From contig NZ_VTTP01000002.1 in assembly GCF_008364845.1 (NCBI RefSeq), forward strand, positions 558,001 to 622,000: 64,000 nucleotides of DNA. The letters are read 5' to 3'. The notes beneath the pieces were generated by a model, which saw only the letters and a list, made by a program, of their open reading frames with translations, searched no databases and was not told the origin of the DNA. Shown here one piece after another: positions 1 through 64,000 of the stretch (position 1 is the stretch's first letter; every line of letters begins with the position of its first letter). Origin of the DNA: Actinotalea subterranea (GTDB lineage Bacteria > Actinomycetota > Actinomycetes > Actinomycetales > Cellulomonadaceae). The position numbers were made by a program, and so were the translations under genes.

Positions 1-465
1 GTCGTGCACGCGCGCGATGCCCGCGGCGCCGCCGACGCACCCGAGCCCGAACGACGGCAGGCGCCGCACGTCGCGGCGCAGCCCGAGCCGACCGACGAGC
101 AGCGCGTCGATCGACGGCGCGCTCACGCCCGTGACGGACGTGAACAGCACGAAGTCCACGTCGGCGGGCGCGAGACCCGCGGCGTGGAGCGCGTCGGTGC
201 ACGCCTGCGCGGCGAGGTCCGTGCCCAGCCGGACGAACAGGTCGTTGACCCGGCCGAACTCCCCGAGGCCCGCGTACTCGTCGAGGGGCAGGACGAGATG
301 GCGCGTCTCGACCCCGCTCGCGCGGTGCAGCCGGTCCATGGCGGCCACGCGCGCGGCCGCGCGTGGACCGTCGCCGGCCAGGAGCGGGCCGAGGGCCGCG
401 GTGATCTCGCGCTGGGAGTGCACGTGGGGCGGCAGTGCGGGGGCGACGGCCAGCACACGCGACAC
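1..465 (-). CDS. Type III polyketide synthase, N-terminal part (gene runs off the left edge)
   Basis: Read leftward from a GTG at 465, the first 155 residues match the N-terminal half of a chalcone/stilbene-synthase-like type III polyketide synthase. These homodimeric thiolase-fold enzymes condense acyl-CoA starters with malonyl-CoA to make pyrones, phenols or alkylresorcinols. Visible are a helical N-terminus, FTSVTGVSAPSID (about 108-120) and the active-site loop FGLGCVGGAAG with the nucleophilic cysteine at about residue 143. The catalytic His and Asn would lie beyond the window. The ATG at 473 is in another frame. The gene is divergent from a UbiA-type prenyltransferase 76 bases away; type III PKS plus UbiA neighbours are common in actinobacteria, where the polyketide may be prenylated. 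Family assignment is secure; the product is not predictable. Confidence 0.88.
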   Translation of the reverse strand, partial: MSRVLAVAPALPPHVHSQREITAALGPLLAGDGPRAAARVAAMDRLHRASGVETRHLVLPLDEYAGLGEFGRVNDLFVRLGTDLAAQACTDALHAAGLAPADVDFVLFTSVTGVSAPSIDALLVGRLGLRRDVRRLPSFGLGCVGGAAGIARVHD

Positions 466-541
466 TGACGCATCGTGCCACGGTCGCGTCCCGGCGGCCC
501 CCGATGGGACGCCGGCGCGGTCCGCGCTAGCGTGTCGCCGC

Positions 542-1444
542 ATGGCCCCGGCGACCGCGCGACCCGGCACGTCGCACCCGCCTGCGCCCGGCCGTGCGTC
601 CGTCGGGCCCGTCGCGCGGGGGCTCGTCCGCGCGTGCCACCCGGGCCCCACCGCGGTCGTCACAGCACTCGCCACCGCCCTCGCGGCCGGCCTCGGCGCC
701 CCCGTCACCACGGTGCTCGCGGTCGCGGGCGCGGTCCTCGCGGGCCAGCTCTCCATCGGGTGGTCCAACGACTGGCTCGACGCGGAGCGGGACGCGCTCG
801 TCGAGCGCGTCGGCAAGCCCGTCGTCCAGGGCCTCGTCAGCGCGGCAGGCCTGCGCCTGGCCGCGGGCCTCGCCCTCGCGGTGTGCACCGTGCTCTCCCT
901 CGCGACGGGCGTGGTCCCCGGCGTCGTGCACGTGCTTGCCGTCCTGAGCGGGTGGTCGTACAACGTCGCGCTCAAGCGGACGGCCCTGTCGTGGCTGCCG
1001 TACGCCGTCTCGTTCGGGCTCCTCCCGGCCTTCGTCGTGCTCGCGCTCCCCGGGCGGCCCGCGCCCGCCGCCTGGGCCCTCGTCGCAGGTGCCCTGCTGG
1101 GCACCGGTGCGCACGTCGCCAACGTGCTGCCCGACCTCGAGGACGACCACCGCACGGGGGTGCACGGCCTGCCCCACCGGCTCGGCCGGCGCGGATCGAG
1201 CGTCGTCGCGCCCGTGGTGCTCGTGTCCGCGGTGGCCGTCGTGCTCCTCGGCGCGGCCGACGGCGGGGGACCGAGCCCGTGGGCCGTCGCGGTCGGCGTC
1301 GGTGCCGGGGCGCTCGCGGCCGGCGCCGGCGTGGTGGGCGTCGTCCGGCCGAGCAGCAGGCTGCCGTTCCGGCTCAGCATGGCCGTCGCGGCCCTGTGCG
1401 TCGGTCTGCTCGTCGCCTCGGCTGACCGGCTCACCCCGCGCTGA
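542..1444 (+). CDS. UbiA family prenyltransferase
   Basis: A 300-aa integral membrane protein with about eight hydrophobic segments. It carries the first Asp-rich motif NDWLDAERD (residues 76-84, the NDxxDxxxD signature binding prenyl diphosphate through Mg2+), then YNVALKRT, and a second motif DLEDD near residue 200. UbiA enzymes transfer a prenyl chain to an aromatic or other acceptor in the membrane. The reading frame is open further upstream, but ATG 542 was chosen because hydrophobic, family-like sequence begins shortly after it and it leaves a promoter-sized gap to the divergent type III PKS. The acceptor might be the polyketide product of that neighbour (inference). The 3' end overlaps the convergent hydrolase gene by 14 bases. 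Confidence 0.85.
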   Translation: MAPATARPGTSHPPAPGRASVGPVARGLVRACHPGPTAVVTALATALAAGLGAPVTTVLAVAGAVLAGQLSIGWSNDWLDAERDALVERVGKPVVQGLVSAAGLRLAAGLALAVCTVLSLATGVVPGVVHVLAVLSGWSYNVALKRTALSWLPYAVSFGLLPAFVVLALPGRPAPAAWALVAGALLGTGAHVANVLPDLEDDHRTGVHGLPHRLGRRGSSVVAPVVLVSAVAVVLLGAADGGGPSPWAVAVGVGAGALAAGAGVVGVVRPSSRLPFRLSMAVAALCVGLLVASADRLTPR

Positions 1445-2450
1445 CCCTGCCCGCCCGGTGCCTGGCGACCCGCTCGTCCGCCCAGGTGACGACGGTCTCA
1501 AGGAACAGGTGCCGCGGGACGTCGTCGGACAGCGAGAGGTCGTGGATGCCGTCGGGCACACGCACGAGCGTCACGTCGGTGCCCAGAAGCGGCGCGCGGG
1601 CCGCGATCTGCCGTACGTCGAGCACGGTGTCCTGCCGGTCGAGCCGCGGGTTGTCCAGGTGGTTCGGGCCGCTCTCCTGCGCCGCGCACACGAGCACGGG
1701 CGCCGTGATGCCGAGCCCGCGGGCGAGGCGGGCCTGCCCTCGCCGGACCGCCCTGAGCCAGCCCGCGCGCACCGGGAAGCCCTCCGGCGGCTTCAGGCTC
1801 AGGTCGTAGGACCAGCGCCCCCCGTGGTCCACGTGCAGGTGGTGGGAGTAGGCGGAGGCGCCGTCGGCCACGACCCGCATCGGGTCGAGCGGACCGACCG
1901 CGTCGAGCACGCGGGTCGAGACCACGCGCTGGAACCATCGCGCGTTGAGGTCGAACCAGGGACTGTTCAGGACGAGCCCGTCGACGACGCCCGCGGCCCG
2001 CAGGGAGTGCGCCCACAGGCTCGCCGTGAGTCCGCCTGTCGAGTGGGCCATCACGACGAGCGTCCGATGCCCCAGGCCGACCCGGACGAGCCGGGCCGCC
2101 GCGTTCAGGTCCGGTGCGTACTCGCTCAGCTCGGTCACGTAGTGCGGCACTTGGCCGGGACGCAGCGAACGCCCGCACCGGCGCAGGTCCACGGCGTGGA
2201 ACCGGTAGCCGGCCGCCTCCCACGCCGCCGCCAGGTGCGTCTGGAAGAAGTAGTCGTTGAAGCCGTGCACGTACAGCACGGCCGGTGCGTCCGGGTCCAG
2301 GGCGGCCGGTGCGTCACGGCGTACGGCGCTCGTCGTCCGTCGCGCGACCGTCGCGACGAGCGGACCGCCGTCGTCGTCGCGGCCGAGGTCGAGCGTGAGC
2401 TGCTCCCAGTCGTGACCCAGCAGGTCCGGGCCCCAGGCGGCGGCGCTCAT
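1431..2450 (-). CDS. Alpha/beta hydrolase (serine aminopeptidase / monoacylglycerol-lipase-like)
   Basis: A 339-aa cytosolic protein of the Hydrolase_4 type. It shows the oxyanion-hole region VLYVHGFNDYF (about 58-68), a nucleophile elbow MAHSTGG with Ser137 (Ala replaces the usual first Gly), and a C-terminal catalytic His in PDGIHDLS. These enzymes cleave esters of acylglycerols or lysophospholipids; the true substrate is unknown. The start codon ATG at 2450 overlaps the stop of the upstream MFS gene as ATGA, so the two are probably translationally coupled. The frame stays open far upstream through the MFS gene, but that part is out-of-frame shadow sequence, not a fusion. The 3' end overlaps the convergent UbiA gene by 14 bases. 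Confidence 0.85.
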   Translation of the reverse strand: MSAAAWGPDLLGHDWEQLTLDLGRDDDGGPLVATVARRTTSAVRRDAPAALDPDAPAVLYVHGFNDYFFQTHLAAAWEAAGYRFHAVDLRRCGRSLRPGQVPHYVTELSEYAPDLNAAARLVRVGLGHRTLVVMAHSTGGLTASLWAHSLRAAGVVDGLVLNSPWFDLNARWFQRVVSTRVLDAVGPLDPMRVVADGASAYSHHLHVDHGGRWSYDLSLKPPEGFPVRAGWLRAVRRGQARLARGLGITAPVLVCAAQESGPNHLDNPRLDRQDTVLDVRQIAARAPLLGTDVTLVRVPDGIHDLSLSDDVPRHLFLETVVTWADERVARHRAGRVSAG

Positions 2451-3859
2451 GCCCGGACGGCGGGCCGTCCGCCGGCACGGATCGGGACGAGGAGCCCCAG
2501 GCCCACGGCGAGCACCCCCAGGATGCCGAGGATGCCCCAGTGCTGGGAGCCGCCGACGGCGATCGAGGTCGAGAACGCGAAGGGCGCCAGGAAGCTCGCG
2601 GCCCGGCCGGTCGTCGCGTACAGGCCGAAGATCTCGCTCTCGCGCCCGGCGGGGATGACGCGCGCGAGCAGCGTCCTGCTCGCCGACTGCGCGGGGCCGA
2701 CGAAGAGGCACAGGAGGAGGCCGAACACCCAGAAGGCCGTGGCCCCCGCGTCGTGCAGCACGAAGACGGCGACACCGGCGACGAGCAGCCCGACGAGCGA
2801 CACCACGATGATCGCCTTGGGCCCGACCCGGTCGTCGACGTGGCCCGCCACGATCGTCGCGACGCCCGCGACGACGTTCGCGGCGATGGCGAACACGATG
2901 ACCTCGCTCGCCGAGAACCCGAACGTCCCCGAGGCGATCACGGCGCCGAACGTGAAGATGCCCGCGAGGCCGTCGCGGTAGACCGCGCTCGCGACGAGGA
3001 ACGTCAGGATGCTGCGCCCGTCGCGCCACAGCGTGGCGACGTCGCGGAACAGCTGGCGGTAGGACGCGAGCACGCCGAGCCGGGCCCGGGCAGCGCTCGC
3101 GGGCACCTCGGGCACGGCGACGAGCACCGGGATCGCGAACACCGCGAACCAGACCGCCGAGACGAGCACGGCGGCCCGGACGTCGAGGCCGTCGGCGTCG
3201 CTCACGCCGAACCAGCCGACCTCCGGGTTGATGAACCCGACGAAGAGGATGAGGAGCAGCACGATTCCGCCGAGGTACCCGGCGCCCCACCCGAGCCCGC
3301 TGATGCGGCCGACGTTGTGCGGGGTCGAGACCTGCGCGAGCGTCGCGTTGTAGTTCACGGCCGCGAGCTCGAAGAAGATGTTGCCCGCGGAGAGCAGGAA
3401 GATGCCCAGGAGCAGGTTCTGCGTGAGGTTCGCGGGGTCGGGCGTGACGAAGAACATGGCCGCGCTGATCAGGACGGTGATCGCGGTGTGCACGCCGAGC
3501 CACCGGCGGCGCCTGCCGTGGTCGTCCGAGCGTGCGCCCGCGACGGGTGCGAGGAGCGCGATCAGCAGGCCCGCGGCCGTGAGGCCCCAGCCGAGCCACG
3601 CCGAGTGGTCGGCGACCACCGCGTCGAGCAGGCGGGTCGCCTGGCCACCCGCGTCACCCTCGGCCTCGGCCGCGGCCACGACCGACGGGTCGATGAACGC
3701 CTCGGAGGTGAGCCACCGCGTGAAGACGAACGTCGTGATGACCGCGTTGAAGGCCGCCGACCCCCAGTCCCACAAGGCCCACGAGACGACCTGGGTGCGT
3801 GTGATGGGGCGCTGCGGCCGGGCGCTCTCCTGGAGCGCGACGGCGTCGTCGTGTGTCAC
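2447..3859 (-). CDS. UMF1 / Atg22-like MFS transporter
   Basis: A 470-aa membrane protein with about 12 predicted transmembrane segments. The N-terminal sequence VSWALWDWGSAAFNAVITTF is typical of the UMF1 family, bacterial relatives of the yeast vacuolar effluxer Atg22. The hydrophilic loop ARSDDHGRRRRWL matches the MFS loop 2-3 signature. In this family the substrates are poorly known; yeast Atg22 exports amino acids. It is the first gene of a two-gene leftward unit and overlaps the following hydrolase by ATGA. ATG at 3859 is preceded by a purine-poor stretch and no strong ribosome-binding site is obvious. The family call is firm, the substrate is unknown. Confidence 0.87.
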   Translation of the reverse strand: MTHDDAVALQESARPQRPITRTQVVSWALWDWGSAAFNAVITTFVFTRWLTSEAFIDPSVVAAAEAEGDAGGQATRLLDAVVADHSAWLGWGLTAAGLLIALLAPVAGARSDDHGRRRRWLGVHTAITVLISAAMFFVTPDPANLTQNLLLGIFLLSAGNIFFELAAVNYNATLAQVSTPHNVGRISGLGWGAGYLGGIVLLLILFVGFINPEVGWFGVSDADGLDVRAAVLVSAVWFAVFAIPVLVAVPEVPASAARARLGVLASYRQLFRDVATLWRDGRSILTFLVASAVYRDGLAGIFTFGAVIASGTFGFSASEVIVFAIAANVVAGVATIVAGHVDDRVGPKAIIVVSLVGLLVAGVAVFVLHDAGATAFWVFGLLLCLFVGPAQSASRTLLARVIPAGRESEIFGLYATTGRAASFLAPFAFSTSIAVGGSQHWGILGILGVLAVGLGLLVPIRAGGRPAVRA

Positions 3860-3971
3860 GCGCGCATCGTAGGCCTGCCCGGTCGTCGTCCGGTGAAGCG
3901 CGGGTTAACGCACGGCGCCGTGCCGGACGGCGCCGGTGGTGCCGCGGCAGCCCGTCCCCGCTATCGGGGGA

Positions 3972-5660
3972 TCAGCCGCGCACCGTGACGCGGATCTCGT
4001 GCCACCCCGTGGCCCCGTCGGGCACGACGGGCGCCTCGTCGCCGGTCTGGCTGCCCTCGGGGTCGGCCGCGCGGACGCGGATCACGTGCTCGCCCGGCTC
4101 CGCGTCCCACGTCCAGGACCACTGCCGCCACGTGTCGACGCTGATCTCGTCCGCCAGGGTCGCGGCGACCCACGGGCCGGTGTCGACCTGGACCTCGACG
4201 CCGACCACGCCGCGGTGCTGCGCCCATGCCGTGCCGCCGACAGCGACCTCACCCGCGGGCAGCGTCGCGCCGGTGCGCGGTACCTCGATGCGCGAGGACG
4301 TCTTGACCGGGCCCTGCGGGGACCACCCCCGCACGGTCCAGTACGCGTCCTGGTCGGCGAACCGGGTCACCTCGAGATCGGTCACCCACTTGGTCGCCGA
4401 GACGTAGCCGTAGAGACCCGGCACGACCATCCGCACGGGGAAGCCGTGCTCGAGCGGCAGGGGGGCGCCGTTCATCCCGACGGCGAGCAGGGCGTCGCGG
4501 TCGTCGGTCAGGACCTCGAGCGGGGTCGACGCCGTGAACCCGTCGACGCTCGTGGAGAGCACCATGTCCGCGTCCGGGCGGGGCACGGCCCGGGCCAGGA
4601 GCTCGCGCACCGGCAGGCCCAGCCAGAGGGCGTTCCCGACGAGGTCGCCGCCGACGGGGTTGGACACGCAGGCGAGCGTGACGTGCGCCTCGACGAGGTC
4701 CGAGGCGAGCAGCTCGTCGAACGTCAGCGTGACCTCGCGCTCGACGAGCCCGTGCACGCGGAGCTCCCACGTGGCGGGGTCCACGCGCGGAACCGTGAGC
4801 GCGGTGTCGATCCGGTAGAAGTCGTCGTTGCGCGTCACGACGTCGACGACGCCGTCGACCGGGGCCTGCGCGCCCGCGGGCACGGGCGCGGCGGAGCGCC
4901 TCGGCCGGGGGAGCAGGATCCGGTCGCGTGCAGCGACCGCGACGCGTCCCACGCCGTTCACGGTGGCCGCCGCCACGCCGCCGACCGCCGCCAGGACCGT
5001 GACGAGCGTCGCCGCGCGGAGGAACGCACGGCGGTCGGGCAGGGCAGACGCGGGGGAGCGCGTGAGGTCGGCCTCGTGCTCGTCAGCGCCTGTCTGCCCG
5101 CCGGCGTCGCCGGCCTCGTCACGGTGGGCGTGCTCCGGGGCGACCGGGCCGGGGCCGGCGCGCGCGACGAGCCGGTTGAGGGCCACGGCGCCTGCCGCCG
5201 CCCCGACGAGGCTGGGGAGCGCTGCGAGGGCTGGCGCGTCCGCGCGGGTGGCCGCCGCGACCGCGCCGACGGCCCCGAGCGCCAGGACGAGCGCCGTGCC
5301 GAGGGGGCCGCTGCGCCGGGCCGCCAGGCCGGTGGCCGCCGCCACGACCGCGAGCACGAGGAGGATGCCCACGACGAGCGCGGTCTTGTCGTGCACGCCG
5401 AACGCGGCGATCGCGGCGTCCTTGAGCCACGCCGGCGTGGCGTCGACGAAGGCCGAGCCCACGGCGTTCACGGGTGACGAGCCGGGCCCGACGACGGCTG
5501 CCGCGAGCTCGGCGACGGCGAGCGTGAGGGCGGCGCTGACCCCGCCCGCGGCAGCCGCCCAGGACCGCGGCCCGGCGCCCGTCGCCCCGGCGGCCGGGTG
5601 CCGGGCAGCGGGACCCTGGCGGTCGCTCACCGGCGCGGGCGTCGGGGGTGTCGGCTCCAT
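3972..5660 (-). CDS. Membrane-anchored molybdopterin-dependent oxidoreductase (sulfite-oxidase fold)
   Basis: A 562-aa protein. Residues 36-166 hold about four transmembrane helices. A charged His/Glu/Asp-rich linker follows, then a twin-arginine-like motif DRRAFLRAA (about 209-217) with a further hydrophobic stretch (217-237). The sulfite-oxidase-type molybdopterin domain (about 265-450) has the Mo-ligating cysteine in LACVSNPVGGD (Cys331) and the family motif GLYGYVSATKWV. A C-terminal Mo-co dimerisation-like Ig domain (about 460-562) ends the protein. Active enzymes of this fold oxidise sulfite, reduce nitrate, or (YedY/MsrP) reduce methionine sulfoxide; the electron partner is not encoded next door. 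ATG 5660 was chosen because upstream in-frame sequence is low-complexity. Confidence 0.86.
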   Translation of the reverse strand: MEPTPPTPAPVSDRQGPAARHPAAGATGAGPRSWAAAAGGVSAALTLAVAELAAAVVGPGSSPVNAVGSAFVDATPAWLKDAAIAAFGVHDKTALVVGILLVLAVVAAATGLAARRSGPLGTALVLALGAVGAVAAATRADAPALAALPSLVGAAAGAVALNRLVARAGPGPVAPEHAHRDEAGDAGGQTGADEHEADLTRSPASALPDRRAFLRAATLVTVLAAVGGVAAATVNGVGRVAVAARDRILLPRPRRSAAPVPAGAQAPVDGVVDVVTRNDDFYRIDTALTVPRVDPATWELRVHGLVEREVTLTFDELLASDLVEAHVTLACVSNPVGGDLVGNALWLGLPVRELLARAVPRPDADMVLSTSVDGFTASTPLEVLTDDRDALLAVGMNGAPLPLEHGFPVRMVVPGLYGYVSATKWVTDLEVTRFADQDAYWTVRGWSPQGPVKTSSRIEVPRTGATLPAGEVAVGGTAWAQHRGVVGVEVQVDTGPWVAATLADEISVDTWRQWSWTWDAEPGEHVIRVRAADPEGSQTGDEAPVVPDGATGWHEIRVTVRG

Positions 5661-5737
5661 CGACCGAGCCTGACGTGTGCGCGCTCTCCTGTCACCCCCC
5701 CCGAGGTGCACCGGCCACGGGTGGTGTCGGTGGTCGG

Positions 5738-6217
5738 GTGCACGATGCCGGGGTGGAGGACTGGACGGGTGACAGGGCGGCACGGCGGTTCCTGCCCGCG
5801 GACCGCGTCCCCGCGCGTTCCCCCCGCGGTGGCGAGCGCCGGGTGGGGTTCGTGCGGGACGTGGCGCTTCGGGGCTGGGCGGGCGCGACGTGGGGGTACG
5901 ACGCCGTGCTGGAGTGCTACTGGGTCGAGCTCAAGCACGGACCCGGGGACGTCGGGACGACCGGCAGCGATCGGACGACGGGCAGGGACCGGACGCCGGG
6001 CAGGGACCGGACGCCGGAGGTCGCCGGGCCGACCGGGCGCGCCGGGGCCACGGAGTCGCGGTGGACGGGTGGGGAGGGGTCTCACGTGGGGCAGGAGGGG
6101 GCCGTCGTCCGGATCGGGCCCGAGCACCTCATCACCACGGTGACGGGGCTCGCACGTGCGCTCGCGGAGGCGGCAGGGCTGGATGACGTGGAGGCGTACC
6201 TGGCACTCACCGCCTGA
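5738..6217 (+). CDS. Hypothetical protein with an internal 6-residue repeat
   Basis: A 159-aa protein that I do not recognise. A GTG at 5738 is the likely start because sequence upstream of it overlaps the promoter region of the divergent oxidoreductase; a GTG at 5648 is an alternative. The N-terminal half is basic and has an aromatic patch WGYDAVLECYWVELKHG (about 50-66). This is followed by a low-complexity hinge of three tandem GxDRTx hexapeptides and a more ordered C-terminal segment of about 45 residues (IGPEHLITTVTGLARALAEA, then YLAL) that looks alpha-helical. No signal peptide or membrane segment is visible. Codon use matches the neighbours, so it is probably a real gene, but no function can be assigned. 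Confidence 0.6.
   Translation: MHDAGVEDWTGDRAARRFLPADRVPARSPRGGERRVGFVRDVALRGWAGATWGYDAVLECYWVELKHGPGDVGTTGSDRTTGRDRTPGRDRTPEVAGPTGRAGATESRWTGGEGSHVGQEGAVVRIGPEHLITTVTGLARALAEAAGLDDVEAYLALTA
5962..6015 (+). repeat. Three tandem 18-bp units inside a hypothetical gene
   Basis: Two identical 18-bp units (gggcagggaccggacgcc) at 5980-5997 and 5998-6015 follow a diverged copy at 5962-5979. They are in frame and encode GSDRTT-GRDRTP-GRDRTP-like hexapeptides. The length is a multiple of three, so copy-number change would keep the frame. Confidence 0.85.
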
Positions 6218-6230
6218 CCTGGCGGTGGGC

Positions 6231-7139
6231 TCAGGGGGTGAGCGGGCCTGCCGGGAGGACGCGGAGCACGGCAGCCATCGTGTGCTCCTGGCCGGGCTCG
6301 AGCCGGACGGCGTCGGCGCCGACGTTGCAGGTCTCGACGCAGACCATGCGCGTCCACTCGTCGTCAGCGAGGTCAGCGAGCGCTGCCGCCCGCTCGGACC
6401 AGGGGTTCCACACGACGGTGCTGCGCGAGCCCTCCTTCGCCACGCTCACGGTGTGCGGGACACCCTCGCCGGTCACCGCGGTGGTCGCCGTGGTCCCGCC
6501 GTAGATGCGGTCGGTCTCCGCGGTGAACTCGATCGGTGCGCCCTGGCCGGGGTGCGCGCCGGTGCCCCGGTCGACGTACGGCTGGTCCTCGAGCCCCTCG
6601 ACCCTGACCGCGCGCACGTCCGTCACGGCGAGGTAGGTGTGCAGAGCGGCCTCGACCGACACCGGGACGTCGTCCGTGTTCACCACGGAGAGTGCCAGGC
6701 GGAGCTCACGCCCGACGGTGACGGTGTACGTGGCCGAGAACCGGTGCGGCCACGCCGAGGACCGGGTCGTCTCGTCGTCCGTGAGCCGGAACGTGAGCAC
6801 CACGTCGTCCGCCGGGTGCTGTGCGTCGACGAGCCGCCACGGCACCCGCCGCGCGAACCCGTGGGCCGGTGCGCCCTCGACGGCGGGGTGCGCGCCGAAC
6901 CACGGGAAGCAGATCGGCACACCGCCCCGGATCGGCACGCCGGGCAGGAACGCGCTGCGCTCGCTCATGAACAGGACGGGCTCACGGCCCGCGGGCGTCC
7001 ACCGCGTCACGTGCGCGCCCTGCAGGTGGACCTCTGCCGTCGCGACAGGGCTCTCGACCCGCAGGACCTCGAGGCCACCCGGCCCGGTCTCGAGGCGGAC
7101 CGCGCCGGGCAGCGCCGGGCTGTCGGGGCGAACAGGCAT
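6231..7139 (-). CDS. D-hexose-6-phosphate mutarotase (aldose 1-epimerase family, YeaD-like)
   Basis: A 302-aa galactose-mutarotase-fold protein. The segment IRGGVPICFPWFG followed by HGFARRVPWRL is diagnostic of the glucose-6-phosphate 1-epimerase branch, where the conserved Arg and His contact sugar phosphate and ring oxygen. An acidic catalytic residue is expected in the C-terminal VCVETCNVGADAV motif. It interconverts alpha and beta anomers of hexose 6-phosphates at the entry to glycolysis or the pentose phosphate pathway in the cytosol. It stands alone, convergent with the hypothetical gene before it (13-base gap) and divergent from csbD. Length and motifs are normal for the family. Confidence 0.88.
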   Translation of the reverse strand: MPVRPDSPALPGAVRLETGPGGLEVLRVESPVATAEVHLQGAHVTRWTPAGREPVLFMSERSAFLPGVPIRGGVPICFPWFGAHPAVEGAPAHGFARRVPWRLVDAQHPADDVVLTFRLTDDETTRSSAWPHRFSATYTVTVGRELRLALSVVNTDDVPVSVEAALHTYLAVTDVRAVRVEGLEDQPYVDRGTGAHPGQGAPIEFTAETDRIYGGTTATTAVTGEGVPHTVSVAKEGSRSTVVWNPWSERAAALADLADDEWTRMVCVETCNVGADAVRLEPGQEHTMAAVLRVLPAGPLTP

Positions 7140-7334
7140 CGTGCGGTCCTCTCGTCATGGCTCGTCGTCACGGCTCGCTGAGGGCGGGACGGCCGCCGGG
7201 AGCGCGGGAACCCTCGCGGCGGGCGGGGTGCGGCACCCGACGCTACCGGGCCGCGCGGCTGCGGTGCTGAGGGCCCGCCGCGCGCTCCCGGCGGGCCGGA
7301 CGTACGGTCGAGGACGACACGAAGGGAGACCACC

Positions 7335-7508
7335 ATGGGTGCGGACGACAAGGCGAAGAACATGGCCGAGGACCTCGGGGGCAAGGTCAAGGAGGCCGCC
7401 GGCGAGGTGACCGGTGACCGTGACCTCGCGGCCGAGGGCAAGGCGGACCAGTCGAAGGCCGACCTGAAGCAGGCCGGCGAGAAGGTCAAGGACGCGTTCC
7501 GCGGCTGA
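7335..7508 (+). CDS. CsbD family stress protein
   Basis: A 57-aa, very hydrophilic, Lys/Glu/Ala/Asp-rich protein. It starts MGADDKAKN and contains the paired helices DLGGKVKEAAGEVTGD and the ending KVKDAFRG typical of CsbD. Family members are abundant general-stress proteins (sigma-B controlled in Bacillus) that form a helical bundle; their exact role is not known. A good ribosome-binding site, gaagggag, sits 7-14 bases before ATG 7335. The gene is followed by a hairpin terminator and appears monocistronic. Confidence 0.9.
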   Translation: MGADDKAKNMAEDLGGKVKEAAGEVTGDRDLAAEGKADQSKADLKQAGEKVKDAFRG

Positions 7509-7516
7509 CCGGAGCG

Positions 7517-7559
7517 GACGGGGGCTCGGTGCCGGGACGTCTCGGCGTCGGCCCCCGTC
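7517..7559. terminator. Hairpin terminator after csbD
   Basis: gacgggggc at 7517-7525 pairs perfectly with gcccccgtc at 7551-7559, with a partly pairing 25-base loop. It lies between csbD (+) and the leftward KTSC gene, so it can serve both. No U-tract follows, as is usual in high-GC actinobacteria. Confidence 0.7.
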
Positions 7560-7572
7560 GTCGCGCCTGGCG

Positions 7573-7863
7573 CTAGACGGCTCGGCCCGGAGCCTGGACG
7601 TGGGAGTCGCGGCTGCGCGGCGCGTCCCACGACGTCTGCCCGACCCGGCGCACCGCGTGGAAGGGCGCGATCTCGGTGTCGAGCACGTGCTGGGCGTGCG
7701 GCTGCGCCGCCTCGAGGCGCGCGACGACGGCGGGGGCCACGTCGCGGTACTCGTACGCGGCCCAGGCGCTCCCGCTGGGTGAGCGGAAGCGGACGGTCAG
7801 CTGGTGGCTGACCGCGTCGTACGAGGTCGATCGGAGGAAGAGCACACCGTCACGATCGGCCAC
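7573..7863 (-). CDS. KTSC domain protein
   Basis: A 96-aa protein whose central part reads LRSTSYDAVSHQLTVRFRS, then YEYRDVAPAVV and ending in HAVRRVG. This is the pattern of the small KTSC domain (RST...YD...L.V.F..G..Y.Y..VP...). The domain occurs alone or fused to lysyl-tRNA-synthetase-related proteins and may bind nucleic acid, but no function is established. GTG at 7863 is the only reasonable start in frame near the domain boundary; upstream in-frame codons run into the promoter of the next gene. Confidence 0.7.
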   Translation of the reverse strand: MADRDGVLFLRSTSYDAVSHQLTVRFRSPSGSAWAAYEYRDVAPAVVARLEAAQPHAQHVLDTEIAPFHAVRRVGQTSWDAPRSRDSHVQAPGRAV

Positions 7864-8002
7864 GGGCCCGACGAGGTCATAGGACCTCTGGCACGGATGC
7901 GGGTGAACAACGTGCGCTTGTGCGGTGCCGCCTCCCGGGCCGGGGAGCCTGCCGCTCGGCGACCGCCGACAGACGTGGGCCCGCGCCGCTACCGTCGGCA
8001 CC

Positions 8003-8668
8003 ATGAACGGTCGTCCTCTGCCCCAGGTCTTCCTCGGCATCCTCATCGTCGCCGCCGGCGTGGTCGCGCTGCTCGGCCAGCTCGGGCTCGTGGAGGTGAG
8101 CCTCGGCGAGATCATCTCGGACTGGTGGCCCATGGTGATCGTCGCGGTCGGGCTCGCAGCGCTGATCTCCGTCCCGCGGGCCTGGCTCGGCCCGACGCTC
8201 GTCCTCCTCGTCGGCGCGCTCCTGCAGCTCTCCGAGCTGGACCTCGTCGACATCGACCTGTGGGGCTTCATCTGGCCGATCGCGATCATCCTCGTCGGCC
8301 TGTCCCTCCTCACGCGCATGGGGACGCGCGGCGAGGACGACGAGGTCGTGAACTCCGCGGTGGTCTGGTGGGGCTCGCAACGCCGAACGACGTCGCAGCG
8401 CTTCCGCGGCGGCAGCCTCACGGCGATCATGGGCGGCATCGAGGTGGACCTGCGCGGTGCGGGCATCGTCGATCGCGCGGAGGTCGCCGTCTTCACGTGG
8501 TGGGGCGGGGTGGAGATCAAGGTGCCACCGACCTGGCGCGTGGAGGTCTCGGGGCTGCCGGTGCTCGGTGGCTGGGACGACAAGACGGCCCACACGGCCG
8601 GGCCGGACGCGCCGGTCCTCGTCGTGCACGTCACGGCGATCATGGGTGGCCTCGAGATCAAGAACTGA
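8003..8668 (+). CDS. LiaF-like membrane protein (N-terminal four-helix module plus LiaF C-terminal domain)
   Basis: A 221-aa protein. Residues 1-110 contain about four closely spaced hydrophobic helices ([17 protein letters not shown] and others). The C-terminal half is a soluble beta-rich domain with the LiaF/cell-wall-active-antibiotic-response motif: [16 protein letters not shown], then [13 protein letters not shown], and near the end a second [12 protein letters not shown]. In Firmicutes LiaF inhibits the envelope-stress LiaRS two-component system. Actinobacterial relatives usually stand alone, and here no LiaRS genes adjoin. It may sense or buffer membrane stress (inference). ATG 8003 was preferred to an upstream in-frame start at 7925 because the hydrophobic N-terminus begins just after it. 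Confidence 0.78.
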
Positions 8669-8819
8669 CCCGTCGGGGTGTGCGCGTCGCCCCCCGGCGC
8701 GCGGACCGAGGGCTGGGCCCCCGCGGCGGCACCCGCCGGGCGTCGCTAGGCTCGTCCCAGGTGCGCCGGGAAGTCTGGTCGGCAACGTCGTCGCCGTACC
8801 CGGAACCGGAGCCGCCCTC

Positions 8820-10139
8820 ATGTCAGCACCCGCACCGCACACGCACCAGCCTCGCGCCCGGCGTCTCTTCCGGCCCTCGTGGGCGGAGGCCGGCCGTGTC
8901 GCGGACATCCTGCGCAAGGAGACCATCGGCGGTGCGCTGCTCATGGCCGGCGCGGTCGTCGCGCTCGTGTGGGCCAACTCGCCCTGGGGGGAGAGCTACG
9001 AGGCGCTCCGCGCGTTCACCGTCGGGCCCGAGGCGCTGCACCTCGACCTGAGCCTGGCCACGTGGGCCGCCGACGGCCTCCTGGCGATCTTCTTCTTCGT
9101 CGCCGGCCTCGAGCTCAAGCGGGAGTTCGTCGCAGGCGACCTCCGTGACGTGCGCCGCGCCGCCGTGCCGATCAGTGCGGCGGCGGGTGGCGTCCTCGTC
9201 CCGGCCCTGCTCTTCGTGCTCGTCAACCGGGGGACGGGCGACGGTGCGCTCGCCGGCTGGGCGATCCCCACGGCGACCGACATCGCCTTCGCGCTCGCCG
9301 TGCTCGCCGTGATCGGCCGTCACCTGCCCACGGCGCTGCGGACGTTCCTGCTCACGCTCGCCGTCGTCGACGACCTCATGGCCATCGTGATCATCGCGCT
9401 GTTCTACACGGACCACCTCGCGGCGCAGTGGCTTGCGCTCGCGCTCGTCCCGCTCGCGGCCTTCACGGTGCTCGTGCAGCGTCGTGTGCGGTCCTGGTGG
9501 CTCCTGCTCCCGCTGGCCGCGACGGTGTGGGCGCTCGTCCACGCGTCCGGAGTGCACGCGACCGTCGCGGGTGTGCTCCTTGCGTTCGCGGTCCCCGTGG
9601 TGCGCAGCGAGGGCGCGGGCGGCCCTGCGGCGGGTCCGGGCCTCGCGGAGCACTTCGAGCACCGGTTCCGGCCGCTCTCCGCCGGGGTCGCGGTCCCCGT
9701 CTTCGCACTCATGTCCGCCGGGGTCGCGGTAGGCGGGGCGGGCGGGCTGGTGGACGCGCTGACCGACCCCGTCGCCGTCGGGATCCTCGTCGGCCTGGTG
9801 CTCGGCAAGCCCCTCGGGATCTTCGGTGCGACGTGGCTCGTCGCACGCTTCACCCGCGCCAGGCTCGACGAGGGGCTCGCCTGGGTCGACGTGCTCGGCC
9901 TCGCGATCCTCGCGGGCATCGGGTTCACGGTCTCGCTGCTCATCGGCGAGCTCGCGTTCGGCCTCGGCAGCGAGCGCGACGACCACGTCAAGGTGGCCGT
10001 GCTCGCGGGCTCCCTGACGGCGGCGGTCCTCGCGACGATCGTGCTCCGGGTGCGGGACCGGGCGTACCGGCGGCTCCAGGAGGCCGAGGCGGTCGACAGC
10101 GACCGTGACGGCGTCCCGGACGTGTACCAGACGGACTGA
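8820..10139 (+). CDS. nhaA: Na+/H+ antiporter NhaA with a C-terminal calcium-binding-like tail
   Basis: A 439-aa protein covering the full NhaA fold. It has an N-terminal amphipathic segment, then about 12 membrane segments including [17 protein letters not shown] and the ion-binding Asp pair in [10 protein letters not shown] (Asp184, Asp185, matching Asp163/164 of E. coli NhaA). It exchanges two H+ for one Na+ at alkaline pH. The unusual part is the C-terminus: after the last helix a short cytosolic tail ends [15 protein letters not shown], a DxDxDGxxD loop like thrombospondin type 3 or dockerin calcium loops. ATG 8820 is followed by a 30-residue hydrophilic leader. The gene seems monocistronic. 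Confidence 0.92.
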
Positions 10140-10337
10140 CGCGAGGCGCGGCACGATGCCGCCGCAGGCGGAGACCCGCGAGGGCGCCGACCAGGGGAAG
10201 GCGCTCCTCGCCGGTCGCCTCACGGCCCCGCGCGGCGCACCCTGCGCCGGCGCGGGCGCGCCCCGGGCTGCAGGATCCGCGTCCGGGACGCACCCTGGTG
10301 GGGTGCAGCAACGGCGACCAGGGCCTGAGGGGGCGCA

Positions 10338-10745
10338 GTGAGGCAAGTCCAGATCCGCTTCCGGGCCGACGCCGGGCACCTGCGACGCAGCCGCCGGTGG
10401 GTCGTCGAGGAGGCCGCGCGCCGGGGAGCCACGCCCGCGACGCAGCGGGTGCTCGAGCTCCTGACGAGCGAGGTCGTGACCAACGCGGTCAAGTACGGGC
10501 CGCCCGGTGGCGAGGTCGTGGTGTCGGTCCAGCGCGTCGAGGACGACGTGCTGGTCGTCGTGAGGGACGAGTGCCCCGACCCGCCCGTCGTACGCCGGGC
10601 GAGCGCGCGGCGTGCCGGTGGGCACGGCGTCCGGCTCGTCGACCAGCTCTCCCGCGAGTGGGGGGTCCACAGGCACCCGAGCGACGGCAAGTCCGTGTGG
10701 TTCCGGCTGCCGCTGAGGCCCGTTCCGACATCCGTCCCCGCCTGA
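10338..10745 (+). CDS. RsbW-like ATP-binding protein (HATPase_c_2, anti-sigma factor type)
   Basis: A 135-aa single-domain GHKL ATPase. The N-box is LTSEVVTNAVKYGPPGG (Asn about residue 48), the G1 motif is VVRDECPDPP, and the glycine-rich lid is GGHGVRLVDQLSREWG. This is the architecture of serine-kinase anti-sigma factors such as RsbW and SpoIIAB and of the many orphan actinobacterial paralogues. No sigma factor or anti-anti-sigma gene is adjacent, so the partner is unknown. Translation begins at GTG 10338. Acidic DE in place of the usual D-G of G1 is common in the stand-alone branch. Confidence 0.82.
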   Translation: MRQVQIRFRADAGHLRRSRRWVVEEAARRGATPATQRVLELLTSEVVTNAVKYGPPGGEVVVSVQRVEDDVLVVVRDECPDPPVVRRASARRAGGHGVRLVDQLSREWGVHRHPSDGKSVWFRLPLRPVPTSVPA

Positions 10746-10916
10746 CACGCGTTCCGCGCGGCCCCGCGCACGCCGCACGGGTAGGGTGTTGTCGCCTGGC
10801 CGACCTGTGCGCCGCCCAGCGCGCCCGTCCTGAGCCCCTCGGTTCCGCTGACGCCGGCCGCGGGCAGCCCATCCGTCGGCGGGCGGTAGGCGTCGCCCGA
10901 CAGGACGCCAGAGCTC

Positions 10917-10935
10917 GTGCCGCGCATCGCGGCAC
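10917..10935 (+). promoter_or_regulatory. Hairpin in the RNase J leader
   Basis: gtgccgcg (10917-10924) and cgcggcac (10928-10935) form a perfect 8-bp stem with a three-base loop, ending 23 bases before the ATG of the RNase J gene. It is stable enough to form in the mRNA and lies where it could affect ribosome access or RNase J cleavage of its own leader. That role is inference. Confidence 0.4.
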
Positions 10936-10958
10936 CTCCGAACCGGAAGCGTGGACCC

Positions 10959-12647
10959 ATGCCCGCAGCACGACCCAAGACCCTGTCCGCCCCGCCGGCC
11001 CTCGCACGTGGCGCCATGCGCATCACGCCGCTGGGCGGCCTGGGCGAGATCGGCCGCAACATGACCGTCTTCGAGCAGGACGGGAAGCTGCTCGTCGTCG
11101 ACTGCGGCGTCCTGTTCCCCGAGGACCACCAGCCGGGGATCGACGTGATCCTCCCCGACTTCACCTCGATCAGGGACCGCCTGGCGGACGTCGTCGGCAT
11201 CGTGCTCACGCACGGCCACGAGGACCACATCGGTGGGGTCCCCTACCTGCTGCGCGAGCGCGCCGACATCCCCGTGATCGGCTCGCAGCTCACGCTCGCG
11301 TTCATCGAGGCGAAGCTCAAGGAGCACCGCATCACTCCCGTGACGGTGCACGTCGAGGCCGGGGACGTCCACCGGGCCGGCCCGTTCGGGCTCGAGTTCG
11401 CGGCCGTCAACCACTCGATCCCCGACGGCCTCGCGGTGGCGATCCGGACGACTGCGGGACTCGTGCTCAACACGGGCGACTTCAAGATGGACCAGTTCCC
11501 GCTCGACGACCGCATCACCGACCTGCGCGCGTTCGCGCGCTTCGGTGAGGAGGGCGTCGACCTGTTCATGACGGACTCGACGAACGCCGAGGTCCCGGGC
11601 TTCACGACGTCGGAGCGCGAGCTCGCGCCGGCGATCGACCAGGTCTTCGCGACGTCGCCCCGCCGCATCATCGTGTCGAGCTTCGCGAGCCACGTGCACC
11701 GCATCCAGCAGGTGCTCGACGCCGCGCACGCGCACGGGCGCAAGGTCGCGTTCGTCGGTCGCTCGATGGTCCGGAACATGGGGATCGCACGGGACCTGGG
11801 CTACCTGACCATCCCGCGCGGCCTCGTGGTCGACTTCAAGAAGCTCGAGTCGATGCCGGACGACAAGGTCACGCTGATCTGCACGGGGTCGCAGGGCGAG
11901 CCGCTCGCAGCGCTCGCGCGCATGGCCAACGGCGACCACCAGATCCAGGTCGGCGACGGGGACACCGTCCTCCTCGCGAGCTCGCTCATCCCCGGCAACG
12001 AGAGCGCGATCTACGGGATCATCAACAAGCTCACGGACCTGGGCGCCAACGTCGTGCACAAGGGCAACGCCAAGGTCCACGTCTCCGGTCACGCGAGCGC
12101 GGGCGAGCTCGTCTACTGCTACAACATCGTGCGGCCGCGCAACGTGCTCCCGATCCACGGCGAGTCGAAGCACCTGCGTGCCAACGCGGCGCTGGCGATC
12201 CGCACGGGCGTCGACCCGGCGGGCGTCGTCCTCGCGAAGGACGGCTACACGATCGACCTCGTCAACGGGCGGGCCACGATCAGCGGCAGGGTCCCGGCGG
12301 CCATGGTGTACGTCGACGGGCAGACCGTGGGCCGCGCCACCGAGGAGACCCTCGAGGAGCGTGTGCGGCTCCGCGAGAGCGGCGTCGTGACGGTGCTCGC
12401 CCTCATCGACCCGGCGACCAACGCGCTCGCCGAGCCGCTCGAGTTCGTCACCCGCGGGTTCGTCCGCGACGACCGGACGTTCGACGGCGCCGCGGCCGAG
12501 GTCGAGAAGGCCCTCGCGGCCGCCACCCCGGCGCAGGTCGCTGACCTCGAAGCCGTCGAGGGGCTCATCGCGGGCGCGGTCAGCCGCTACCTGCGGCGCG
12601 TGCTCCGGCGTGAGCCCGTCGTGATCGCCGTGGTCGTCGACGCCTGA
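10959..12647 (+). CDS. rnj: Ribonuclease J
   Basis: A 562-aa metallo-beta-lactamase/beta-CASP nuclease of normal RNase J length. The dinuclear-zinc motif LTHGHEDHIGG has HGHEDH at 85-90; further ligands lie in NTGDFKMDQ. The beta-CASP motifs include TDSTNAEVPGFT, FASHVHRIQQ and HVSGHASAGEL. The C-terminal domain runs from about residue 460. RNase J has 5'-3' exonuclease and endonuclease activity in mRNA decay and rRNA maturation. In many actinobacteria it follows dapA; here the upstream gene is the RsbW-like protein. ATG 10959 gives the standard N-terminus; an upstream in-frame GTG at 10917 lies inside a hairpin and is less likely. Confidence 0.95.
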   Translation: MPAARPKTLSAPPALARGAMRITPLGGLGEIGRNMTVFEQDGKLLVVDCGVLFPEDHQPGIDVILPDFTSIRDRLADVVGIVLTHGHEDHIGGVPYLLRERADIPVIGSQLTLAFIEAKLKEHRITPVTVHVEAGDVHRAGPFGLEFAAVNHSIPDGLAVAIRTTAGLVLNTGDFKMDQFPLDDRITDLRAFARFGEEGVDLFMTDSTNAEVPGFTTSERELAPAIDQVFATSPRRIIVSSFASHVHRIQQVLDAAHAHGRKVAFVGRSMVRNMGIARDLGYLTIPRGLVVDFKKLESMPDDKVTLICTGSQGEPLAALARMANGDHQIQVGDGDTVLLASSLIPGNESAIYGIINKLTDLGANVVHKGNAKVHVSGHASAGELVYCYNIVRPRNVLPIHGESKHLRANAALAIRTGVDPAGVVLAKDGYTIDLVNGRATISGRVPAAMVYVDGQTVGRATEETLEERVRLRESGVVTVLALIDPATNALAEPLEFVTRGFVRDDRTFDGAAAEVEKALAAATPAQVADLEAVEGLIAGAVSRYLRRVLRREPVVIAVVVDA

Positions 12648-12681
12648 GAGCCGCGATGCTCGGCACCTGAGGGTGCAGCGA

Positions 12682-12729
12682 CCTGACGAGTGAGGCCCGG
12701 CGCATCAGCGCCGGGCCTCACTCGTCAGG
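12682..12729. terminator. Perfect 22-bp bidirectional hairpin between rnj and bldC
   Basis: The arms at 12682-12703 (starting cctgacgagtgaggcc) and 12708-12729 are exact reverse complements over 22 bp, with a four-base loop (atca). It sits 34 bases after the rnj stop and 3 bases from the bldC stop, between convergent genes, so it most likely terminates both. Confidence 0.9.
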
Positions 12730-12732
12730 GTG

Positions 12733-12963
12733 TCAGCCCTCGGTCTCGCGTGGAGCCGGGACGCCCGTGAGCAGGCCACGGACCTCGGTCTCGCTGTAGC
12801 GGCGGTGGCCGCCGAGGGTGCGAACCGCCGAGAGCTTGCCGGCCTGCGCCCAGCGGGTGACCGTCTTCGGGTCGACCCGGAAGAGGTTCGCGACCTCGGC
12901 GGGGGTGAGGAGCTGTTCGGTCGGCTCCAGGTGATGGGGCCGAGCGGGGAGGCGAGTCGCCAT
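12733..12963 (-). CDS. bldC: BldC-type MerR-like DNA-binding regulator
   Basis: A 76-aa protein that is a single winged helix: LLTPAEVANLFRVDPKTVTR, then WAQAGKLSAVRTLGGHRRY and SETEVRGLL. The sequence is nearly the actinobacterial BldC consensus. BldC is a MerR-related regulator without an effector domain that binds direct repeats cooperatively; in Streptomyces it delays differentiation, and in non-sporulating relatives its role is unclear. ATG 12963 fits the family start; the longer in-frame alternative adds non-conserved residues. The upstream AT-richer stretch at about 13040-13100 is the likely promoter region. Confidence 0.88.
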   Translation of the reverse strand: MATRLPARPHHLEPTEQLLTPAEVANLFRVDPKTVTRWAQAGKLSAVRTLGGHRRYSETEVRGLLTGVPAPRETEG

Positions 12964-13135
12964 GATGCATCCGTCCTTCGGTGAGCCCGGCAGACCCCCC
13001 CAGGGGTCCCGGTGCCTTTGCGCCCCCACCTCGCGATGGGTTTGCCCTTGTCGATGACTCTCGTAGTTTCACCCGGATTGACCGTTTTAGCCAGGGGACT
13101 TCCGTCCTATATGCCCCAGGTCGCGCCTCGCCGGC

Positions 13136-14251
13136 TCAGGCGGAGCGCAACGCCTCGGTCACCCGCACGCGGCCACCCATGCGCAGGAGGGACCGCTCGT
13201 AGATGCGGGCGCCGAGCGCGATGACCAGGACCGTGGAGACGGCCAGGACGCCCAGGGCGAGCAGCGGCTCCCACCACGCCGCCTCGCCCAGGAAGAGCCG
13301 CACGGGCATCGCCACGGGCGCGCTGAACGGCACGTACGACGCGATGGTCAGCACGAGCGGGTTGTCGTTGAAGAACACGACGAGGAAGTACGGCGCCATC
13401 GTGACCATCATCACGGGCGTGAGCACCGGGCCCGTGTCCTCGATCCTCGAGACGAGCGACGCGCTGGAGGCGAAGATCGCGGCGAGCAGGACGAACCCGA
13501 CGAGGAAGAACAGCACGAACCACACCACGGGCATGCTCAGCATCCCGAGCAGCTCGTCCTGACCGGTCACCACCATGCCGACGACCGCCACCGCGGCGAT
13601 CGCCGCCGTCTGCCCGAGGGCGAGCACGCTGTTGCCGAGGATCTTCCCGGCGAGCAGCCCCCGGGCGGGCACGGCCGACAGGAGGATCTCGACGATGCGC
13701 GACTGCTTCTCCTGGACGGTGTTCTGCGCGATCGTCGAGCCGAACGTCATCGCCGACATCATGAAGATGAGGCCGAACCCGAGCGAGACCAGGTAGCGCA
13801 CCTCGAACGGCGTCTCCGGCTCCTCGAGCAGCTCGACCGGTGGCGTCACGGAGAGCGCCCCGAGCACGTCGGACGGGGCGCTCGTGCGCCCGACGACCGT
13901 GAACCCGAGCACGTTGTCGGGGTCGTCGTCGGGCAGGATCGCCGCCTCGACCTCCTCGGACCGCACGAGCTCGCGCGCGGCCTCGGCGTCGGCGGCGTCC
14001 ACGGGGTCGAGCGCGTCGACGCCGTCGACGACCTCGGCGCTCGCCGCGACCACGGCGACCTTGGTGCCGGCGTCGTCCTGGCCCGGCAGGACCCCGCCGA
14101 GGATGATCGCGATCAGCACGGCGAGCAGCAGGACGCCCGACGAGATGAGGAAGGACTTGCTGCGGACCTGCGCGAGGATCTCGCGCTCCGCGACCATGAG
14201 GACGGTGGCGGCCTGGCTCGGGGTGGCCGGCCGGTCGGTCGTGGTGCTCAT
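13136..14251 (-). CDS. ABC-2 type permease (NatB-like)
   Basis: A 371-aa ABC-2 permease. One transmembrane helix near the N-terminus (about 33-53, VLLLAVLIAIILGGVLPG) is followed by a 100-residue extracytoplasmic domain rich in Asp/Glu, then five further helices between about 155 and 355. Cytosolic motif NTVQEKQSRIVEILLSAVPA is diagnostic for the NatB/CcmB-like permeases that use the QEKxxRxxE coupling helix. It should pair with the ATPase encoded just upstream, with which it overlaps by ATGA. NatAB of Bacillus exports Na+; many actinobacterial homologues have unknown substrates. Confidence 0.85.
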   Translation of the reverse strand: MSTTTDRPATPSQAATVLMVAEREILAQVRSKSFLISSGVLLLAVLIAIILGGVLPGQDDAGTKVAVVAASAEVVDGVDALDPVDAADAEAARELVRSEEVEAAILPDDDPDNVLGFTVVGRTSAPSDVLGALSVTPPVELLEEPETPFEVRYLVSLGFGLIFMMSAMTFGSTIAQNTVQEKQSRIVEILLSAVPARGLLAGKILGNSVLALGQTAAIAAVAVVGMVVTGQDELLGMLSMPVVWFVLFFLVGFVLLAAIFASSASLVSRIEDTGPVLTPVMMVTMAPYFLVVFFNDNPLVLTIASYVPFSAPVAMPVRLFLGEAAWWEPLLALGVLAVSTVLVIALGARIYERSLLRMGGRVRVTEALRSA

Positions 14252-15204
14252 CGCACGGGCTCCTTCTCGAGGTCTGCGGGGCGGGTGCGCTCGTCGGCCG
14301 TGTCCTGCTCGGAGGGGACCTCGTCGCGGACGATGTCGCGGAAGATCTCGGCGAGCGTGGGGCGCACCGGGCCGAACGCGCTCACGTCGGCGTGGTCGAG
14401 CGCGGTGCGCAGCACGCGCTGCGCGGTCGCGGCGTCGGCGTCGAAGAGCGCGTACCCGCCGTCGAAGGCCACGACGCTCACGTCGGGCTCGGACCGCAGC
14501 CAGCCCATGTCCCCGGCCGAGGTGATCTCGTAACGCGGCTCCGCGAACTGGTCGCGCAGCTGCTCACGCGGCCCGGCCGCGCGGATGCGTCCCTCCGCGA
14601 TCACGACGACGTCGTCGCACAGACGCTCGACGACGTCCAGCTGGTGCGAGGAGAACAGGACCGGGACGCCTCGGGCGGCACGCTCGGCGAGGACGCCCAC
14701 CACCACGTCGACGGCCATCGGGTCGAGGCCCGAGAACGGCTCGTCGAGGATCAGCACCTCGGGGTCGTGCACGAGCGCGGCGGCGATCTGCGCGCGCTGC
14801 TGGTTGCCGAGCGAGAGCTCCTCGACCGCGTCGTTCGCGCGCTGGGCGAGACCGAGCCGCTCGAGCAGGTCGTCGGCACGGGCCGCCGCGGCACCGCGGT
14901 CGTACCCGTGCAGCCGCGCGAGGTACGCGAGCTGCTCGCGCACCCGCATCTTGGGGTAGAGGCCGCGCTCCTCGGGCATGTAGCCGAACCGGCGGCGGCC
15001 CTCGTCGCCCAGCGGTGCCCCGTCGAGGGTGACCGTGCCGCTGTCGGCGGCGAGCACCCCGAGGACGATCCGCATGGTCGTGGTCTTGCCCGCGCCGTTC
15101 CCGCCGACGAACCCGGTGAGCCGGCCGCGCTGGACCGTGAACCCGACGTCGTCGAGCACGAGTCGGTCCCCGAAGGAACGATGGACGCCTTCGAGCTGAA
15201 GCAT
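14248..15204 (-). CDS. ABC transporter ATPase (NatA-like)
   Basis: A 318-aa ATPase. Walker A is GGNGAGKTTT (about 37-46), the signature region LSLGNQQRAQIAAAL, Walker B VLILDEPFSGLDP, and the H-loop SSHQLD. A C-terminal accessory domain of about 90 residues contains ARYEIT-like sequence and ends in the DUF4162 type seen in NatA homologues (PTLAEIFRDIV). It energises the permease overlapping its 3' end (ATGA). ATG 15204 begins the standard MLQLEGV N-terminus; the open frame upstream lacks conserved sequence. Confidence 0.88.
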   Translation of the reverse strand: MLQLEGVHRSFGDRLVLDDVGFTVQRGRLTGFVGGNGAGKTTTMRIVLGVLAADSGTVTLDGAPLGDEGRRRFGYMPEERGLYPKMRVREQLAYLARLHGYDRGAAAARADDLLERLGLAQRANDAVEELSLGNQQRAQIAAALVHDPEVLILDEPFSGLDPMAVDVVVGVLAERAARGVPVLFSSHQLDVVERLCDDVVVIAEGRIRAAGPREQLRDQFAEPRYEITSAGDMGWLRSEPDVSVVAFDGGYALFDADAATAQRVLRTALDHADVSAFGPVRPTLAEIFRDIVRDEVPSEQDTADERTRPADLEKEPVR

Positions 15205-15348
15205 GTGTCTCCCGTCGTCGATGCTGACGACGTCCACGCTAGGGAGGGGAGCACCCGCTCCACCTCCCGCGCGGGGCTGAACGTGGGCCTCCACCCCGGG
15301 GTGGAGACGCGCGTGGTCAGTCCCGGGTCAGCCTGGGGGGGAAGCCGG

Positions 15349-15466
15349 GGTCAGCCCCAGGCCAGCGCCGGGTCAACCCCGGGCTGGCGCCGGGTCAACC
15401 CCGGGCTGGCGCCGGTCAACCCCGGGCTGGCGCCGGTCAACCCCGGGCTGGCGCCGGTCAACCCCG
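15349..15466. repeat. 21/22-bp tandem repeat at the 3' end of the response-regulator gene
   Basis: Four nearly identical units of ggtcaaccccgggctggcgc + c(g) occur at 15371-15392, 15393-15413, 15414-15434 and 15435-15455. A partial unit at 15456-15466 reaches into the response-regulator gene and a diverged unit lies at 15349-15369. The tca at 15458-15460 inside the last unit is the stop codon (TGA) of the leftward response-regulator gene. Each unit contains the short palindrome ccccgggg-like core. No spacers separate the units, so this is not CRISPR. Confidence 0.92.
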
Positions 15467-16207
15467 CCCGACCAGGCCGTGCTCGAACGCGTACACGACG
15501 GCCTGGACGCGGTCGCGCAGCGCGAGCTTCATCAGCAGGTTGGACACGTGCGTCTTGACGGTCGCGCGCCCGAGCACGAGCTCCGCCGCGATCTCGTCGT
15601 TCGACAGCCCGCGCGCCACGAGGCGGAGCACCTCCAGCTCGCGCTCCGTCAGGAGGCTGAGACCCAGCGGCCCGGGGGCGCCCGACGGGTCCGGTGGGCC
15701 CGCGGGACCCCGGCCGGCGCCCGGGGCCCCGACGGCGGCCGGCCCTCCCGCGGCCCCCACGGCCCGGGCGATGACGGCACGCGTGACCTCCGGGGCGAGG
15801 AGCGCGTCACCCGCGGCCAACGAGAGCACCGCGTCGATGAGCTGCTCGGGCCGCGAGTTCTTGAGCAGGAAGCCTGCGGCACCCGCGAGCAGCGCCTGGA
15901 CGAGGTAGTCCTCGCGGTTGAACGTCGTGAGGATGAGGACGGCGGCCCGCACCGTCGGGTCGGCGACGACCAGGCGCGTGGCCTCGAGCCCGTCCATGTC
16001 CGGCATCTGCACGTCCATGCAGATGACGTCCGGCTGCAGCGTCCTGGCCAGCTCGACGGCCTCCCGCCCCGTCCCCGCCTCGCCGACGACCGTGATCTCG
16101 CGCCTGCTGTCGAGGATGGTCCCGATGCCGGCCCGCAGCAGCGCCTGGTCGTCCACGAGGAGGACGCGCACGGGCGCCTCCTGCGTCGTCGGCACGACGG
16201 CGCTCAC
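15458..16207 (-). CDS. NarL/LuxR-family response regulator
   Basis: A 249-aa response regulator. The receiver domain has the acidic pair VDD (18-20), phospho-acceptor Asp65 in CMDVQMPDMDG, Thr in LTTFN and Lys in FLLKNSRPE. A Gly/Pro/Ala-rich linker of about 35 residues (about 150-185), longer than usual, leads to a LuxR-type helix-turn-helix with LTERELEVLRLVARGLSNDE and ATVKTHVSNLLMKL. Its start GTG at 16207 overlaps the kinase stop as GTGA, so the pair are co-translated. The stop codon falls in a tandem repeat. The neighbouring ABC exporter, reading the same way, is a plausible target (inference). Confidence 0.92.
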   Translation of the reverse strand: MSAVVPTTQEAPVRVLLVDDQALLRAGIGTILDSRREITVVGEAGTGREAVELARTLQPDVICMDVQMPDMDGLEATRLVVADPTVRAAVLILTTFNREDYLVQALLAGAAGFLLKNSRPEQLIDAVLSLAAGDALLAPEVTRAVIARAVGAAGGPAAVGAPGAGRGPAGPPDPSGAPGPLGLSLLTERELEVLRLVARGLSNDEIAAELVLGRATVKTHVSNLLMKLALRDRVQAVVYAFEHGLVGRG

Positions 16208-17676
16208 GACCGTGCCCCGGCGTGCGCGAGCGGGACGGTCGCGCGCACGAGGAACCCGCCGCGGCTGCGGGGCCCGACCTCGAGGGAGCCGCCGTCCGCC
16301 GCGACACGCTCACGCATCCCGACGAGGCCGAGCCCACCCGAGCCGGGCTGCCGGGAGCGCAGCGGGCCCACGCCGTCGTCCGCGATCTCGAGCTCGACGG
16401 CCCCGGGGACGTAGCGCAGGCGGACGTCGGCGCGTGCGTCGGGCCCACCGTGCTTGCGCGTGTTCGTGAGCGCCTCCTGGGTGATCCGGTACATGTTGAG
16501 CGACACCAGCGGGGGGAGCCGCACCGGCTCGCCCACCACCTGGAACGTCGCCGCCTGACCCGTCTCGGCGCAGCGCGCCACGAGGGCCGGGATCTGGTCG
16601 ACCGTCAGGGAGCCCACGGGGTCGCCCGGCGCGGCCGGCTGGCCCGCCCCGCCCGCGGTCCTGGCCGCGGAGACCGCGTACGCCCCGCCGTCGGGCAGGT
16701 CCCACGACTCGACGTCCCGCAGGGTCCCGAGCACCCCGTGGAGCTCGTGCACGGCCTCCCGCGCCGACTCCTCGACGCCCTCGAGGGCGGCGGCCGCACG
16801 GGCGGGGTCCATGCCCAGCACCGTGCGGGCCGCGGCGGCCTGCACGCCCATCATCGACACGTGGTGCGCGACGGCGTCGTGCAGCTCGCGCGCGAGTCTG
16901 AGCCTCTCGATCGCGACCGCCTGCCGCTCGACGAGCTGGCGCTCGAGCTGGAGCTGCCGGCCACGCCAGGCGGTGCGTGCACGCTCGCGCGCCGACGCCC
17001 ACGAGTGGTCACCGAAGTAGTAGGCGCCCGCGAAGTACAGGATGTTGGTGAGCACCTGGATGAGCAGGAACGCGACGAGGGGCGAGAACGCGCCGGCACG
17101 GGAGATGCCCGGCATCGAGTCCGGGTCCGTCACGGCGATGAAGACGGTCGCGAGCAGCCACACGAACATGCCGACGACGACGACCAGGCGCACCCAGGTC
17201 GCGCGGCGCCGGTCGGGGTCCCACGCACCCACCGTGTAGAGCGCCACGAAGAGCGCGATGTTGGCGAAGAGCGTCTCGGGGACCTGGAGGACGCCCGAGG
17301 CGACGAAGGCGACCGACGTGAGCAGCACGACGGCGCTGGGCCACCGGCGGCGCCAGGCCAGCGGGGCCGTGACCGCGAGGAGGCACAGGACCGACGCCCA
17401 GGGGGCCGCGGGGTCGTCGTAGATCCCCGCGGTCGTCGTGAGCACGAGGCTCAGCAGGGCCCCGACGAGCAGACCACCGGCAAGCAGGGCGTCGGCACGG
17501 CGCTCGTCCGGGCCGAGCGGTGCGCGTCGCCACCCGGGGGCGTCCGGGTCGGCGACGGGCGCCACCGCCGTCACGGCGGGCTCGGTGGGCGGCGTCGACG
17601 CGGGCTCCGCCGCGCGGCCGTCACGGTCGCCCGTGCGTCCGGCGTCAGAAGGGTTCGGCGTGCGTTCCACGGCCAC
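16204..17676 (-). CDS. Sensor histidine kinase (HisKA_3 / NarL-partner type)
   Basis: A 490-aa kinase. After about 55 disordered, Pro/Ala-rich residues come six hydrophobic membrane segments (about 60-220). The dimerisation and phosphoacceptor motif RELHDAVAHHVSMMGVQ has His266, and the HATPase_c domain shows TQEALTNTRKHGG (N-box) and IADDGVGP, then GLGLVGMRERV. This layout is typical of actinobacterial kinases whose signals enter through the membrane, such as cell-wall-antibiotic sensors. Start GTG 17676 (GTG 17670 is an alternative) lacks a clear ribosome-binding site. It is coupled to the response regulator by GTGA. Confidence 0.9.
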   Translation of the reverse strand: MAVERTPNPSDAGRTGDRDGRAAEPASTPPTEPAVTAVAPVADPDAPGWRRAPLGPDERRADALLAGGLLVGALLSLVLTTTAGIYDDPAAPWASVLCLLAVTAPLAWRRRWPSAVVLLTSVAFVASGVLQVPETLFANIALFVALYTVGAWDPDRRRATWVRLVVVVGMFVWLLATVFIAVTDPDSMPGISRAGAFSPLVAFLLIQVLTNILYFAGAYYFGDHSWASARERARTAWRGRQLQLERQLVERQAVAIERLRLARELHDAVAHHVSMMGVQAAAARTVLGMDPARAAAALEGVEESAREAVHELHGVLGTLRDVESWDLPDGGAYAVSAARTAGGAGQPAAPGDPVGSLTVDQIPALVARCAETGQAATFQVVGEPVRLPPLVSLNMYRITQEALTNTRKHGGPDARADVRLRYVPGAVELEIADDGVGPLRSRQPGSGGLGLVGMRERVAADGGSLEVGPRSRGGFLVRATVPLAHAGARS

Positions 17677-17773
17677 ACCGTAACGGCCCGCGCACCGCGC
17701 ACGGGTCGAGGCGTCGCCCGACGGGGGAGCATGCGCCGGCAACGCGCCGCCGGGCCGTCGCGCCTGGCGCGCG

Positions 17774-20644
17774 TCAGCCGGGGGCCACCTCGCCGGGACC
17801 GCGGGTGCACTCCTCGACGAGCTCGAGCACGTGCCGGTAGGGCATCCCCGTCGCGCGCGCCATGCCGATCTCGCACGGCCGGTTGTGCGACGCGCACGCG
17901 TCGAAGGCCCCACCCGCGAGCTCGGCGGCCTGCTGCGCCGTCGCGCCCGCGGTGAGCTCGGGGTGGAGCATGCCCCGGTCGCCCGCGAACCCGCAGCACG
18001 ACCAGGACGACGGGACCGTCACGGCGTCCGCGACCTCCCCGGCGAGCGCGAGCAGGTCCGCGGTCGCACCCAGGTGCTCACCCGAGCAGGTGGGGTGCAC
18101 CGCGAGCGACCCGAGCCTGTCGTGCACGGTCAGCCGCGGCATGACGCTCTCCCGGACGAACGTCACGGCGTCCACGACGCGCAGGCTCCGGTGGCGACGC
18201 AGCTCCTCGCCCGTGAGCACGGCACCGATCTCGACCAGCCCGAGGCTGCACGAGGCAGCCTCCGACACGACGGGCAGACGCCCCTCGTCCGAGGCCGCCC
18301 ACAGCGCGGCTGCGGTGCGGCGGGCCATCGAGACGAAGCCGTCCTCGAGCCCCTTCGACCGCCACGGCGTCCCGCAGCACAGCCCCGCGATGCCGTCGGG
18401 CACCGCGACGGGCACCCCGGCGCGACGGCACAGGGTCAGGAAGGCGGCGGTCGCACCCGTGCCGTCCGCCGCGGGACCGAAGAGGGCGTCGATGCACGCG
18501 GGGAAGAACACCGCGACGGCGTCGTCGGGCCGGTCGGGCGCCGGGCGGCGCGGCCCCGGCCCGGGGAGGTCCGACCCGAGGGCAGGTATCCACTCGTCGC
18601 CCAGGACCGCACGCGCCGCGCGCGAGCCCGTCCCGAGGACCGCGTCGGGCAGGGCTGCGGCGACGCCCAGACCCGAGCGCAGCCCGGTCACCGTGGGCCC
18701 CCAGTGGTCGGCCACGAACCGCCCTGCACGCTGGGACGCGGGCCCACGCCGCGCGGCCCGGTGGCCCTTCATGACGGCGCCCGTGTCGATCCCGACGGGG
18801 CACGCGAGGGTGCACAGCGAGTCCGCGGCGCACGTGTCGACGGCGTCGTGCCCGAACCGCCCGCGCAGCGCGGCCGACCGCACCGCGTCACCAGCGGCGT
18901 CCGCCCCGGCGATCTCCCGCATGAGCACGATCCGCTGGCGGGGCGTCGTGGTGACGTCCCGCGACGGGCACACGGGCTCGCAGTAGCCGCACTCGACGCA
19001 CGCGTCGACCGCAGGGTCGACCGACACCGACGGCTTGAGGTGGCGCAGGTGCGCGTCCGGGTCGTCCTCGAGGAGGACCCCGGGGGCCAGCACGCCGTGC
19101 GGGTCGCACAGGTCCTTGACGGTGCGCATGACCGCGTGGAGGGCGTCGCCGAACTGGCGGCGGACGTAGGGCGCCATGATCCGGCCGGTGCCGTGCTCGG
19201 CCTTGAGCGAGCCGTCGGCCGCCAGGACGAGGTCGACGAGGTCCTCCGTGAACGCCGCGTACCGGGCGACCTCTGCGGCGTCGTCGAGCCGCGGAGTGAT
19301 CATGAAGTGGAGGTTGCCGTGCAGCGCGTGACCGAAGATCACCGCGTCGGCGTAGCCGTGCCGCTCGAGCGTCTCCACGAGTCGCCGCGTCGTGGTCGTG
19401 AGTGCCGCCGGGGGGACGACGACGTCCTCGAGGAGCGCGGTCGAGCCCTCGGGCCGCGTGCCCGCCACCGCCGTGTACAGGCCCTTGCGCAGGCGCCACA
19501 GGGCCGCGCGCTCGACCGGGTCGCTCGTGAACGCGGCGGGCACCGTCAGCGCGAGCGCCCCGAGGGCCGTCGACGCCCGGGCCCGGAGCTCCTCGAGCCC
19601 GGACGCCGTCGCCGACTGGAGCTCGACGAGGAGCGCGGTGTGCTGGTCGACCTCGAGGCGCGCGAGCTCGGGCAGGTCGTGCGCGAGGCCCTGGATGGTC
19701 CGCAGCGACGCCGGGTCCATGAGCTCGACGGTCTCCGCGCCAGCCGCCCGGAGGGGCTCGACGGCCGCGGTCGCCTCGGGCAGCGACCCGAGGACGAGGA
19801 GGGCCGTGGCGACGTGGGGCTGCACCGCCACGGTGCGCAGGACGACGTCGCCGACGAACGCGAGGGTGCCCTCGGACCCGACGAGCAGGTGGCTCAGGAT
19901 CTCGACCGGCGTGTCGTGGTCGAGGAACGCGTTGAGGCCGTAGCCCATCGTGTTCTTCATCGAGTACTGGTGCCGGATGCGCTCGACGGCCTCGGCGTCG
20001 GCGCGCAGCGAGTCGCGCAGCTCGCCGAGCCCTGCCCACAGGCGTGGCTCGAGCGCGGCGAGGCGCGCGTCGGCGTCCGGCTCGGCCGTGTCGACGACCG
20101 TGCCCGACGGCAGGACGAACGTCAGCGACTCGAGCGTCCGGTACGCGTTGCGCTCGGTCCCGCACGTCATCCCGGACGAGTTGTTCGCGACGACGCCGCC
20201 CACGGTGCACGCGGCCTCGCTCGCCGGGTCCGGGCCCAGCCGGGTCCCGTGACGCCGCAGCGCCGCGTTGACGTGCCTGACGGTCGCCCCGGGCCCGGAC
20301 CGCACCCTGGCGCCCCCGTCGAGGACCCGCACGTCCCGGAACGCGCGTCGGGTGTCGACGAGGAGACCCTCGCCGCCGGCCTGCCCCGACAGGCTCGTCC
20401 CGCCCGACCGGAAGGTCACGGGCACGCCGCGCCGGTGGGCGACCTGGAGGAGCCGGGCGACGTGCGCGGTGTCGCGTGCGACGACGCGCGCGGACGGCTG
20501 AAGCAGGTAGTGCGACGCGTCGTGCGCGATCGCCGCGAGGTCCCAGGGGTGGGTGCTCAGCTCGCCGTCGCGGCACTCGGCCTCGAACGCCGCGAGCGCG
20601 TCGGGAGGCAGCAGGGCGGTGACGGTTCCGGGGTTCGGCTGCAT
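17774..20644 (-). CDS. FAD-linked oxidase fused to 4Fe-4S and CCG domains (D-lactate/glycolate-type dehydrogenase)
   Basis: A 956-aa fusion. Residues 40-260 are an FAD_binding_4 (PCMH) domain with FRSGGTSLSGQAGGEGLLVD-type sequence and VANNSSGMTCG. Residues 270-530 are the FAD-oxidase C-terminal domain with GHALHGNLHF and KAEHGTGRIMAPYV. A ferredoxin-like pair of clusters follows (CVECGYCEPVC at about 550 and CAADSLCTLACP at about 603). The C-terminal third contains two CCG (DUF224) motifs (FFPACID, GLCCGTPW; HPTCSGEHLG, SWSCCGFAGDRG). This is the single-chain version of GlpC/GlcF-GlcD systems that oxidise D-lactate or a related 2-hydroxyacid and pass electrons through Fe-S to quinone. Start ATG 20644. 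Confidence 0.9.
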   Translation of the reverse strand: MQPNPGTVTALLPPDALAAFEAECRDGELSTHPWDLAAIAHDASHYLLQPSARVVARDTAHVARLLQVAHRRGVPVTFRSGGTSLSGQAGGEGLLVDTRRAFRDVRVLDGGARVRSGPGATVRHVNAALRRHGTRLGPDPASEAACTVGGVVANNSSGMTCGTERNAYRTLESLTFVLPSGTVVDTAEPDADARLAALEPRLWAGLGELRDSLRADAEAVERIRHQYSMKNTMGYGLNAFLDHDTPVEILSHLLVGSEGTLAFVGDVVLRTVAVQPHVATALLVLGSLPEATAAVEPLRAAGAETVELMDPASLRTIQGLAHDLPELARLEVDQHTALLVELQSATASGLEELRARASTALGALALTVPAAFTSDPVERAALWRLRKGLYTAVAGTRPEGSTALLEDVVVPPAALTTTTRRLVETLERHGYADAVIFGHALHGNLHFMITPRLDDAAEVARYAAFTEDLVDLVLAADGSLKAEHGTGRIMAPYVRRQFGDALHAVMRTVKDLCDPHGVLAPGVLLEDDPDAHLRHLKPSVSVDPAVDACVECGYCEPVCPSRDVTTTPRQRIVLMREIAGADAAGDAVRSAALRGRFGHDAVDTCAADSLCTLACPVGIDTGAVMKGHRAARRGPASQRAGRFVADHWGPTVTGLRSGLGVAAALPDAVLGTGSRAARAVLGDEWIPALGSDLPGPGPRRPAPDRPDDAVAVFFPACIDALFGPAADGTGATAAFLTLCRRAGVPVAVPDGIAGLCCGTPWRSKGLEDGFVSMARRTAAALWAASDEGRLPVVSEAASCSLGLVEIGAVLTGEELRRHRSLRVVDAVTFVRESVMPRLTVHDRLGSLAVHPTCSGEHLGATADLLALAGEVADAVTVPSSWSCCGFAGDRGMLHPELTAGATAQQAAELAGGAFDACASHNRPCEIGMARATGMPYRHVLELVEECTRGPGEVAPG

Positions 20645-20777
20645 GGGTCTCCTGACGGGAGCGAGGTGCCGGGACGTCGGCGCGCTGCCCGGGCCTCCAG
20701 GTGCGGCGCGACGGCCTCGTCGGTCCGTGCGATTGAACCCGGCGAGCCGGCCGCAGTCCAGCCGTGCGCCACGCAGG

Positions 20778-20833
20778 TGCCCGACGTCGACCGCACCCTC
20801 CCGCCTGCCCGACGTCGACCGCCCCCTCCCGCC
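20778..20833. repeat. 28-bp tandem duplication in a divergent intergenic region
   Basis: Two adjacent 28-bp copies (20778-20805 and 20806-20833) beginning tgcccgacgtcgaccgc differ by a single base. They lie between the divergent FAD/Fe-S oxidoreductase and osmC genes. Each contains the palindrome gacgtc and gtcgac. Confidence 0.85.
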
Positions 20834-20848
20834 CGCCCCACGGTGCCC

Positions 20849-20896
<48 letters not shown>

Positions 20897-20921
20897 GCCG
20901 GTCGCGTGGCACGATCGCGGC

Positions 20922-21407
20922 ATGAGCCACGAGACCAGCCGCCCGCAGCCGCCGGCCCAGGAAGATGCCGGGGCGCCGCCCGCACCCCGGCCCGACACGC
21001 GCCGGTCCGTCGAGATCGACCGGCTCGAGACGGGCGTGTACCTCGCCCGCAACGAGCGTGGGGGCGAGCTGCGGCTCGGGAGCGACGACGGCGACAGCTT
21101 CACGCCCGTCGAGCTGCTGCTCGTCGCGATCGCCGGCTGCACCGCGGTCGACGTCGACACGGTCACGGCGCGCCGCGCGGAGCCCACGCGGTTCACCGTC
21201 CGCGCCGAGGCGGACAAGGTGCGCGAGGCGGACGGCTCGATCCTGCGGGACATCGCCGTGACGTTCACCCTCCGGTTCGACGACGGTCCGCAGGGCGACG
21301 CGGCCCGGGCGATCCTGCCTCGCGCCGTGCAGGTCTCGCACGACCGCACGTGCACGGTGTCGCGAACGGTCGAGGGCGGGGTCGGCGTCGAGGTCCGTCT
21401 CGCGTAG
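20922..21407 (+). CDS. OsmC family protein
   Basis: A 161-aa OsmC-fold protein. After about 25 disordered residues comes the conserved TPVELLLVAIAGCTAVDVDTV segment with the first catalytic cysteine, and later VQVSHDRTCTVSRTV with the second. OsmC/Ohr proteins reduce organic hydroperoxides using the cysteine pair as a dimer; the exact sub-branch (YhfA-like) cannot be settled by eye. ATG 20922 lies directly after the simple repeat and lacks a strong ribosome-binding site. The gene is followed by an MFS exporter in the same direction, with a gap of 94 bases, and is divergent from the FAD/Fe-S oxidoreductase. Confidence 0.85.
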   Translation: MSHETSRPQPPAQEDAGAPPAPRPDTRRSVEIDRLETGVYLARNERGGELRLGSDDGDSFTPVELLLVAIAGCTAVDVDTVTARRAEPTRFTVRAEADKVREADGSILRDIAVTFTLRFDDGPQGDAARAILPRAVQVSHDRTCTVSRTVEGGVGVEVRLA

Positions 21408-21501
21408 GCGGCGTGCCCGCGCGAGCCGCGAGGTCGGCGAGCGGGACGTGGACCGGGAAAAGGGGTGTGCCCGACCAGGCCAGGGAGAGGACCATGGCTC
21501 G

Positions 21502-22848
21502 GTGACGACGTCCACCCCCCACCCCGCCTCTGACCGCCTCGAGCACCACGACGACGGCGGTGACGACGGCGCCGGCGGCGACGGCACGACCTCGCCGCAG
21601 CCGGACGGCGTCGAGGCGCGTCCGGGCTGGCGTCGGGACACGACGATCTTCCTCACGGGTCAGACGGTCTCGCTCTTCGGCTCCTCGCTCGTGCAGTACG
21701 CGATCATGTGGCACCTCACCCTCGAGACGAAGTCCGGCTCCGTCATGGCGCTCGCGGCGGTGTTCGGGTTCTTGCCGCAGGCGGTCGTCTCGGTGTTCGG
21801 CGGGGTGTGGGCCGACAGGCTCGACCGCAAGCGGCTGATCATCGGCGCGGACGCCGTCATCGCCCTCGTGACCCTGGCGCTCGCGCTCCTCATGCTCGCC
21901 GGCTCAGACGACCTGTGGCTCATCTACGGCGCGCTCGCGATCCGCTCGACCGGGGCGGGCATCCAGATGCCCGCCGTCAGCGCGCTCCTCCCGCAGATCG
22001 TCCCGACCGACCGGCTCATGCGGGTCAACGGGATCAACGCGACCATCCAGTCGGCGATGATGCTGGTCGCGCCGGCAGCTGCTGCCGCGGTGTACGCGAG
22101 CGCCACGATCGTCGCGGTCTTCTTCGTCGACGTGGTCACCGCGGTCATCGGCATCGCCATGATGCTCCTGCTCTCGGTGCCGCGGATCGTGCGCGAGCAC
22201 ACGGGGGACGGCGAGCGCCCCGGCTACCTCGACGACCTCGTCGGCGGCATCCGCTACGCCGCGACGCACACGTTCGTCCGGTGGGTCCTCGCGCTCTACG
22301 CCGTCGTCTTCGTGCTCGTCGTCGCGCCCTCGTACCTCACGCCCCTCATGGTCGTGCGCACGTTCGGCGACGAGGTGTGGAAGCTCACCGCCAACGAGAT
22401 CTCGTTCAGCGTGGGCATGCTGCTGGGCGGCGCGCTCCTGGCGGCCTGGGGCGGTCTGCGCAACCGGGTCGCGATGATCGTCGGCTCCGCGGCGCTCTTC
22501 GGCGCCCTCTCCGTCGGGCTCGGCCTGTCGACGAACCTGTGGGTCTTCTTCGGCTTCATGTTCGTGCTCGGTCTCGCGGTGCCGTTCTTCTCGACGACGT
22601 CGATGACAGTGCTCCAGGAGACCGTGGAGCCGCAGATGCAGGGGCGCGTGTTCGGGTTCGTCGGCATCGTCATGGCGGTGGCGATGCCGCTCGGCATGGT
22701 CGCCTTCGGCCCGCTCGCCGACCGTTTCACGGTCGAGTCCCTGCTGGTGGTCTCAGGGGTCCTCATGTTCGCCGTCGTCGCGGTCGCGCTCGCGACGCCG
22801 TCGGGCCGCCGCGCGCTCACGACGGCGCACGGCCCGGCCGGGGGCTGA
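21502..22848 (+). CDS. MFS exporter (MefA / enterobactin-exporter EntS-like)
   Basis: A 448-aa major-facilitator transporter with about 12 membrane segments. FLTGQTVSLFGSSLVQYAI and GVWADRLDRKRLI (loop 2-3 motif) match the MFS_3 branch that includes macrolide exporters MefA and siderophore exporter EntS. An N-terminal extension of about 45 residues is His/Asp/Gly-rich and could bind metal. GTG 21502 was chosen because the ribosome-binding site agggagagg (21482-21490) lies 11 bases upstream. A three-codon mini-ORF, ATG-GCT-CGG-TGA at 21494, ends by overlapping this GTG and may act in coupling. Substrate unknown. Confidence 0.82.
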   Translation: MTTSTPHPASDRLEHHDDGGDDGAGGDGTTSPQPDGVEARPGWRRDTTIFLTGQTVSLFGSSLVQYAIMWHLTLETKSGSVMALAAVFGFLPQAVVSVFGGVWADRLDRKRLIIGADAVIALVTLALALLMLAGSDDLWLIYGALAIRSTGAGIQMPAVSALLPQIVPTDRLMRVNGINATIQSAMMLVAPAAAAAVYASATIVAVFFVDVVTAVIGIAMMLLLSVPRIVREHTGDGERPGYLDDLVGGIRYAATHTFVRWVLALYAVVFVLVVAPSYLTPLMVVRTFGDEVWKLTANEISFSVGMLLGGALLAAWGGLRNRVAMIVGSAALFGALSVGLGLSTNLWVFFGFMFVLGLAVPFFSTTSMTVLQETVEPQMQGRVFGFVGIVMAVAMPLGMVAFGPLADRFTVESLLVVSGVLMFAVVAVALATPSGRRALTTAHGPAGG

Positions 22849-22856
22849 CCCGGCCG
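22835..22856. terminator. Hairpin over the MFS stop codon, between convergent genes
   Basis: cggccggg (22835-22842) pairs perfectly with cccggccg (22849-22856) around a six-base loop that holds the stop codon. The next gene is convergent and ends at 22871, so this is probably a shared terminator. Confidence 0.6.
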
Positions 22857-22870
22857 AGCGCGCCTCCTGC

Positions 22871-23623
22871 TCAGCCCACGCGGATGAAGACCGGGTTCGA
22901 CTGGTAGATCTCACGGATCTGGACGGTGCCGCCCGGCTGGGGCGAGTCGACCTGGAGGTTGCCCCCCGCGTAGATCGCGACGTGCCCGGGCGACCACACG
23001 AGGTCGCCCGGCAGCGCCTGGTCCGCGGGGACCTCGGTGCCCGCGTAGCGCTGGTCCGCCGACGTGCGGGGGAGCGTGATCCCTGCCTGGGCGAACACGT
23101 ACGAGGTGAAGCCCGAGCAGTCGAACCCGTCCGGCGTGGTGCCGCCCCAGAGGTACGGGACACCCACGTAGCGCGAGGCGATCTCGACGATCGCGTTGCC
23201 GTCGGCGCTCGCGGGGGCCGCCGCGCCGATCGGTGCGCGCGCGGCGCTGCGCGACGACGAGGAGGGCGCGGGCGCGGGCGCGGGCGGCGGCGGGGGCGGG
23301 TCGGCGACGACCGTGATCGCGGGGACGTCGAACGCCCAGGTCGCCTCGGTCGGCACCGACACCACGGGAGAGACCGCCAACGCGTCACGCGCCGATGCGG
23401 CGAGGGCCGCCGTGTCCACGGTGGGCAGGGACGGGTGCTCCCCGGGCGCCGCGGACGCGGGCACGGCCAGCATCGACACGACGAGCCCCGAGGCGCCCGC
23501 GGCGACGGCCGTGCGCCGGCCGAGCGAGCCGAGCCCGTCGGTCGCCGCTGTGACGGCGTCGCTCAACGGGGTGCGGGCCGCACGGGGGGCGCGGTGACGT
23601 GGGGGAGCAGAACCTGCGGGCAT
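22871..23623 (-). CDS. Secreted C40 (NlpC/P60) peptidoglycan peptidase
   Basis: A 250-aa exported hydrolase. A long actinobacterial signal region ends VSMLAVPASA-AP at about residue 59. A disordered stretch of Pro/Ala/Ser with seven consecutive prolines (about 109-130) precedes the NlpC/P60 domain (about 142-250), with catalytic Cys169 in GFDCSGFT and His214 in SPGHVAIYAG. The enzyme should cut gamma-D-Glu to diamino-acid bonds in cell-wall stem peptides during growth or division. A strong ribosome-binding site (ggagagg, read on the minus strand) lies just before ATG 23623 and directly after the riboswitch core. Regulation by c-di-AMP is predicted. Confidence 0.9.
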   Translation of the reverse strand: MPAGSAPPRHRAPRAARTPLSDAVTAATDGLGSLGRRTAVAAGASGLVVSMLAVPASAAPGEHPSLPTVDTAALAASARDALAVSPVVSVPTEATWAFDVPAITVVADPPPPPPAPAPAPSSSSRSAARAPIGAAAPASADGNAIVEIASRYVGVPYLWGGTTPDGFDCSGFTSYVFAQAGITLPRTSADQRYAGTEVPADQALPGDLVWSPGHVAIYAGGNLQVDSPQPGGTVQIREIYQSNPVFIRVG

Positions 23624-23629
23624 GGCAAC

Positions 23630-23800
23630 CTCTCCGGTCGCCTACGAGGTGAGCTGTCGGGTTCGGGCGGGAGTGCGCCCGGCCGGACGAGTCCGGCTTC
23701 ACCCCGAGGACTCCTGGCGCTCTTCGGCGCCCGGTGCCCGTGGTCGTGGTTCCCCCGCTCCTGCCAGCGAGCTCTGCACGGACCCACGGCGGTGACAGGA
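23630..23800 (-). promoter_or_regulatory. c-di-AMP (ydaO-yuaA) riboswitch in the C40 peptidase leader; fills most of the 331-base gap 23624-23954
   Basis: On the minus strand, the leader contains in order the ydaO-class landmarks: caggagcgggggaacca (near 23738-23764), cctcggggtgaagcc (near 23695-23709), a variable GC-rich hairpin arm, and the terminal gacagctcacctcgtaggcg at 23639-23658 followed by ggagagg. This matches the class consensus GACAGCUAACCUCGUAGGCG closely. In actinobacteria this riboswitch typically controls cell-wall hydrolases and resuscitation factors, turning them off when c-di-AMP is high. Outer boundaries are approximate. The remainder of the gap (about 23800-23954) should hold the two divergent promoters; nothing else was recognised. 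Confidence 0.85.
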
Positions 23801-23954
23801 CTCGGCGTCCGCCTCGGGCCGCCCCAGGGGTACCGGGGCGGGCACATGGTAGGCAGACGGGAGCGGGAATGTCACGAACAGGTCACGACGTCTGCTCGTG
23901 GGACGCGTCGCGCGCCACCCCCGTGCCGGGACGGCGACCCGGTAGCCTCGGGCC

Positions 23955-26237
23955 ATGTCCCCGGAGGAGCCCGGGTGGCCGGGCTGGGCGCCGGTGCGGG
24001 GGACGGCTGCGCGCCTGGCGACGGTGCCCCGTCGTCTCGAGCGGCTCGAGCCGCTCACGTGCCTCGCGCTGGCCGGCCACGGCCTCGCCGTCCAGCTCGT
24101 CGCCGCGGACCGGACCGCACCGCTCACGTGGGTGGTGCTCGGGCTCATCGCGGCGCTCGGCCTGGCCGGGATGCTCGGCGTCGGCGGCCAGGCGGGCGTG
24201 ACGGCCCGGGTCGCCGCACTCGTCGTCTCCGGAGCCGTTCTGATGGCCCGGGGTCAGGACGGCAGCGGCTACTACCTCCTGTGGTCGTTCGTGGTCGTGG
24301 CCGTGTACCCGCTCGTGCTGACCCGGGCCGTGAGCCGGGTCGTCGTCCCCGGTGTGCCGCTCGCCTACCTCATGCTCGTCCCGCTCGACGCCGCGGACGG
24401 CCCGCTGCCCATCGCCCTGCTCAGGGCCGTGTGCCTGCTGCTGATCGGCGGCGTCGTGCACCTGGCCGCGACCTCGTACCGCGAGGCGGTCGCCGACCGC
24501 GACGCGGCCCTCGGGCTCCTCGACACCTTCGTCGACTCGACACCCGTCGGGCTCGGCTACTGGGACACCGGGCTGCGCTACCGGCGCCTCAACGCGGCGC
24601 TCGCCGAGCTGGGCGGCGTCGCCGTCGACGAGCACCTCGGCAGGGTCGTCGACGACCTCGCGGGCCTGTCCCCGGCGGTCGCGCTCAACGTCCGGCGGGT
24701 GCTCGCGCACGGCGTCGCGATCGAGGGCGTCGACCTCGTCGCGGGTGAACGCGTGTGGTCCACGAGCTTCTTCCCGGTCCGCGTCGGCGGCCGCCTCCTG
24801 GGCGTGGGCGGCGTCGCCGTCGAGGTGACCGAGCAGCGCGAGGCGACGCGGGCGCTGGCGCACTCCGCGATGCACGACGCGCTCACGGGCCTGCCCAACC
24901 GGGTCCTGTTCGCGGACCGCCTCGAGGTCGCCCTCGCGCAGGCCGTCCGCGCGGGCGAGACCGTCGCGGTGCTGTTCTGCGACGTCGACCGGTTCAAGCT
25001 CGTCAACGACTCGCTCGGCCATGCCGCGGGGGACGACGTCCTGCGTGAGGCGGCGCTGCGCCTCGCGGGCGTGGTCCGCACGGGTGACACGGTCGCGCGC
25101 CTGGGTGGCGACGAGTTCGGCGTGCTGTGCGTCGTGACCGGGGCCGAGGAGGCTCGCGCCCTCGGCGAGCGGCTGTGCGCGGTCGTGCGGCAGCCCATGC
25201 GGGTCGCCGGTCGCCTCGTGACCTCGACGGTCTCCGTCGGCGTGCGGGTCCAGTCGCACCGGTACGACGACGCCTCGGGCCTGCTGCGGGACGCCGACGT
25301 CGCGATGTACCAGGCGAAGGAGGGCGGGCGCGACCAGGTCGCCGTCTTCGACGCGCACGCCCGTTCAGGTGCACGCAGACGCCTCGAGCTCCACGGCGCG
25401 CTGCGGCGAGCCGTCGAGGCGGGGGAGATCGGTGTCGCGTACCAGCCCGTCCTGTCCCTGGCGCGCCTGACGCCGGCACCGGGACCGCACGCCCGGGGCG
25501 CGGAGGTGTCGGCCGGCCCGTCGGACGACGGGACGGCGCTCATGGGTGGTGCAGGCGCCGTGGACGGTTTCGAGGCGCTCGCGCGGTGGGCCCCACGGGG
25601 CCACGGACCCGTCTCGCCCGACGTGTTCATCGCCATCGCGGAGGACCTCGGACTCATCCACGCGCTCGGCGAGCAGGTGCTGCGCACCGCGTGCGCCGCG
25701 ACACGTGAGTGGCGCCGGGAGACGGGCGCGCCGCTGTCGGTCGCCGTCAACCTCTCCGCCCGGCAGCTCGCCGACGCCGGCTGCGTGGACCTCGTGGCCC
25801 GCGCGCTCGCCGACGCAGACCTGCCCGCGCAGGCCCTGCAGCTGGAGATCACGGAGAGCGTCCTGATGCTCGACGTCGCGCACAGCGTGGTGCGCCTGCG
25901 TGAGCTGCGCGAGCTCGGCGTCAGCCTCGCCATCGACGACTTCGGCACCGGGTACAGCTCGCTCGCGTACCTGCGCGACCTGCCCGTCGACGTGCTGAAG
26001 ATCGACCGGTCGTTCACGAGCCGCCTGCCCGAGGACGCGGCGCTCTTCGGGTTCGTGGTCGACCTCGCGCGGGCCATCGGTGCGACGACGGTCGCCGAGG
26101 GCATCGAGACCGCCGAGATCCTCGGGCACGTGGCGCGCGCAGGTTGCGACCGCGGCCAGGGCTTCTATCTGGCGCGGCCGATGACCGCCGACGCGGCGGC
26201 AGGCTACCTCGCCGAGGTGCCCGCCGCCCATCCGTGA
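23955..26237 (+). CDS. Membrane GGDEF-EAL protein (c-di-GMP cyclase/phosphodiesterase)
   Basis: A 760-aa bifunctional c-di-GMP protein. Five or six hydrophobic helices (about 35-185) precede a PAS-like domain (about 195-300). The GGDEF domain has RLGGDEFGVL (GGDEF at 384-388, intact) and the EAL domain FEALARW (EAL at 540-542). EAL catalytic residues look complete: VAVNLSARQL, LEITESV, AIDDFGTGYSSL, LKIDRSF, AEGIET and QGFYLARP. An inserted Gly/Pro/Ala linker (about 505-535) sits where the EAL domain begins, inside strand 1. Both activities are possible; one may dominate under a membrane or PAS signal. It is divergent from the riboswitch-controlled C40 peptidase. Confidence 0.92.
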   Translation: MSPEEPGWPGWAPVRGTAARLATVPRRLERLEPLTCLALAGHGLAVQLVAADRTAPLTWVVLGLIAALGLAGMLGVGGQAGVTARVAALVVSGAVLMARGQDGSGYYLLWSFVVVAVYPLVLTRAVSRVVVPGVPLAYLMLVPLDAADGPLPIALLRAVCLLLIGGVVHLAATSYREAVADRDAALGLLDTFVDSTPVGLGYWDTGLRYRRLNAALAELGGVAVDEHLGRVVDDLAGLSPAVALNVRRVLAHGVAIEGVDLVAGERVWSTSFFPVRVGGRLLGVGGVAVEVTEQREATRALAHSAMHDALTGLPNRVLFADRLEVALAQAVRAGETVAVLFCDVDRFKLVNDSLGHAAGDDVLREAALRLAGVVRTGDTVARLGGDEFGVLCVVTGAEEARALGERLCAVVRQPMRVAGRLVTSTVSVGVRVQSHRYDDASGLLRDADVAMYQAKEGGRDQVAVFDAHARSGARRRLELHGALRRAVEAGEIGVAYQPVLSLARLTPAPGPHARGAEVSAGPSDDGTALMGGAGAVDGFEALARWAPRGHGPVSPDVFIAIAEDLGLIHALGEQVLRTACAATREWRRETGAPLSVAVNLSARQLADAGCVDLVARALADADLPAQALQLEITESVLMLDVAHSVVRLRELRELGVSLAIDDFGTGYSSLAYLRDLPVDVLKIDRSFTSRLPEDAALFGFVVDLARAIGATTVAEGIETAEILGHVARAGCDRGQGFYLARPMTADAAAGYLAEVPAAHP

Positions 26238-26254
26238 CGCGGGTGCCGCGGATG

Positions 26255-26280
26255 GCACGTGACGTGCACGTGACGTGCAC
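26255..26280. repeat. 11-bp direct repeat (gcacgtgacgt), 2.4 copies
   Basis: Units at 26255-26265 and 26266-26276 plus gcac at 26277-26280. The 11-bp period places the cacgtg cores on the same helical face. It lies after the GGDEF-EAL stop and before lacI, so a regulator-binding site for the latter is possible. Confidence 0.6.
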
Positions 26281-26335
26281 GGACGGCCGCGAACGGGCGC
26301 GCACGGACGGGTGAGATCCCCGGCGCGCCCGCTGT

Positions 26336-26347
26336 GATGCGCTTAGG
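26336..26347. promoter_or_regulatory. LacI-type operator-like site in front of lacI
   Basis: gatgcgcttagg matches the core (atgcgcttaag) of the two inverted sites before the transporter operon. It lies 29 bases before the lacI start, suggesting autoregulation. The dyad symmetry is imperfect. Confidence 0.55.
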
Positions 26348-26375
26348 GTGGGCGGGCGAGAGGCAGGGTGGTCCG

Positions 26376-27497
26376 GTGAGCAGACGGCCGACGGTGTACG
26401 ACGTGGCACAGGCCGCAGGGGTGTCGATCGCGACGGTGTCGTTCGCGTTCCGGCAGCCTGAGCGCGTCCGGGCCAGCACCCGTGAGGCGGTCCTCGAGGC
26501 GGCCCGACGCCTGAACTACGTGCCGAGCGCGAGCGCGCGCGGCCTCGCGGACGGTCGCACGGGAGCCCTGGGCCTGTACTCGTTCGACATGCTCCTCGAG
26601 GTCGTGGGCGCGGGTGGCACCCGTCGGGTGCGCGAGGACCCGGGCGCGTTCTTCGAGGACGACGTGCTCGAGCGTGCGTTCGCCGACGACGCCGACGCCG
26701 AGGACTTCCGTGCGTTCCCGCTCTACGTCGACGAGGTCCAGCGCGGCGTCGAGCTCGAGTGCGCGCGCAGGGGCCGCGCGCTCCTGATCGGGAAGGGGCC
26801 CGGCGGCGACGGTGCGGGGGTCATCGACATCGCGAGCAGGGTCGACGGCCTCGCCGTGTTCCCCGGCGACCGCTCGGCGGAGATCCTCGACCACCTGTCG
26901 CACCGGCTGCCGGTCGTCGCGTTCGCCATGCCGTTCGGCGAGGGCGCGCTGCACCACGTGCGGGTGGACAACCGGGCGGGCGTGCGGGCGCTCGTCGAGC
27001 ACCTCGTGCAGGTGCACGGGCTGCGGGACCTCGCCTTCGTCGGGGCGACCGAGATCACCGACTACGCGGAGCGCTTCGAGGGCTTCCGGGATGCGCTCGG
27101 CGACCTGGGTCTGACCGTCCCTGAGGCCGTGCTGGACCCCACGGCGCTGACGGACGAGGACCCGTACCCGGTGGTCCGCGAGCTCGTCGAGCGCGGGGGC
27201 CTCCCCCCTGCCCTCGTGTGCGCGAGCGACCAGCACGCGCTCGCGCTCCTGGACGTGCTGGCCGCGGCCGGCGTCGACGTGCCGGGTGACGTGGTCGTCA
27301 CGGGGTTCGACGGCGTGGCCGCGGGCCGGATCGCGACGCCGTCGCTCACGACGGTGCGCCAGCCGATGGAGGCGATGGGCCGGCTCGCCGTCGACATCCT
27401 CATGGCGTCGTTGGCCGATCCCGGCGCGCCGCCGGTGGACCGGACGCTGCCCGTCCGTGCCGTCTTCCGCCGCAGCTGCGGCTGCCCGCAGGCCTGA
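26376..27497 (+). CDS. LacI-family transcriptional regulator
   Basis: A 373-aa LacI/GalR regulator. The N-terminal helix-turn-helix and hinge read TVYDVAQAAGVSIATVSFAF, then RLNYVPSASARGL. The periplasmic-binding-like effector domain follows, ending in the usual TTVRQPMEAMGRLAVDIL motif. One peculiarity is an acidic insertion (about 85-110, rich in Asp/Glu) after the first beta strand. Start GTG 26376 follows agaggcagggtgg. The same operator core occurs before this gene and twice before the sugar-transport operon 200 bases downstream, so it probably represses both until an imported oligosaccharide (perhaps sophorose-type) binds. Confidence 0.9.
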   Translation: MSRRPTVYDVAQAAGVSIATVSFAFRQPERVRASTREAVLEAARRLNYVPSASARGLADGRTGALGLYSFDMLLEVVGAGGTRRVREDPGAFFEDDVLERAFADDADAEDFRAFPLYVDEVQRGVELECARRGRALLIGKGPGGDGAGVIDIASRVDGLAVFPGDRSAEILDHLSHRLPVVAFAMPFGEGALHHVRVDNRAGVRALVEHLVQVHGLRDLAFVGATEITDYAERFEGFRDALGDLGLTVPEAVLDPTALTDEDPYPVVRELVERGGLPPALVCASDQHALALLDVLAAAGVDVPGDVVVTGFDGVAAGRIATPSLTTVRQPMEAMGRLAVDILMASLADPGAPPVDRTLPVRAVFRRSCGCPQA

Positions 27498-27588
27498 CGG
27501 CACGCTCGCGTCGGGCCGTGGGTCCGTCGGGCCGGCCCGAGCGCCTGCACGGGCCGGCGCCGGCGCCGAGCCGGCTCGAGCCTTCGTG

Positions 27589-27617
27589 TTGCGCGGAAGC
27601 GTCTATGCGCTTAAGGT
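27589..27617 (+). promoter_or_regulatory. Predicted promoter of the sugar-transport operon
   Basis: ttgcgc (27589-27594) and taaggt (27612-27617) fit -35 and -10 boxes with a 17-bp spacer. The -10 box overlaps the left operator arm, so a bound repressor would block it. Prediction from sequence pattern only. Confidence 0.5.
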
Positions 27618-27646
27618 CGCCTCATTGCGGACGTTAAGCGCATAGA
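27602..27646. promoter_or_regulatory. Paired LacI operator sites, inverted, before the sugar-transport operon
   Basis: tctatgcgcttaa (27602-27614) and ttaagcgcataga (27634-27646) are exact reverse complements separated by 19 bp. Each is itself a rough LacI-type half-symmetric site centred on gcgc, so two dimers could bind about three helical turns apart, on one face of the DNA. The site lies 51 bases before the binding-protein ATG. Confidence 0.8.
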
Positions 27647-27697
27647 TGCGCGCGCAGGGTGGCGGCGTCGCGGTACTCAACGAGGAGGACAGCTCAC

Positions 27698-28951
27698 ATG
27701 AACAGAACGGTGCGCGGGACCGTCGGGGTGGTGGCGCTCGTCACGCTCGGGCTGACGGGGTGCGGACGCGGCGACGCGGCCGACGGTGGGTCGGACGAGG
27801 CCGAGGCCGTCGCCGAGGGCGAGGCGAGCGGCTCCATCGAGGTCTGGGCGATGGGCACCGAGGGGGAGAAGCTCGGCGACTTCGCGGAGGCCTTCACGCA
27901 GGAGAACCCCGACGTCGAGGTCAACGTGACAGCGATCCCGTGGGACGCGGCGCACGACAAGATCGCGACGGCGATCGCGGGCGGCCAGACGCCCGACGTG
28001 TCGATGATCGGCACCACGTGGATGGGCGAGTTCGCCGCGACCGGCGCGCTCGACCCCACGCCCGACCTCATCGACTCCGCAAGCTTCTTCCCGGGCGCGT
28101 GGGAGACCACCGACGTCGGCGGCACCAACTACGGCATCCCCTGGTACGTCGAGACACGCGTCCTGTACTACCGCAGCGACCTCGTTCCCCAGGCGCCCAC
28201 GGACTGGGCCGGGCTCACCGCGATGGCCCAGCAGGCGCAGGCCGGCGGCGCCGAGTGGGGCGTCAACCTCCAGCCCGGCCAGACCGGTGCCTGGCAGACC
28301 TTCATGCCGTTCGCCTGGCAGGCCGGCGCCGAGCTGGTCAACGAGGACAGCACCGAGTTCACGCTCGACTCGCCCGAGCTGGTCGAGGCGCTCACCTACT
28401 ACCAGTCGGTCTTCACCGACGGGCTCGCCCCCACCGACCTCCCGCAGGGTTCGCTCGAGCCCGACTTCATGGCCGGCGACATCGCGTCGTTCGTCTCGGG
28501 CCCGTGGCACGTCGGGATCCTCGAGGAGCTCGACGCCGCGGGCATGGCTGACGTCGCCCTCGCACCGCTCCCGGCGGGCGAGAAGCAGGCGTCGTTCATC
28601 GGCGGTGCCAACCTCGCCGTGTTCAAGGACTCCGAGAACCGCGACGCCGCCTGGAAGTTCGTCGAGTGGCTGAGCCGCCCCGAGGTCCAGGTCGAGTGGT
28701 ACGGCGCCGTCACGGACCTCCCGTCGGTCGCCAGCGCCTGGGAGGACCCCGCCATCGCGGACGACCCGTACCTCACGGTGTTCGGCGAGCAGCTCGAGAC
28801 CGCCGTCGCGCCGCCGTCGATCCCCACGTGGGAAGAGGTCGCGAGCGTCATCGACACCGAGCTCGAGCGGCTCTGCAAGTCCGGCGCCGACCCCCAGGAG
28901 GTCGCGACAGCCATCCAGGAGCAGGCGGCCGCGATCGGCACCGGTCTCTGA
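27698..28951 (+). CDS. Oligosaccharide ABC transporter substrate-binding lipoprotein
   Basis: A 417-aa family-1 extracellular solute-binding protein. The signal peptide ends in a lipobox LTLGLTGCG with the lipidated cysteine at residue 22, then an acidic linker. The mature domain has the MalE/CUT1-like fold, with WAMGTEGEKL at the start and TTWMGEFAATGAL as the conserved core. A perfect ribosome-binding site, gaggagg, precedes ATG 27698. It is the first gene of a five- or six-gene operon with two CUT1 permeases and cytosolic phosphorylase and beta-glucosidase, so beta-glucan oligosaccharides are the likely ligand; sophoro-oligosaccharides fit best (inference). Confidence 0.9.
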   Translation: MNRTVRGTVGVVALVTLGLTGCGRGDAADGGSDEAEAVAEGEASGSIEVWAMGTEGEKLGDFAEAFTQENPDVEVNVTAIPWDAAHDKIATAIAGGQTPDVSMIGTTWMGEFAATGALDPTPDLIDSASFFPGAWETTDVGGTNYGIPWYVETRVLYYRSDLVPQAPTDWAGLTAMAQQAQAGGAEWGVNLQPGQTGAWQTFMPFAWQAGAELVNEDSTEFTLDSPELVEALTYYQSVFTDGLAPTDLPQGSLEPDFMAGDIASFVSGPWHVGILEELDAAGMADVALAPLPAGEKQASFIGGANLAVFKDSENRDAAWKFVEWLSRPEVQVEWYGAVTDLPSVASAWEDPAIADDPYLTVFGEQLETAVAPPSIPTWEEVASVIDTELERLCKSGADPQEVATAIQEQAAAIGTGL

Positions 28952-28952
28952 G

Positions 28953-29960
28953 ATGTCCACCGACACCGAGGCCCGACCCGGCGCGCAGGCGCCGGGTCGG
29001 GCGGGGACGCTGCGCAAGCACCCGCCGCTCTACCGCCGCCGCACGCGCGCAGCATGGGGCTTCGCGCTGCCGTTCGTCATCCTCTTCGTGACCTTCACGG
29101 CGGGGCCGGTGCTCATGTCGCTCGCCATGGCCGTGACGGACATCCGCAGCCGGGACCTGCGCAACCCGTTCGCCGTCGAGTTCATCGGGCTCGACAACTT
29201 CGTGGCGGTGCTCCAGGACCCGATGTTCCGCAAGGCCGCCGGCAACACCGCGTACTTCGTGCTCGTCGGCGTGCCGCTGACCCTCGCCGTCTCGCTCGGC
29301 ATCGCGGTGCTGCTCAACGCCGGGATCACGCGCCTCAAGACGTTCTTCCGCGTCGGCTACTACATGCCGGTGGTCACGAGCATCGTCGCCGTCGCCGTCG
29401 TGTGGCGGTTCCTGCTCCACCCCGAGCAGGGCCTCATCAACGAGGTGCTCGGCTGGGTCGGCATCGAGGGCCCCAACTGGCTCGCGAGCACCACCTGGGC
29501 GATGCCCTCGATGATCGCGATGGCCACGTGGCGGTCCATGGGCACGCTCATCATCATCTTCCTGGCGGGCCTCCAGGGCGTGCCGACCGCGCTGCACGAG
29601 GCGGCCGCGCTCGACGGTGCCGGCGCCTGGCAGCGGTTCCGGCACATCACGGTGCCGACCATGCGCCCGACCCTCCTCTTCGGTGCGGTGATCACCGGCA
29701 TCGGCTACGTCCAGTTCTTCGAGGAGCCGTTCGTCATGACCCAGGGCGGGCCCCTCAACAGCACGCTCTCCGTCGCGTTCCACACGTACAACCAGTTCGG
29801 GTTCGGCAACTACGGGTACGCGGCGGCGATGAGCTACGTGCTCTTCCTCGCCGTCGTGCTCCTCACGCTCGTCCAGTTCCGCCTCCTCGGTGAGCGGGAC
29901 ACCCCACGGCGTCGTCGCCGCAAGGCCGTCCCCGTCGCGAACAAGGAGGTCGGCCGATGA
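28953..29960 (+). CDS. CUT1 sugar ABC permease, MalF type
   Basis: A 335-aa permease with six membrane helices. The EAA coupling loop is HEAAALDGAGAWQRFRHITVP (the EAA---G---------I-LP pattern) near residue 210. It begins one base after the stop of the binding-protein gene and overlaps the next permease by ATGA, so the operon is tightly coupled. Together with its partner and a shared MsiK-type ATPase (none is encoded here) it imports the oligosaccharide. The Arg-rich C-terminus (RRRRRK) stays in the cytosol. Confidence 0.9.
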   Translation: MSTDTEARPGAQAPGRAGTLRKHPPLYRRRTRAAWGFALPFVILFVTFTAGPVLMSLAMAVTDIRSRDLRNPFAVEFIGLDNFVAVLQDPMFRKAAGNTAYFVLVGVPLTLAVSLGIAVLLNAGITRLKTFFRVGYYMPVVTSIVAVAVVWRFLLHPEQGLINEVLGWVGIEGPNWLASTTWAMPSMIAMATWRSMGTLIIIFLAGLQGVPTALHEAAALDGAGAWQRFRHITVPTMRPTLLFGAVITGIGYVQFFEEPFVMTQGGPLNSTLSVAFHTYNQFGFGNYGYAAAMSYVLFLAVVLLTLVQFRLLGERDTPRRRRRKAVPVANKEVGR

Positions 29961-30862
29961 GCGCCGCGACCGATCGCAGACCGTCGCCCGTCGAGCCGTC
30001 CCCGGGCTCACCGGTCCTCCGGCGCACCCGTGAGCGCCCCATCGGCACGGCCCGGCCCAACGCCGTCGCCTACGCCGTGCTCGGCCTCGGCCTCGTCGTG
30101 GTCATGAGCCCGTTCCTGTGGATGGCCCTGAGCTCGATCAAGAGCGAGGGCGAGATCCGCCGCGTGCCCCCGACGTGGTGGCCGGAGGCGCCGACGCTCG
30201 ACAACTTCCGCGAGCTGTTCGAGCGGCTCGACTTCCCGCAGTTCTTCACGAACTCCGCGCTCGTCGCGACGGCCGTGACCCTCGGGAACCTGCTGTTCTG
30301 CTCGATGCTCGGGTACGTCCTGGCCAAGTCCGACTTCGCGGGCAAGAAGCTCCTGTTCCGGGTCGTGCTGGGCACGCTGATGATCCCCGGCATGGTCACG
30401 CTCGTCCCGCTGTTCGTCCTCGTCGCCAACATGGGCCTCGTCAACACCTACGGCGGCCTGATCCTGCCGTTCCTCGCGGCGCCCTTCGGCGTCTTCCTCA
30501 TGCGGCAGTTCTTCCTCGGGATCCCCGACGAGCTCATCGACGCGGCGCGCGTGGACGGCGCGAGCGAGGCGAGGATCTTCGTGCAGATCGTCATGCCGCT
30601 GGCCAAGCCCGCGCTCGCGACGCTCGCGATCCTCACGTTCCTGGGCTCGTGGAACAACTTCCTGTGGCCCCTCGTCGTCGCGACCACCGAGGACAAGTAC
30701 ACGCTGCCCGTCGCGCTCGCCCTGTACAGCACGGGCCAGAACCAGACCGACTACGGCCTCCTCCTCGCGGGTGCCGTCGTGGTCGTGGTCCCTGTCCTCG
30801 TGGTCTTCCTGCTGCTGCAGCGGTACTTCGTCCAGGGCGTCGCCATGACGGGGATCAAGTGA
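29957..30862 (+). CDS. CUT1 sugar ABC permease, MalG type
   Basis: A 301-aa permease with six membrane helices. Its EAA loop reads ELIDAARVDGASEARIFVQI and ends in VMPLAKPAL. It overlaps the preceding permease by ATGA and the following phosphorylase by GTGA. No ATPase gene occurs in the locus, as in most actinobacterial CUT1 operons served by MsiK. Confidence 0.9.
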   Translation: MSAATDRRPSPVEPSPGSPVLRRTRERPIGTARPNAVAYAVLGLGLVVVMSPFLWMALSSIKSEGEIRRVPPTWWPEAPTLDNFRELFERLDFPQFFTNSALVATAVTLGNLLFCSMLGYVLAKSDFAGKKLLFRVVLGTLMIPGMVTLVPLFVLVANMGLVNTYGGLILPFLAAPFGVFLMRQFFLGIPDELIDAARVDGASEARIFVQIVMPLAKPALATLAILTFLGSWNNFLWPLVVATTEDKYTLPVALALYSTGQNQTDYGLLLAGAVVVVVPVLVVFLLLQRYFVQGVAMTGIK

Positions 30863-33800
30863 CCGCCGCGCCCTGGGAGATCGTGTCCGACGGCGGGCTG
30901 CGCGCACTCGTCGCCGACGGCGGGGGACCGGCGTCGCTCGGCACCGCCGACCTCGAGCTCGTGCAGCACGCCGCCTCGGCGTTCGAGGCCGGGCTGCTGC
31001 AGATCTGGGTCCGTGACCGGGGGGCACGCACGACGACGGCGCTGCTCGGGGCGGGCTCGGCCGCTCACGTCGCCACGGCGGACGACGTCCTGACGCTGAC
31101 CGGGCGCGTCGCCGGCCACGGCGGCACCGAGGGCCTCGGCTGGCAGGCGACCCTCGCGCTCGACCCGGCGACGACCGCCTGGGCCTGGCACGTCGAGGTC
31201 GAGAACCTCGGGCAGGGCGTCCGTGAGGTCGACCTCGTCCACACGCACGACGTGGCGCTCGCCGCACCGGGGGCGCTGCGCAGCAACGAGCTCTACGTGA
31301 GCCAGTACCTGGACGTCACACCCGTGCACGGCGAGCCCTTCGGGACCGCGCTCGCCGTCCGGCAGAACCTGCCGCAGGGTGGGCGCAGCCCGTGGTGCGT
31401 CCTGGCCGCGAGCCGGGCGGTCGTCGGCTGGGGGACCGACGCGCTCGACCTGCACGGCCGCACCGCACGCGTGCCCGCGGGGGGTCCGCTGGGCATCCCG
31501 TGGGACCTGCCCTCCCGGAGGCTCCAGCACGAGCACACCCTCGTGGCGCTCCAGGTCGCCCCGGCGGTCCTCGAACCTGGTGACCGCCTGCGCGTCTCGT
31601 TCGTGGGGCTGCTGCTGGCGCACCACCCGGGCGCGACCGGCCCGGACGACCTGGCCCACGTGGAGGCGGCGCTCGCGAGCGGCCGCCGCAGCGCCCCCTG
31701 GTCCGGCGGACCCGTGGGCGAGGACGGGCCGCGCGCCGCGGGTCCTGCGACGGACGCCGTAGCGCCGGCGCACGCCCGACCGGCTCGCCCGGCCCCCGCC
31801 GTGCCCGCGGGGACCACGCCCGCGCCGACCGGCCTGTACGAGCCCGGACGAGAGCTCGCCGCGCTCCCGCTCGACGAGGACCGCCTGCACGCGGAGTGGC
31901 CAGGGCCGTGGCGCGTCGTCGAGCGCGGCGGTGACGGCGCCGTCCACTCGTTCTTCACCGCCGGGGCCGAGCACGTCGTGACGCAGGCCAAGGAGCTCGC
32001 GGTGCTGCGGCCGCACGGCACGATCCTGCGCACCGGCGCGACCGCCGAGCCCGACCCGGCGTCGCTGACGGTCACCGCGTGGATGACCGGGTCGCCGCTG
32101 TCCTACCTGACGCGCGGGCACGCCACGACCGGCCGCGTCCTGACGACCGTGCGCGGCTACCTCAACCTGCACCGCGCGTACGGCCTGCGGCTGTTCGTCG
32201 AGGTCGGCGGACGCTGGCGGCTCCTCGACACACCCTCGGTGTTCGCGACGACGCCCGAGGGGGCGCGCTGGCTCTACGCGTTCGCCGATGCCGATGCCGA
32301 TGCCGATGCCGAGCGCCCGGTGGGCGTCGTCGAGGTCACGACCGTCGCCCCGCCCGAGGAGCACCGCGTCGCGCTCACCGCCAGGGTGCTCGACGGTCCG
32401 CCGCGGCGGATCCTCGCCGCGCTGCACCTCGCGCTGCCCGGGGAGCCGCTGCCACCCGCAGCCGGGGCGTCGGGCATCGACGTCACCGTCCGGGGCGGCG
32501 ACGGTGATGCCGCCGGACGCAGGATCGTGGTGAGCGGCGTGGGCCCGGACCGGGACGCCGCGCTGCACGTCGACACCGCCGGGCCGGTCACGGTCGGCGA
32601 CGACGCCGTCCTGTTCGACGACGGGCGTGCACGCGTCCCCGGCGTCGTCACCCTGGTGACACCGCGCGTGCCGGCCGTCGGGTCACCGACGCCCACGGCG
32701 CTCGACCTGCGGGTGAGCGTCGCCCGGACCGAGGCCCCCGAGCACCCGCGTGCGTCGGCGCCCGAGCAGCAGCCGGACGCGGCCGACGCCCCGGCGTCGG
32801 TGGGCACGTGGTGGACCGACGTGACCCCCGTGCGTGTGGAGCACCCGTCAGCCGACGTCGAGGCGCTCGACGCCGCGCTCCCGTGGCTCGTGCGCGACGC
32901 GCTCGTGCACTTCCTCGCGCCCCGCGGCCTCGAGCAGTACACGGGCGGTGCCTGGGGCACGCGCGACGTGACGCAGGGGCCGCTCGAGCTGCTGCTCGCG
33001 CTCGACCGGCTCGACGACGCGCGGGCCCTCGTCCTGCGGGTCTTCGCGGCCCAGAACCCCGACGGGTCCTGGCCGCAGGCCTTCGGGTTCCTGCCCGGGG
33101 ACGAGCACTTCCGCCACGAGCCGCCGCACGGCGACGTCGTGCACTGGCCCGTGCTCGCCCTCGGCCGGTACCTGCAGGCGTCGGGCGACCACGGCGTGCT
33201 GGACGAGGTCGTGCCCTGGTACGCGGCGCCGGGCCGCGACGCGCCCGCGCAGGCGCCGGTGCAGGCCCACGTCGACCGCGCGCTGGCGCTCGCCCGCGCC
33301 GGGTACCTGCCCGGCACCCACCTCGTCGCGTACGGCCACGGCGACTGGAACGACTCGCTTCAGCCTGCCGACCCCGCGATGGCCCGCACGATGGCCAGCG
33401 CGTGGACCGCGACGCTGCACCACGACGCGCTCCGCGCGCTCGCGGACGGCCTCGACCCCGAGCGGGGCGACGAGCTCGAGCCCGGCGCGGCGGCCCGGGT
33501 GGCCACGCTCGGCGGTGACGCGGCCACGCTCCGTGCGGACACGACCGCGCTCCGCGCCGGAGCGACCGCGCTCCGCGCCGGAGCGACCGCGCTCCGCGCG
33601 GAGGCCGACGCCGTCGCGGCCGACCTGCGCCGGCACCTGCTGGTCGACGGCGAGCTCGCCGGGTACGCGCTGCTCCAGCCGCCCGCCGGCTCAGCGGACG
33701 GCCGCGCGCACGTCGGCGGTCTGCTCGTGCACCCGCGTGACACCGAGAGCGGCCTGAGCCACGGGGCGCTCCAGATGATCCACGCCCTGGGCGGCGACCT

Positions 33801-34545
33801 CTTCACGCCCGACGAGGCCGCGCACCACGTGGCGCTCGTCCGCGAACACCTCATGGGCGTCGACGGCGTGCGCCTGTTCGACCGCCCACCGGGCTACCAC
33901 GGCGGCGAGATGCGCCACTTCCAGCGCGCGGAGACCGCGACGTTCGTGGGCCGCGAGATCGGGCTCATGTACGTCCACGCCCACCTGCGGTGGTGCGAGG
34001 CGATGGCCCGCTGGGGAGACGCCGAGGCCCTGTGGGCGGGGCTCCGCCAGGTGCTGCCCACGACGTCGGCCGGGGTGCCCGGTGCGCGCCCGCGCCAGTC
34101 GAGCACGTACAGCTCGAGCTCGGACGCGGCGTGCCTGGACCGCGCCGACTTCGCCGCCCGGTACGCCGACGTGCTCTGCGGCGCGACAGGCCTCGAGGGC
34201 GGGTGGCGCATCTACTCCTCCGGGCCGGGGGTGCTGCTCCGCGTCCTGACGCAGTCCCTGCTCGGCGTGCGACGCCGCGCCGGGCACGTGGAGATCGACC
34301 CCGTGCTGCCCGCCGCGCTCGACGGGCTGCGTGCGGCGGTGCCGCTCGGCGACGGCCTCCTGCGCCTGCACGTCAGCGTCGGTCCGCAGGGCGCGGGCCC
34401 CGACGCCGTGGTCCTCGCCGGTCGGGAGCTCCCGACGACCCGCACACCCAACCCCTACCGACGCGGCGGGCTGCTGGTCCGCCTGGCCGACCTTGCGGGC
34501 GCGCTGCGCCCGGGTGGCCCCGAGCTGGAGGTCCGCCTGCCATGA
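30859..34545 (+). CDS. GH94 family phosphorylase, probable 1,2-beta-oligoglucan phosphorylase
   Basis: A 1,228-aa cytosolic enzyme (no signal peptide). The N-terminal half holds beta-sandwich domains, with a Pro/Ala linker near 290-320. The C-terminal half has the (alpha/alpha)6 GH94 catalytic core: QYTGGAWGTRDVTQGP, the acid motif GDWNDSL (829-834), and the phosphate-binding region near RQSSTYSSSSDAA. GH94 enzymes cleave beta-glucosidic bonds with phosphate to give glucose 1-phosphate. Cellobiose or chitobiose phosphorylases are near 800 residues; the sophoro-oligosaccharide phosphorylases are about 1,100, so length and operon context favour the latter. Two in-frame tandem repeats explain part of the extra length. 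GTG 30859 overlaps the permease stop. Confidence 0.82.
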   Translation: MTAAPWEIVSDGGLRALVADGGGPASLGTADLELVQHAASAFEAGLLQIWVRDRGARTTTALLGAGSAAHVATADDVLTLTGRVAGHGGTEGLGWQATLALDPATTAWAWHVEVENLGQGVREVDLVHTHDVALAAPGALRSNELYVSQYLDVTPVHGEPFGTALAVRQNLPQGGRSPWCVLAASRAVVGWGTDALDLHGRTARVPAGGPLGIPWDLPSRRLQHEHTLVALQVAPAVLEPGDRLRVSFVGLLLAHHPGATGPDDLAHVEAALASGRRSAPWSGGPVGEDGPRAAGPATDAVAPAHARPARPAPAVPAGTTPAPTGLYEPGRELAALPLDEDRLHAEWPGPWRVVERGGDGAVHSFFTAGAEHVVTQAKELAVLRPHGTILRTGATAEPDPASLTVTAWMTGSPLSYLTRGHATTGRVLTTVRGYLNLHRAYGLRLFVEVGGRWRLLDTPSVFATTPEGARWLYAFADADADADAERPVGVVEVTTVAPPEEHRVALTARVLDGPPRRILAALHLALPGEPLPPAAGASGIDVTVRGGDGDAAGRRIVVSGVGPDRDAALHVDTAGPVTVGDDAVLFDDGRARVPGVVTLVTPRVPAVGSPTPTALDLRVSVARTEAPEHPRASAPEQQPDAADAPASVGTWWTDVTPVRVEHPSADVEALDAALPWLVRDALVHFLAPRGLEQYTGGAWGTRDVTQGPLELLLALDRLDDARALVLRVFAAQNPDGSWPQAFGFLPGDEHFRHEPPHGDVVHWPVLALGRYLQASGDHGVLDEVVPWYAAPGRDAPAQAPVQAHVDRALALARAGYLPGTHLVAYGHGDWNDSLQPADPAMARTMASAWTATLHHDALRALADGLDPERGDELEPGAAARVATLGGDAATLRADTTALRAGATALRAGATALRAEADAVAADLRRHLLVDGELAGYALLQPPAGSADGRAHVGGLLVHPRDTESGLSHGALQMIHALGGDLFTPDEAAHHVALVREHLMGVDGVRLFDRPPGYHGGEMRHFQRAETATFVGREIGLMYVHAHLRWCEAMARWGDAEALWAGLRQVLPTTSAGVPGARPRQSSTYSSSSDAACLDRADFAARYADVLCGATGLEGGWRIYSSGPGVLLRVLTQSLLGVRRRAGHVEIDPVLPAALDGLRAAVPLGDGLLRLHVSVGPQGAGPDAVVLAGRELPTTRTPNPYRRGGLLVRLADLAGALRPGGPELEVRLP
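32284..32313 (+). repeat. gccgat hexamer repeat encoding (Ala-Asp)n in the GH94 gene
   Basis: Four exact gccgat units (32284-32307) followed by gccgag encode ADADADADAE in a surface-loop-like position. The repeat keeps frame when copies are gained or lost. Confidence 0.9.
33543..33600 (+). repeat. 21-bp tandem repeat encoding heptads in the GH94 gene
   Basis: Two exact 21-bp units (33543-33563 and 33564-33584; start gaccgcgctccgcgcc) and a partial third encode TALRAGA heptads; diverged copies precede them (ATLRADT). The result is an Ala/Leu/Arg helical stretch of about four heptads inserted in the catalytic half. Confidence 0.88.
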
Positions 34546-36812
34546 CCCGACCCTGGACCGACGCCGCCCGGCCGGTGGAGGACCGCGTGCGCGACCTCCT
34601 CGCGGCGATGACCCTCGAGGAGAAGGTCGGCCAGCTCGCGCAGGTGGCGAACCCCGAGCCGGAGCGGGACGCCGCCGCGCTCGCCGCGGGCGCATTCGGG
34701 ACGTGCATCGTGGCGAGCGGCGAGCACGCGGGCAACGTGCGCGACGCGGGGACGCAGGCCGCCGCGGTCAACGCCCTCCAGCGCGCCGCCGTCGAGGGCT
34801 CGCGGCTGGGCATCCCGCTCCTCGTCGCGCGCGACGTCATCCACGGGCACCGCACCGTGTTCCCGATCCCGCTCGGCCAGGCCGCCTCGTTCGACCCCGA
34901 GCTCGTGCGGGAGTGCGCCCGCGCCGCGGCGCGTGAGGCGAGCGCCGACGGCGTCCGGTGGACGTTCGCGCCGATGCTCGACGTGTCCATGGACCCGCGG
35001 TGGGGGCGCGTCGCCGAGAGCTGGGGCGAGGACCCGTGGCTCTCCGCGGTGCTCGGCGCCGCGGCCGTCGAGGGGTTCCAGGGCGGGCCCGGCGGATCGG
35101 CCCTCGCCGACGCGGAGTCCCTCGCCGCGTGCGCCAAGCACTACGTCGGCTACGGCCTCGCGCAGGGCGGGCGGGACTACGCGGAGGTCGACGTCGGTCC
35201 CGTGACGCTCCACAACCGCCACCTGCGTCCCTTCCGTGCGGCGGTCGACGCGGGGGTCGCGACGGTCATGAGCGCCTTCCACACTCTGGACGGCCTGCCG
35301 ATGACCGCGCACCGCCCGCTCGTGCGCGAGCACCTCAAGGGCGACCTGGGCTTCGCGGGGCCGGTCGTGAGCGACTGGGACGCCGTCGGCGAGCTCGTGC
35401 TCCACGGGGTCGCCGCGGACCGGCGGGACGCCGCGGCGCTCGCCCTGGGGGCCGGCGTCGACATCGACATGGTCACGGGTGCCTACGGGACGCACCTCGC
35501 AGAGCTCGTACGGGACGGACTCCTCGACCCGGCCCTCGTCGAGGACGCCGCCCGCCGCGTGCTCACGCTCAAGATGCGGCTCGGTCTCTTCGAGGCCCCG
35601 TACACGGACCCGGGACGCGCTGCCGCGGTCCAGCTCACGGCCGGTCACCGGGCGCTCGCGCGCCGGGCTGCGGCGTCGGCCGTCGTGGTGCTGCGCAACG
35701 AGGGGGCGCTGCCGCTCGACGCACCCGACCTCGGGCACGTCCACGTCACCGGACCGTTCGCGTCCGCGCGGGCCGAGCTGCTCGGCACCTGGACCCTGGA
35801 CGGTCGGGCGGAGGACGTCGTGACGATCGCCGACGCCGTGCGCGAGCGCCTGGGCGGCGGCCCTGGCGGCCCTGGTGGCGCCACGGGCACCACGGTGACG
35901 GTCGACGACGCCCGGTTCCTCGACGAGACCCTGATCCAGGCGAGGGCCGCCGACGTCGTGGTCGCGTGCGTGGGGGAGCACCCGATGCGCTCGGGCGAGG
36001 CCAACTCGGTCACGTCCCTCGAGCTCCCGCCGGGGCAGACGGAGCTCCTCGAGGCGCTGGCCCGCGTGAGCCGCCGGCTCGTGGTGGTCGTCCTGACCGG
36101 GCGCCCGCTGGCGCTCGAACGCCTCGCGCACCTGGGGGACGCCGTCGTGCTCGCGTTCCACCCGGGGACCGAGGGCGGCCACGGGATCGTGGACGTGCTC
36201 ACGGGCGACGTGCCGGCGAGCGGGCGGCTCCCGGTGAGCCTCCCCTGGACGACCGGCCAGGTCCCGCTGCACCACGACCACCTGCCCACGGGGCGTCCGC
36301 TGGACCCGGACGGACCGGCGGGCCGGTACCGCGACCACCGTGACACGCCGCAGCACCCGTTCGGCTTCGGCCTGGGCCACGGCGAGGTCACGTACGGCCC
36401 GCCGTCGCTCTCCGCCACGACTCTCGGCCCCGGCCAGGACGTCGAGGTCACGGCGACGGTCACGAATGCGGGCAGCCTGCCCGTCGTCGAGCGCGTCCAG
36501 CTGTACGTGCGCGTCCGGCTCGGCCGCGTGTCGCGTCCCGTGAGCGAGCTCGCCGGCGTACGGACGGTCGAGCTCGAGCCCGGTGCGTCTGCCGCGGTCA
36601 CGTTCACGCTCGGGTACGCCGACCTCGGGTACCGGGACGCGCGGGGCGTGCTCGAGTGCGTGCCCGGCCCGGTCGACGTCCGCATCGCCCCCCACGCCGG
36701 GGCGGGCGCCGCGGTACGCCTCGAGCTCCTCGACGGCGACGCACCCGGTCCGTCCACGGGCACACGCCCGGCCGTGAGCGCCGGCACCGGCGCACGAGGG
36801 GGTGACGCCTGA
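34542..36812 (+). CDS. GH3 beta-glucosidase (cytosolic)
   Basis: A 756-aa GH3 enzyme without a signal peptide. The TIM-barrel domain has LVARDVIHGHRTVFPIPLGQ, the KHY motif (CAKHYVGYG), and nucleophile Asp278 in VVSDWDAVGEL. The second domain carries the probable acid/base Glu in VGEHPMRSGEANS and a C-terminal fibronectin-type III domain (about 620-740). It removes terminal beta-glucose; in beta-1,2-glucan loci GH3 enzymes handle sophorose left by the phosphorylase. The start ATG overlaps the GH94 stop as ATGA. The C-terminal 20 residues are low-complexity. Confidence 0.92.
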   Translation: MTRPWTDAARPVEDRVRDLLAAMTLEEKVGQLAQVANPEPERDAAALAAGAFGTCIVASGEHAGNVRDAGTQAAAVNALQRAAVEGSRLGIPLLVARDVIHGHRTVFPIPLGQAASFDPELVRECARAAAREASADGVRWTFAPMLDVSMDPRWGRVAESWGEDPWLSAVLGAAAVEGFQGGPGGSALADAESLAACAKHYVGYGLAQGGRDYAEVDVGPVTLHNRHLRPFRAAVDAGVATVMSAFHTLDGLPMTAHRPLVREHLKGDLGFAGPVVSDWDAVGELVLHGVAADRRDAAALALGAGVDIDMVTGAYGTHLAELVRDGLLDPALVEDAARRVLTLKMRLGLFEAPYTDPGRAAAVQLTAGHRALARRAAASAVVVLRNEGALPLDAPDLGHVHVTGPFASARAELLGTWTLDGRAEDVVTIADAVRERLGGGPGGPGGATGTTVTVDDARFLDETLIQARAADVVVACVGEHPMRSGEANSVTSLELPPGQTELLEALARVSRRLVVVVLTGRPLALERLAHLGDAVVLAFHPGTEGGHGIVDVLTGDVPASGRLPVSLPWTTGQVPLHHDHLPTGRPLDPDGPAGRYRDHRDTPQHPFGFGLGHGEVTYGPPSLSATTLGPGQDVEVTATVTNAGSLPVVERVQLYVRVRLGRVSRPVSELAGVRTVELEPGASAAVTFTLGYADLGYRDARGVLECVPGPVDVRIAPHAGAGAAVRLELLDGDAPGPSTGTRPAVSAGTGARGGDA

Positions 36813-36859
36813 CCTCAGACCGGGTTCGACCGACGACGTTCGACGAAGGGACAGACGAG

Positions 36860-38449
36860 ATGGGACAGCACCGCAAGCAACGCACGGTGGCAGCACTGGC
36901 GGTGGCCGCCACCACGGCCGGCGCCCTGGCGCTCACCGGTCCGGCAGCGGCCGGCACGCCCACGGCGGGCGGCGGGGTCGCCGACGCGACCGCGACCGGG
37001 CGCGGAGGTGGGCACGGGCAGGACCGCGTCCTGCGCGGCTACGCGGCGGACACGTGGGCCTCGTTCGTGGCCATGACCGACCCGGTCACGGGCCTGCCGG
37101 CGGACAACATCGAGGGTGACCTGGACCCGGCCACGCGCAGCGGCTACACGTCGCCGACCAACATCGGCGCCTATCTGTGGAGCACCGTCGTCGCGCGCGA
37201 CCTCGGCCTCATCACGCGGCACGAGGCCCGCGAGCGGCTCACGACGACGCTCACGAGCGTCGCCGCGCTCGAGCGTCACGAGGACTCGGGCATGTTCTAC
37301 AACTGGTACGACGAGGCGACCGGGGAGAAGCTCCGCGCGTGGCCGGGGACCGGTGACGTTGTCTACCCGTTCCTGTCGAGCGTCGACAACGCGTGGCTCG
37401 CGACCGCCCTCGTCCTCGTCAGCAACGCGGAGCCCCGGCTCCGGGCCCGGGCCGAGGCGGTCCGCTCGACCATGGACTTCGGCTTCTACTACGACCCGAC
37501 GGTGCGCCAGCTGCGCGGCGGCTTCTGGGACGAGCCGCCGGCCGACCCGGCGGCGGTGCTCGACAACTACCGGGACCGTGGCCCGGACGTCTGGTACACC
37601 GGCCACCACTACGGGACGCTCAACACGGAGCCGCGCATGGCGAGCTACCTGGGCATCGCGTGGGGCCAGATCCCGCCCGAGCACTACTTCGCGATGTACC
37701 GGACGTTCCCGGACGCGTGCGACTGGAGCTGGCCCGAGCAGCGCCCCGTCGGTGAGTGGACCGAGCACCTCGGCGTGCAGGTGTTCGAGGGCGCCTACCG
37801 CTACCGCGACATGCAGATCGTGCCCACGTGGGGCGGCAGCATGTTCGAGGCGCTCATGGTCGACCTCTTCGTTCCCGAGGCGCAGTGGGGGCCGACGAGC
37901 TGGGGCGTCAACCACCCGCTGACGGTCCGCGCCCACATCGAGCACGGCATGGACGAGGCGGGCTACGGCTACTGGGGCTTCTCGCCCGCGAGCGACCCCG
38001 CGGGCGGCTACCGCGAGTACGGCGTCGACCCCATCGGGATGGAGCCGAACGGCTACACCTCGGACCAGGAGCGCACGACCGTCGACCCGGGGTGGGACGA
38101 CCCGGCGTGCGCGCGCCCGGCGAGCGAGCCCGCGGCCTACGGTGACGGCGTCGTGACGCCTCACGCGTCGTTCCTCGCGCTGCCGTACGCGAAGGACGCG
38201 GCGCTCGACAACCTCGCGCGGATGCGCACCGAGCTGGGCGCGTACGGGCCCGGTGGGTTCTACGACTCCGTGGCGGTGCGCAGCGGCACGGTCGCCGAGC
38301 GGTACCTCTCGCTCGACCAGGGGATGATCATGGCCGCGCTCGGCAACGAGCTGCGCCACGACGCCGTGCAGCGCTACGTCACGCGCGGCGCCGTCGAGCG
38401 TGAGATCCGGCCGCTCCTGGGGATCGAGACGTTCAGCGCCGGAGGCTGA
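36860..38449 (+). CDS. Secreted GH144-like (glycoamylase-fold) enzyme, probable endo-beta-1,2-glucanase
   Basis: A 529-aa secreted protein. A Sec signal peptide (basic MGQHRKQR, hydrophobic core, cleavage near GPAAA-G) is followed by an (alpha/alpha)6-barrel-like protein. Recognisable motifs are SGYTSPTNIGAYLWS, DSGMFYNWYDEATGE, PFLSSVDNAWLAT, WGGSMFEALMVD, and a late SLDQGMIMAALGN. These are characteristic of the glycoamylase Pfam group that includes GH144 endo-beta-1,2-glucanases and relatives. Context (sophoro-oligosaccharide phosphorylase and GH3) supports beta-1,2-glucan as substrate. The gene is 47 bases after GH3 with ribosome-binding site gaaggga, and ends at a strong terminator. Which exact GH family it belongs to cannot be settled by eye. 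Confidence 0.72.
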   Translation: MGQHRKQRTVAALAVAATTAGALALTGPAAAGTPTAGGGVADATATGRGGGHGQDRVLRGYAADTWASFVAMTDPVTGLPADNIEGDLDPATRSGYTSPTNIGAYLWSTVVARDLGLITRHEARERLTTTLTSVAALERHEDSGMFYNWYDEATGEKLRAWPGTGDVVYPFLSSVDNAWLATALVLVSNAEPRLRARAEAVRSTMDFGFYYDPTVRQLRGGFWDEPPADPAAVLDNYRDRGPDVWYTGHHYGTLNTEPRMASYLGIAWGQIPPEHYFAMYRTFPDACDWSWPEQRPVGEWTEHLGVQVFEGAYRYRDMQIVPTWGGSMFEALMVDLFVPEAQWGPTSWGVNHPLTVRAHIEHGMDEAGYGYWGFSPASDPAGGYREYGVDPIGMEPNGYTSDQERTTVDPGWDDPACARPASEPAAYGDGVVTPHASFLALPYAKDAALDNLARMRTELGAYGPGGFYDSVAVRSGTVAERYLSLDQGMIMAALGNELRHDAVQRYVTRGAVEREIRPLLGIETFSAGG

Positions 38450-38466
38450 CCGCTGACGGTACGACC

Positions 38467-38507
38467 GGACGGGCCGGGCACCGCGACGTGCGGCGCCCGG
38501 CCCGTCC
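38467..38507 (+). terminator. Strong hairpin terminator ending the beta-glucan operon
   Basis: A 13-bp stem (ggacgggccgggc with gcccggcccgtcc), one A-C mismatch, then four more pairs around the loop gacgt. It lies 18 bases after the endoglucanase stop and separates it from the GH31 gene. Confidence 0.85.
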
Positions 38508-38615
38508 CGCTTGCGCCCGCACCGGCCCCACGGGCGCCCGCCCGCGTGCGCACGTGGGCCCGGGCCACGCGGCTGCGTACGGTGGAAGCACGACGACGAA
38601 GGGAACCGGAACCGC

Positions 38616-41033
38616 ATGCCTGCCCTGACCCACCACCTCGCCCTCGACCGCGTCGGGCCGGTGAGGCGGACCGCGCACGGCCTCGAGGCCGAGCTGGGCG
38701 CCGAGCGTCTGCGCGTCGACGTGGTGCGCCCCGACGTCGTGCGCGTCGCCGTGAGCAGGGGCGGGCGGTTCGAGGACGTCCCCACCCATGCGGTGTGCGT
38801 CGACCCGCTCGCGCTCGACGTGCCGTTCGAGCTCGAGGAGGCGGACGGCGTCGTGCGCCTGCGCACCGCCCAGGTGGTCGTGTCGGTGCACCTCGAGCCC
38901 TTCCGGCTCGACGTCCACCGGGGCGACGGCTCCCGCGTCGCGGAGACCTTCCAGGACGGCGACGGCCGGTGGTGGCCGTACGCGACCCTCAACGACGCGT
39001 TCGTGGTCCGCCGCCGGTGCGGCCTCCAGGACGCCATCTACGGGCTGGGGGAGAAGACCGGGCGGCAGAACCGACGCGGTCGCGACTTCACGCTGTGGAA
39101 CACCGACGTCCTCGACCCCGACGCGTCGGGGGAGTTCGCGGCCCTGGCCGGCGAGGACGACCCTCGCGCGGACAACCGGAGCACCGAGTTCGACCCGTAC
39201 TACGTCTCGATCCCGTTCTTCTACCACCAGGACCACGCAAGCGGGGCGATGTCCGCGTCGTTCCTGGACAACGGGTACCGCTCGCACTACGACTTCACGC
39301 CCGACGACGAGTACGTGATCCGGGCGGACGGCGGGCAGTACGTGGAGTACCTGTTCGCGGGCCCGACGATGGCGGGCATCCTCGAGGCCTACACGTGGCT
39401 GACGGGCCGCACCGGTCTGCCCCCGCTGTGGGCGCTCGGCTACCACCAGAGCAGGTGGGCGCGCTACACGCAGGCCGACGTCGAGGCCCTCGGGGCGCGC
39501 CACCGCAGCGAGCGGATCCCGTGCGACGCCCTGTGGCTCGACATCGACTACATGGACGGGTACCGCGTGTTCACGTGGGACCCCGAGCGCTACCCGGACC
39601 CCGCCGGCATGCTCGCCCGGCTCGCCGACCAGGGGCTCCGTGTCATCACCATCATCGACCCGGGGATCAAGCGGGAGCCGGGGTACCGGGTGTACGACCA
39701 GGCGGTCGAGCGCGACGTGCTGTGCCGCACCGAGGGCGGGGACACCTACGTCGGGCAGGTGTGGCCGGGGATCACGGCGTTCCCCGACTTCGCGACGCCC
39801 GAGGCCCGCGAGTGGTGGGGCGAGCTCAACGCGGCGCACGTCGCCACGGGGCTGGCGGGCATCTGGAACGACATGAACGAGCCGGCGACGGGCGTCATCG
39901 ACGCCCGGGGGATGCGCTTCGGGCGCGGTGCGCTCTCGCACGAGCGCCTGCACAACCAGTACGGGCTGCTCATGGCGATGGCGACCACGCAGGGGCTCCT
40001 CGCCGCGCGGCCCGACCTGCGGCCCTTCGTGCTCACGCGGGCGGGGTTCGCGGGCATCCAGCGCTACGCGGCGAGCTGGATGGGCGACAACATGTCGCGC
40101 TGGGACCACCTGTGGATGAGCATCCCCATGGCGACGGGCTTCGGCGTCTCGGGCCAGTCGTTCGTGGGTGCCGACGTGGGCGGGTTCATGGGGCACTCGA
40201 ACGCCGAGCTGTTCCTGCGCTGGCTCCAGCTCGGCGTCCTGACGCCGTTCTGCCGCAACCACTCCTCGATGGGCAACGTGGACCAGTACGCCTGGGCGTT
40301 CGGGGCCACGGTCCGCGACCTCGCGCGCGCCGCGATCGAGCTGCGCTACCGGCTGATGCCCTACCTGTACGCGGCGTTCGTCCAGGCCTCGGAGACCGGG
40401 ATGCCCGTCCAGCGCCCCCTCGTGCTCGACCACCAGGACGACCCCCTGGTCCGGGACGTCGACGACGAGTACCTGCTGGGCCCCGACCTCCTGGTGGCGC
40501 CCGTGGTCGCCGCAGGGATGACGGCCCGCCAGGTCTACCTGCCCGCGGGGCGCTGGTACGACTGGTACACCGGCGAGACGCACGCGGGTGGGTCGTTCGT
40601 TCTCGTGCCGACGCCCATGGACCGGATCCCTCTCTTCGCACGCGGCGGCGCGGTCGTGCCGATGTGGCCCGTCGCGCCGCCGTCGACGGCGGGGTACCGG
40701 CCCTCGGTCGTCGACCTCCACCTCTTCGTGCCCGACGACGGGACGTCCCGCACCGCCCTGCTCCAGGAGGACGACGGCCTCACGTCCGCCGCGCTCGACG
40801 GGGCACGCGTGCGCACGACGTTCACCGTCGAGCGGTCGGGCGCCCTGGTGCGGCTGCGGGCCGACGTGGAGGGCGACGGCTTCCCCGAGTGGGCGCGGGA
40901 CGCGTACCGGCTCGTGGTGCAGGGCGCCGCGCCGCGCGTCGTGCACCTCGACGGCGACGCGGTCGAGCCGACGGACGGCGCCTTCGTGCTGCCCGTCGGG
41001 GCACGAGCCTTCACGGTCGAGCTCTGCGTGTGA
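38616..41033 (+). CDS. GH31 alpha-glycosidase
   Basis: An 805-aa cytosolic GH31 enzyme. N-terminal beta-sandwich, then the barrel with WLDIDYMDGY, nucleophile Asp419 in GIWNDMNEP, acid/base Asp491 in SWMGDNMSRW, and the C-terminal beta domains. The family hydrolyses alpha-glucosidic (or alpha-xylosidic) bonds; sequence details around GADVGGF and PFCRNHSSMG look like an alpha-glucosidase. It is separated from the preceding operon by a terminator and has its own ribosome-binding site (gaaggga), so it may be transcribed independently. Why an alpha-glucosidase sits beside a beta-glucan locus is unclear; the next gene starts 56 bases later. Confidence 0.9.
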   Translation: MPALTHHLALDRVGPVRRTAHGLEAELGAERLRVDVVRPDVVRVAVSRGGRFEDVPTHAVCVDPLALDVPFELEEADGVVRLRTAQVVVSVHLEPFRLDVHRGDGSRVAETFQDGDGRWWPYATLNDAFVVRRRCGLQDAIYGLGEKTGRQNRRGRDFTLWNTDVLDPDASGEFAALAGEDDPRADNRSTEFDPYYVSIPFFYHQDHASGAMSASFLDNGYRSHYDFTPDDEYVIRADGGQYVEYLFAGPTMAGILEAYTWLTGRTGLPPLWALGYHQSRWARYTQADVEALGARHRSERIPCDALWLDIDYMDGYRVFTWDPERYPDPAGMLARLADQGLRVITIIDPGIKREPGYRVYDQAVERDVLCRTEGGDTYVGQVWPGITAFPDFATPEAREWWGELNAAHVATGLAGIWNDMNEPATGVIDARGMRFGRGALSHERLHNQYGLLMAMATTQGLLAARPDLRPFVLTRAGFAGIQRYAASWMGDNMSRWDHLWMSIPMATGFGVSGQSFVGADVGGFMGHSNAELFLRWLQLGVLTPFCRNHSSMGNVDQYAWAFGATVRDLARAAIELRYRLMPYLYAAFVQASETGMPVQRPLVLDHQDDPLVRDVDDEYLLGPDLLVAPVVAAGMTARQVYLPAGRWYDWYTGETHAGGSFVLVPTPMDRIPLFARGGAVVPMWPVAPPSTAGYRPSVVDLHLFVPDDGTSRTALLQEDDGLTSAALDGARVRTTFTVERSGALVRLRADVEGDGFPEWARDAYRLVVQGAAPRVVHLDGDAVEPTDGAFVLPVGARAFTVELCV

Positions 41034-41089
41034 CGGCGCGGGCTGTGCAGTCCTGCGCCGCGCCGCCGGCCGTCGGCTAGCCTCCACCG

Positions 41090-42067
41090 GTGCGCATCCT
41101 CCTGACCGGCTCGAACGGGTTCATCGGCGCGCGGATCGCCGCCGACGCCAAGGCGCGGGGCTGGGAGGTCGTCGGGCTCGGACGTTCCGCGGCGCCGGCG
41201 CGTCCCGCGGGGTCCGCGGGGCCCGACGCCTACGTGCGGCACGACCTCGGCGAGCGTCTCCCGGACGGCGCGGTGCCGGGGCCCGTCGACGCGGTGGTGC
41301 ACTGCGCGGCCCTGGCCTCGCCGTGGGCGCCACCGTCGGCGTTCGTGCGGGCCAACGTCGAGGGCACCAGGACGGTCCTGCGGTGGGCCGCGGACCACGG
41401 CGCGCCCCCCGTGGTCTACGTGTCCAGCTCGAGCGTCCTCTACCGGGACGAGCACCAGCTCGGTCTCACGGAGGACTCACCCGTCCCGCCCGACGACGAG
41501 CAGATCAACGTGTACTCCCGCACCAAGCGGATCGGTGAGCGCATGGTCGCCCGGTACCCGGGCCCGTGGTCGGTCGTCCGGCCCCGTGCCGTGTTCGGCG
41601 CGGGCGACACGGTGCTGCTGCCCCGCATCGTCCGCGCGGCGCGGCGTGGGGTCCTGCCCGTCCTCGAGAGCGCCGACGGGCCGCGCATCGTGTGCGACCT
41701 CACCGAGGTCGACACGGTCGCGCACTACGTGACGCAGGCGCTCGAGCGTCGGGTGCAGGGCGTGTACAACGTGACCAACGCGGACCCCGTCGAGCTCTAC
41801 CCGTTCCTGCTGACCCTCCTGAGCCGGCTCGGGGTGCGGCCCACGGTCCGGCGCGTGCCCCCGGCCGTCGCCCTCGCCCTCGCCGGTGCCGCGGAGCGGG
41901 TCTCGGCCGTCGCGCTCGGGTACGCCGAGCCGCCCGTGACGCGCTTCGGCGTGTCGGTCCTCGCACGGTCCAAGACGTTCGACGTCACGCGTGCCCTGCG
42001 TGACCTCGGCGAACCCGCGGTGAGCCTCGACGAGGGCGTGGAGCGCCTGGTTGCCACGCATGGCTGA
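41090..42067 (+). CDS. Extended short-chain dehydrogenase / 3-beta-HSD-like (OleD-like position)
   Basis: A 325-aa extended SDR. The Rossmann motif LLTGSNGFIGARIA (GxxGxxG) is at the N-terminus, with VVHCAALAS, SSSSVLY and catalytic YSRTK (Tyr-xxx-Lys). The C-terminal part resembles 3-beta-hydroxysteroid dehydrogenase and OleD, the NADPH reductase of beta-keto acids in olefin synthesis. Translation starts at GTG 41090 and its stop overlaps the next gene by 8 bases. It is the first of four coupled rightward genes and may set the hydroxyl group later glycosylated (inference). Other extended-SDR functions such as sugar epimerase are not excluded. Confidence 0.75.
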   Translation: MRILLTGSNGFIGARIAADAKARGWEVVGLGRSAAPARPAGSAGPDAYVRHDLGERLPDGAVPGPVDAVVHCAALASPWAPPSAFVRANVEGTRTVLRWAADHGAPPVVYVSSSSVLYRDEHQLGLTEDSPVPPDDEQINVYSRTKRIGERMVARYPGPWSVVRPRAVFGAGDTVLLPRIVRAARRGVLPVLESADGPRIVCDLTEVDTVAHYVTQALERRVQGVYNVTNADPVELYPFLLTLLSRLGVRPTVRRVPPAVALALAGAAERVSAVALGYAEPPVTRFGVSVLARSKTFDVTRALRDLGEPAVSLDEGVERLVATHG

Positions 42068-43283
42068 GGCGGCGCTCGTGCTCGCCGGCGTGCTGGCCGT
42101 GCTGACCGCCGCGCGCGTGGGCCTCGCCGCCGCCGCGCTCCGGCGCGGGCCCGTCGTGCGCAGGCCCGGTGGGGCGCCGGGCGCGGCTGGCACCGGGCGC
42201 GCTGCGGCCGCCGCTGCCGGCCAGGGGCCGTCAGATGGTGCGGCCCCGGTGACCGTCCTGGTCGCGGTCCGCTCGGGGGACCCGCTCATGCCCGCGATGC
42301 TGCGCGAGAACGTCGCGAGCATCGGGCGGACGCCACACGCACGCCTCGTGCTCCTGGTCGACGAGGACGACGCCCCCGGGCGGGACGCGGCAGCGCAGGC
42401 GCTGGCGGTCGCGCCGGACCTCGTGACCGTGGTGCCGTGCGCCCCGCCCGAGCCGGGCCGCAACCCGAAGGTCGTCAAGCTCGTGGTGGGGCTCGAGCGG
42501 GCCGACGCGCTCGTCGCGGTCCTCGACGACGACACCGTGCTGCCCGACGGTGCCCTGGGGGTCGCTCGGGACGCGCTCGCCGCGGGCCACCTCGTCACCG
42601 GGCTGCCCGTGTACCGGGAGCAGGGCTCGCTCTGGTCGCGCCTCGTCGCGGCCTTCGTCAACGGCAGCGCCCTCGTGACGTACCTGCCGCTCGCGCGCGT
42701 GGCACCGCCCGTCACCGTCAACGGGATGTTCGTCCTCACGCGTCGGGACGTCCTCGAGGGCCTGGGCGGCTTCGCGGCGATCAGCGGTGAGGTCTGCGAC
42801 GACTACGCGCTCGCGCGCCTCTACCGCGATGCCGGCCTGACCCTGGTGCAGACGACCGTGACGCACCCGCTGGCGACGACCGTGCCCGGTCCGCGCGCGT
42901 ACGCCCGCATCCTGCGCCGCTGGATGGTGTTCAGCCAGGAGGTGCTGCGTCGCGACCTCACGCCCGCCATGGTCGCGCTCGTCGTCCTGCCTGCCGTCCT
43001 TCCCCTGCTCGCCCTCGCGCTCGCCGTCGCCTCGGGCCGACCGGCCGTCGTCGCGGCCGTCGTCGCCGTGCTCGTCTCGAAGGTGCTTGCCGTCGCGGCG
43101 CTGCGACGGCGCGTCCCGGGCGCACCACGGGGCGCGCTCGGCGTCGTCCTCGAGCTCGTGGCCGACCTCCTGACGCCGGTGCACGCCGTGGGCGCGCTCG
43201 TCGGGCCGCGCCGGGTCGCCTGGCGGGACCGGCAGATCCGCACCGGACCGGCGGGTCCCGTCATGGCCGGGGACGCGCCGTGA
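42060..43283 (+). CDS. Membrane glycosyltransferase family 2/21 (ceramide-glucosyltransferase-like)
   Basis: A 407-aa GT-A glycosyltransferase. One N-terminal membrane helix (1-25), a 40-residue Ala/Gly-rich linker, then the catalytic domain with LLVDEDDA, VLDDDTVLPDG (D1/D2), EVCDDYALARLYRDAG (D3) and ILRRWMVFSQ, which is the (Q/R)xxRW motif of ceramide glucosyltransferases and HpnI. Several C-terminal helices (about 300-380) anchor it. Such enzymes add glucose or another sugar to a lipid hydroxyl on the cytosolic membrane face. ATG 42060 overlaps the dehydrogenase stop by 8 bases; its own stop overlaps the next gene by GTGA. Confidence 0.8.
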   Translation: MAEAALVLAGVLAVLTAARVGLAAAALRRGPVVRRPGGAPGAAGTGRAAAAAAGQGPSDGAAPVTVLVAVRSGDPLMPAMLRENVASIGRTPHARLVLLVDEDDAPGRDAAAQALAVAPDLVTVVPCAPPEPGRNPKVVKLVVGLERADALVAVLDDDTVLPDGALGVARDALAAGHLVTGLPVYREQGSLWSRLVAAFVNGSALVTYLPLARVAPPVTVNGMFVLTRRDVLEGLGGFAAISGEVCDDYALARLYRDAGLTLVQTTVTHPLATTVPGPRAYARILRRWMVFSQEVLRRDLTPAMVALVVLPAVLPLLALALAVASGRPAVVAAVVAVLVSKVLAVAALRRRVPGAPRGALGVVLELVADLLTPVHAVGALVGPRRVAWRDRQIRTGPAGPVMAGDAP

Positions 43284-43975
43284 CCCGCTGGTTCGCCGGC
43301 TACGACGTCGCCGACCACCTCACCGCGTCGTCCGTGCCCTCCACCCTGGCGGGCGGGGCCGGCACCGCCGGCGAAGAGGTGCCGTCCGGCCGGTGCGGCG
43401 CGCGTGCGGCGTGGCTCACGGGGCAGAGCTCCTGGCGCCACAGCCGGCTCTCGCCCGCGCAGGAGGACGTGCTCGCGGACCTCGCCGGGCTCGGGTACGT
43501 CCCCGTCCCCGGTGGCTTCCCGTACAACCGTGCGGCGATGCGCCTGCCGTACCGGCCCGAGCCGGTGCTCGCGGCCTCGGTGCGCAACACCGCCCAGTAC
43601 GTCGCGGCGCGGACGAGCGCGCGCTTCGCCGACGACGTGGTGCGGCACCTCCAGCCGCTGGTCGACGCGACCGAGCACCACCTGCTCCTCCTGTGCGGCA
43701 GCACGGGTGCCCAGCTCCTGGCCACCGCGGCCCCGCGGCTGCGCGTGCGCGCCGGCCTGACGGTCACCGCCGTCGCGCTCGGTCCGGTGGGCGCACGCCC
43801 CGAGGCGGCTCCCGGGCTCCAGGTGCGCGTGCTCCAGGGTGACCGCGACCTCGTGAGCCGCTGGGGCTACCGGGGGACGCCTGACCTCGTCGTCCCCGGG
43901 CGCCACCTCGGCTACGCGACCTCGGCCCAGGTGCGCGCCGAGGTCCTGCGTGTCGCACGGGAGGTGCTCGCGTGA
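43280..43975 (+). CDS. Alpha/beta-hydrolase-like protein with an altered nucleophile elbow
   Basis: A 231-aa protein not matching any family I know well. Its second half resembles the alpha/beta-hydrolase core: HHLLLLCGSTGAQLL places Ser141 after a strand, but the elbow is C-G-S-T-G rather than G-x-S-x-G; an acid in QGDRDLVSRW (Asp190) and a His in VVPGRHLGY (His209) follow at normal spacing. The first 80 residues are unusual and contain PGGFPYNRAAMRLPYRPEP. GTG 43280 and its stop both overlap neighbours by GTGA, so it is an integral part of this operon. Hydrolase, thioesterase or acyltransferase activity are all possible. Confidence 0.6.
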   Translation: MTRWFAGYDVADHLTASSVPSTLAGGAGTAGEEVPSGRCGARAAWLTGQSSWRHSRLSPAQEDVLADLAGLGYVPVPGGFPYNRAAMRLPYRPEPVLAASVRNTAQYVAARTSARFADDVVRHLQPLVDATEHHLLLLCGSTGAQLLATAAPRLRVRAGLTVTAVALGPVGARPEAAPGLQVRVLQGDRDLVSRWGYRGTPDLVVPGRHLGYATSAQVRAEVLRVAREVLA

Positions 43976-45225
43976 GCGGCCCCCGCCTGCTGCTCGTCGC
44001 GCCGCCGTTCAGCGGGCACCTGAACCCGTTGATCGGCCTCGCGACGGGTCTGCGCGCCCGGGGCATGGAACCCCGCTTCGCGACCGGTGCGGCCAAGGTG
44101 GACCTCCTGCGCGGGCTCGGCTTCGCCGTGGAGCCGCTCCTCGCGGACGACCCCGGTGCGCTCGAGCGGATCTCCGACACCCCCGGCCCGGTCCGCAGCA
44201 ACCCCGTCCTCCTCCTGCGGCAGCTGTCGGCGAACCTCGCGCTCCTGCCGACCGTGCGCCGCGAGCTCGACGTGCTCGTGGACCGCGACCGTCCCGACGC
44301 GGTCCTGGCGGACTTCACGGCGCCCGTCGCGGGCCTCGTCGCGCTCGACCGCGGCATCCCGTGGCTCACGACCATGCCGACGCCGTTCGCGCTCGAGACC
44401 CGGACGGGCACGCCCTCGTACTGCGGCGGCTGGGGGCCGGCGCGGCACGCCGGGCACCGGGTGCGTGACGCGGCGGGCCGGGCGGCGACCCGGGCGACCA
44501 AACGGACGATGCAGCGCGTCCTCGCGTCGCGCTTCGCCGCCGCCGGGACGGGCGTGTACCGGGCCGACGGCTCGGAGGCCGCCTACTCGCCGCAGTCGAT
44601 CCTCGGCCTCGGCATGCGCGAGCTCGAGCTCCCGCGCGACTGGCCCGACCAGCTCGAGCTCGTCGGCCCCGTGACGGCGACGCCGGAGCCGTGGCCCGAG
44701 CCACCCGTCCTGCCGCCGGGGCCGCTCGTGCTCGTGACCATGGGCACCCACCTGCCGTGGGTCAAGCGCGACCTGGTCGAGCGCGTCCGGGTGCTTGCGG
44801 ACTCCTTCCGTGGACACCGGTTCGTCGTGAGCCTCGGCGACGCGTCACGTGCGGCGCCGCACCCGGTCGCGCAGGACGGGGACGTGCACGTCTACAGCCA
44901 CCTGCCGTACGACGACGTGCTGCCGCGGTGCGCCGCCGTCGTGCACCACGGCGGGGCCGGGATCACCTACAGCGCCGTCCGCGCGGGCGTCCCGGCGCTC
45001 GTGTGCCCGCAGGACTACGACCAGTTCGACTTCGCGGCGCGTGTCGTGGCGGCCGGAGCGGGCGCCTCGGTGCGGCGGCTCGACTCGCCCGCCGCGGTGC
45101 GGGCGATGCGTGCCCTGCTCGACGCCGACCGCGGGCCGCTCGAGCGGCTCTCGCGCGCGGCCGCGACCTACGACCCGGTCGGCGCCACCGAGCGCGCGGT
45201 CCTGAGGCTCATCGCGCGTCGGTGA
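43972..45225 (+). CDS. MGT-type glycosyltransferase (GT1)
   Basis: A 417-aa GT-B glycosyltransferase. The N-terminal domain begins LLLVAPPFSGHLNPLIGLA, typical of the acceptor-binding half of macrolide and lipid GT1 enzymes (His in SGHLNP is the catalytic base). The C-terminal donor domain has VTMGTHLPW and the motif VHHGGAGITYSAVRAGVPAL with PQDYDQFDFAARV, which binds a nucleotide sugar. It is soluble and likely works at the membrane on a hydrophobic aglycone. It is the last of four overlapping rightward genes and overlaps the convergent ligase gene by 17 bases. Confidence 0.87.
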   Translation: MSGPRLLLVAPPFSGHLNPLIGLATGLRARGMEPRFATGAAKVDLLRGLGFAVEPLLADDPGALERISDTPGPVRSNPVLLLRQLSANLALLPTVRRELDVLVDRDRPDAVLADFTAPVAGLVALDRGIPWLTTMPTPFALETRTGTPSYCGGWGPARHAGHRVRDAAGRAATRATKRTMQRVLASRFAAAGTGVYRADGSEAAYSPQSILGLGMRELELPRDWPDQLELVGPVTATPEPWPEPPVLPPGPLVLVTMGTHLPWVKRDLVERVRVLADSFRGHRFVVSLGDASRAAPHPVAQDGDVHVYSHLPYDDVLPRCAAVVHHGGAGITYSAVRAGVPALVCPQDYDQFDFAARVVAAGAGASVRRLDSPAAVRAMRALLDADRGPLERLSRAAATYDPVGATERAVLRLIARR

Positions 45226-46543
45226 GGCCCACCGCCGGGCCGCCGGGCACGGACGGGTCCCGACGCACCCGGCGCAGCTTCTCGGTCGGGCCGAGCGGCG
45301 TGAAGTCGGCCCGCTCGACCGCGGGCTCGACGAGCCCCGCGCGTCGGACGGTGGCCCGCAGCGCGCTCGCGGCGCCGTCGTGCGCGGCCGGTGGCGTCAC
45401 CGCGACGGTCACCGTTGCCGCACCCGTCTGCACGACGCGGAAGTCACGGACGCCCGGTGCGCCAAGGACGGCGCCCCGCACGAAGTCCGCGAACAGCGGT
45501 CCCCGGGTGCCCGGACGTTCCGCGGATGCGAGCCACAGGACGTCGTCCGCCCGGCCTGCGACCTCGTCCACGACGAGCGTGGGTGAGCCGCAGCCGCAGG
45601 CGTCGTCGGCCGCGAGCAGCACGTCGTCGAGCCGCAGCCGCAGCACGGCCTGGCTCGTCCGCACCAGGTCGGTGATGACGGGTGTGAACCGCCGGCCCGT
45701 CCGGTCGAGCGGGATCCGCTCGACCTTCACGAGGTCCTCGTTCAGGTGCAGCGCCCCGAGCCGGCAGCTGATCCCCAGGAACCCCTCGGTGGCCTGGTAG
45801 ATCTGGTCCACCCGGCACCCGAGGCCGGCCTCGATCTCCCGCTCGTCGTGCGGGTCGAGGACCTCCGCGACGGACAGCACCCGCCCGGGGCTGATCGTCG
45901 AGCGGCCCTGCACCTTGGCCTGCGCGACGAGCCGGAGGATCGAGGGCGGGGCGGCGAGCACCGTCGGTCGGAAGTCCTCGAGCGCGGTCAGCTGCGCCTC
46001 GACCGGCAGTGCGAGGTCCACGAACCGGAAGCTGACCCGCCGCGTCCCGACGGACTCGTACAGGGGCCCGCCGGCGCGGAGCACGAGGGCGACGCGCGTG
46101 CCGGTGACGAGGCCGTCAGGGAGGGCCTTCGCGAGCACCTCGCCCGCCCAGCGGGCGCGCTCGCGCGGCGTCGTCAGGAAGACGCTCTGGCGGCCCGAGG
46201 TCCCGGACGACAGGCCGATCGACACCCCGCCGAGCGATGCGGTGAAGTCGCGTTCCCGTTCCGCGGTGCGGGCGGCGGCGAGGCACGCGTCGAGCGTCAG
46301 CCCGTGTTCGTTGAGGTCGGCGAACCGCTCCACGACGGTCGCCTTGTCGATCACGGGCAGGTCGGTCAGGCGGGTCGGGGCGAGCCCGCGGTAGTACGGG
46401 TAGCGGCGGGGCGCGGTGGCGAGCACCCGACGCAGCCGTGCGTCCTGCCACGCCTGGAGAGCCGCACGGTCGGCGAACCGCCGTCGCCGCGCACGCGCGT
46501 ACGCCACGCCCACCTGGAGCTGCGTGAGGCCGGGCGGGCTCAT
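45209..46543 (-). CDS. Adenylate-forming enzyme, PaaK / coenzyme F390 synthetase-like
   Basis: A 444-aa ANL-superfamily enzyme. The P-loop is GLSSGTSGRQSV, the adenine region has YQATEGFLGI, and TDLVRTSQAVLRLRLDD gives the conserved Asp and Arg. A CGCG motif in DDACGCGSPT matches the Zn or Cys cluster of PaaK-like proteins. A small C-terminal domain has LGPTEKLRRVRRD with the catalytic lysine. The group activates carboxylic acids as acyl-AMP (phenylacetate-CoA ligase) or adenylylates F420 (F390 synthetase). Here it may activate a fatty or hydroxy acid. It starts 10 bases after the MBL gene and ends overlapping the convergent GT1 gene. Confidence 0.82.
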   Translation of the reverse strand: MSPPGLTQLQVGVAYARARRRRFADRAALQAWQDARLRRVLATAPRRYPYYRGLAPTRLTDLPVIDKATVVERFADLNEHGLTLDACLAAARTAERERDFTASLGGVSIGLSSGTSGRQSVFLTTPRERARWAGEVLAKALPDGLVTGTRVALVLRAGGPLYESVGTRRVSFRFVDLALPVEAQLTALEDFRPTVLAAPPSILRLVAQAKVQGRSTISPGRVLSVAEVLDPHDEREIEAGLGCRVDQIYQATEGFLGISCRLGALHLNEDLVKVERIPLDRTGRRFTPVITDLVRTSQAVLRLRLDDVLLAADDACGCGSPTLVVDEVAGRADDVLWLASAERPGTRGPLFADFVRGAVLGAPGVRDFRVVQTGAATVTVAVTPPAAHDGAASALRATVRRAGLVEPAVERADFTPLGPTEKLRRVRRDPSVPGGPAVGLTDAR

Positions 46544-46553
46544 CGGCGCGAGC

Positions 46554-47468
46554 TCACGGGCGGGCCGCCGCGAGGGCGAGACGGGCCCGGTCGATGGCCA
46601 CGGGGCAGTGCGACGGGACGACCAGCAGGCCGGGGGAGGTGCGGTGGAGCCTGTGCAGGGCGCCGAGCGTCGCACGGTAGGCGCCCCACGAGTGGGTCAC
46701 GAGCCTGACGACCGGGTGCGGCAGCTCGAGGTGCGTGATGGCGCGCAGGCTCCACGCCGCGTCGCCGACGAGCAGCACGTCGCCCGCCCGGCTCGCGACG
46801 AGGAGGCCCACCTGACCGTGCGCGTGGCCCGGCAGGCGCACGACGACGACGCTCCCGTCGCCGAGCAGGTCGTGGGCGGGTCCGAGGGTCGTGACGTCGG
46901 TCCGCGCGGACTGCGGCGCCTGCGGGTCACCGGCCCCGGCGGGGTCGCGCGGGGCGTCGGGCACCCAGCGGGGCAGCGTCGCGACGTCCACGACGCGGCG
47001 CTCGAGGTCGTCTGGCAGGAGCGCGGGCAGGAACCCACGCCGCAGCCGTCCGAGCGGGCCCCGCCGCACGTGCGAGGCGAGGGCGTCCGCGTCGAGGACG
47101 ACACGGGCGGCGGGCAGGTCACGCAGGCCGGCGACGTGGTCCGCGTGCAGGTGCGAGACGACGACGGTGGCGACGTCCGCCGGGTCGATCCCGAGGGCCG
47201 GGAGCTGCTCGGCGAGCGACCTGCCACGACCCAGACGCATCGGCAGGAGGCGGCCGTAGACGGCACCCGGTCCGCGGCGCGTCGCCGTCGCGTAGCGCGG
47301 CGCGTAGCCGGTGTCGAGCAGCACGACCCCGTGGTCGGGGTGCCGGATCACGGCGACGAGGCTCGGGAACTCGACAGGACGCCAGGGCGCTCCCCGGCGC
47401 GCGACGGCGCCGGGGTGCTCGCAGGAGCCGACCGTGAGGAGGTCGACCAGGACGGGGCGCACCGCCAC
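46554..47468 (-). CDS. Metallo-beta-lactamase-fold hydrolase
   Basis: A 304-aa MBL-fold enzyme of the AttM/quorum-lactonase-like branch. It has LLDTGYAPRY, the zinc motif SHLHADHVAG (His106, His108, Asp110, His111), LPGHAHGQVGLL and VGDAAWS, and a late PSHCP. Family members open lactones or cleave thioesters. A lactone or thioester intermediate is expected if the neighbouring KAS III and adenylating enzyme act in one pathway (inference). GTG 47468 starts one base after the KAS III stop, so the genes are in one leftward operon. Confidence 0.85.
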   Translation of the reverse strand: MAVRPVLVDLLTVGSCEHPGAVARRGAPWRPVEFPSLVAVIRHPDHGVVLLDTGYAPRYATATRRGPGAVYGRLLPMRLGRGRSLAEQLPALGIDPADVATVVVSHLHADHVAGLRDLPAARVVLDADALASHVRRGPLGRLRRGFLPALLPDDLERRVVDVATLPRWVPDAPRDPAGAGDPQAPQSARTDVTTLGPAHDLLGDGSVVVVRLPGHAHGQVGLLVASRAGDVLLVGDAAWSLRAITHLELPHPVVRLVTHSWGAYRATLGALHRLHRTSPGLLVVPSHCPVAIDRARLALAAARP

Positions 47469-47469
47469 G

Positions 47470-48516
47470 TCAGTACCGCAGGAGCACGGCGCCGATGGAC
47501 AGGCCCGCTCCGGTCCCGAGCAGCAGCGCGGTCTGACCGCGCCCGAGCCGGCCGGAGCTGATCGCGTGGTGCAGGGCCGTCGGCAAGGACGCCGAGACCT
47601 GGTTGCCGTGGTCCCCGATGATGTCCACCACGGCCTCGGGCGGCAGGCCCGTGCGCTGACGCAGGTAGCGCAGGCCGACGCCGCTCGCCTGGTGGGGGAC
47701 CACGACGTCCACCTCGTCGAGCGCGGGGCCGCTGTCCTCGCGCAGACCCTCGAGGAACGCAGGCAGATGGACCGCGACCTGGCGCAGGAGCGCGCGACCG
47801 TCCATCCGGAACAGGTAGGCGGTCGGGTCCGGGGGCGGTGTCACGGCGTTCCACCGGGTGCCGCCCGCGTCGATCCGGCAGTGGTCCGACCCCTCGGGCC
47901 ACGTCGCGAACCTGAGCGCGAGGACGGACGAGGCGTCCTCGGGCGCCGACCGTCCCACGACGATCGCGGCCGCGCCGTCGCCGAAGAGCGCGCTCGACTC
48001 GACCTCGGCGTGGTTGAGGCCCTTCGACGCGAGCTCGGTCGCCGCGACGGCGACGCGGTCCCAGCGGCCGGCCGCGATCCCGACGGTCGCCACCTGGAGC
48101 GCGGTGAGGAAGCCGATGCACGACGCGTTGATGTCGAACGCCTCCGTCCGTCCGCCCGCGAGGCCGAGCTCGCGCAGCGCGAGGACGCTCGTGGTCGGCA
48201 TCGGCTGCTCGGGGAGCACGCTCGAGACGATGAGGGCGTCGAGGTCGGACAGGTCGGTCCCGGCCGCCTCCGCCGCGGCGCGCAGCGCTCCCGCGGCCAT
48301 CCGGCTCGAGCTCTCGTCCGGCCCGGCCCACCGACGGCTCGCGACGCCTGAGCGCGCCTGGGTGGTGCCCGCGGGGCGCTCGTACCTCTCGTCGAGCTCC
48401 GTGGACGTCATGAGCACCGAGGGCTCGTGCACCCCCGAGCCGAGGATGCGCACGGGGTAGGCCGTCGCGCGTCTGCGTGCCTGGGCGCGCTCGGGTGCGG
48501 GGGCGGTCGTCGTCAT
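47470..48516 (-). CDS. 3-oxoacyl-ACP synthase III-like (KAS III / OleA-type thiolase fold)
   Basis: A 348-aa thiolase-fold condensing enzyme with the complete FabH triad: Cys133 in DINASCIGFL, His275 in VVPHQASG, Asn305 in GDHGNQVSASLP. The N-terminal RSGVASRRWA segment is the usual KAS III Arg cluster. It could start fatty acid synthesis, but its place beside an adenylating enzyme, an MBL hydrolase and glycosyltransferases suggests a dedicated secondary role, such as joining two acyl chains as OleA does. ATG 48516 gives about 20 disordered residues before the fold. It is the first gene of the leftward unit. Confidence 0.88.
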   Translation of the reverse strand: MTTTAPAPERAQARRRATAYPVRILGSGVHEPSVLMTSTELDERYERPAGTTQARSGVASRRWAGPDESSSRMAAGALRAAAEAAGTDLSDLDALIVSSVLPEQPMPTTSVLALRELGLAGGRTEAFDINASCIGFLTALQVATVGIAAGRWDRVAVAATELASKGLNHAEVESSALFGDGAAAIVVGRSAPEDASSVLALRFATWPEGSDHCRIDAGGTRWNAVTPPPDPTAYLFRMDGRALLRQVAVHLPAFLEGLREDSGPALDEVDVVVPHQASGVGLRYLRQRTGLPPEAVVDIIGDHGNQVSASLPTALHHAISSGRLGRGQTALLLGTGAGLSIGAVLLRY

Positions 48517-48617
48517 GCCCGGAAGGATCCCACGCCGTCGACCCACCACCGGCATGCGCGGCCTGCCCTGGGGACGACGGTGACGCACGCGGGCCTGTGC
48601 GTCACCCGGTCGGCCGA

Positions 48618-48649
48618 GCCCACGTGCTGGCGTGCCCACGTGCTGGCGT
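48618..48649. repeat. 16-bp direct repeat (gcccacgtgctggcgt) x2
   Basis: Two exact adjacent copies at 48618-48633 and 48634-48649, each with a cacgtg core, followed by a half copy. It lies in the 278-base divergent region between the KAS III gene and a small ORF. Confidence 0.75.
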
Positions 48650-48669
48650 GCCGGCGTGCCGCCAGGACG

Positions 48670-48684
48670 CTAAGGGGCCCTTAG
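48670..48684. promoter_or_regulatory. 15-bp palindrome ctaaggg-g-cccttag
   Basis: Perfect 7-bp arms around one central base, in the divergent region, 20 bases after the 16-bp repeats. It looks like an operator for a dimeric regulator of the divergent genes. Confidence 0.5.
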
Positions 48685-48794
48685 GGGCCCGCCCGCCGCC
48701 TGACGCGTCCAGGACTGGGCACCCGGCCGATCCGGCGGCGCGTGACTCACGCGGAGGGTGGGGGCACGACGAACCGCCCGACGCAGGAGGAGAC

Positions 48795-48926
48795 ATGATG
48801 TTCTGGGGACCCGGGCTCGACGCCGAGATCAGCTACCGCCAGGAGCGCGTCGCCGAGGTGTTCGACGCGCGGCCGCGTGCGGGTCGCACCCACGGCACGT
48901 GGTGGCCGCGGCGCGGCGAGCGCTGA
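48795..48926 (+). CDS. Small hypothetical protein, 43 aa
   Basis: ATG 48795 (or 48798) follows an excellent ribosome-binding site, caggaggag (48783-48791), the strongest in this region. The product starts MMFWGPGLDAEISYRQERVA and ends in a basic tail TWWPRRGER. Its middle forms an amphipathic helix (EISYRQERVAEVFDA). No family is recognised with confidence. It precedes a universal stress protein gene by 170 bases. Confidence 0.6.
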   Translation: MMFWGPGLDAEISYRQERVAEVFDARPRAGRTHGTWWPRRGER

Positions 48927-49096
48927 CCGGGGGCAACGGACCGGCACGGGCGCCGCACCCGGCGCGGCAGGCGCGGCGTGCGCCCGACACCTCGCCGGCG
49001 CCGCGCCGACGCCGTGCGTCGTGGGCCGCGCGGACGGCAGGATGGGGGATCCGCGTCGAGCAGCGTGCGGGGCGCCGAGTCAGGATCGGGTGACAC

Positions 49097-49552
49097 ATGG
49101 TCGAGCACCGCCCGCGTGGGCACACCCGCGGGGCGGTCGTCGTCGGGGTCGACGGGTCGGACGTGTCGATGCGCGCCGCCGCTTTCGCTGCCGGCACCGC
49201 GCGCCGGCAGGGCGCCCGGCTCGTCGCGGTGTACGTCCGGGAGGGCTCAGGGGCCTGGTCGCCCGGCGTCGACATGGGCGGGCATCTCGCCGCCATGGCC
49301 GTCGAGGCACAGGACGGGATCGAGGCCGAGGTGCGCCGGGAGCTCCTGGACCCCCGCTTCGCCGACGGCCTCGCCGTCGAGCTGGTCGTGCGGCGAGGGG
49401 ACCCGCTGCGGGAGATCGCCGCCGTCGCGGGCGAGGCGGGTGCGGACGCGGTCGTCGTCGGCGCGTCCACGACGCTGGCGCACCGCGTCGTCGGCTCCAT
49501 CGCGGTGCGCCTCGTGCGCCTGGGCCGCTGGCCGGTGACCGTCGTCCCGTAG
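49097..49552 (+). CDS. Universal stress protein (UspA family)
   Basis: A 151-aa single USP domain. VVVGVDGSDVSMRAAAFAA is the first strand and loop; the ATP-binding glycine motif is degenerate, VVVGASTTLAHRVVGSIAVR, then PVTVVP. The motif G-2x-G-9x-G(S/T) is partly kept, so nucleotide binding is possible. USPs are induced by starvation, hypoxia or oxidative stress. It may be co-expressed with the P-type ATPase 160 bases downstream. Confidence 0.85.
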   Translation: MVEHRPRGHTRGAVVVGVDGSDVSMRAAAFAAGTARRQGARLVAVYVREGSGAWSPGVDMGGHLAAMAVEAQDGIEAEVRRELLDPRFADGLAVELVVRRGDPLREIAAVAGEAGADAVVVGASTTLAHRVVGSIAVRLVRLGRWPVTVVP

Positions 49553-49711
49553 CCGTGCGCGCCCGCCCCTGCCCGGGGCGGCGCGCGCTAGCACGGTCGG
49601 GCTCCGCGCGGCCGGGGCGACGGTCGGCGGGGTGCGGCCTCCGGGGAGCGGTCCCGGGCGCGTGGCCACGGGTGCATGATCGGAGGGACCGCCGACGAGG
49701 AGGGCCCGACG

Positions 49712-52567
49712 ATGACGGAGCCGACCGGACCGGGCCGTGCCGCCGGGCCGGGGGAACCCACCGGGCGCAGCGGACCGGCCCTGTCCGACCCGTCCCTCCT
49801 CGACCCCGACGTGGTCGCGGAGCTCCTGGGCACGAGCACGCGCGACGGGCTGTCGACCGGCGAGGCGGCGCGCCGCCTGCGCGACGCAGGCCCCAACGAG
49901 CTCGCCGGCGAGCCCCCCGTGCCGGCGTGGCGCACGCTCGTCGCGCAGCTCCGCGACCCGCTGATCTACCTGCTCTTCGGGGCCATCGCGATCTCGCTCG
50001 TCGCGTGGCTGGTCGAGGGTCGGGCCGGTGTGCCCGTCGACGCCGTGGTCATCGCCGTGATCGTCGTGCTCAACGCGGTGCTCGGCTACGCCCAGCAGGC
50101 GAAGGCGGAGCACGCCGTCGACGCCCTGCAGCGCATGACCGCGACGACGGCGACCGTCCTGCGTGGGGGCGTGCCTGCTCGGGTGCCGACGCGCGAGGTC
50201 GTGCTCGGGGACGTCCTGCTCCTCGCCGAGGGGGACACGGTCGGGGCGGACGCCCGGCTCGTGCAGGCCGCGACGCTGCGGGTGTCGGAGGCCTCCCTCA
50301 CGGGCGAGAGCGAGCCCGTGGAGAAGGACGCCCGGACACTTGCGGAGGCGGCAGCCCTCGGCGACCGCCTCGACATGGTGTTCAGCGGGACGGCTGTCAC
50401 GCAGGGCAGCGGCCGCGCGATCGTGACCGCGACGGGCATGGCGAGCCAGATGGGCGAGATCGCGCGGCTCCTGCACGCGACCCGCCAGGACCCGACGCCG
50501 TTGCAGCGCGAGATCGCGCACGTCGGGAAGATGCTCGGCATCGCTGTGGTCGTCATCGCGGTGGTCGTCATGGCGACGGTGTTCCTCGTCTTCGGCGTCG
50601 ACGGTGCCGACGACGTGGTGACCGCCCTGCTCCTCGGCGTGTCCCTCGCCGTCGCCGCGGTGCCCGAGGGCCTGCCGACCATCCTGTCGGTCGTGCTCGC
50701 CCTCGGCGTGCAGCGCATGGCCGAGCACCACGCGATCGTGAAGAACCTCTCGTCGGTCGAGACCCTGGGCTCGGCGTCCGTCGTGTGCTCGGACAAGACG
50801 GGGACCCTGACCAGGGGCGAGATGACCATCGGGCGCGTCGTGACGGCGTCGGGCAGCGCCGTCGTCACGGGCGCGGGGTACCGGCCGGACGGCGAGGTGC
50901 TCCTCGACGGCGTGCCCCTCGAGGTCGGCAGCGGCGCATGGCAGGAGATGGCCGTGGTCCTCAGCGGCGGGAGCCTCGCGAACGACGCGACCCTGAGCCT
51001 GGACGACGACGGCACGTGGGTGATCCAGGGCGACCCGACGGAGGCGGCGTTCAAGGTCGCCGAGGTCAAGCTGGGCACGCGTGAGGCGAGGACGGGACGG
51101 TTCCAGCGGGTCGCGGTGATCCCGTTCACGTCCGCGCGCAAGATGATGACGAGCCTCGAGGCCGACGCCGACCGCGGGGGCCGGCTCGCGGTGGTCAGCA
51201 AGGGCGCCCCGGAGGTGCTGCTCGCGCGGTGCAGCCACGTGCGGGTCGGCGGCGACGTGCTGCCCCTCGGCGACGACGACCGCCGCCGCATCCTGGACGA
51301 CGTCGAGGCGCTCTCGGGGGAGGCCTTCCGCACCCTGGGGGTGGCCTACCGGCCGCTGGAGGAGACGGTGGCGCCGACGCTCGACGACGCCCTCGAGAGC
51401 GAGCTGGTGTACGCGGGCATGGTCGGGATCATCGACCCGCCGCGTCCCGAGGCCGCCGTCGCGATCGCTGACGCCCACCGTGCGGGCGTGCGGGTCATGA
51501 TGATCACGGGGGACCACCCGCGGACCGCGGCGCGGATCGCGCGCGACCTCGGCGTGGTCGCGCACGAGCCGGTCGCGGTGTCGGGCGTCGAGCTCGACCG
51601 GCTCGACGCGGAGGGATTCGCGCAGACGGTCCGGACCCGGTCGGTCTACGCGCGCGTGACGCCCGAGCACAAGCTACGCATCGTCGACGCGCTGCAGGCC
51701 GACGGGATGGTCGTCGCGATGACGGGCGACGGCGTCAACGACGCGCCGGCCCTGAAGTCCGCGGACATCGGCGTGGCGATGGGGCGCACGGGCACGGAGG
51801 TCACGAAGGAGGCGGCGAAGATGATCCTCGCCGACGACAACTTCGCGACAATCGTTCGCGCGATCCGCGAGGGCCGGGGCATCTTCCTCAACATCAAGAA
51901 GTTCCTGCGCTACCTCCTGTCCTCGAACATGGGCGAGGTGCTGACCGTCTTCCTCGGCGTGGTCCTCTCGGGCGTCATCGGCCTCTCCCACGGGGACGGC
52001 ACGCTCGTCCTCCCGCTCCTCGCGACGCAGATCCTGTGGATCAACCTGCTGACCGACAGCGGGCCCGCGCTCGCGATGGGCGTGGACCCGGAGACCGAGG
52101 ACGTCATGAGCCGGCCTCCGCGGGCCTTGACCGAGCGGGTCATCGACGCGCGCATGTGGGCCGGCGTGCTCCTGGTGGGGGCGGTCATGGCCGCGGCGAC
52201 GCTCGCCACGATCGACCTGTACCTGCCCGGCGGCCTCCTGGCGGGGCAGGAGTCCCTCGGCACGGCGCGCACGGCGGGGTTCACCGTGCTGGTCCTCGCG
52301 CAGCTCTTCAACGCGCTCAACGCGCGCTCGGGCACCGCGACGGCGTTCCACCACCTCTTCGCCAACCGGTGGCTGTGGGGCGCGCTCGGGGTGTCGGCGC
52401 TGCTCCAGGTGATGGTGGTGCACGTCCCGTTCCTCAACGACGCGTTCAGCACCGTGCCGCTCACGCCGGCCCAGTGGGGCGTGTGCGTCGTGGCGGCGAG
52501 CTCGGTCCTGTGGGTGAGCGAGCTGAGCAAGCTCGTCCAGCGGGCCCTGGACCGCCGTCGCGCGTGA
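49712..52567 (+). CDS. P-type cation ATPase (P2, calcium/Na+-K+-like)
   Basis: A 951-aa P2-type ATPase. It has the cation ATPase N-terminal domain, TGES in the A domain (ASLTGESEPVEKD), M4 motif VAAVPEGLPTIL, phosphorylated Asp361 in CSDKTGTLTRG, KGAPEVLL in the N domain, MITGDHPRTA, and MTGDGVNDAPALK. C-terminal helices 5-10 include NLLTDSGPALAMGVDP. PEGL in M4 is typical of Ca2+ and Mn2+ pumps (PacL/SERCA group). ATG 49712 has a good ribosome-binding site (gaggaggg, 49697-49704); ATG 49676 is also in frame. Ion specificity is inferred from M4 only. Confidence 0.92.
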   Translation: MTEPTGPGRAAGPGEPTGRSGPALSDPSLLDPDVVAELLGTSTRDGLSTGEAARRLRDAGPNELAGEPPVPAWRTLVAQLRDPLIYLLFGAIAISLVAWLVEGRAGVPVDAVVIAVIVVLNAVLGYAQQAKAEHAVDALQRMTATTATVLRGGVPARVPTREVVLGDVLLLAEGDTVGADARLVQAATLRVSEASLTGESEPVEKDARTLAEAAALGDRLDMVFSGTAVTQGSGRAIVTATGMASQMGEIARLLHATRQDPTPLQREIAHVGKMLGIAVVVIAVVVMATVFLVFGVDGADDVVTALLLGVSLAVAAVPEGLPTILSVVLALGVQRMAEHHAIVKNLSSVETLGSASVVCSDKTGTLTRGEMTIGRVVTASGSAVVTGAGYRPDGEVLLDGVPLEVGSGAWQEMAVVLSGGSLANDATLSLDDDGTWVIQGDPTEAAFKVAEVKLGTREARTGRFQRVAVIPFTSARKMMTSLEADADRGGRLAVVSKGAPEVLLARCSHVRVGGDVLPLGDDDRRRILDDVEALSGEAFRTLGVAYRPLEETVAPTLDDALESELVYAGMVGIIDPPRPEAAVAIADAHRAGVRVMMITGDHPRTAARIARDLGVVAHEPVAVSGVELDRLDAEGFAQTVRTRSVYARVTPEHKLRIVDALQADGMVVAMTGDGVNDAPALKSADIGVAMGRTGTEVTKEAAKMILADDNFATIVRAIREGRGIFLNIKKFLRYLLSSNMGEVLTVFLGVVLSGVIGLSHGDGTLVLPLLATQILWINLLTDSGPALAMGVDPETEDVMSRPPRALTERVIDARMWAGVLLVGAVMAAATLATIDLYLPGGLLAGQESLGTARTAGFTVLVLAQLFNALNARSGTATAFHHLFANRWLWGALGVSALLQVMVVHVPFLNDAFSTVPLTPAQWGVCVVAASSVLWVSELSKLVQRALDRRRA

Positions 52568-52570
52568 CCG

Positions 52571-52590
52571 TGTATACCCCAGGGGGTACG
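52571..52590. promoter_or_regulatory. CsoR/CstR-type operator before the persulfide fusion gene
   Basis: The core taccccagggggta (52575-52588) is a 14-bp palindrome apart from its central two bases, in the form recognised by CsoR-family repressors. It lies 80 bases before the ATG of the CoA-disulfide-reductase fusion, overlapping the likely promoter. No csoR or cstR gene is in the window. Confidence 0.75.
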
Positions 52591-52667
52591 CGACCTTCGT
52601 CCCGTGGGCACGCCGGACCGCCGACCTAGCGTGGAAGCACCTCATCACTGCTGGAGATCGGAACCCC

Positions 52668-55139
52668 ATGAAGCTCGTCGTCGTCGGCGGAGTCGCGGCC
52701 GGCATGTCCATCGCGGCGAGGGCGCGCCGCCTCGACGAGCTCGCCGAGATCGTGGTGTTCGAGCGGGGCCGGCACGTCTCGTTCGCCAACTGCGGGCTCC
52801 CGTACCACATCGGCGGAGCCATCAAGGAGCGCGAGCGGCTCATGCTCCAGACGCCGCAGAGCCTGCGCGAGTCGCTCGACATCGACGTCCGCAACGGCGT
52901 CGAGGTGCTCTCGATCGACCGGGCCGCGAAGACCGTGCGCGTGCGTGTCGTCGGCACGGACGAGGTGTACGACGAGGCGTACGACGCCCTCGCCCTCGCA
53001 CCGGGCTCCGTCCCGGTCCGGCCGGACCTGCCCGGCGTCGACCTGCCGGCGATCCACGTCCTGCGCCGCATCGGCGACATGGACGTGATCAAGAAGGCTG
53101 TCGACGGCTCCGGTGACGCGCGACGGACCGGCGGCGCCCAGCACGCCGTCGTCATCGGCGCCGGCTACGTCGGGCTCGAGATGGCGGAGAACCTCCACGA
53201 CCGCGGGGTGCGCGTCGAGGTCGTCGAGATGGCCGAGCAGGTCATGCCGCCGCTCGACCGGGAGATGACGACGGCCGTCGAGAACCACCTGCGCGCCCAC
53301 GGCGTGGGCCTCCACCTGGGCACCGCGGCCGCCGCGTTCTCCCAGCGGCCCGACGGCGGCGTCCGCGTGGAGCTCAAGGACTCCACCGTGATCGACACCG
53401 ACCTCGTCGTGCTCGCGGCCGGTGTGCGGCCCGACGTCGCGCTCGCGCAGGCGGCAGGGCTCGAGCTCGGGCCGCGCGGGGGCATCCGCGTGGACCGGCA
53501 CATGCGCACCTCCGACCCGTCGATCTGGGCCGCAGGCGACGCCGTCGAGGTCGCCCACACGGTGCTCCCGGACAGCTGGCTGATCCCGCTCGCCGGACCC
53601 GCGAACCGCCAGGGCCGTGTCGCGGCCGAGAACATCTGCGGTCGGGACACGGTCTTCGCCTCGGCGCAGGGCACCTCCGTGGTCAAGGTCTTCGACATGG
53701 TGGCGGGCGGCACGGGCGCCTCGGAGAAGCAGCTCGTGGCAGCCGGGATCGCGTACAGCACGGTCGCGACGCACCCCCACGGGCACGCCGGCTACTACCC
53801 GGGCACGGCGATGATGCACGTCAAGCTCCTGTTCGCGCCCGACGACGGCAGGATCCTCGGCGCGCAGGTGGTCGGCTTCGACGGTGTCGACAAGCGGCTC
53901 GACGTCCTCGCGACGGCGCTCCGGGCGGGCCTGACCGTGTTCGACCTCGAGGAGCTCGAGCTCGCGTACGCGCCACCGTTCGGCTCGGCGAAGGACCCCG
54001 TGAACATGGCGGGCTTCATGGCGTCGAACGTCGTGCGCGGCGACCTCGAGCTCTGGTACGCGGGTGACTACCCCGAGGCGACCGAGGGGGCCCGCCTCAT
54101 CGACGTGCGCGGGTCCGACGAGTTCGCGATCTGGCACCTGCCGGGCGCCGAGAACGTCCCGCTCAAGGACCTCCGGGTCGCGCAGGTGGGCTGGGACCGG
54201 TCCACGCCCATCCGCCTCTACTGCGCGGTGGGCTTCCGCAGCTACCTCGCCTACCGGTCGCTGGTCCAACGTGGCTTCACGGACGTGCGGACCCTGTCCG
54301 GCGGGATGACGACGTTCCGCGCGTTCCACGACGTCGCGCCCACGGAGGTCGACTCCGTCGAGCCCGTCATCTCCTACGCCGAGGCGGCGCGCGAGGTCGC
54401 CGCGCACGGCTCGGGCGTCGTCGTCGACCTGGACTGCACGGGGCTCGCGTGCCCCGGACCGATCATGAAGCTTCAGGAGACGATCGGCCGCATGGACGTC
54501 GGCGACGAGGTCCTGGCCCACGTGTCGGACGCGGGCTTCCGGCTCGACGCGCCCGCGTGGGCGGCCAAGAACGGTCACCAGGTCCTGTCGATGACGCCCG
54601 AGGGTCCCGGCTTCGCCGCCCGGATCCGCAAGGGGGGCGTGATCGCGGCGCGCCCGGCCGGCCGGACCAAGGAGAAGAAGGCGTTCGTCGTCTTCTCCGG
54701 CGACCTCGACAAGGTGCTCGCGGCGTTCATCATCGCCAACGGGGCGGTCGCCATGGGTGAGGAGGTCTCGATGTTCTTCACGTTCTGGGGCCTCAACGCG
54801 CTGCGCCGCCAGGATCCGCCGAAGGTGCGACGCACGGTCATGAACCGGATGCTCGGCGCGCTGATGCCGTCGGGGCCGGACCAGATGACGCTCTCGACGA
54901 TGAACCTGCTCGGCGGCGGGACGGCCATGATGAAGAAGGTCATGCGCGACAACAAGGTGCCGAGCCTGCCGGAGCTCATCGCGTCCGCCGAGGCCGGCGG
55001 CGTGCGGCTCGTCGGCTGCACGATGACGATGGAGCTGCTCGGCATCGCGCCCGAGGACCTGATCGACGGGGTGGAGCTCGGCGGCGTCGCGACGTTCCTC
55101 GGCGAGGCGGGGGAGTCGAACGGCACGCTGTTCATCTAG
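52668..55139 (+). CDS. CoA-disulfide-reductase-like / rhodanese / TusA / DsrE-like fusion protein
   Basis: An 823-aa four-module protein. Residues 1-440 are a flavoprotein of the CoA-disulfide reductase / Nox type: VVVGGVAAGMS, redox Cys42 in SFANCGLPYHIG, second GxGxxG in VIGAGYVGLEMA. Residues 460-550 are a rhodanese (IDVRGSDEFAIWHLP; active Cys519 in LYCAVGFRS). Residues 580-650 are a TusA-like domain (DCTGLACPGPIMKLQE; Cys595 of CPxP). Residues 665-823 are DsrE/DsrF-like (AFVVFSGDLDK; VGCTMTMELLGI, Cys784). Together these can reduce, carry and transfer persulfide sulfur, linking it to reduced CoA and pyridine nucleotide. A CsoR/CstR-type operator upstream implies induction by reactive sulfur species. 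Confidence 0.92.
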   Translation: MKLVVVGGVAAGMSIAARARRLDELAEIVVFERGRHVSFANCGLPYHIGGAIKERERLMLQTPQSLRESLDIDVRNGVEVLSIDRAAKTVRVRVVGTDEVYDEAYDALALAPGSVPVRPDLPGVDLPAIHVLRRIGDMDVIKKAVDGSGDARRTGGAQHAVVIGAGYVGLEMAENLHDRGVRVEVVEMAEQVMPPLDREMTTAVENHLRAHGVGLHLGTAAAAFSQRPDGGVRVELKDSTVIDTDLVVLAAGVRPDVALAQAAGLELGPRGGIRVDRHMRTSDPSIWAAGDAVEVAHTVLPDSWLIPLAGPANRQGRVAAENICGRDTVFASAQGTSVVKVFDMVAGGTGASEKQLVAAGIAYSTVATHPHGHAGYYPGTAMMHVKLLFAPDDGRILGAQVVGFDGVDKRLDVLATALRAGLTVFDLEELELAYAPPFGSAKDPVNMAGFMASNVVRGDLELWYAGDYPEATEGARLIDVRGSDEFAIWHLPGAENVPLKDLRVAQVGWDRSTPIRLYCAVGFRSYLAYRSLVQRGFTDVRTLSGGMTTFRAFHDVAPTEVDSVEPVISYAEAAREVAAHGSGVVVDLDCTGLACPGPIMKLQETIGRMDVGDEVLAHVSDAGFRLDAPAWAAKNGHQVLSMTPEGPGFAARIRKGGVIAARPAGRTKEKKAFVVFSGDLDKVLAAFIIANGAVAMGEEVSMFFTFWGLNALRRQDPPKVRRTVMNRMLGALMPSGPDQMTLSTMNLLGGGTAMMKKVMRDNKVPSLPELIASAEAGGVRLVGCTMTMELLGIAPEDLIDGVELGGVATFLGEAGESNGTLFI

Positions 55140-55150
55140 CCCGCTGTGGG

Positions 55151-55180
55151 CGCAAGCATACCCCCGGGGGTATGCTTGCG
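55151..55180. promoter_or_regulatory. Perfect 30-bp palindrome, CsoR/CstR-type operator
   Basis: The half cgcaagcataccccc (55151-55165) is exactly repeated in reverse complement at 55166-55180. The centre tacccccgggggta has the same form as the site before the fusion gene. It starts 12 bases after the fusion stop and 78 bases before the Cys-rich small gene. As a hairpin it could also terminate transcription, but with no loop it looks mainly like a repressor site. Confidence 0.85.
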
Positions 55181-55258
55181 AACGGCGCCCTGATGCACGG
55201 CGCACCGGCGTGCCCGCGAGACCGGGCGCCGGAGCTCACGACACCGAGGAGAACCACC

Positions 55259-55375
55259 ATGTGCAGTCCCGCCCGTTGCTTCACGTGCGGCAAGGTCACC
55301 TGGTCCGGCTGCGGCATGCACGTCGACGCCGTCATGGCGAACGTCGCGCCCGCCGACCGCTGCACCTGCGCGTGA
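55259..55375 (+). CDS. Cysteine-rich small protein, 38 aa
   Basis: ATG 55259 follows ribosome-binding site gaggaga. The 38-residue product has six cysteines (positions 2, 7, 10, 18, 35, 37) and one His (21), arranged as MC-4-C-2-CG, TWxGCGMHVD and RCTC at the end. I recall short proteins of this pattern in many bacteria, without a defined role; metal binding or persulfide storage are plausible. Its position under a perfect CstR-like palindrome, right after a persulfide-handling fusion, points to sulfur or metal stress. A strong hairpin terminator follows. Confidence 0.78.
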   Translation: MCSPARCFTCGKVTWSGCGMHVDAVMANVAPADRCTCA

Positions 55376-55412
55376 TCCTGCGCCCCGCGCGCCGCTCGCG
55401 GGGGTGAGATCG

Positions 55413-55449
55413 ACCGACGGCCCGGGGTGGGTAGCCCCGGGCCGTCGGT
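55413..55449 (+). terminator. Hairpin terminator after the Cys-rich gene
   Basis: A 15-bp perfect stem, accgacggcccgggg with ccccgggccgtcggt, and a seven-base loop (tgggtag), 38 bases after the stop codon. Confidence 0.88.
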
Positions 55450-55541
55450 GTCTGCGCGCCCGGTGGCGCCGGGGTCGCCCCGCACCGCGGTGCTCGCGCA
55501 CCTGTAAGGGCGACCGTCGGGCCGATCGTCCTTGCGCCCCG

Positions 55542-55576
55542 TTGAACGCGCGTTTAGTCTTTGAACGTGCGTTCAA
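55542..55576. promoter_or_regulatory. Two TetR-type operators overlapping the tetR start
   Basis: ttgaacgcgcgtttag (55542-55557) and ttgaacgtgcgttcaa (55561-55576) share the half-site ttgaacg; the second is a 7-bp-arm palindrome and contains the GTG start. Centres are 19 bp apart. They point to autorepression of the tetR-ABC operon, probably with a leaderless or nearly leaderless transcript. Confidence 0.8.
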
Positions 55577-56271
55577 CCGACCGGCCGTCCGACGCCGGGA
55601 CCGACCCGCTCGACGGGGCCTCCGCGACGCGCGCACGCATCCGTGACGCGGCCGTCCTGCGCTTCGCCCGCGACGGGTTCACCGTCGGGCTGCGCCAGAT
55701 CGCCGAGGACGCCGGCGTCACCGCGCCGCTGATCGTCCACTACTTCGGCTCCAAGGACGGCCTGCGTGCCGCATGCGACACGCACGTCCTCGCGATGATC
55801 CGCGAGGCGAAGGGCAAGGCGCTCGTCCCCAACGACACGAACGCCCTCCTGATGTCGCTCGCCTCGGTCGAGGAGTCCGCCCCGCTCGTCGGGTACGCGC
55901 TGCGCAGCCTCCAGGCCGGCGGCCGGCTCGCACGGGACTTCGTCGACCAGTTCGCGGCCGACGCCGAGGTGTACATCGCCGAGGCCGTCGCCGCGGGGGA
56001 GATGCGGCCGAGCCGGGACGAGAAGGCCCGCGCCAGGTACCTCACCGTGCAGGGCCTCGGCGCGCTGCTGCTCGACGTGACCCTGAACCCGCCGGCCGAG
56101 CCCACCGACCTCCTGGCCATGATCGACGGGTACATGCAGCGCATGGCTCTGCCGACGGTGGAGATCTTCACCGACGGTCTGCTGACCAACCGCAGGATGC
56201 TCGACGCGTACCTGCTCTACGTGGGGGACCCGCCGCCCGGTGGCGACGGCTCCGAGACACCCCAGTCCTGA
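55567..56271 (+). CDS. TetR-family regulator of an ABC exporter
   Basis: A 234-aa TetR regulator. The helix-turn-helix runs from TRARIRDAAVLRFARDGFTV to LIVHYFGSKDGLRAACD. The C-terminal ligand domain is helical, with LQAGGRLARDFVDQF, and ends in a disordered Gly/Pro tail. It is followed after 24 bases by ABC ATPase and permease genes and lies on its own operator, so it most likely represses this export operon until a drug or lipid ligand binds. GTG 55567 is preferred; TTG 55561 is the alternative. Confidence 0.88.
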   Translation: MRSTDRPSDAGTDPLDGASATRARIRDAAVLRFARDGFTVGLRQIAEDAGVTAPLIVHYFGSKDGLRAACDTHVLAMIREAKGKALVPNDTNALLMSLASVEESAPLVGYALRSLQAGGRLARDFVDQFAADAEVYIAEAVAAGEMRPSRDEKARARYLTVQGLGALLLDVTLNPPAEPTDLLAMIDGYMQRMALPTVEIFTDGLLTNRRMLDAYLLYVGDPPPGGDGSETPQS

Positions 56272-56295
56272 TCCTCGTAGAGAAGGTGCATCCCC

Positions 56296-57210
56296 ATGAA
56301 CCCTGTCATCGACGTGCGTGCCCTGACCAAGTCGTTCGGCTCCGTGCGGGCCCTCGACGCGCTCGACCTGGTGGTCGAGCCCGGCGAGGTGCACGGCTTC
56401 CTCGGCCCCAACGGAGCCGGCAAGTCGACCGCGATCCGTGTGCTCCTCGGGCTCCTGCGTGCCGACGCAGGGCAGGTCCGCCTGTTCGGCGGTGACCCGT
56501 GGGCCGACGCGGTCGACCTGCACCACCGCCTCGCATACGTGCCGGGCGACGTGAACCTGTGGCCCAAGCTCACGGGCGGCGAGGCGATCGACCTCTTCTG
56601 CAGCCTGCGCGGCAGCGTCGACCCGCGACGCAAGGCCGATCTGCTCGAGCGGTTCGACCTCGACCCGACCAAGAAGACGCGGACGTACTCCAAGGGGAAC
56701 CGGCAGAAGGTCGCTCTCGTCGCCGCCCTCGCGAGCGACGTCGAGCTGCTCGTCCTCGACGAGCCGACCTCGGGCCTGGACCCGCTCATGGAGCTCGTCT
56801 TCCAGCAGTGCGTCACGGAGGCGGTCGCGTCCGGCACGACGGTGCTGCTCTCGAGCCACATCCTCGCCGAGGTCGAGAAGCTGTGCGACCGCGTGACGAT
56901 CATCCGGGCGGGCACCGCGGTGCAGAGCGGCACCCTCGCGGAGCTGCGTCACCTGACGCGCAGCACGGTCGCCGTGAGCTGCACGGCCGACCCGACGTCC
57001 GTGGCCGGGATGCCGGGCGTGCACGACGCCGTGCGTGACGGTGCCGCCCTGCGCTTCACCGTCGACGAGGAGGCGATGCCGGCCGTCATGCGCGCCCTCG
57101 CGGCGCTCGACATCGTCAGCCTCACCGTGACGCCGCCGACGCTCGAGGAGCTCTTCGTGCACCACTACGGCGACGCGCTGCCCGCCGCACCGGCCGGGGG
57201 TGCACGGTGA
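56296..57210 (+). CDS. ABC exporter ATPase
   Basis: A 304-aa ATPase of the drug-export (CcmA/DrrA) group. Walker [12 protein letters not shown], signature [11 protein letters not shown] (atypical, SKGNRQK instead of LSGGQ), Walker [15 protein letters not shown] and H-loop SSHIL. The C-terminal regulatory domain ends [11 protein letters not shown]. It overlaps the permease gene by GTGA. The pair resembles the polyketide-antibiotic exporters of actinobacteria. Confidence 0.9.
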
Positions 57211-58865
57211 CCGCGGCGACGGCGACCGCCCCCCGCCCCGCCCCGCCCCGGGCCCCGGGCCACGCGGACGAGGCGCCGTTCACGGGAACCGTGCGCCTGG
57301 CCAGGCACGTGCTCCGCCGCGACCGCGTGCGCATCCCGGTGTGGGCCCTGTCGATCTCGGGCCTCATCGGCTACTTCAGCGCCGTCCTGCCGATCGCCTA
57401 CCCGGACCCCGCGGCGCTCCAGGCGCGCGCGGCCATCATGAAGGACCCGTCCGGGGCGTTCATGACCGGACCGGGCTACGGGCTCGACGACTACACGTTC
57501 GGCCGGCTGCTCGCCAACGAGATGGTCGGGATGCTCGCCGTCGCGACGGCACTGATGTCGATCTTCCTCGTCGTGCGGCACACGCGCGCGGAGGAGGAGA
57601 CGGGCCGCGCCGAGCTCGTGCGAGCCGGTGTCGTCGGCCGGCACGCACCACTCACGGCGGCGCTGCTCGACGTGCTCGTCGCCAACGTCGTCGTGACCGC
57701 GGCGTTCGCGGCCGTGATGGTCGCGAGCGACCTCGACGCCCCGGACTCGCTCGCGGTCTCCGTCGCCATCGGGGTCGTGGGCCTCGTCTTCGGTGCCGTG
57801 GCGGCCGTGACCGCCCAGCTCGCCGAGCACTCGCGCAGCGCCTCGGGCATGGCGGGTGCGGCGCTCGGGCTCGCCTACGTGCTGCGCGGCGTCGGGGACG
57901 CCCGGCAGCTCGGGGGCTCGGCACTCTCGTGGGCATCGCCCATCGGCTGGGCGCAGCAGACGCGCGCGTTCGTCGACCTGCGCTGGTGGCCGCTGCTGCT
58001 GTGCGTGGCGCTCGCCGTCGCGCTGACGGCGCTCGCCTACGTCCTGGCCGGACGCCGGGACGTCGGCGCAGGCCTGGTTCCCGCGCGCGCCGGCCGCGCC
58101 GACGCCCGACCGGGCCTCCTGGGCGTCGCGGGCCTGTCCGCGCGCATGGAGCGCGGGTCCGTCGTCGGCTGGGCGATCGGCCTCGTCGTCTTCGCCGTGC
58201 TCACGGGCTCCATGGGGCAGGGGATCGTCGAGAGCTTCGAGGACCAGCCGCAGCTCGCCGAGATCTTCGGCGGCGCCGGCGAGGGAGACATCCTGCGCGG
58301 CACGCTCGCGTCGTTCCTGGGCTTCTTCGCGATGGCCGTCGCCGTCTACGTGGTCATCGCCGTGAACCGGCTGCGGCGTGAGGAGGACGAGGGGCGCACC
58401 GCTGCCGTCCTCGCCACCGGCGTCAGCCGGGCACGGTGGCTCGGGGGCTCCCTCCTCGTGACCGGGGCGGCCGCGACGCTCCTCCTGGCGGTGTCGGGTC
58501 TCGCTCTGGGAGCGGGCGCGGGCGCGTCGGTCGGTGACTCCTCGCTCGCAGGCCAGTTCGCCCTCGCGGCGCTCGTCTACGTGCCCGTCGTGTGGTGCTT
58601 CATGGGCCTCGCGGTCCTCGCGCTGGGAGCCCGCGTCGCCCCCGGGTGGGTGTGGCTCGTCCTCATCGCGTCGATCATCGTCGGCATGTACGGCCCGATG
58701 ATGGAGCTGCCCGACGCCGTGCTCGACGCCGCACCCTTCGGCCTCGTCCCGCTGGTCCCCAGCGAGGACCCCGCCGCGCTGCCGCTCATCCTCATGGTGG
58801 GCGTCGCGGCGGCGCTCGCCGGCCTGGCTGCGGCGGCGTTCAGGCGCCGGGACCTGACTGCGTGA
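57207..58865 (+). CDS. ABC exporter permease (polyketide-antibiotic-exporter-like)
   Basis: A 552-aa membrane protein made of two similar six-helix halves, each with the coupling motif ([19 protein letters not shown] in the first, [20 protein letters not shown] in the second). This internal duplication is typical of the large 'exporter of polyketide antibiotics' permeases found with TetR and a DrrA-like ATPase. It should export a hydrophobic compound; the substrate is unknown. GTG 57207 overlaps the ATPase stop. It ends before a bidirectional terminator. Confidence 0.87.
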
Positions 58866-58893
58866 GCGTCCGACGAGGCTGACCAGCCGTGCC

Positions 58894-58931
58894 GCCCTCC
58901 CGTCCCGCGGGCACCCGCAGGACGGGAGGGC
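58894..58931. terminator. Bidirectional hairpin terminator
   Basis: gccctcccgtcc pairs with ggacgggagggc (12 bp) and an inner gcggg / cccgc stem continues it after one mismatch. It lies between the convergent permease and SDR genes. Confidence 0.85.
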
Positions 58932-58959
58932 CGGCGGACGGTCGGGGCTCCTGTCGCGC

Positions 58960-59814
58960 TCACCCGGCGACGTCGGTCGTCACCGCGAGGGGCCGGGACG
59001 CCTCGACGTCGGCCCGCAGGGCCTCGAGGCGCCCCTCGACGAGGCTCAGGGAGTCCGAGCCGAGGAGCTGGTGGAGCGGTGCGGTGCCCGACTCGACGAC
59101 CCGGATGATCGCCGTGGCGGCGCGCGCCGGGTCGCCCAGCTGCGTGCCCGGCATGGCCTGGTGGGCCACGGTCATCTCGCGGATCGACTCGTATCCCTCG
59201 ACCGTCGTGCCCGGCAGGGCCAGCGACCGCGGGGTGAGGAAGTCCGTCCGCATGTACCCGGGCTCGACGAGGTTCACGCGGATCCCGAACGCGGCGACCT
59301 CGGCCGCGAGCGCCTCGGTGAAGCCCTCGAGGGCGTACTTGCCCGCGACGTAGAGCCCCCAGCCCGGGAACGCGAGGAGGCCGAGGATCGAGGACACGTG
59401 GACGATGTGGCCCGACCGGGCGCCACGCATCGACGGAAGCACGGACCGCACGACGTTCCACGCGCCGAAGACCTGCACCTCGAACATGGCGCGGACCTCG
59501 TCCGCCGTGACCTCCTCGACGGCGCCGAGGTAGCCGTAGCCGGCGTTGTTGACGACCACGTCCAACGAGCCGAACGTCTCCAGGGTGTGGTCGACGGCGC
59601 CGCGAACCTGGTCCTCGGACGCGAGGTCGATCTCGAGAGGGAGCAGCCCGGCGGTGTCCGTCCCGTCGAGGCCGGCCGCCAGGCGTTCGGCGGAGCGGGT
59701 CGTGGCGGCGACGCGGTCACCTCGCTCGAGCAGCTGGCGGACGAGCTCGAGGCCCAGGCCTCGCGAGGCTCCGGTGACGAACCAGGTGGCGGGTCGGTCG
59801 GTGGGGTACGGCAT
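58960..59814 (-). CDS. Classical short-chain dehydrogenase/reductase
   Basis: A 284-aa SDR. FVTGASRGLGLELV (TGxxxGxG), VVNNAGYG, VSSILG and the catalytic YVAGK (Tyr-xxx-Lys) are present. Long C-terminal part (about 190-284) suggests an extended substrate lid, like many oxidoreductases of the '17-beta-HSD/ketoreductase' group. It is divergent from an XRE regulator 174 bases away, which probably controls it. Confidence 0.88.
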   Translation of the reverse strand: MPYPTDRPATWFVTGASRGLGLELVRQLLERGDRVAATTRSAERLAAGLDGTDTAGLLPLEIDLASEDQVRGAVDHTLETFGSLDVVVNNAGYGYLGAVEEVTADEVRAMFEVQVFGAWNVVRSVLPSMRGARSGHIVHVSSILGLLAFPGWGLYVAGKYALEGFTEALAAEVAAFGIRVNLVEPGYMRTDFLTPRSLALPGTTVEGYESIREMTVAHQAMPGTQLGDPARAATAIIRVVESGTAPLHQLLGSDSLSLVEGRLEALRADVEASRPLAVTTDVAG

Positions 59815-59988
59815 GAGAGCGCTCCTCGGTAGGTGGGTGTCCCGTGCCAGGTCGGCCGGGTCCCTCACCACTCTTGGCGTCGCGGGGGGCCCGTGGGGCG
59901 TCACACCGGGCCCTGCGGGACCGGGGTCCGCGGTGACCAGGACTCGCAGACCCAGGCGCGCGTCGGCCCGGGCGGCGATGCTGGACCC

Positions 59989-60852
59989 ATGAGCAACCCG
60001 ACCAACCGGGAGCTGGCCGACTTCCTGCGTCGCGCGCGCGCCGACGTCGACGCGGACAGTGCGGGGCTCCCCGCCGACGGCCGCATCCGCCGCGTCAAGG
60101 GCCTGCGCCGCGAGGAGGTCGCCTTCCTCGCGGGCGTGTCCACCGACTACTACACGCGGCTCGAGCAGGGCCGACGCATCGTGCCGTCGGCAGGGGTGCT
60201 CGACGCCCTCGCCCGCGCGCTCCGGCTCGACGCCGCCGGGCGCGCGCACCTGGACGACCTGGTGGGGTCGACCGCGGCGCGGCCCCGACGCACCGCCCCG
60301 GTGCAGCGCGTGCGGCCCGGCCTGCGGCAGCTCGTCGAGGCGATGGACGGGCAGCCGGCACTCGTGCTCGGGCGCCGCACCGACGTGCTGGCGACCAACA
60401 GGTTGGCGCGGGCCCTCTTCGCGGACTTCGACGCGATGCCGGCGGCGCAGCGCAGCTACGCCCGGTGGGTCCTGCTCGACGACGCCGCCCGGGAGCTGTT
60501 CGTCGACTGGGAGGTCCAGGCGCGCGCCGCCGTCGAGAGCCTGCGCCTCGAGGTGGGGCGTGCGGGGCAGGACCGGGCGACCGACGCCCTGGTCGCGGAG
60601 CTCGCCGCACGCAGCCCCGAGTTCGCGGCCTGGTGGGAGGAGCACCGGGTCTTCCAGCGCACCTCGGGCTCCAAGCGCCTGCGCCACCGGGTCGTCGGCG
60701 ACCTGACGGTCGAGTACGAGACCCTGACGCTGCCCGGCGACGTCGACCAGACGCTCTTCCTCTACAGCGCAGAGCCGGGCACGTCCTCGGACGAGGCCCT
60801 GCGGATGCTCGCGAGCTGGGTCGCCCCCGAGCCCGGCCGGGTGCGCGGCTGA
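59989..60852 (+). CDS. XRE regulator with MmyB-like ligand-binding domain
   Basis: A 287-aa protein. The XRE helix-turn-helix (about 8-90) has LRREEVAFLAGVSTDYYTRL and VLDALARALRLD. The C-terminal PAS-like MmyB domain has LVLGRRTDVLATNRLARALF and ARWVLLDDAARELF. In Streptomyces MmyB binds fatty-acid-like ligands; in this wider family the regulators usually sit divergent from SDR or oxidoreductase genes, as here. Confidence 0.9.
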   Translation: MSNPTNRELADFLRRARADVDADSAGLPADGRIRRVKGLRREEVAFLAGVSTDYYTRLEQGRRIVPSAGVLDALARALRLDAAGRAHLDDLVGSTAARPRRTAPVQRVRPGLRQLVEAMDGQPALVLGRRTDVLATNRLARALFADFDAMPAAQRSYARWVLLDDAARELFVDWEVQARAAVESLRLEVGRAGQDRATDALVAELAARSPEFAAWWEEHRVFQRTSGSKRLRHRVVGDLTVEYETLTLPGDVDQTLFLYSAEPGTSSDEALRMLASWVAPEPGRVRG

Positions 60853-60928
60853 GGCCGCGACGGGGCGAGCCCCGGTGCGGTGGGTGCGACCGCGCTCCGC
60901 TACGGTCGACGCGAGCCCAGGGAGACAC

Positions 60929-61762
60929 ATGGAACGCACGGTCGTCCTCACCGGTGCGAGCGACGGCATCGGTGCCGCGGCCGCCCGCCTCCTGCACGCG
61001 CGCGGAGCTCGCGTCGTCGTCGTCGGCCGCTCGGCCGCGAAGACCGCCGCGCTCGCCGCAGACCTCGGGGTGCCGCACCACGTCGCGGACTACTCGCGGC
61101 TCGAGGACGTCCGGCGCCTCGCGGCCGAGCTCCTGGAGCGCTACCCCCGCATCGACGTGCTCGCGCACAACGCCGGCGGCATCATGAGCGCCAGGGAGCT
61201 GACGGCCGACGGCTTCGAGAAGACGTTCCAGGTGAACCACCTCGCGCCGTTCCTGCTCAACCACCTCCTGCTGGGTCGGCTCGTCGAGAGCCGCGCGACA
61301 GTGGTCGCGACCTCGTCCGCCGGGGCGCGGCTCTTCGGTCACCTGGACCTGACCGACCTCGACAACCACCGGTCGTACTCGCCGCGCAAGGCGTACGGCG
61401 ACGCGAAGCTCGCCAACATCCTGTTCGCACGCGAGCTCCAGCGCCGTCACGGCGGCGACGGCGTCAACGCGGCGTCGTTCCACCCGGGCGTCGTCGCGAC
61501 GAGCTTCGCGGGCGAGTCGAGCAGCGCGATGCGGCTGATGTACACGACACCGCTGCGGCGGTTCCTGCTGACCCCGGAGCGTGGCGCCGACACGCTCGTG
61601 TGGCTCGCCGAGGGCACACCCGGCGTGGACTGGGTCGGCGGGGAGTTCTACACGAGGCGCACCGTCTCCCGGACGAACCCGCAGGCGGCCGACGCCGAGC
61701 TGGCGCGTGGTCTCTGGGACGCGAGCGAGCAGATGCTCGGGCTGGCGACGCGGACGGCCTGA
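60929..61762 (+). CDS. SDR family oxidoreductase (retinol-dehydrogenase-like)
   Basis: A 277-aa SDR with LTGASDGIGAAAA, LAHNAGGIM, NHLAPFLLNHLLL, TSSAGARLFG and catalytic YGDAK. The pattern resembles WWOX/retinol dehydrogenase-type SDRs. Ribosome-binding site ccaggga precedes ATG 60929. It may be co-transcribed with the XRE regulator (77 bases upstream). Confidence 0.87.
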   Translation: MERTVVLTGASDGIGAAAARLLHARGARVVVVGRSAAKTAALAADLGVPHHVADYSRLEDVRRLAAELLERYPRIDVLAHNAGGIMSARELTADGFEKTFQVNHLAPFLLNHLLLGRLVESRATVVATSSAGARLFGHLDLTDLDNHRSYSPRKAYGDAKLANILFARELQRRHGGDGVNAASFHPGVVATSFAGESSSAMRLMYTTPLRRFLLTPERGADTLVWLAEGTPGVDWVGGEFYTRRTVSRTNPQAADAELARGLWDASEQMLGLATRTA

Positions 61763-61767
61763 CCGGC

Positions 61768-61794
61768 CGGCGACGGCTCCGTCGTCCGTCGCCG
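61768..61794. terminator. Hairpin between convergent SDR genes
   Basis: cggcgacgg and ccgtcgccg form a 9-bp stem with a nine-base loop, just after the SDR stop at 61762. Confidence 0.6.
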
Positions 61795-61828
61795 TCCTCG
61801 GTCACTGTCCTGGGTCGCCTTCGGGCGC

Positions 61829-62860
61829 TTACTGGGCCGACCAGCCGCCGTCCGACGGCAGGATCGCGCCCGTGACGTTGGTGCCGTCGTCGCTCAGCAG
61901 GAACGTGATGGACGCGGCGAGCTGCGCGGCCTCGGCGACCGGCGGCAGGAGCGTCATCGCGGCCTGGATGCGCTCCGCGGCGAGCTCAGAGGCGAACGTC
62001 GCCTGGATGTTGGTCGCGACCGGGCCGGGGGCCACGGCGTTCACGCGGATGCCCGACGGCGCGTACAGGAACGCCGAGCTGCGGGTCATGCCGATCACCG
62101 CGTGCTTCGACGCCGTGTAGGCCAGGCCGGCTGCCGAGCCGCGCAGCGCTGCCTCGGACGCCACGTTGACGATCGAGCCGCGGCCCGCCGCGAGCATCAG
62201 GGGCAGGACGGCGCGGGTGAGGCGGAAGGTCCCGTCGACGTTGACGGCGAACACGCGTTCCCAGACGGCGTCCGACACCTCGTGCAGCGGTGTCATGTCG
62301 TCCATGATCCCCGCGACGTTGGCGAGGCCGTCGACACGGCCGTCCGCGGCGGCCACGATCGCGGCTACACCGCTCGGGTCGGTGATGTCGGCGGTGACGG
62401 TCACCAGGGCTGCGCCGGGCAACTCGGCGGCGAGCTGCGCGAGGCGCTCAGCGGAGACGTCGGCGGCCACGACGCGGCCGCCCTCACGCAGGATGCGGGA
62501 CGCGGTCGCGCGGCCGATGCCGGATCCCGCGCCGGTGACGATCGTGGTCGTCCCCGCGAAGCGGCCCTCGACGACGCGCTCGGTCCATGGGTCCGTGCCG
62601 GACGCCGGGCTGTCGTCCTCGGGCTCGTCCGGGACCTGTCCGCCGTTGGCGCGCCGCACCAGGTCGTCGACCGTCTCCTGCGTGAGCCTGCCCTGGCTCA
62701 GCGCCACGAGGCGCTGGAGCGCGAACAGCCGCACGGGGGCGAGTGCGGACGCGTCCTGGCCGCCCTGCGCGAGCATCTCGCGCAGCAGCTGCCCACCGAC
62801 GGGGTGCGCGAGCCACGTGCCGATCGAGCTCTTGCCGGTCAGCGGCTTGTCCTTGGCCAT
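61829..62860 (-). CDS. SDR with an extra N-terminal helical domain
   Basis: A 343-aa protein. Residues 1-95 form a separate helical region (SSIGTWLAHPVGGQLLREML, then LFALQRLVALSQGRLTQETV) and a charged linker. The SDR follows: IVTGAGSGIGRATA, LANVAGIMDD, NVASEAALRG and YTASK, ending in the usual GAILPSDGGWSAQ. The N-terminal part is longer than in normal SDRs (about 250 aa) and is not assigned. It is divergent from a TetR gene across a palindrome. ATG 62860 fits the start of the helical domain. Confidence 0.85.
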   Translation of the reverse strand: MAKDKPLTGKSSIGTWLAHPVGGQLLREMLAQGGQDASALAPVRLFALQRLVALSQGRLTQETVDDLVRRANGGQVPDEPEDDSPASGTDPWTERVVEGRFAGTTTIVTGAGSGIGRATASRILREGGRVVAADVSAERLAQLAAELPGAALVTVTADITDPSGVAAIVAAADGRVDGLANVAGIMDDMTPLHEVSDAVWERVFAVNVDGTFRLTRAVLPLMLAAGRGSIVNVASEAALRGSAAGLAYTASKHAVIGMTRSSAFLYAPSGIRVNAVAPGPVATNIQATFASELAAERIQAAMTLLPPVAEAAQLAASITFLLSDDGTNVTGAILPSDGGWSAQ

Positions 62861-62972
62861 CGTGGACCTCTTCCACCCGTGGGGACATGGCGTGCCGGCG
62901 GCCACGGATCGGGCGACAGGACGCGACGCTGCGGCTGACGACACGACGATCGTCACCCCGTCCCCTCGCAAA

Positions 62973-62987
62973 GTCAATATTGTTGAC
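62973..62987. promoter_or_regulatory. Operator-like palindrome gtcaa-tattg-ttgac in the SDR/TetR divergent region
   Basis: 5-bp arms around a five-base AT centre, in the only AT-rich stretch of the divergent region (62969-63018). It probably is the TetR binding site controlling both genes. Confidence 0.6.
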
Positions 62988-63065
62988 ATCGCAGGCCGGG
63001 ACTATTCGCGGGACAATTGCGGGCGTGCTGCCGCACGCTCGACCGGCTCGACGACGGGGGACGAC

Positions 63066-63623
63066 ATGGGTGGGGAACGACGCACGGCGCGGGAGTCCGT
63101 CGCGGCGGCGGCCGCCGACCTGTTCGCCGAGCAGGGCTACGCGCGCACGACGATCCGTGAGATCGCGGCCCGCGCGTCGGTGGACCCGGCGCTCGTGATC
63201 AGGTATTCGGGCTCGAAGGAGGCTCTGTTCGTCGACGCGATGACGTCGCGTGCCGGCGCGGCGCTCGACCTCGACGGGCCCCTCGACGGGCTCGGCGAGC
63301 GGATCGTGCGGTACGTGCTCGAGGCGGACGACGGCCTGCGCAGCACCTACCTCGCGCTCGTCCGCGCGAGCGATGCGGACCGCGTGGGCTCGCTGCTGCG
63401 GACCTTCCACGACGAGGCGTTCGTGAGCCCGCTGCTGGCACGCCTGACCGGCCCCGACCGCGAGGTGCGCGCGCGCCTCGTCGCTGCCATGGTCGGTGGC
63501 CTCATGTACGCGCTCTGGACCGTCGGCGACGACGCCCTGCGCGCGGTGCCGACGGCGCAGGTCGTGGACGTCTACGCGCCGGGGATCCAGCGGCTGGTCA
63601 CGCGCCGGGGCGATCGGCCCTGA
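63066..63623 (+). CDS. TetR-family regulator
   Basis: A 185-aa TetR with the helix-turn-helix AADLFAEQGYARTTIREIAA, then RYSGSKEALFVDAMT. The recognition helix carries VDPALVIRYSGSK in place of the usual YYHFxSK, a variant also common in actinobacterial regulators of the TetR_C_7 type. Divergent from the long SDR, across the gtcaa palindrome. Start ATG 63066. Confidence 0.88.
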   Translation: MGGERRTARESVAAAAADLFAEQGYARTTIREIAARASVDPALVIRYSGSKEALFVDAMTSRAGAALDLDGPLDGLGERIVRYVLEADDGLRSTYLALVRASDADRVGSLLRTFHDEAFVSPLLARLTGPDREVRARLVAAMVGGLMYALWTVGDDALRAVPTAQVVDVYAPGIQRLVTRRGDRP

Positions 63624-63632
63624 GCCTTGCGT

Positions 63633-63648
63633 CGGGGCGCACGCCCCG
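63633..63648 (+). terminator. Hairpin after tetR
   Basis: cggggcg and cgccccg face each other with a two-base centre (so six pairs and a four-base loop in practice), 10 bases after the tetR stop. Confidence 0.55.
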
Positions 63649-63807
63649 CGTTGGGCCGCCTCGTGACGCGGCGGCCGGGGGAGTGTCAGACGAAGGCACT
63701 AGCGTCCGACGACGATGCGTGGCCGGGCGACGTCGGAGGCGCCCGCGTCCAGCCGGACCGGCTCGCGGGCCGCGCAGCCCGTCGTCCCCACGCCCCGAGG
63801 AGCTCCC

Positions 63808-64000
63808 GTGTCCCGCACCGTCTACTACGTCGCCGCGAGCCTCGACGGCTTCATCGCGACACCGGACCACTCGCTCGACTGGCTCCTGACGCGGCACATC
63901 GACGAGGCAGGGATGCTCGGGCCCGCCGCGTTCGTCGAGGGCGTGGGAGCCATCGCGATGGGCGCCGCGACGTACGAGTGGATCCGGCGCCACCAGGACA
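63808..64000 (+). CDS. Dihydrofolate-reductase-like (RibD C-terminal) protein, 5' part
   Basis: The first 64 residues read from GTG 63808: SRTVYYVAASLDGFIATPD, then SLDWLL and AIAMGAATYEWI. This is the start of the RibD_C/dihydrofolate-reductase-like family (xSLDGxIA...; GAxTYE). Ribosome-binding site gaggagc (63797-63803). Such stand-alone proteins are NADPH-dependent reductases of unknown substrate. The gene runs off the right edge. Confidence 0.85.
   Translation, partial: MSRTVYYVAASLDGFIATPDHSLDWLLTRHIDEAGMLGPAAFVEGVGAIAMGAATYEWIRRHQD

Follow-up and report, generated by a model that had tools for sequence, protein, structure and literature searches.

The window analyzed here, a stretch of 64,000 nucleotides from Actinotalea subterranea, carries seven genes arranged in two convergent units. 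The forward strand encodes an extended short-chain dehydrogenase resembling OleD and sterol-4-carboxylate dehydrogenase (SDR; 41090..42067), a glycosyltransferase resembling ceramide glucosyltransferase and HpnI (GT2; 42051..43283), a small alpha/beta hydrolase (ABH; 43280..43975) and a UDP-sugar-type glycosyltransferase resembling MGT, CalG and sterol glucosyltransferase (GT1; 43972..45225). The reverse strand encodes a PaaK-like adenylate-forming enzyme of the TIGR02304 'F390 synthetase-related' family (LIG; 45209..46543), a lactonase-like hydrolase of metallo-beta-lactamase fold (MBL; 46554..47468) and a KAS III-type ketosynthase closest to MxnB and CorB (KAS; 47470..48516). We refer to SDR, LIG, MBL and KAS as the core genes, and to GT2, ABH and GT1 as the glycosyl module. 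All seven frames are intact at the coordinates given in a preliminary description of this DNA, and the spacing is as tight as it reported: neighbors overlap by 17, 4 and 4 bases in the forward unit and are separated by 10 and 1 bases in the reverse one, while the ends of GT1 and LIG share 17 bases (45209..45225) where the units meet.

Pfam and NCBIfam scans agree with the family labels assigned earlier, with the exception of ABH, for which neither collection gave a match or a name. The gene content of the block is established. Its G+C content is 76.4%, versus 74.5% for the window, a slight elevation that gives no sign of recent foreign DNA. No promoter or terminator patterns were found at the block, a search that is uninformative at 76% G+C. 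Identification as a defence system was rejected, PADLOC having matched none of the seven proteins.

The ketosynthase and its relation to FabH and OleA

Searches of PDB sequences placed KAS closest to MxnB (5.5e-52) and CorB (7.3e-50), the stand-alone ketosynthases of myxopyronin and corallopyronin, followed by FabH (3.2e-41) and the best OleA entry (5vxf, 6.3e-15). MxnB and CorB also occupied Foldseek ranks 1 to 3 for a structural model of KAS, and are thus its nearest solved relatives by both sequence and model. The Cys-His-Asn triad, which KAS shares with FabH along with the fold, is intact: Cys133 is present in 82 of 82 cores, and His275 and Asn305 in all 81 rows that reach them. Gln104 is common to the 82 cores and MxnB/CorB, but occurs in 0/9 FabH and 0/3 OleA sequences. 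Most cores also carry the Cys-Leu-Ser-Phe-type nucleophile motif of MxnB/CorB; the window KAS itself reads ASCIGF, with a Gly, as in FabH, at the position that is Ser in MxnB/CorB and most cores, and all nine FabH sequences carry A-(A/V)-C-(S/A)-G-(F/Y).

We rejected the possibility that KAS is the housekeeping FabH. Against TIGR00747, the FabH model, it scores 178 bits, below the cut-off of 292, and the same genome carries its own FabH elsewhere (C21:385236-386186, 325 bits). Indeed, in 7/7 genomes searched a separate FabH exceeds the TIGR00747 cut-off and the block copy stays below it.

The preliminary description had drawn an analogy to OleABCD, and the order of enzyme types is alike (thiolase-fold condensation, OleD-type reductase, adenylating enzyme, hydrolase). 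For KAS itself, however, an OleA identity is not supported. According to PMC7064751, all but two OleA proteins have Glu at position 117 followed by Pro. In the 82 cores this column holds Ile (50), Leu (22) or Met (10) and never the Glu found in 3/3 OleA references, although the following Pro is kept in all of them. In a quick tree OleA was separate from the core; MxnB and CorB joined FabH and not the core, on long branches (support 84) of a kind that the program flags as possibly false. KAS also misses the cut-off of PRK09258 (103.7 bits versus 285), which we take to be the OleA model, an assignment supported by the presence of an OleD-like gene within 4 kb of the PRK09258-type gene in 3/3 loci taken; no PRK09258/OleA-type gene exceeds the cut-off in the A. 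subterranea genome. On the basis of the missing Glu117, the tree and the PRK09258 score, OleA membership was rejected, and the analogy holds for pathway logic, not for the family.

According to PMC5724707, MxnB joins two long chains, and it and CorB each form an alpha-pyrone from a pair of polyketide chains borne by carrier proteins. The resemblance of KAS to these enzymes does not prove a two-chain condensation, since MxnB and CorB act on beta-keto chains attached to dedicated carrier proteins. The partners of KAS, in contrast, are a reductase, an MBL and a ligase, and because the seven frames fill the block, none more than 10 bases from the next, there is no space for a carrier-protein gene in its interior.

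Partner enzymes in the block

The best NCBIfam match of SDR is OleD (NF042422, 153.7 bits, short of its 580-bit cut-off), ahead of HpnA (94.7), RmlD (53.2) and GalE (40.8); the best NF042422 matches in seven cluster-holding genomes score 129-226 bits. In the PDB, SDR is closest to a decarboxylating sterol-4-alpha-carboxylate 3-dehydrogenase (1.3e-12), and Ser112, Tyr142 and Lys146 are present in 82/82 core rows. Its identification as a sugar epimerase, which would have counted against the earlier proposal, is thus not supported by the scores; in a tree, core SDRs lie apart from 20 other extended SDRs, on a branch whose support of 14 is almost none. LIG is a member of TIGR02304 (355.2 bits; cut-off 251.9) and scores 21.7 bits against PF00501, under its cut-off. 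At each position of the G-T-S-G loop the residue is conserved in 87-89 of 89 rows, Glu253, Asp307, Cys316 and Cys318 in 89/89, and Lys422 in the 86 rows that reach it.

These similarities raise the possibility of a variant Ole pathway, ending in a beta-lactone or olefin, in which the TIGR02304 enzyme replaces OleC and MBL replaces OleB. The OleD-like SDR and the ligase and ketosynthase classes fit such a route, and a beta-lactone with a glycosyltransferase is proposed for an OleA cluster in PMC7064751. We nevertheless consider it very unlikely, given the absence of the OleA Glu117 from all cores. OleC, moreover, is an ordinary AMP-binding enzyme, whereas LIG matches TIGR02304/PaaK and falls short of the PF00501 cut-off; no block gene matches an OleB-named model in Pfam or NCBIfam (the latter may hold none), and two sugars and the other modules would have no role in an olefin. 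The block also differs from OleABCD in its pair of hydrolases, MBL and the small ABH, and in the variable headgroup genes that accompany the core.

MBL matches PF00753 (1.1e-15), with His106, His108, Asp110 and His111 present in 84/84 rows and His215, Asp236 and His287 in all 81 rows that reach them. It matched 12 PDB sequences: the top match is named 'Beta-lactamase' (4.6e-11), and ten are lactonases. ABH, previously described as a degenerate hydrolase, is not degenerate: its Ser141-Asp190-His209 triad is invariant in 10/10 aligned rows. Its AlphaFold (AF2) model (pLDDT 82.1) matched lipases, esterases and cutinases in Foldseek (best E 2.7e-4, TM ~0.4-0.5, with only two matches at E ≤0.001), and by its predicted fold and Ser-Asp-His triad ABH is an alpha/beta hydrolase. 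GT2 carries PF13506 (Glyco_transf_21; 8.9e-28, 97.3 bits versus a cut-off of 21.7); it matches both ceramide glucosyltransferase (GT21), its only PDB match at E 0.01 (~1e-9), and HpnI, but lies far under the HpnI cut-off (71.8 bits versus 310). GT1 matches TIGR01426 (61 bits; cut-off 260) and PF06722 (9.8e-16), and in the PDB CalG1 (1.6e-17), a rhamnosyltransferase (1.3e-12) and sterol 3-beta-glucosyltransferase (2.6e-10).

The rhamnosyltransferase match bears on a single-chain route, in which KAS, like FabH, would extend a single acyl-CoA with malonyl-ACP, SDR would yield a 3-hydroxy acid, MBL and LIG would release and re-activate it, and GT2, ABH and GT1 would convert hydroxy fatty acids into a rhamnolipid-like glycoside. 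RhlA (an alpha/beta hydrolase), RhlB (GT1) and RhlC (GT2) equal the glycosyl module in make-up, a likeness by composition only that counts in favor of this route, as do the KAS III class and Cys-His-Asn triad of KAS, its strong FabH matches (178 bits; PDB 3e-41) and the FabH-like Gly after Cys-Ile in the window copy. We regard the route as somewhat unlikely, however: KAS is below the FabH cut-off in 7/7 genomes that each have their own FabH, Gln104 and the nucleophile motif usual among the cores are as in MxnB/CorB, and fatty-acid synthesis already makes a plain 3-hydroxyacyl chain, so that a dedicated ketosynthase and reductase would be redundant. Rhamnolipid synthesis is not known to involve a KAS/SDR/MBL/ligase core.

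Recurrence of the core and exchange of finishing genes

In the 80 best ligase loci of a genome scan, KAS, SDR, MBL and LIG occurred together 69 times, across ten phyla. Locus counts derive from a profile table (core genes >70 bits, module genes >50 bits, at most 6.5 kb from the ligase); genes were called mechanically, as the longest non-overlapping frames, and the resulting gene maps miss some genes. Among the 62 of these 80 loci with full flanks, the core is complete in 57; MBL was not found in two (L070, L096), and SDR or KAS is absent within 6.5 kb of the ligase in three further loci (L056, L064, L110). The pairwise identities of the four core proteins covary (rho 0.66-0.86 over 67 rows, uncorrected for shared ancestry), and for each of the six protein pairs 0/500 permutations were as high. 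Locus L066 places the core in Paenibacillus polymyxa, and of 5,426 complete E. coli genomes, 672 (~12%) carry a related core. The four genes are thus conserved as a unit that spans far beyond actinobacteria, a point overlooked in the preliminary description. In a wide phylum sample, TIGR02304 exceeded its cut-off in 1/246, the A. subterranea genome itself. The ligase was found at E 1e-40 in 0/18 other genomes listed for the genus, which indicates that the cassette is not essential membrane chemistry.

All seven genes co-occur in 8/80 scan loci and in L046-L048 (the contig of L046 is that of L052), and the convergent order is also seen in L046/L052, L047, L048, L053, L054, L055, L057 and L058. 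The block proposed earlier is therefore found together elsewhere, and the seven-gene set is more than chance. That two unrelated operons face each other by accident could be argued from their opposite strands and from the lack of a promoter or terminator pattern tying them. This explanation is contradicted by the co-occurrence of the genes and is vanishingly improbable: the forward-strand SDR belongs to a core with the three reverse-strand genes across ten phyla, and seven or eight separate loci of actinobacteria show the genes in this same convergent order.

The finishing genes vary by locus, comprising ATP-grasp/GNAT genes, PAP2/fatty-acid hydroxylase/desaturase genes, or GT2-ABH-GT1 as in the window. 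A cyanobacterial locus with GT2-ABH-GT1 (L079) and a locus with ATP-grasp/GNAT (L084) have SDR, MBL and LIG proteins that are 74-78% identical, and the cores of a Herbaspirillum locus with PAP2/hydroxylase/desaturase (L113) and a Massilia locus with ATP-grasp (L115) are 55-70% identical. The two glycosyltransferases and the hydrolase are thus an exchangeable module on similar cores, which had also gone unnoticed.

The neighborhoods bear in turn on a secreted signal or antibiotic, whereby the core would make a diffusible pyrone or lactone, the MBL lactonase would tune it and the tailoring genes would adjust its solubility. The proximity of KAS to the alpha-pyrone-forming MxnB/CorB, the lactonases among the MBL matches, the single regulators adjoining the core in L040 and L041 and the frames resembling ABC transporters that lie close to it in a small number of loci are in line with such a product. 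It appears distinctly unlikely, however, as lipid or group-transfer enzymes predominate among the annotated recurrent neighbors (ceramide-glucosyltransferase-like GT, PAP2, fatty-acid hydroxylase, desaturase), and simple pyrone formation would leave SDR and LIG without a place.

A proposed lipid pathway

The block is most likely a lipid cassette with a swappable headgroup, here yielding a glycolipid. We propose, with a probability of roughly one half, a two-module pathway in which a two-chain core and a headgroup module produce a glycosylated hydroxy-lipid. The glycolipid suggested in the preliminary description is thus retained in outline, in view of the conserved block, the non-FabH KAS, the OleD-like SDR and the ceramide-glucosyltransferase-like GT2, and its OleA component is abandoned.

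We infer the substrates, step order, number of chains, sugars and product as follows. KAS would join activated fatty chains in a Claisen reaction, most likely two of them, head-to-head, in the manner of MxnB, CorB and OleA. MBL could release this beta-keto product by cleaving its thioester bond, or open a cyclic ester. Reduction of the (branched) 3-oxo acid at its keto group by SDR would give a 3-hydroxy acid, whose carboxyl LIG would re-activate as an adenylate and then couple on. GT2, acting like ceramide glucosyltransferase, would glycosylate the lipid alcohol, GT1 may add a second sugar or glycosylate another position, and ABH may trim or transfer an acyl group. The glycosylated hydroxy-lipid would be a functional analogue of glucosylceramide or of a mycolate glycolipid.

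More tentatively, the cassette may define a hitherto undescribed class of membrane lipids in bacteria. Two fatty chains would be joined into a branched hydroxy acid, a bacterial counterpart of ceramide or mycolic acid, by a set of four enzymes that would have spread laterally through ten or more phyla and reached ~12% of complete E. coli genomes, with interchangeable headgroups (sugars, ATP-grasp/GNAT-made groups, or PAP2/hydroxylase/desaturase tailoring). No description of the cluster was recognized in the titles and abstract openings of the literature searched, in which subscription papers were mostly not covered.

The recurrence of the four genes with differing finishing genes suggests a lipid family still to be characterized, and the idea is testable because finishing modules are swapped naturally on similar cores. 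If the proposal is right, a small gene set would point to a lipid family not yet linked to genes in the literature surfaced, in organisms as unlike as Paenibacillus, cyanobacteria, Actinomycetota and E. coli, whose branch of the core is genetically tractable. A function would then also follow for the TIGR02304 ligases, a family named by NCBI merely by resemblance and placed here in a conserved gene context.

The seven-gene block and its protein families

Seven genes with intact frames make up the block (window 41090-48516) and form two units that converge, SDR, GT2, ABH and GT1 on the + strand and LIG, MBL and KAS on the - strand. The preliminary description of this block was confirmed, its coordinates, overlaps and gaps matching exactly. 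By our reading of the translations, the left flank carries glycoside-hydrolase-like genes, three of which are large (33990-41033), lie on the strand of the SDR unit and end 56 bases short of the block, while a universal-stress-like protein and a P-type ATPase are encoded on the right. At the left edge of the window, a 698-aa frame (1-1434, running on leftward; L173:1839-3935) matches a DpgA-type ketosynthase model in its C-terminal half (162 bits, cut-off 425), which points to another KAS III-fold protein.

Family scans placed LIG in TIGR02304 ('F390 synthetase-related'; 355 bits, above the cut-off of 251.9), KAS among KAS III enzymes but under the FabH cut-off, and identified MBL as lactonase-like, GT1 as MGT-like and GT2 as GT21/HpnI-like, the only PDB matches of GT2 at E 0.01 being ceramide glucosyltransferase. 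The top NCBIfam model for SDR was OleD (153.7 bits versus a cut-off of 580), followed by HpnA, RmlD and GalE (94.7, 53.2 and 40.8 bits); in a tree, core SDRs were separate from 3 OleD and 20 other extended SDRs, with a branch support of 14, or almost none. ABH had no family match in these scans. Its predicted model (pLDDT 82) was recognized by Foldseek as an alpha/beta hydrolase (with a best E of 2.7e-4 and TM-scores that were modest, about 0.4-0.5), and the term 'degenerate' previously applied to it does not hold, since Ser141, Asp190 and His209 are kept in 10/10 aligned rows. The residues that we take to be catalytic in the core proteins are also conserved: KAS Cys in 82/82 rows and His and Asn in the 81/81 that reach them, MBL HxHxDH in 84/84, SDR Ser/Tyr/Lys in 82/82, and LIG Lys422 in the 86/86 reaching it.

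Distribution of the four-gene core

The ligase was employed as bait in order to test the block as a unit. It is rare in the phylum (1 of 246 sampled genomes above cut-off, namely its own) and was found in 7 of 200 genomes of the family, its own included, and in none of the 18 other genomes listed for the genus (both at E 1e-40). Six plasmid records carrying the ligase were inspected, and in five (Paraburkholderia, Paracoccus, Paenibacillus, Pontibacillus and E. coli) it occurs together with a KAS III, an NAD-dependent reductase and an MBL. The sixth, Pseudomonas amygdali megaplasmid pMPPla107, carries a TIGR02304-type ligase (L042:7899-9197) with an ATP-grasp-like frame nearby; KAS, SDR and MBL are absent from the 17 kb taken.

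Species genomes were scanned with an alignment of the six ligase sequences, giving at least 595 stretches, of which at least 574 were confirmed; the best 80 were kept, and counts thus describe the closest relatives rather than the whole family. Profiles for core and module proteins, built on sequences of the window and of five plasmid loci, were searched within 6.5 kb of the ligase. Among these best 80 of at least 574 loci, KAS was present in 72, SDR in 76, MBL in 76 and all four core genes in 69. Where at least 6.5 kb was available on both sides, the full core was found in 57 of 62 loci, the exceptions being L056 (without SDR), L064 (without KAS), L070 and L096 (without MBL), and L110, whose KAS lies beyond 6.5 kb. 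In the Verrucomicrobiota locus L100, SDR is truncated by the contig end. Complete cores occur in Actinomycetota, Bacillota, Pseudomonadota, Cyanobacteriota, Chlamydiota, Acidobacteriota, Verrucomicrobiota, Campylobacterota, Elusimicrobiota and Saccharimonadota, to which Bdellovibrionota is added if L110 counts; as several loci are from metagenome-assembled genomes, single phylum labels are only as reliable as the binning.

When complete E. coli genomes were searched with a nucleotide query for the core, 672 of 5,426 gave a match (12.4%, which is not a population frequency, because collections of complete genomes do not sample a population). The matches were chromosomal in 670 places and on plasmids in 2, with identities of 95-99% (568), 99% or more (102) and 90-95% (2); in one record the cluster occupies the narI-purU interval. 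The KE48 'plasmid' record, with the core next to PAP2, fatty-acid hydroxylase and desaturase genes (L045:5131-12012), bears the chromosomal genes narGHJI, purU and galU and may be a mislabelled piece of chromosome.

Identity of the condensing enzyme

The nearest solved proteins to KAS by sequence are MxnB (5.5e-52) and CorB (7.3e-50), then FabH (3.2e-41), whereas the best OleA entry is 5vxf (6.3e-15). Among the best 50 structure matches of its AlphaFold model (pLDDT 93), MxnB/CorB hold ranks 1-3, with FabH next, and entries named OleA start at rank 41, although a Xanthomonas 'FabH' entry at rank 38 may be an OleA. Gln104 is shared by 82/82 cores, MxnB and CorB, but by 0/9 FabH and 0/3 OleA sequences. 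The nucleophile motif is mostly STCLSF (33) or ATCLSF (18) in the 82 cores, ASCIGF in the window and ASCLSF in MxnB/CorB, as compared to A-(A/V)-C-(S/A)-G-(F/Y) in 9/9 FabH. A separate FabH above the TIGR00747 cut-off was found in 7/7 genomes. In a quick tree, OleA (3 rows), FabH (9) and cores (82) were kept apart with two changes of label; MxnB/CorB joined FabH on long branches and under a program warning, so that this tree does not decide for or against common descent with MxnB/CorB. An OleA identity for KAS was not upheld: the position of OleA Glu117 is Ile, Leu or Met in 82/82 cores, and OleA stands apart in the tree.

Exchangeable modules and a proposed pathway

Module names were taken from Pfam on representatives and from the annotation of records; Pfam supports the name ATP-grasp weakly (below cut-off in L043, above in L059). 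Among the best 80 of at least 574 loci, ATP-grasp adjoins the core in 53, GNAT in 36, and PAP2, fatty-acid hydroxylase and desaturase in 5, as also in E. coli; GT2 plus GT1 occur in 10, and 9 of these have the small hydrolase as well. All seven window genes are present in 8 of the 80 (L052-L055, L057, L058, L067 and L100) and also in the relatives L046-L048, L046 being on the same contig as L052; L057 and L058, whose coordinates are identical, may be near-copies. The convergent arrangement, in which KAS-MBL-LIG faces GT1-ABH-GT2-SDR, is seen again in L046/L052, L047, L048, L053, L054, L055, L057 and L058, while in L067 (Paenibacillus caui) all seven genes run in one direction.

A second order, SDR-MBL-LIG-KAS, with lower core scores, was observed in L049/L075 (Jonesia), L050, L051, L107, L088, L122 and L128, whose hosts are Jonesia, relatives of the window's family, Lachnospiraceae, Clostridium and a Saccharibacteria bin. 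A GT4-type glycosyltransferase adjoins this core in L049/L075, L050 and L051, and a frame clustering with it is present in L107.

Similar cores carry different modules. SDR, MBL and LIG are 74-78% identical between the cyanobacterial loci L079 (GT module) and L084 (ATP-grasp/GNAT), and the four core proteins are 55-70% identical between Herbaspirillum L113 (PAP2/hydroxylase/desaturase) and Massilia L115 (ATP-grasp). Of all the observations, these swaps point most strongly to a core that makes a shared lipid part and a module that makes the head group.

MxnB joins two long chains and was compared with OleA by its authors (PMC5724707), and OleA, OleD and OleC convert acyl-CoAs to beta-lactones via condensation, reduction and ring closure (PMC7064751). 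Modelled on this chemistry, condensation by KAS would be followed by release by MBL, reduction by SDR and activation by the ligase; GT2 might then act on a lipid alcohol, as its PDB matches suggest, with GT1 acting second and the small hydrolase serving in acyl trimming or transfer. We infer substrates, step order and product alike. The nearest published idea found, by the authors of PMC7064751, is a glycosylated beta-lactone proposed for one cluster that encodes OleA, a glycosyltransferase, OleC, a P450 and OleD.

The block appears to be a lipid pathway, probably with a glycolipid product, and the earlier interpretation stands in outline, as an under-described pathway of this kind, without its OleA and its degenerate hydrolase. 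Each enzyme class is known, TIGR02304 being already a named family; the logic of the cassette is Ole-like and the combination is new. The broader result is that ten or more phyla carry a four-gene lipid cassette whose head-group modules can be exchanged.
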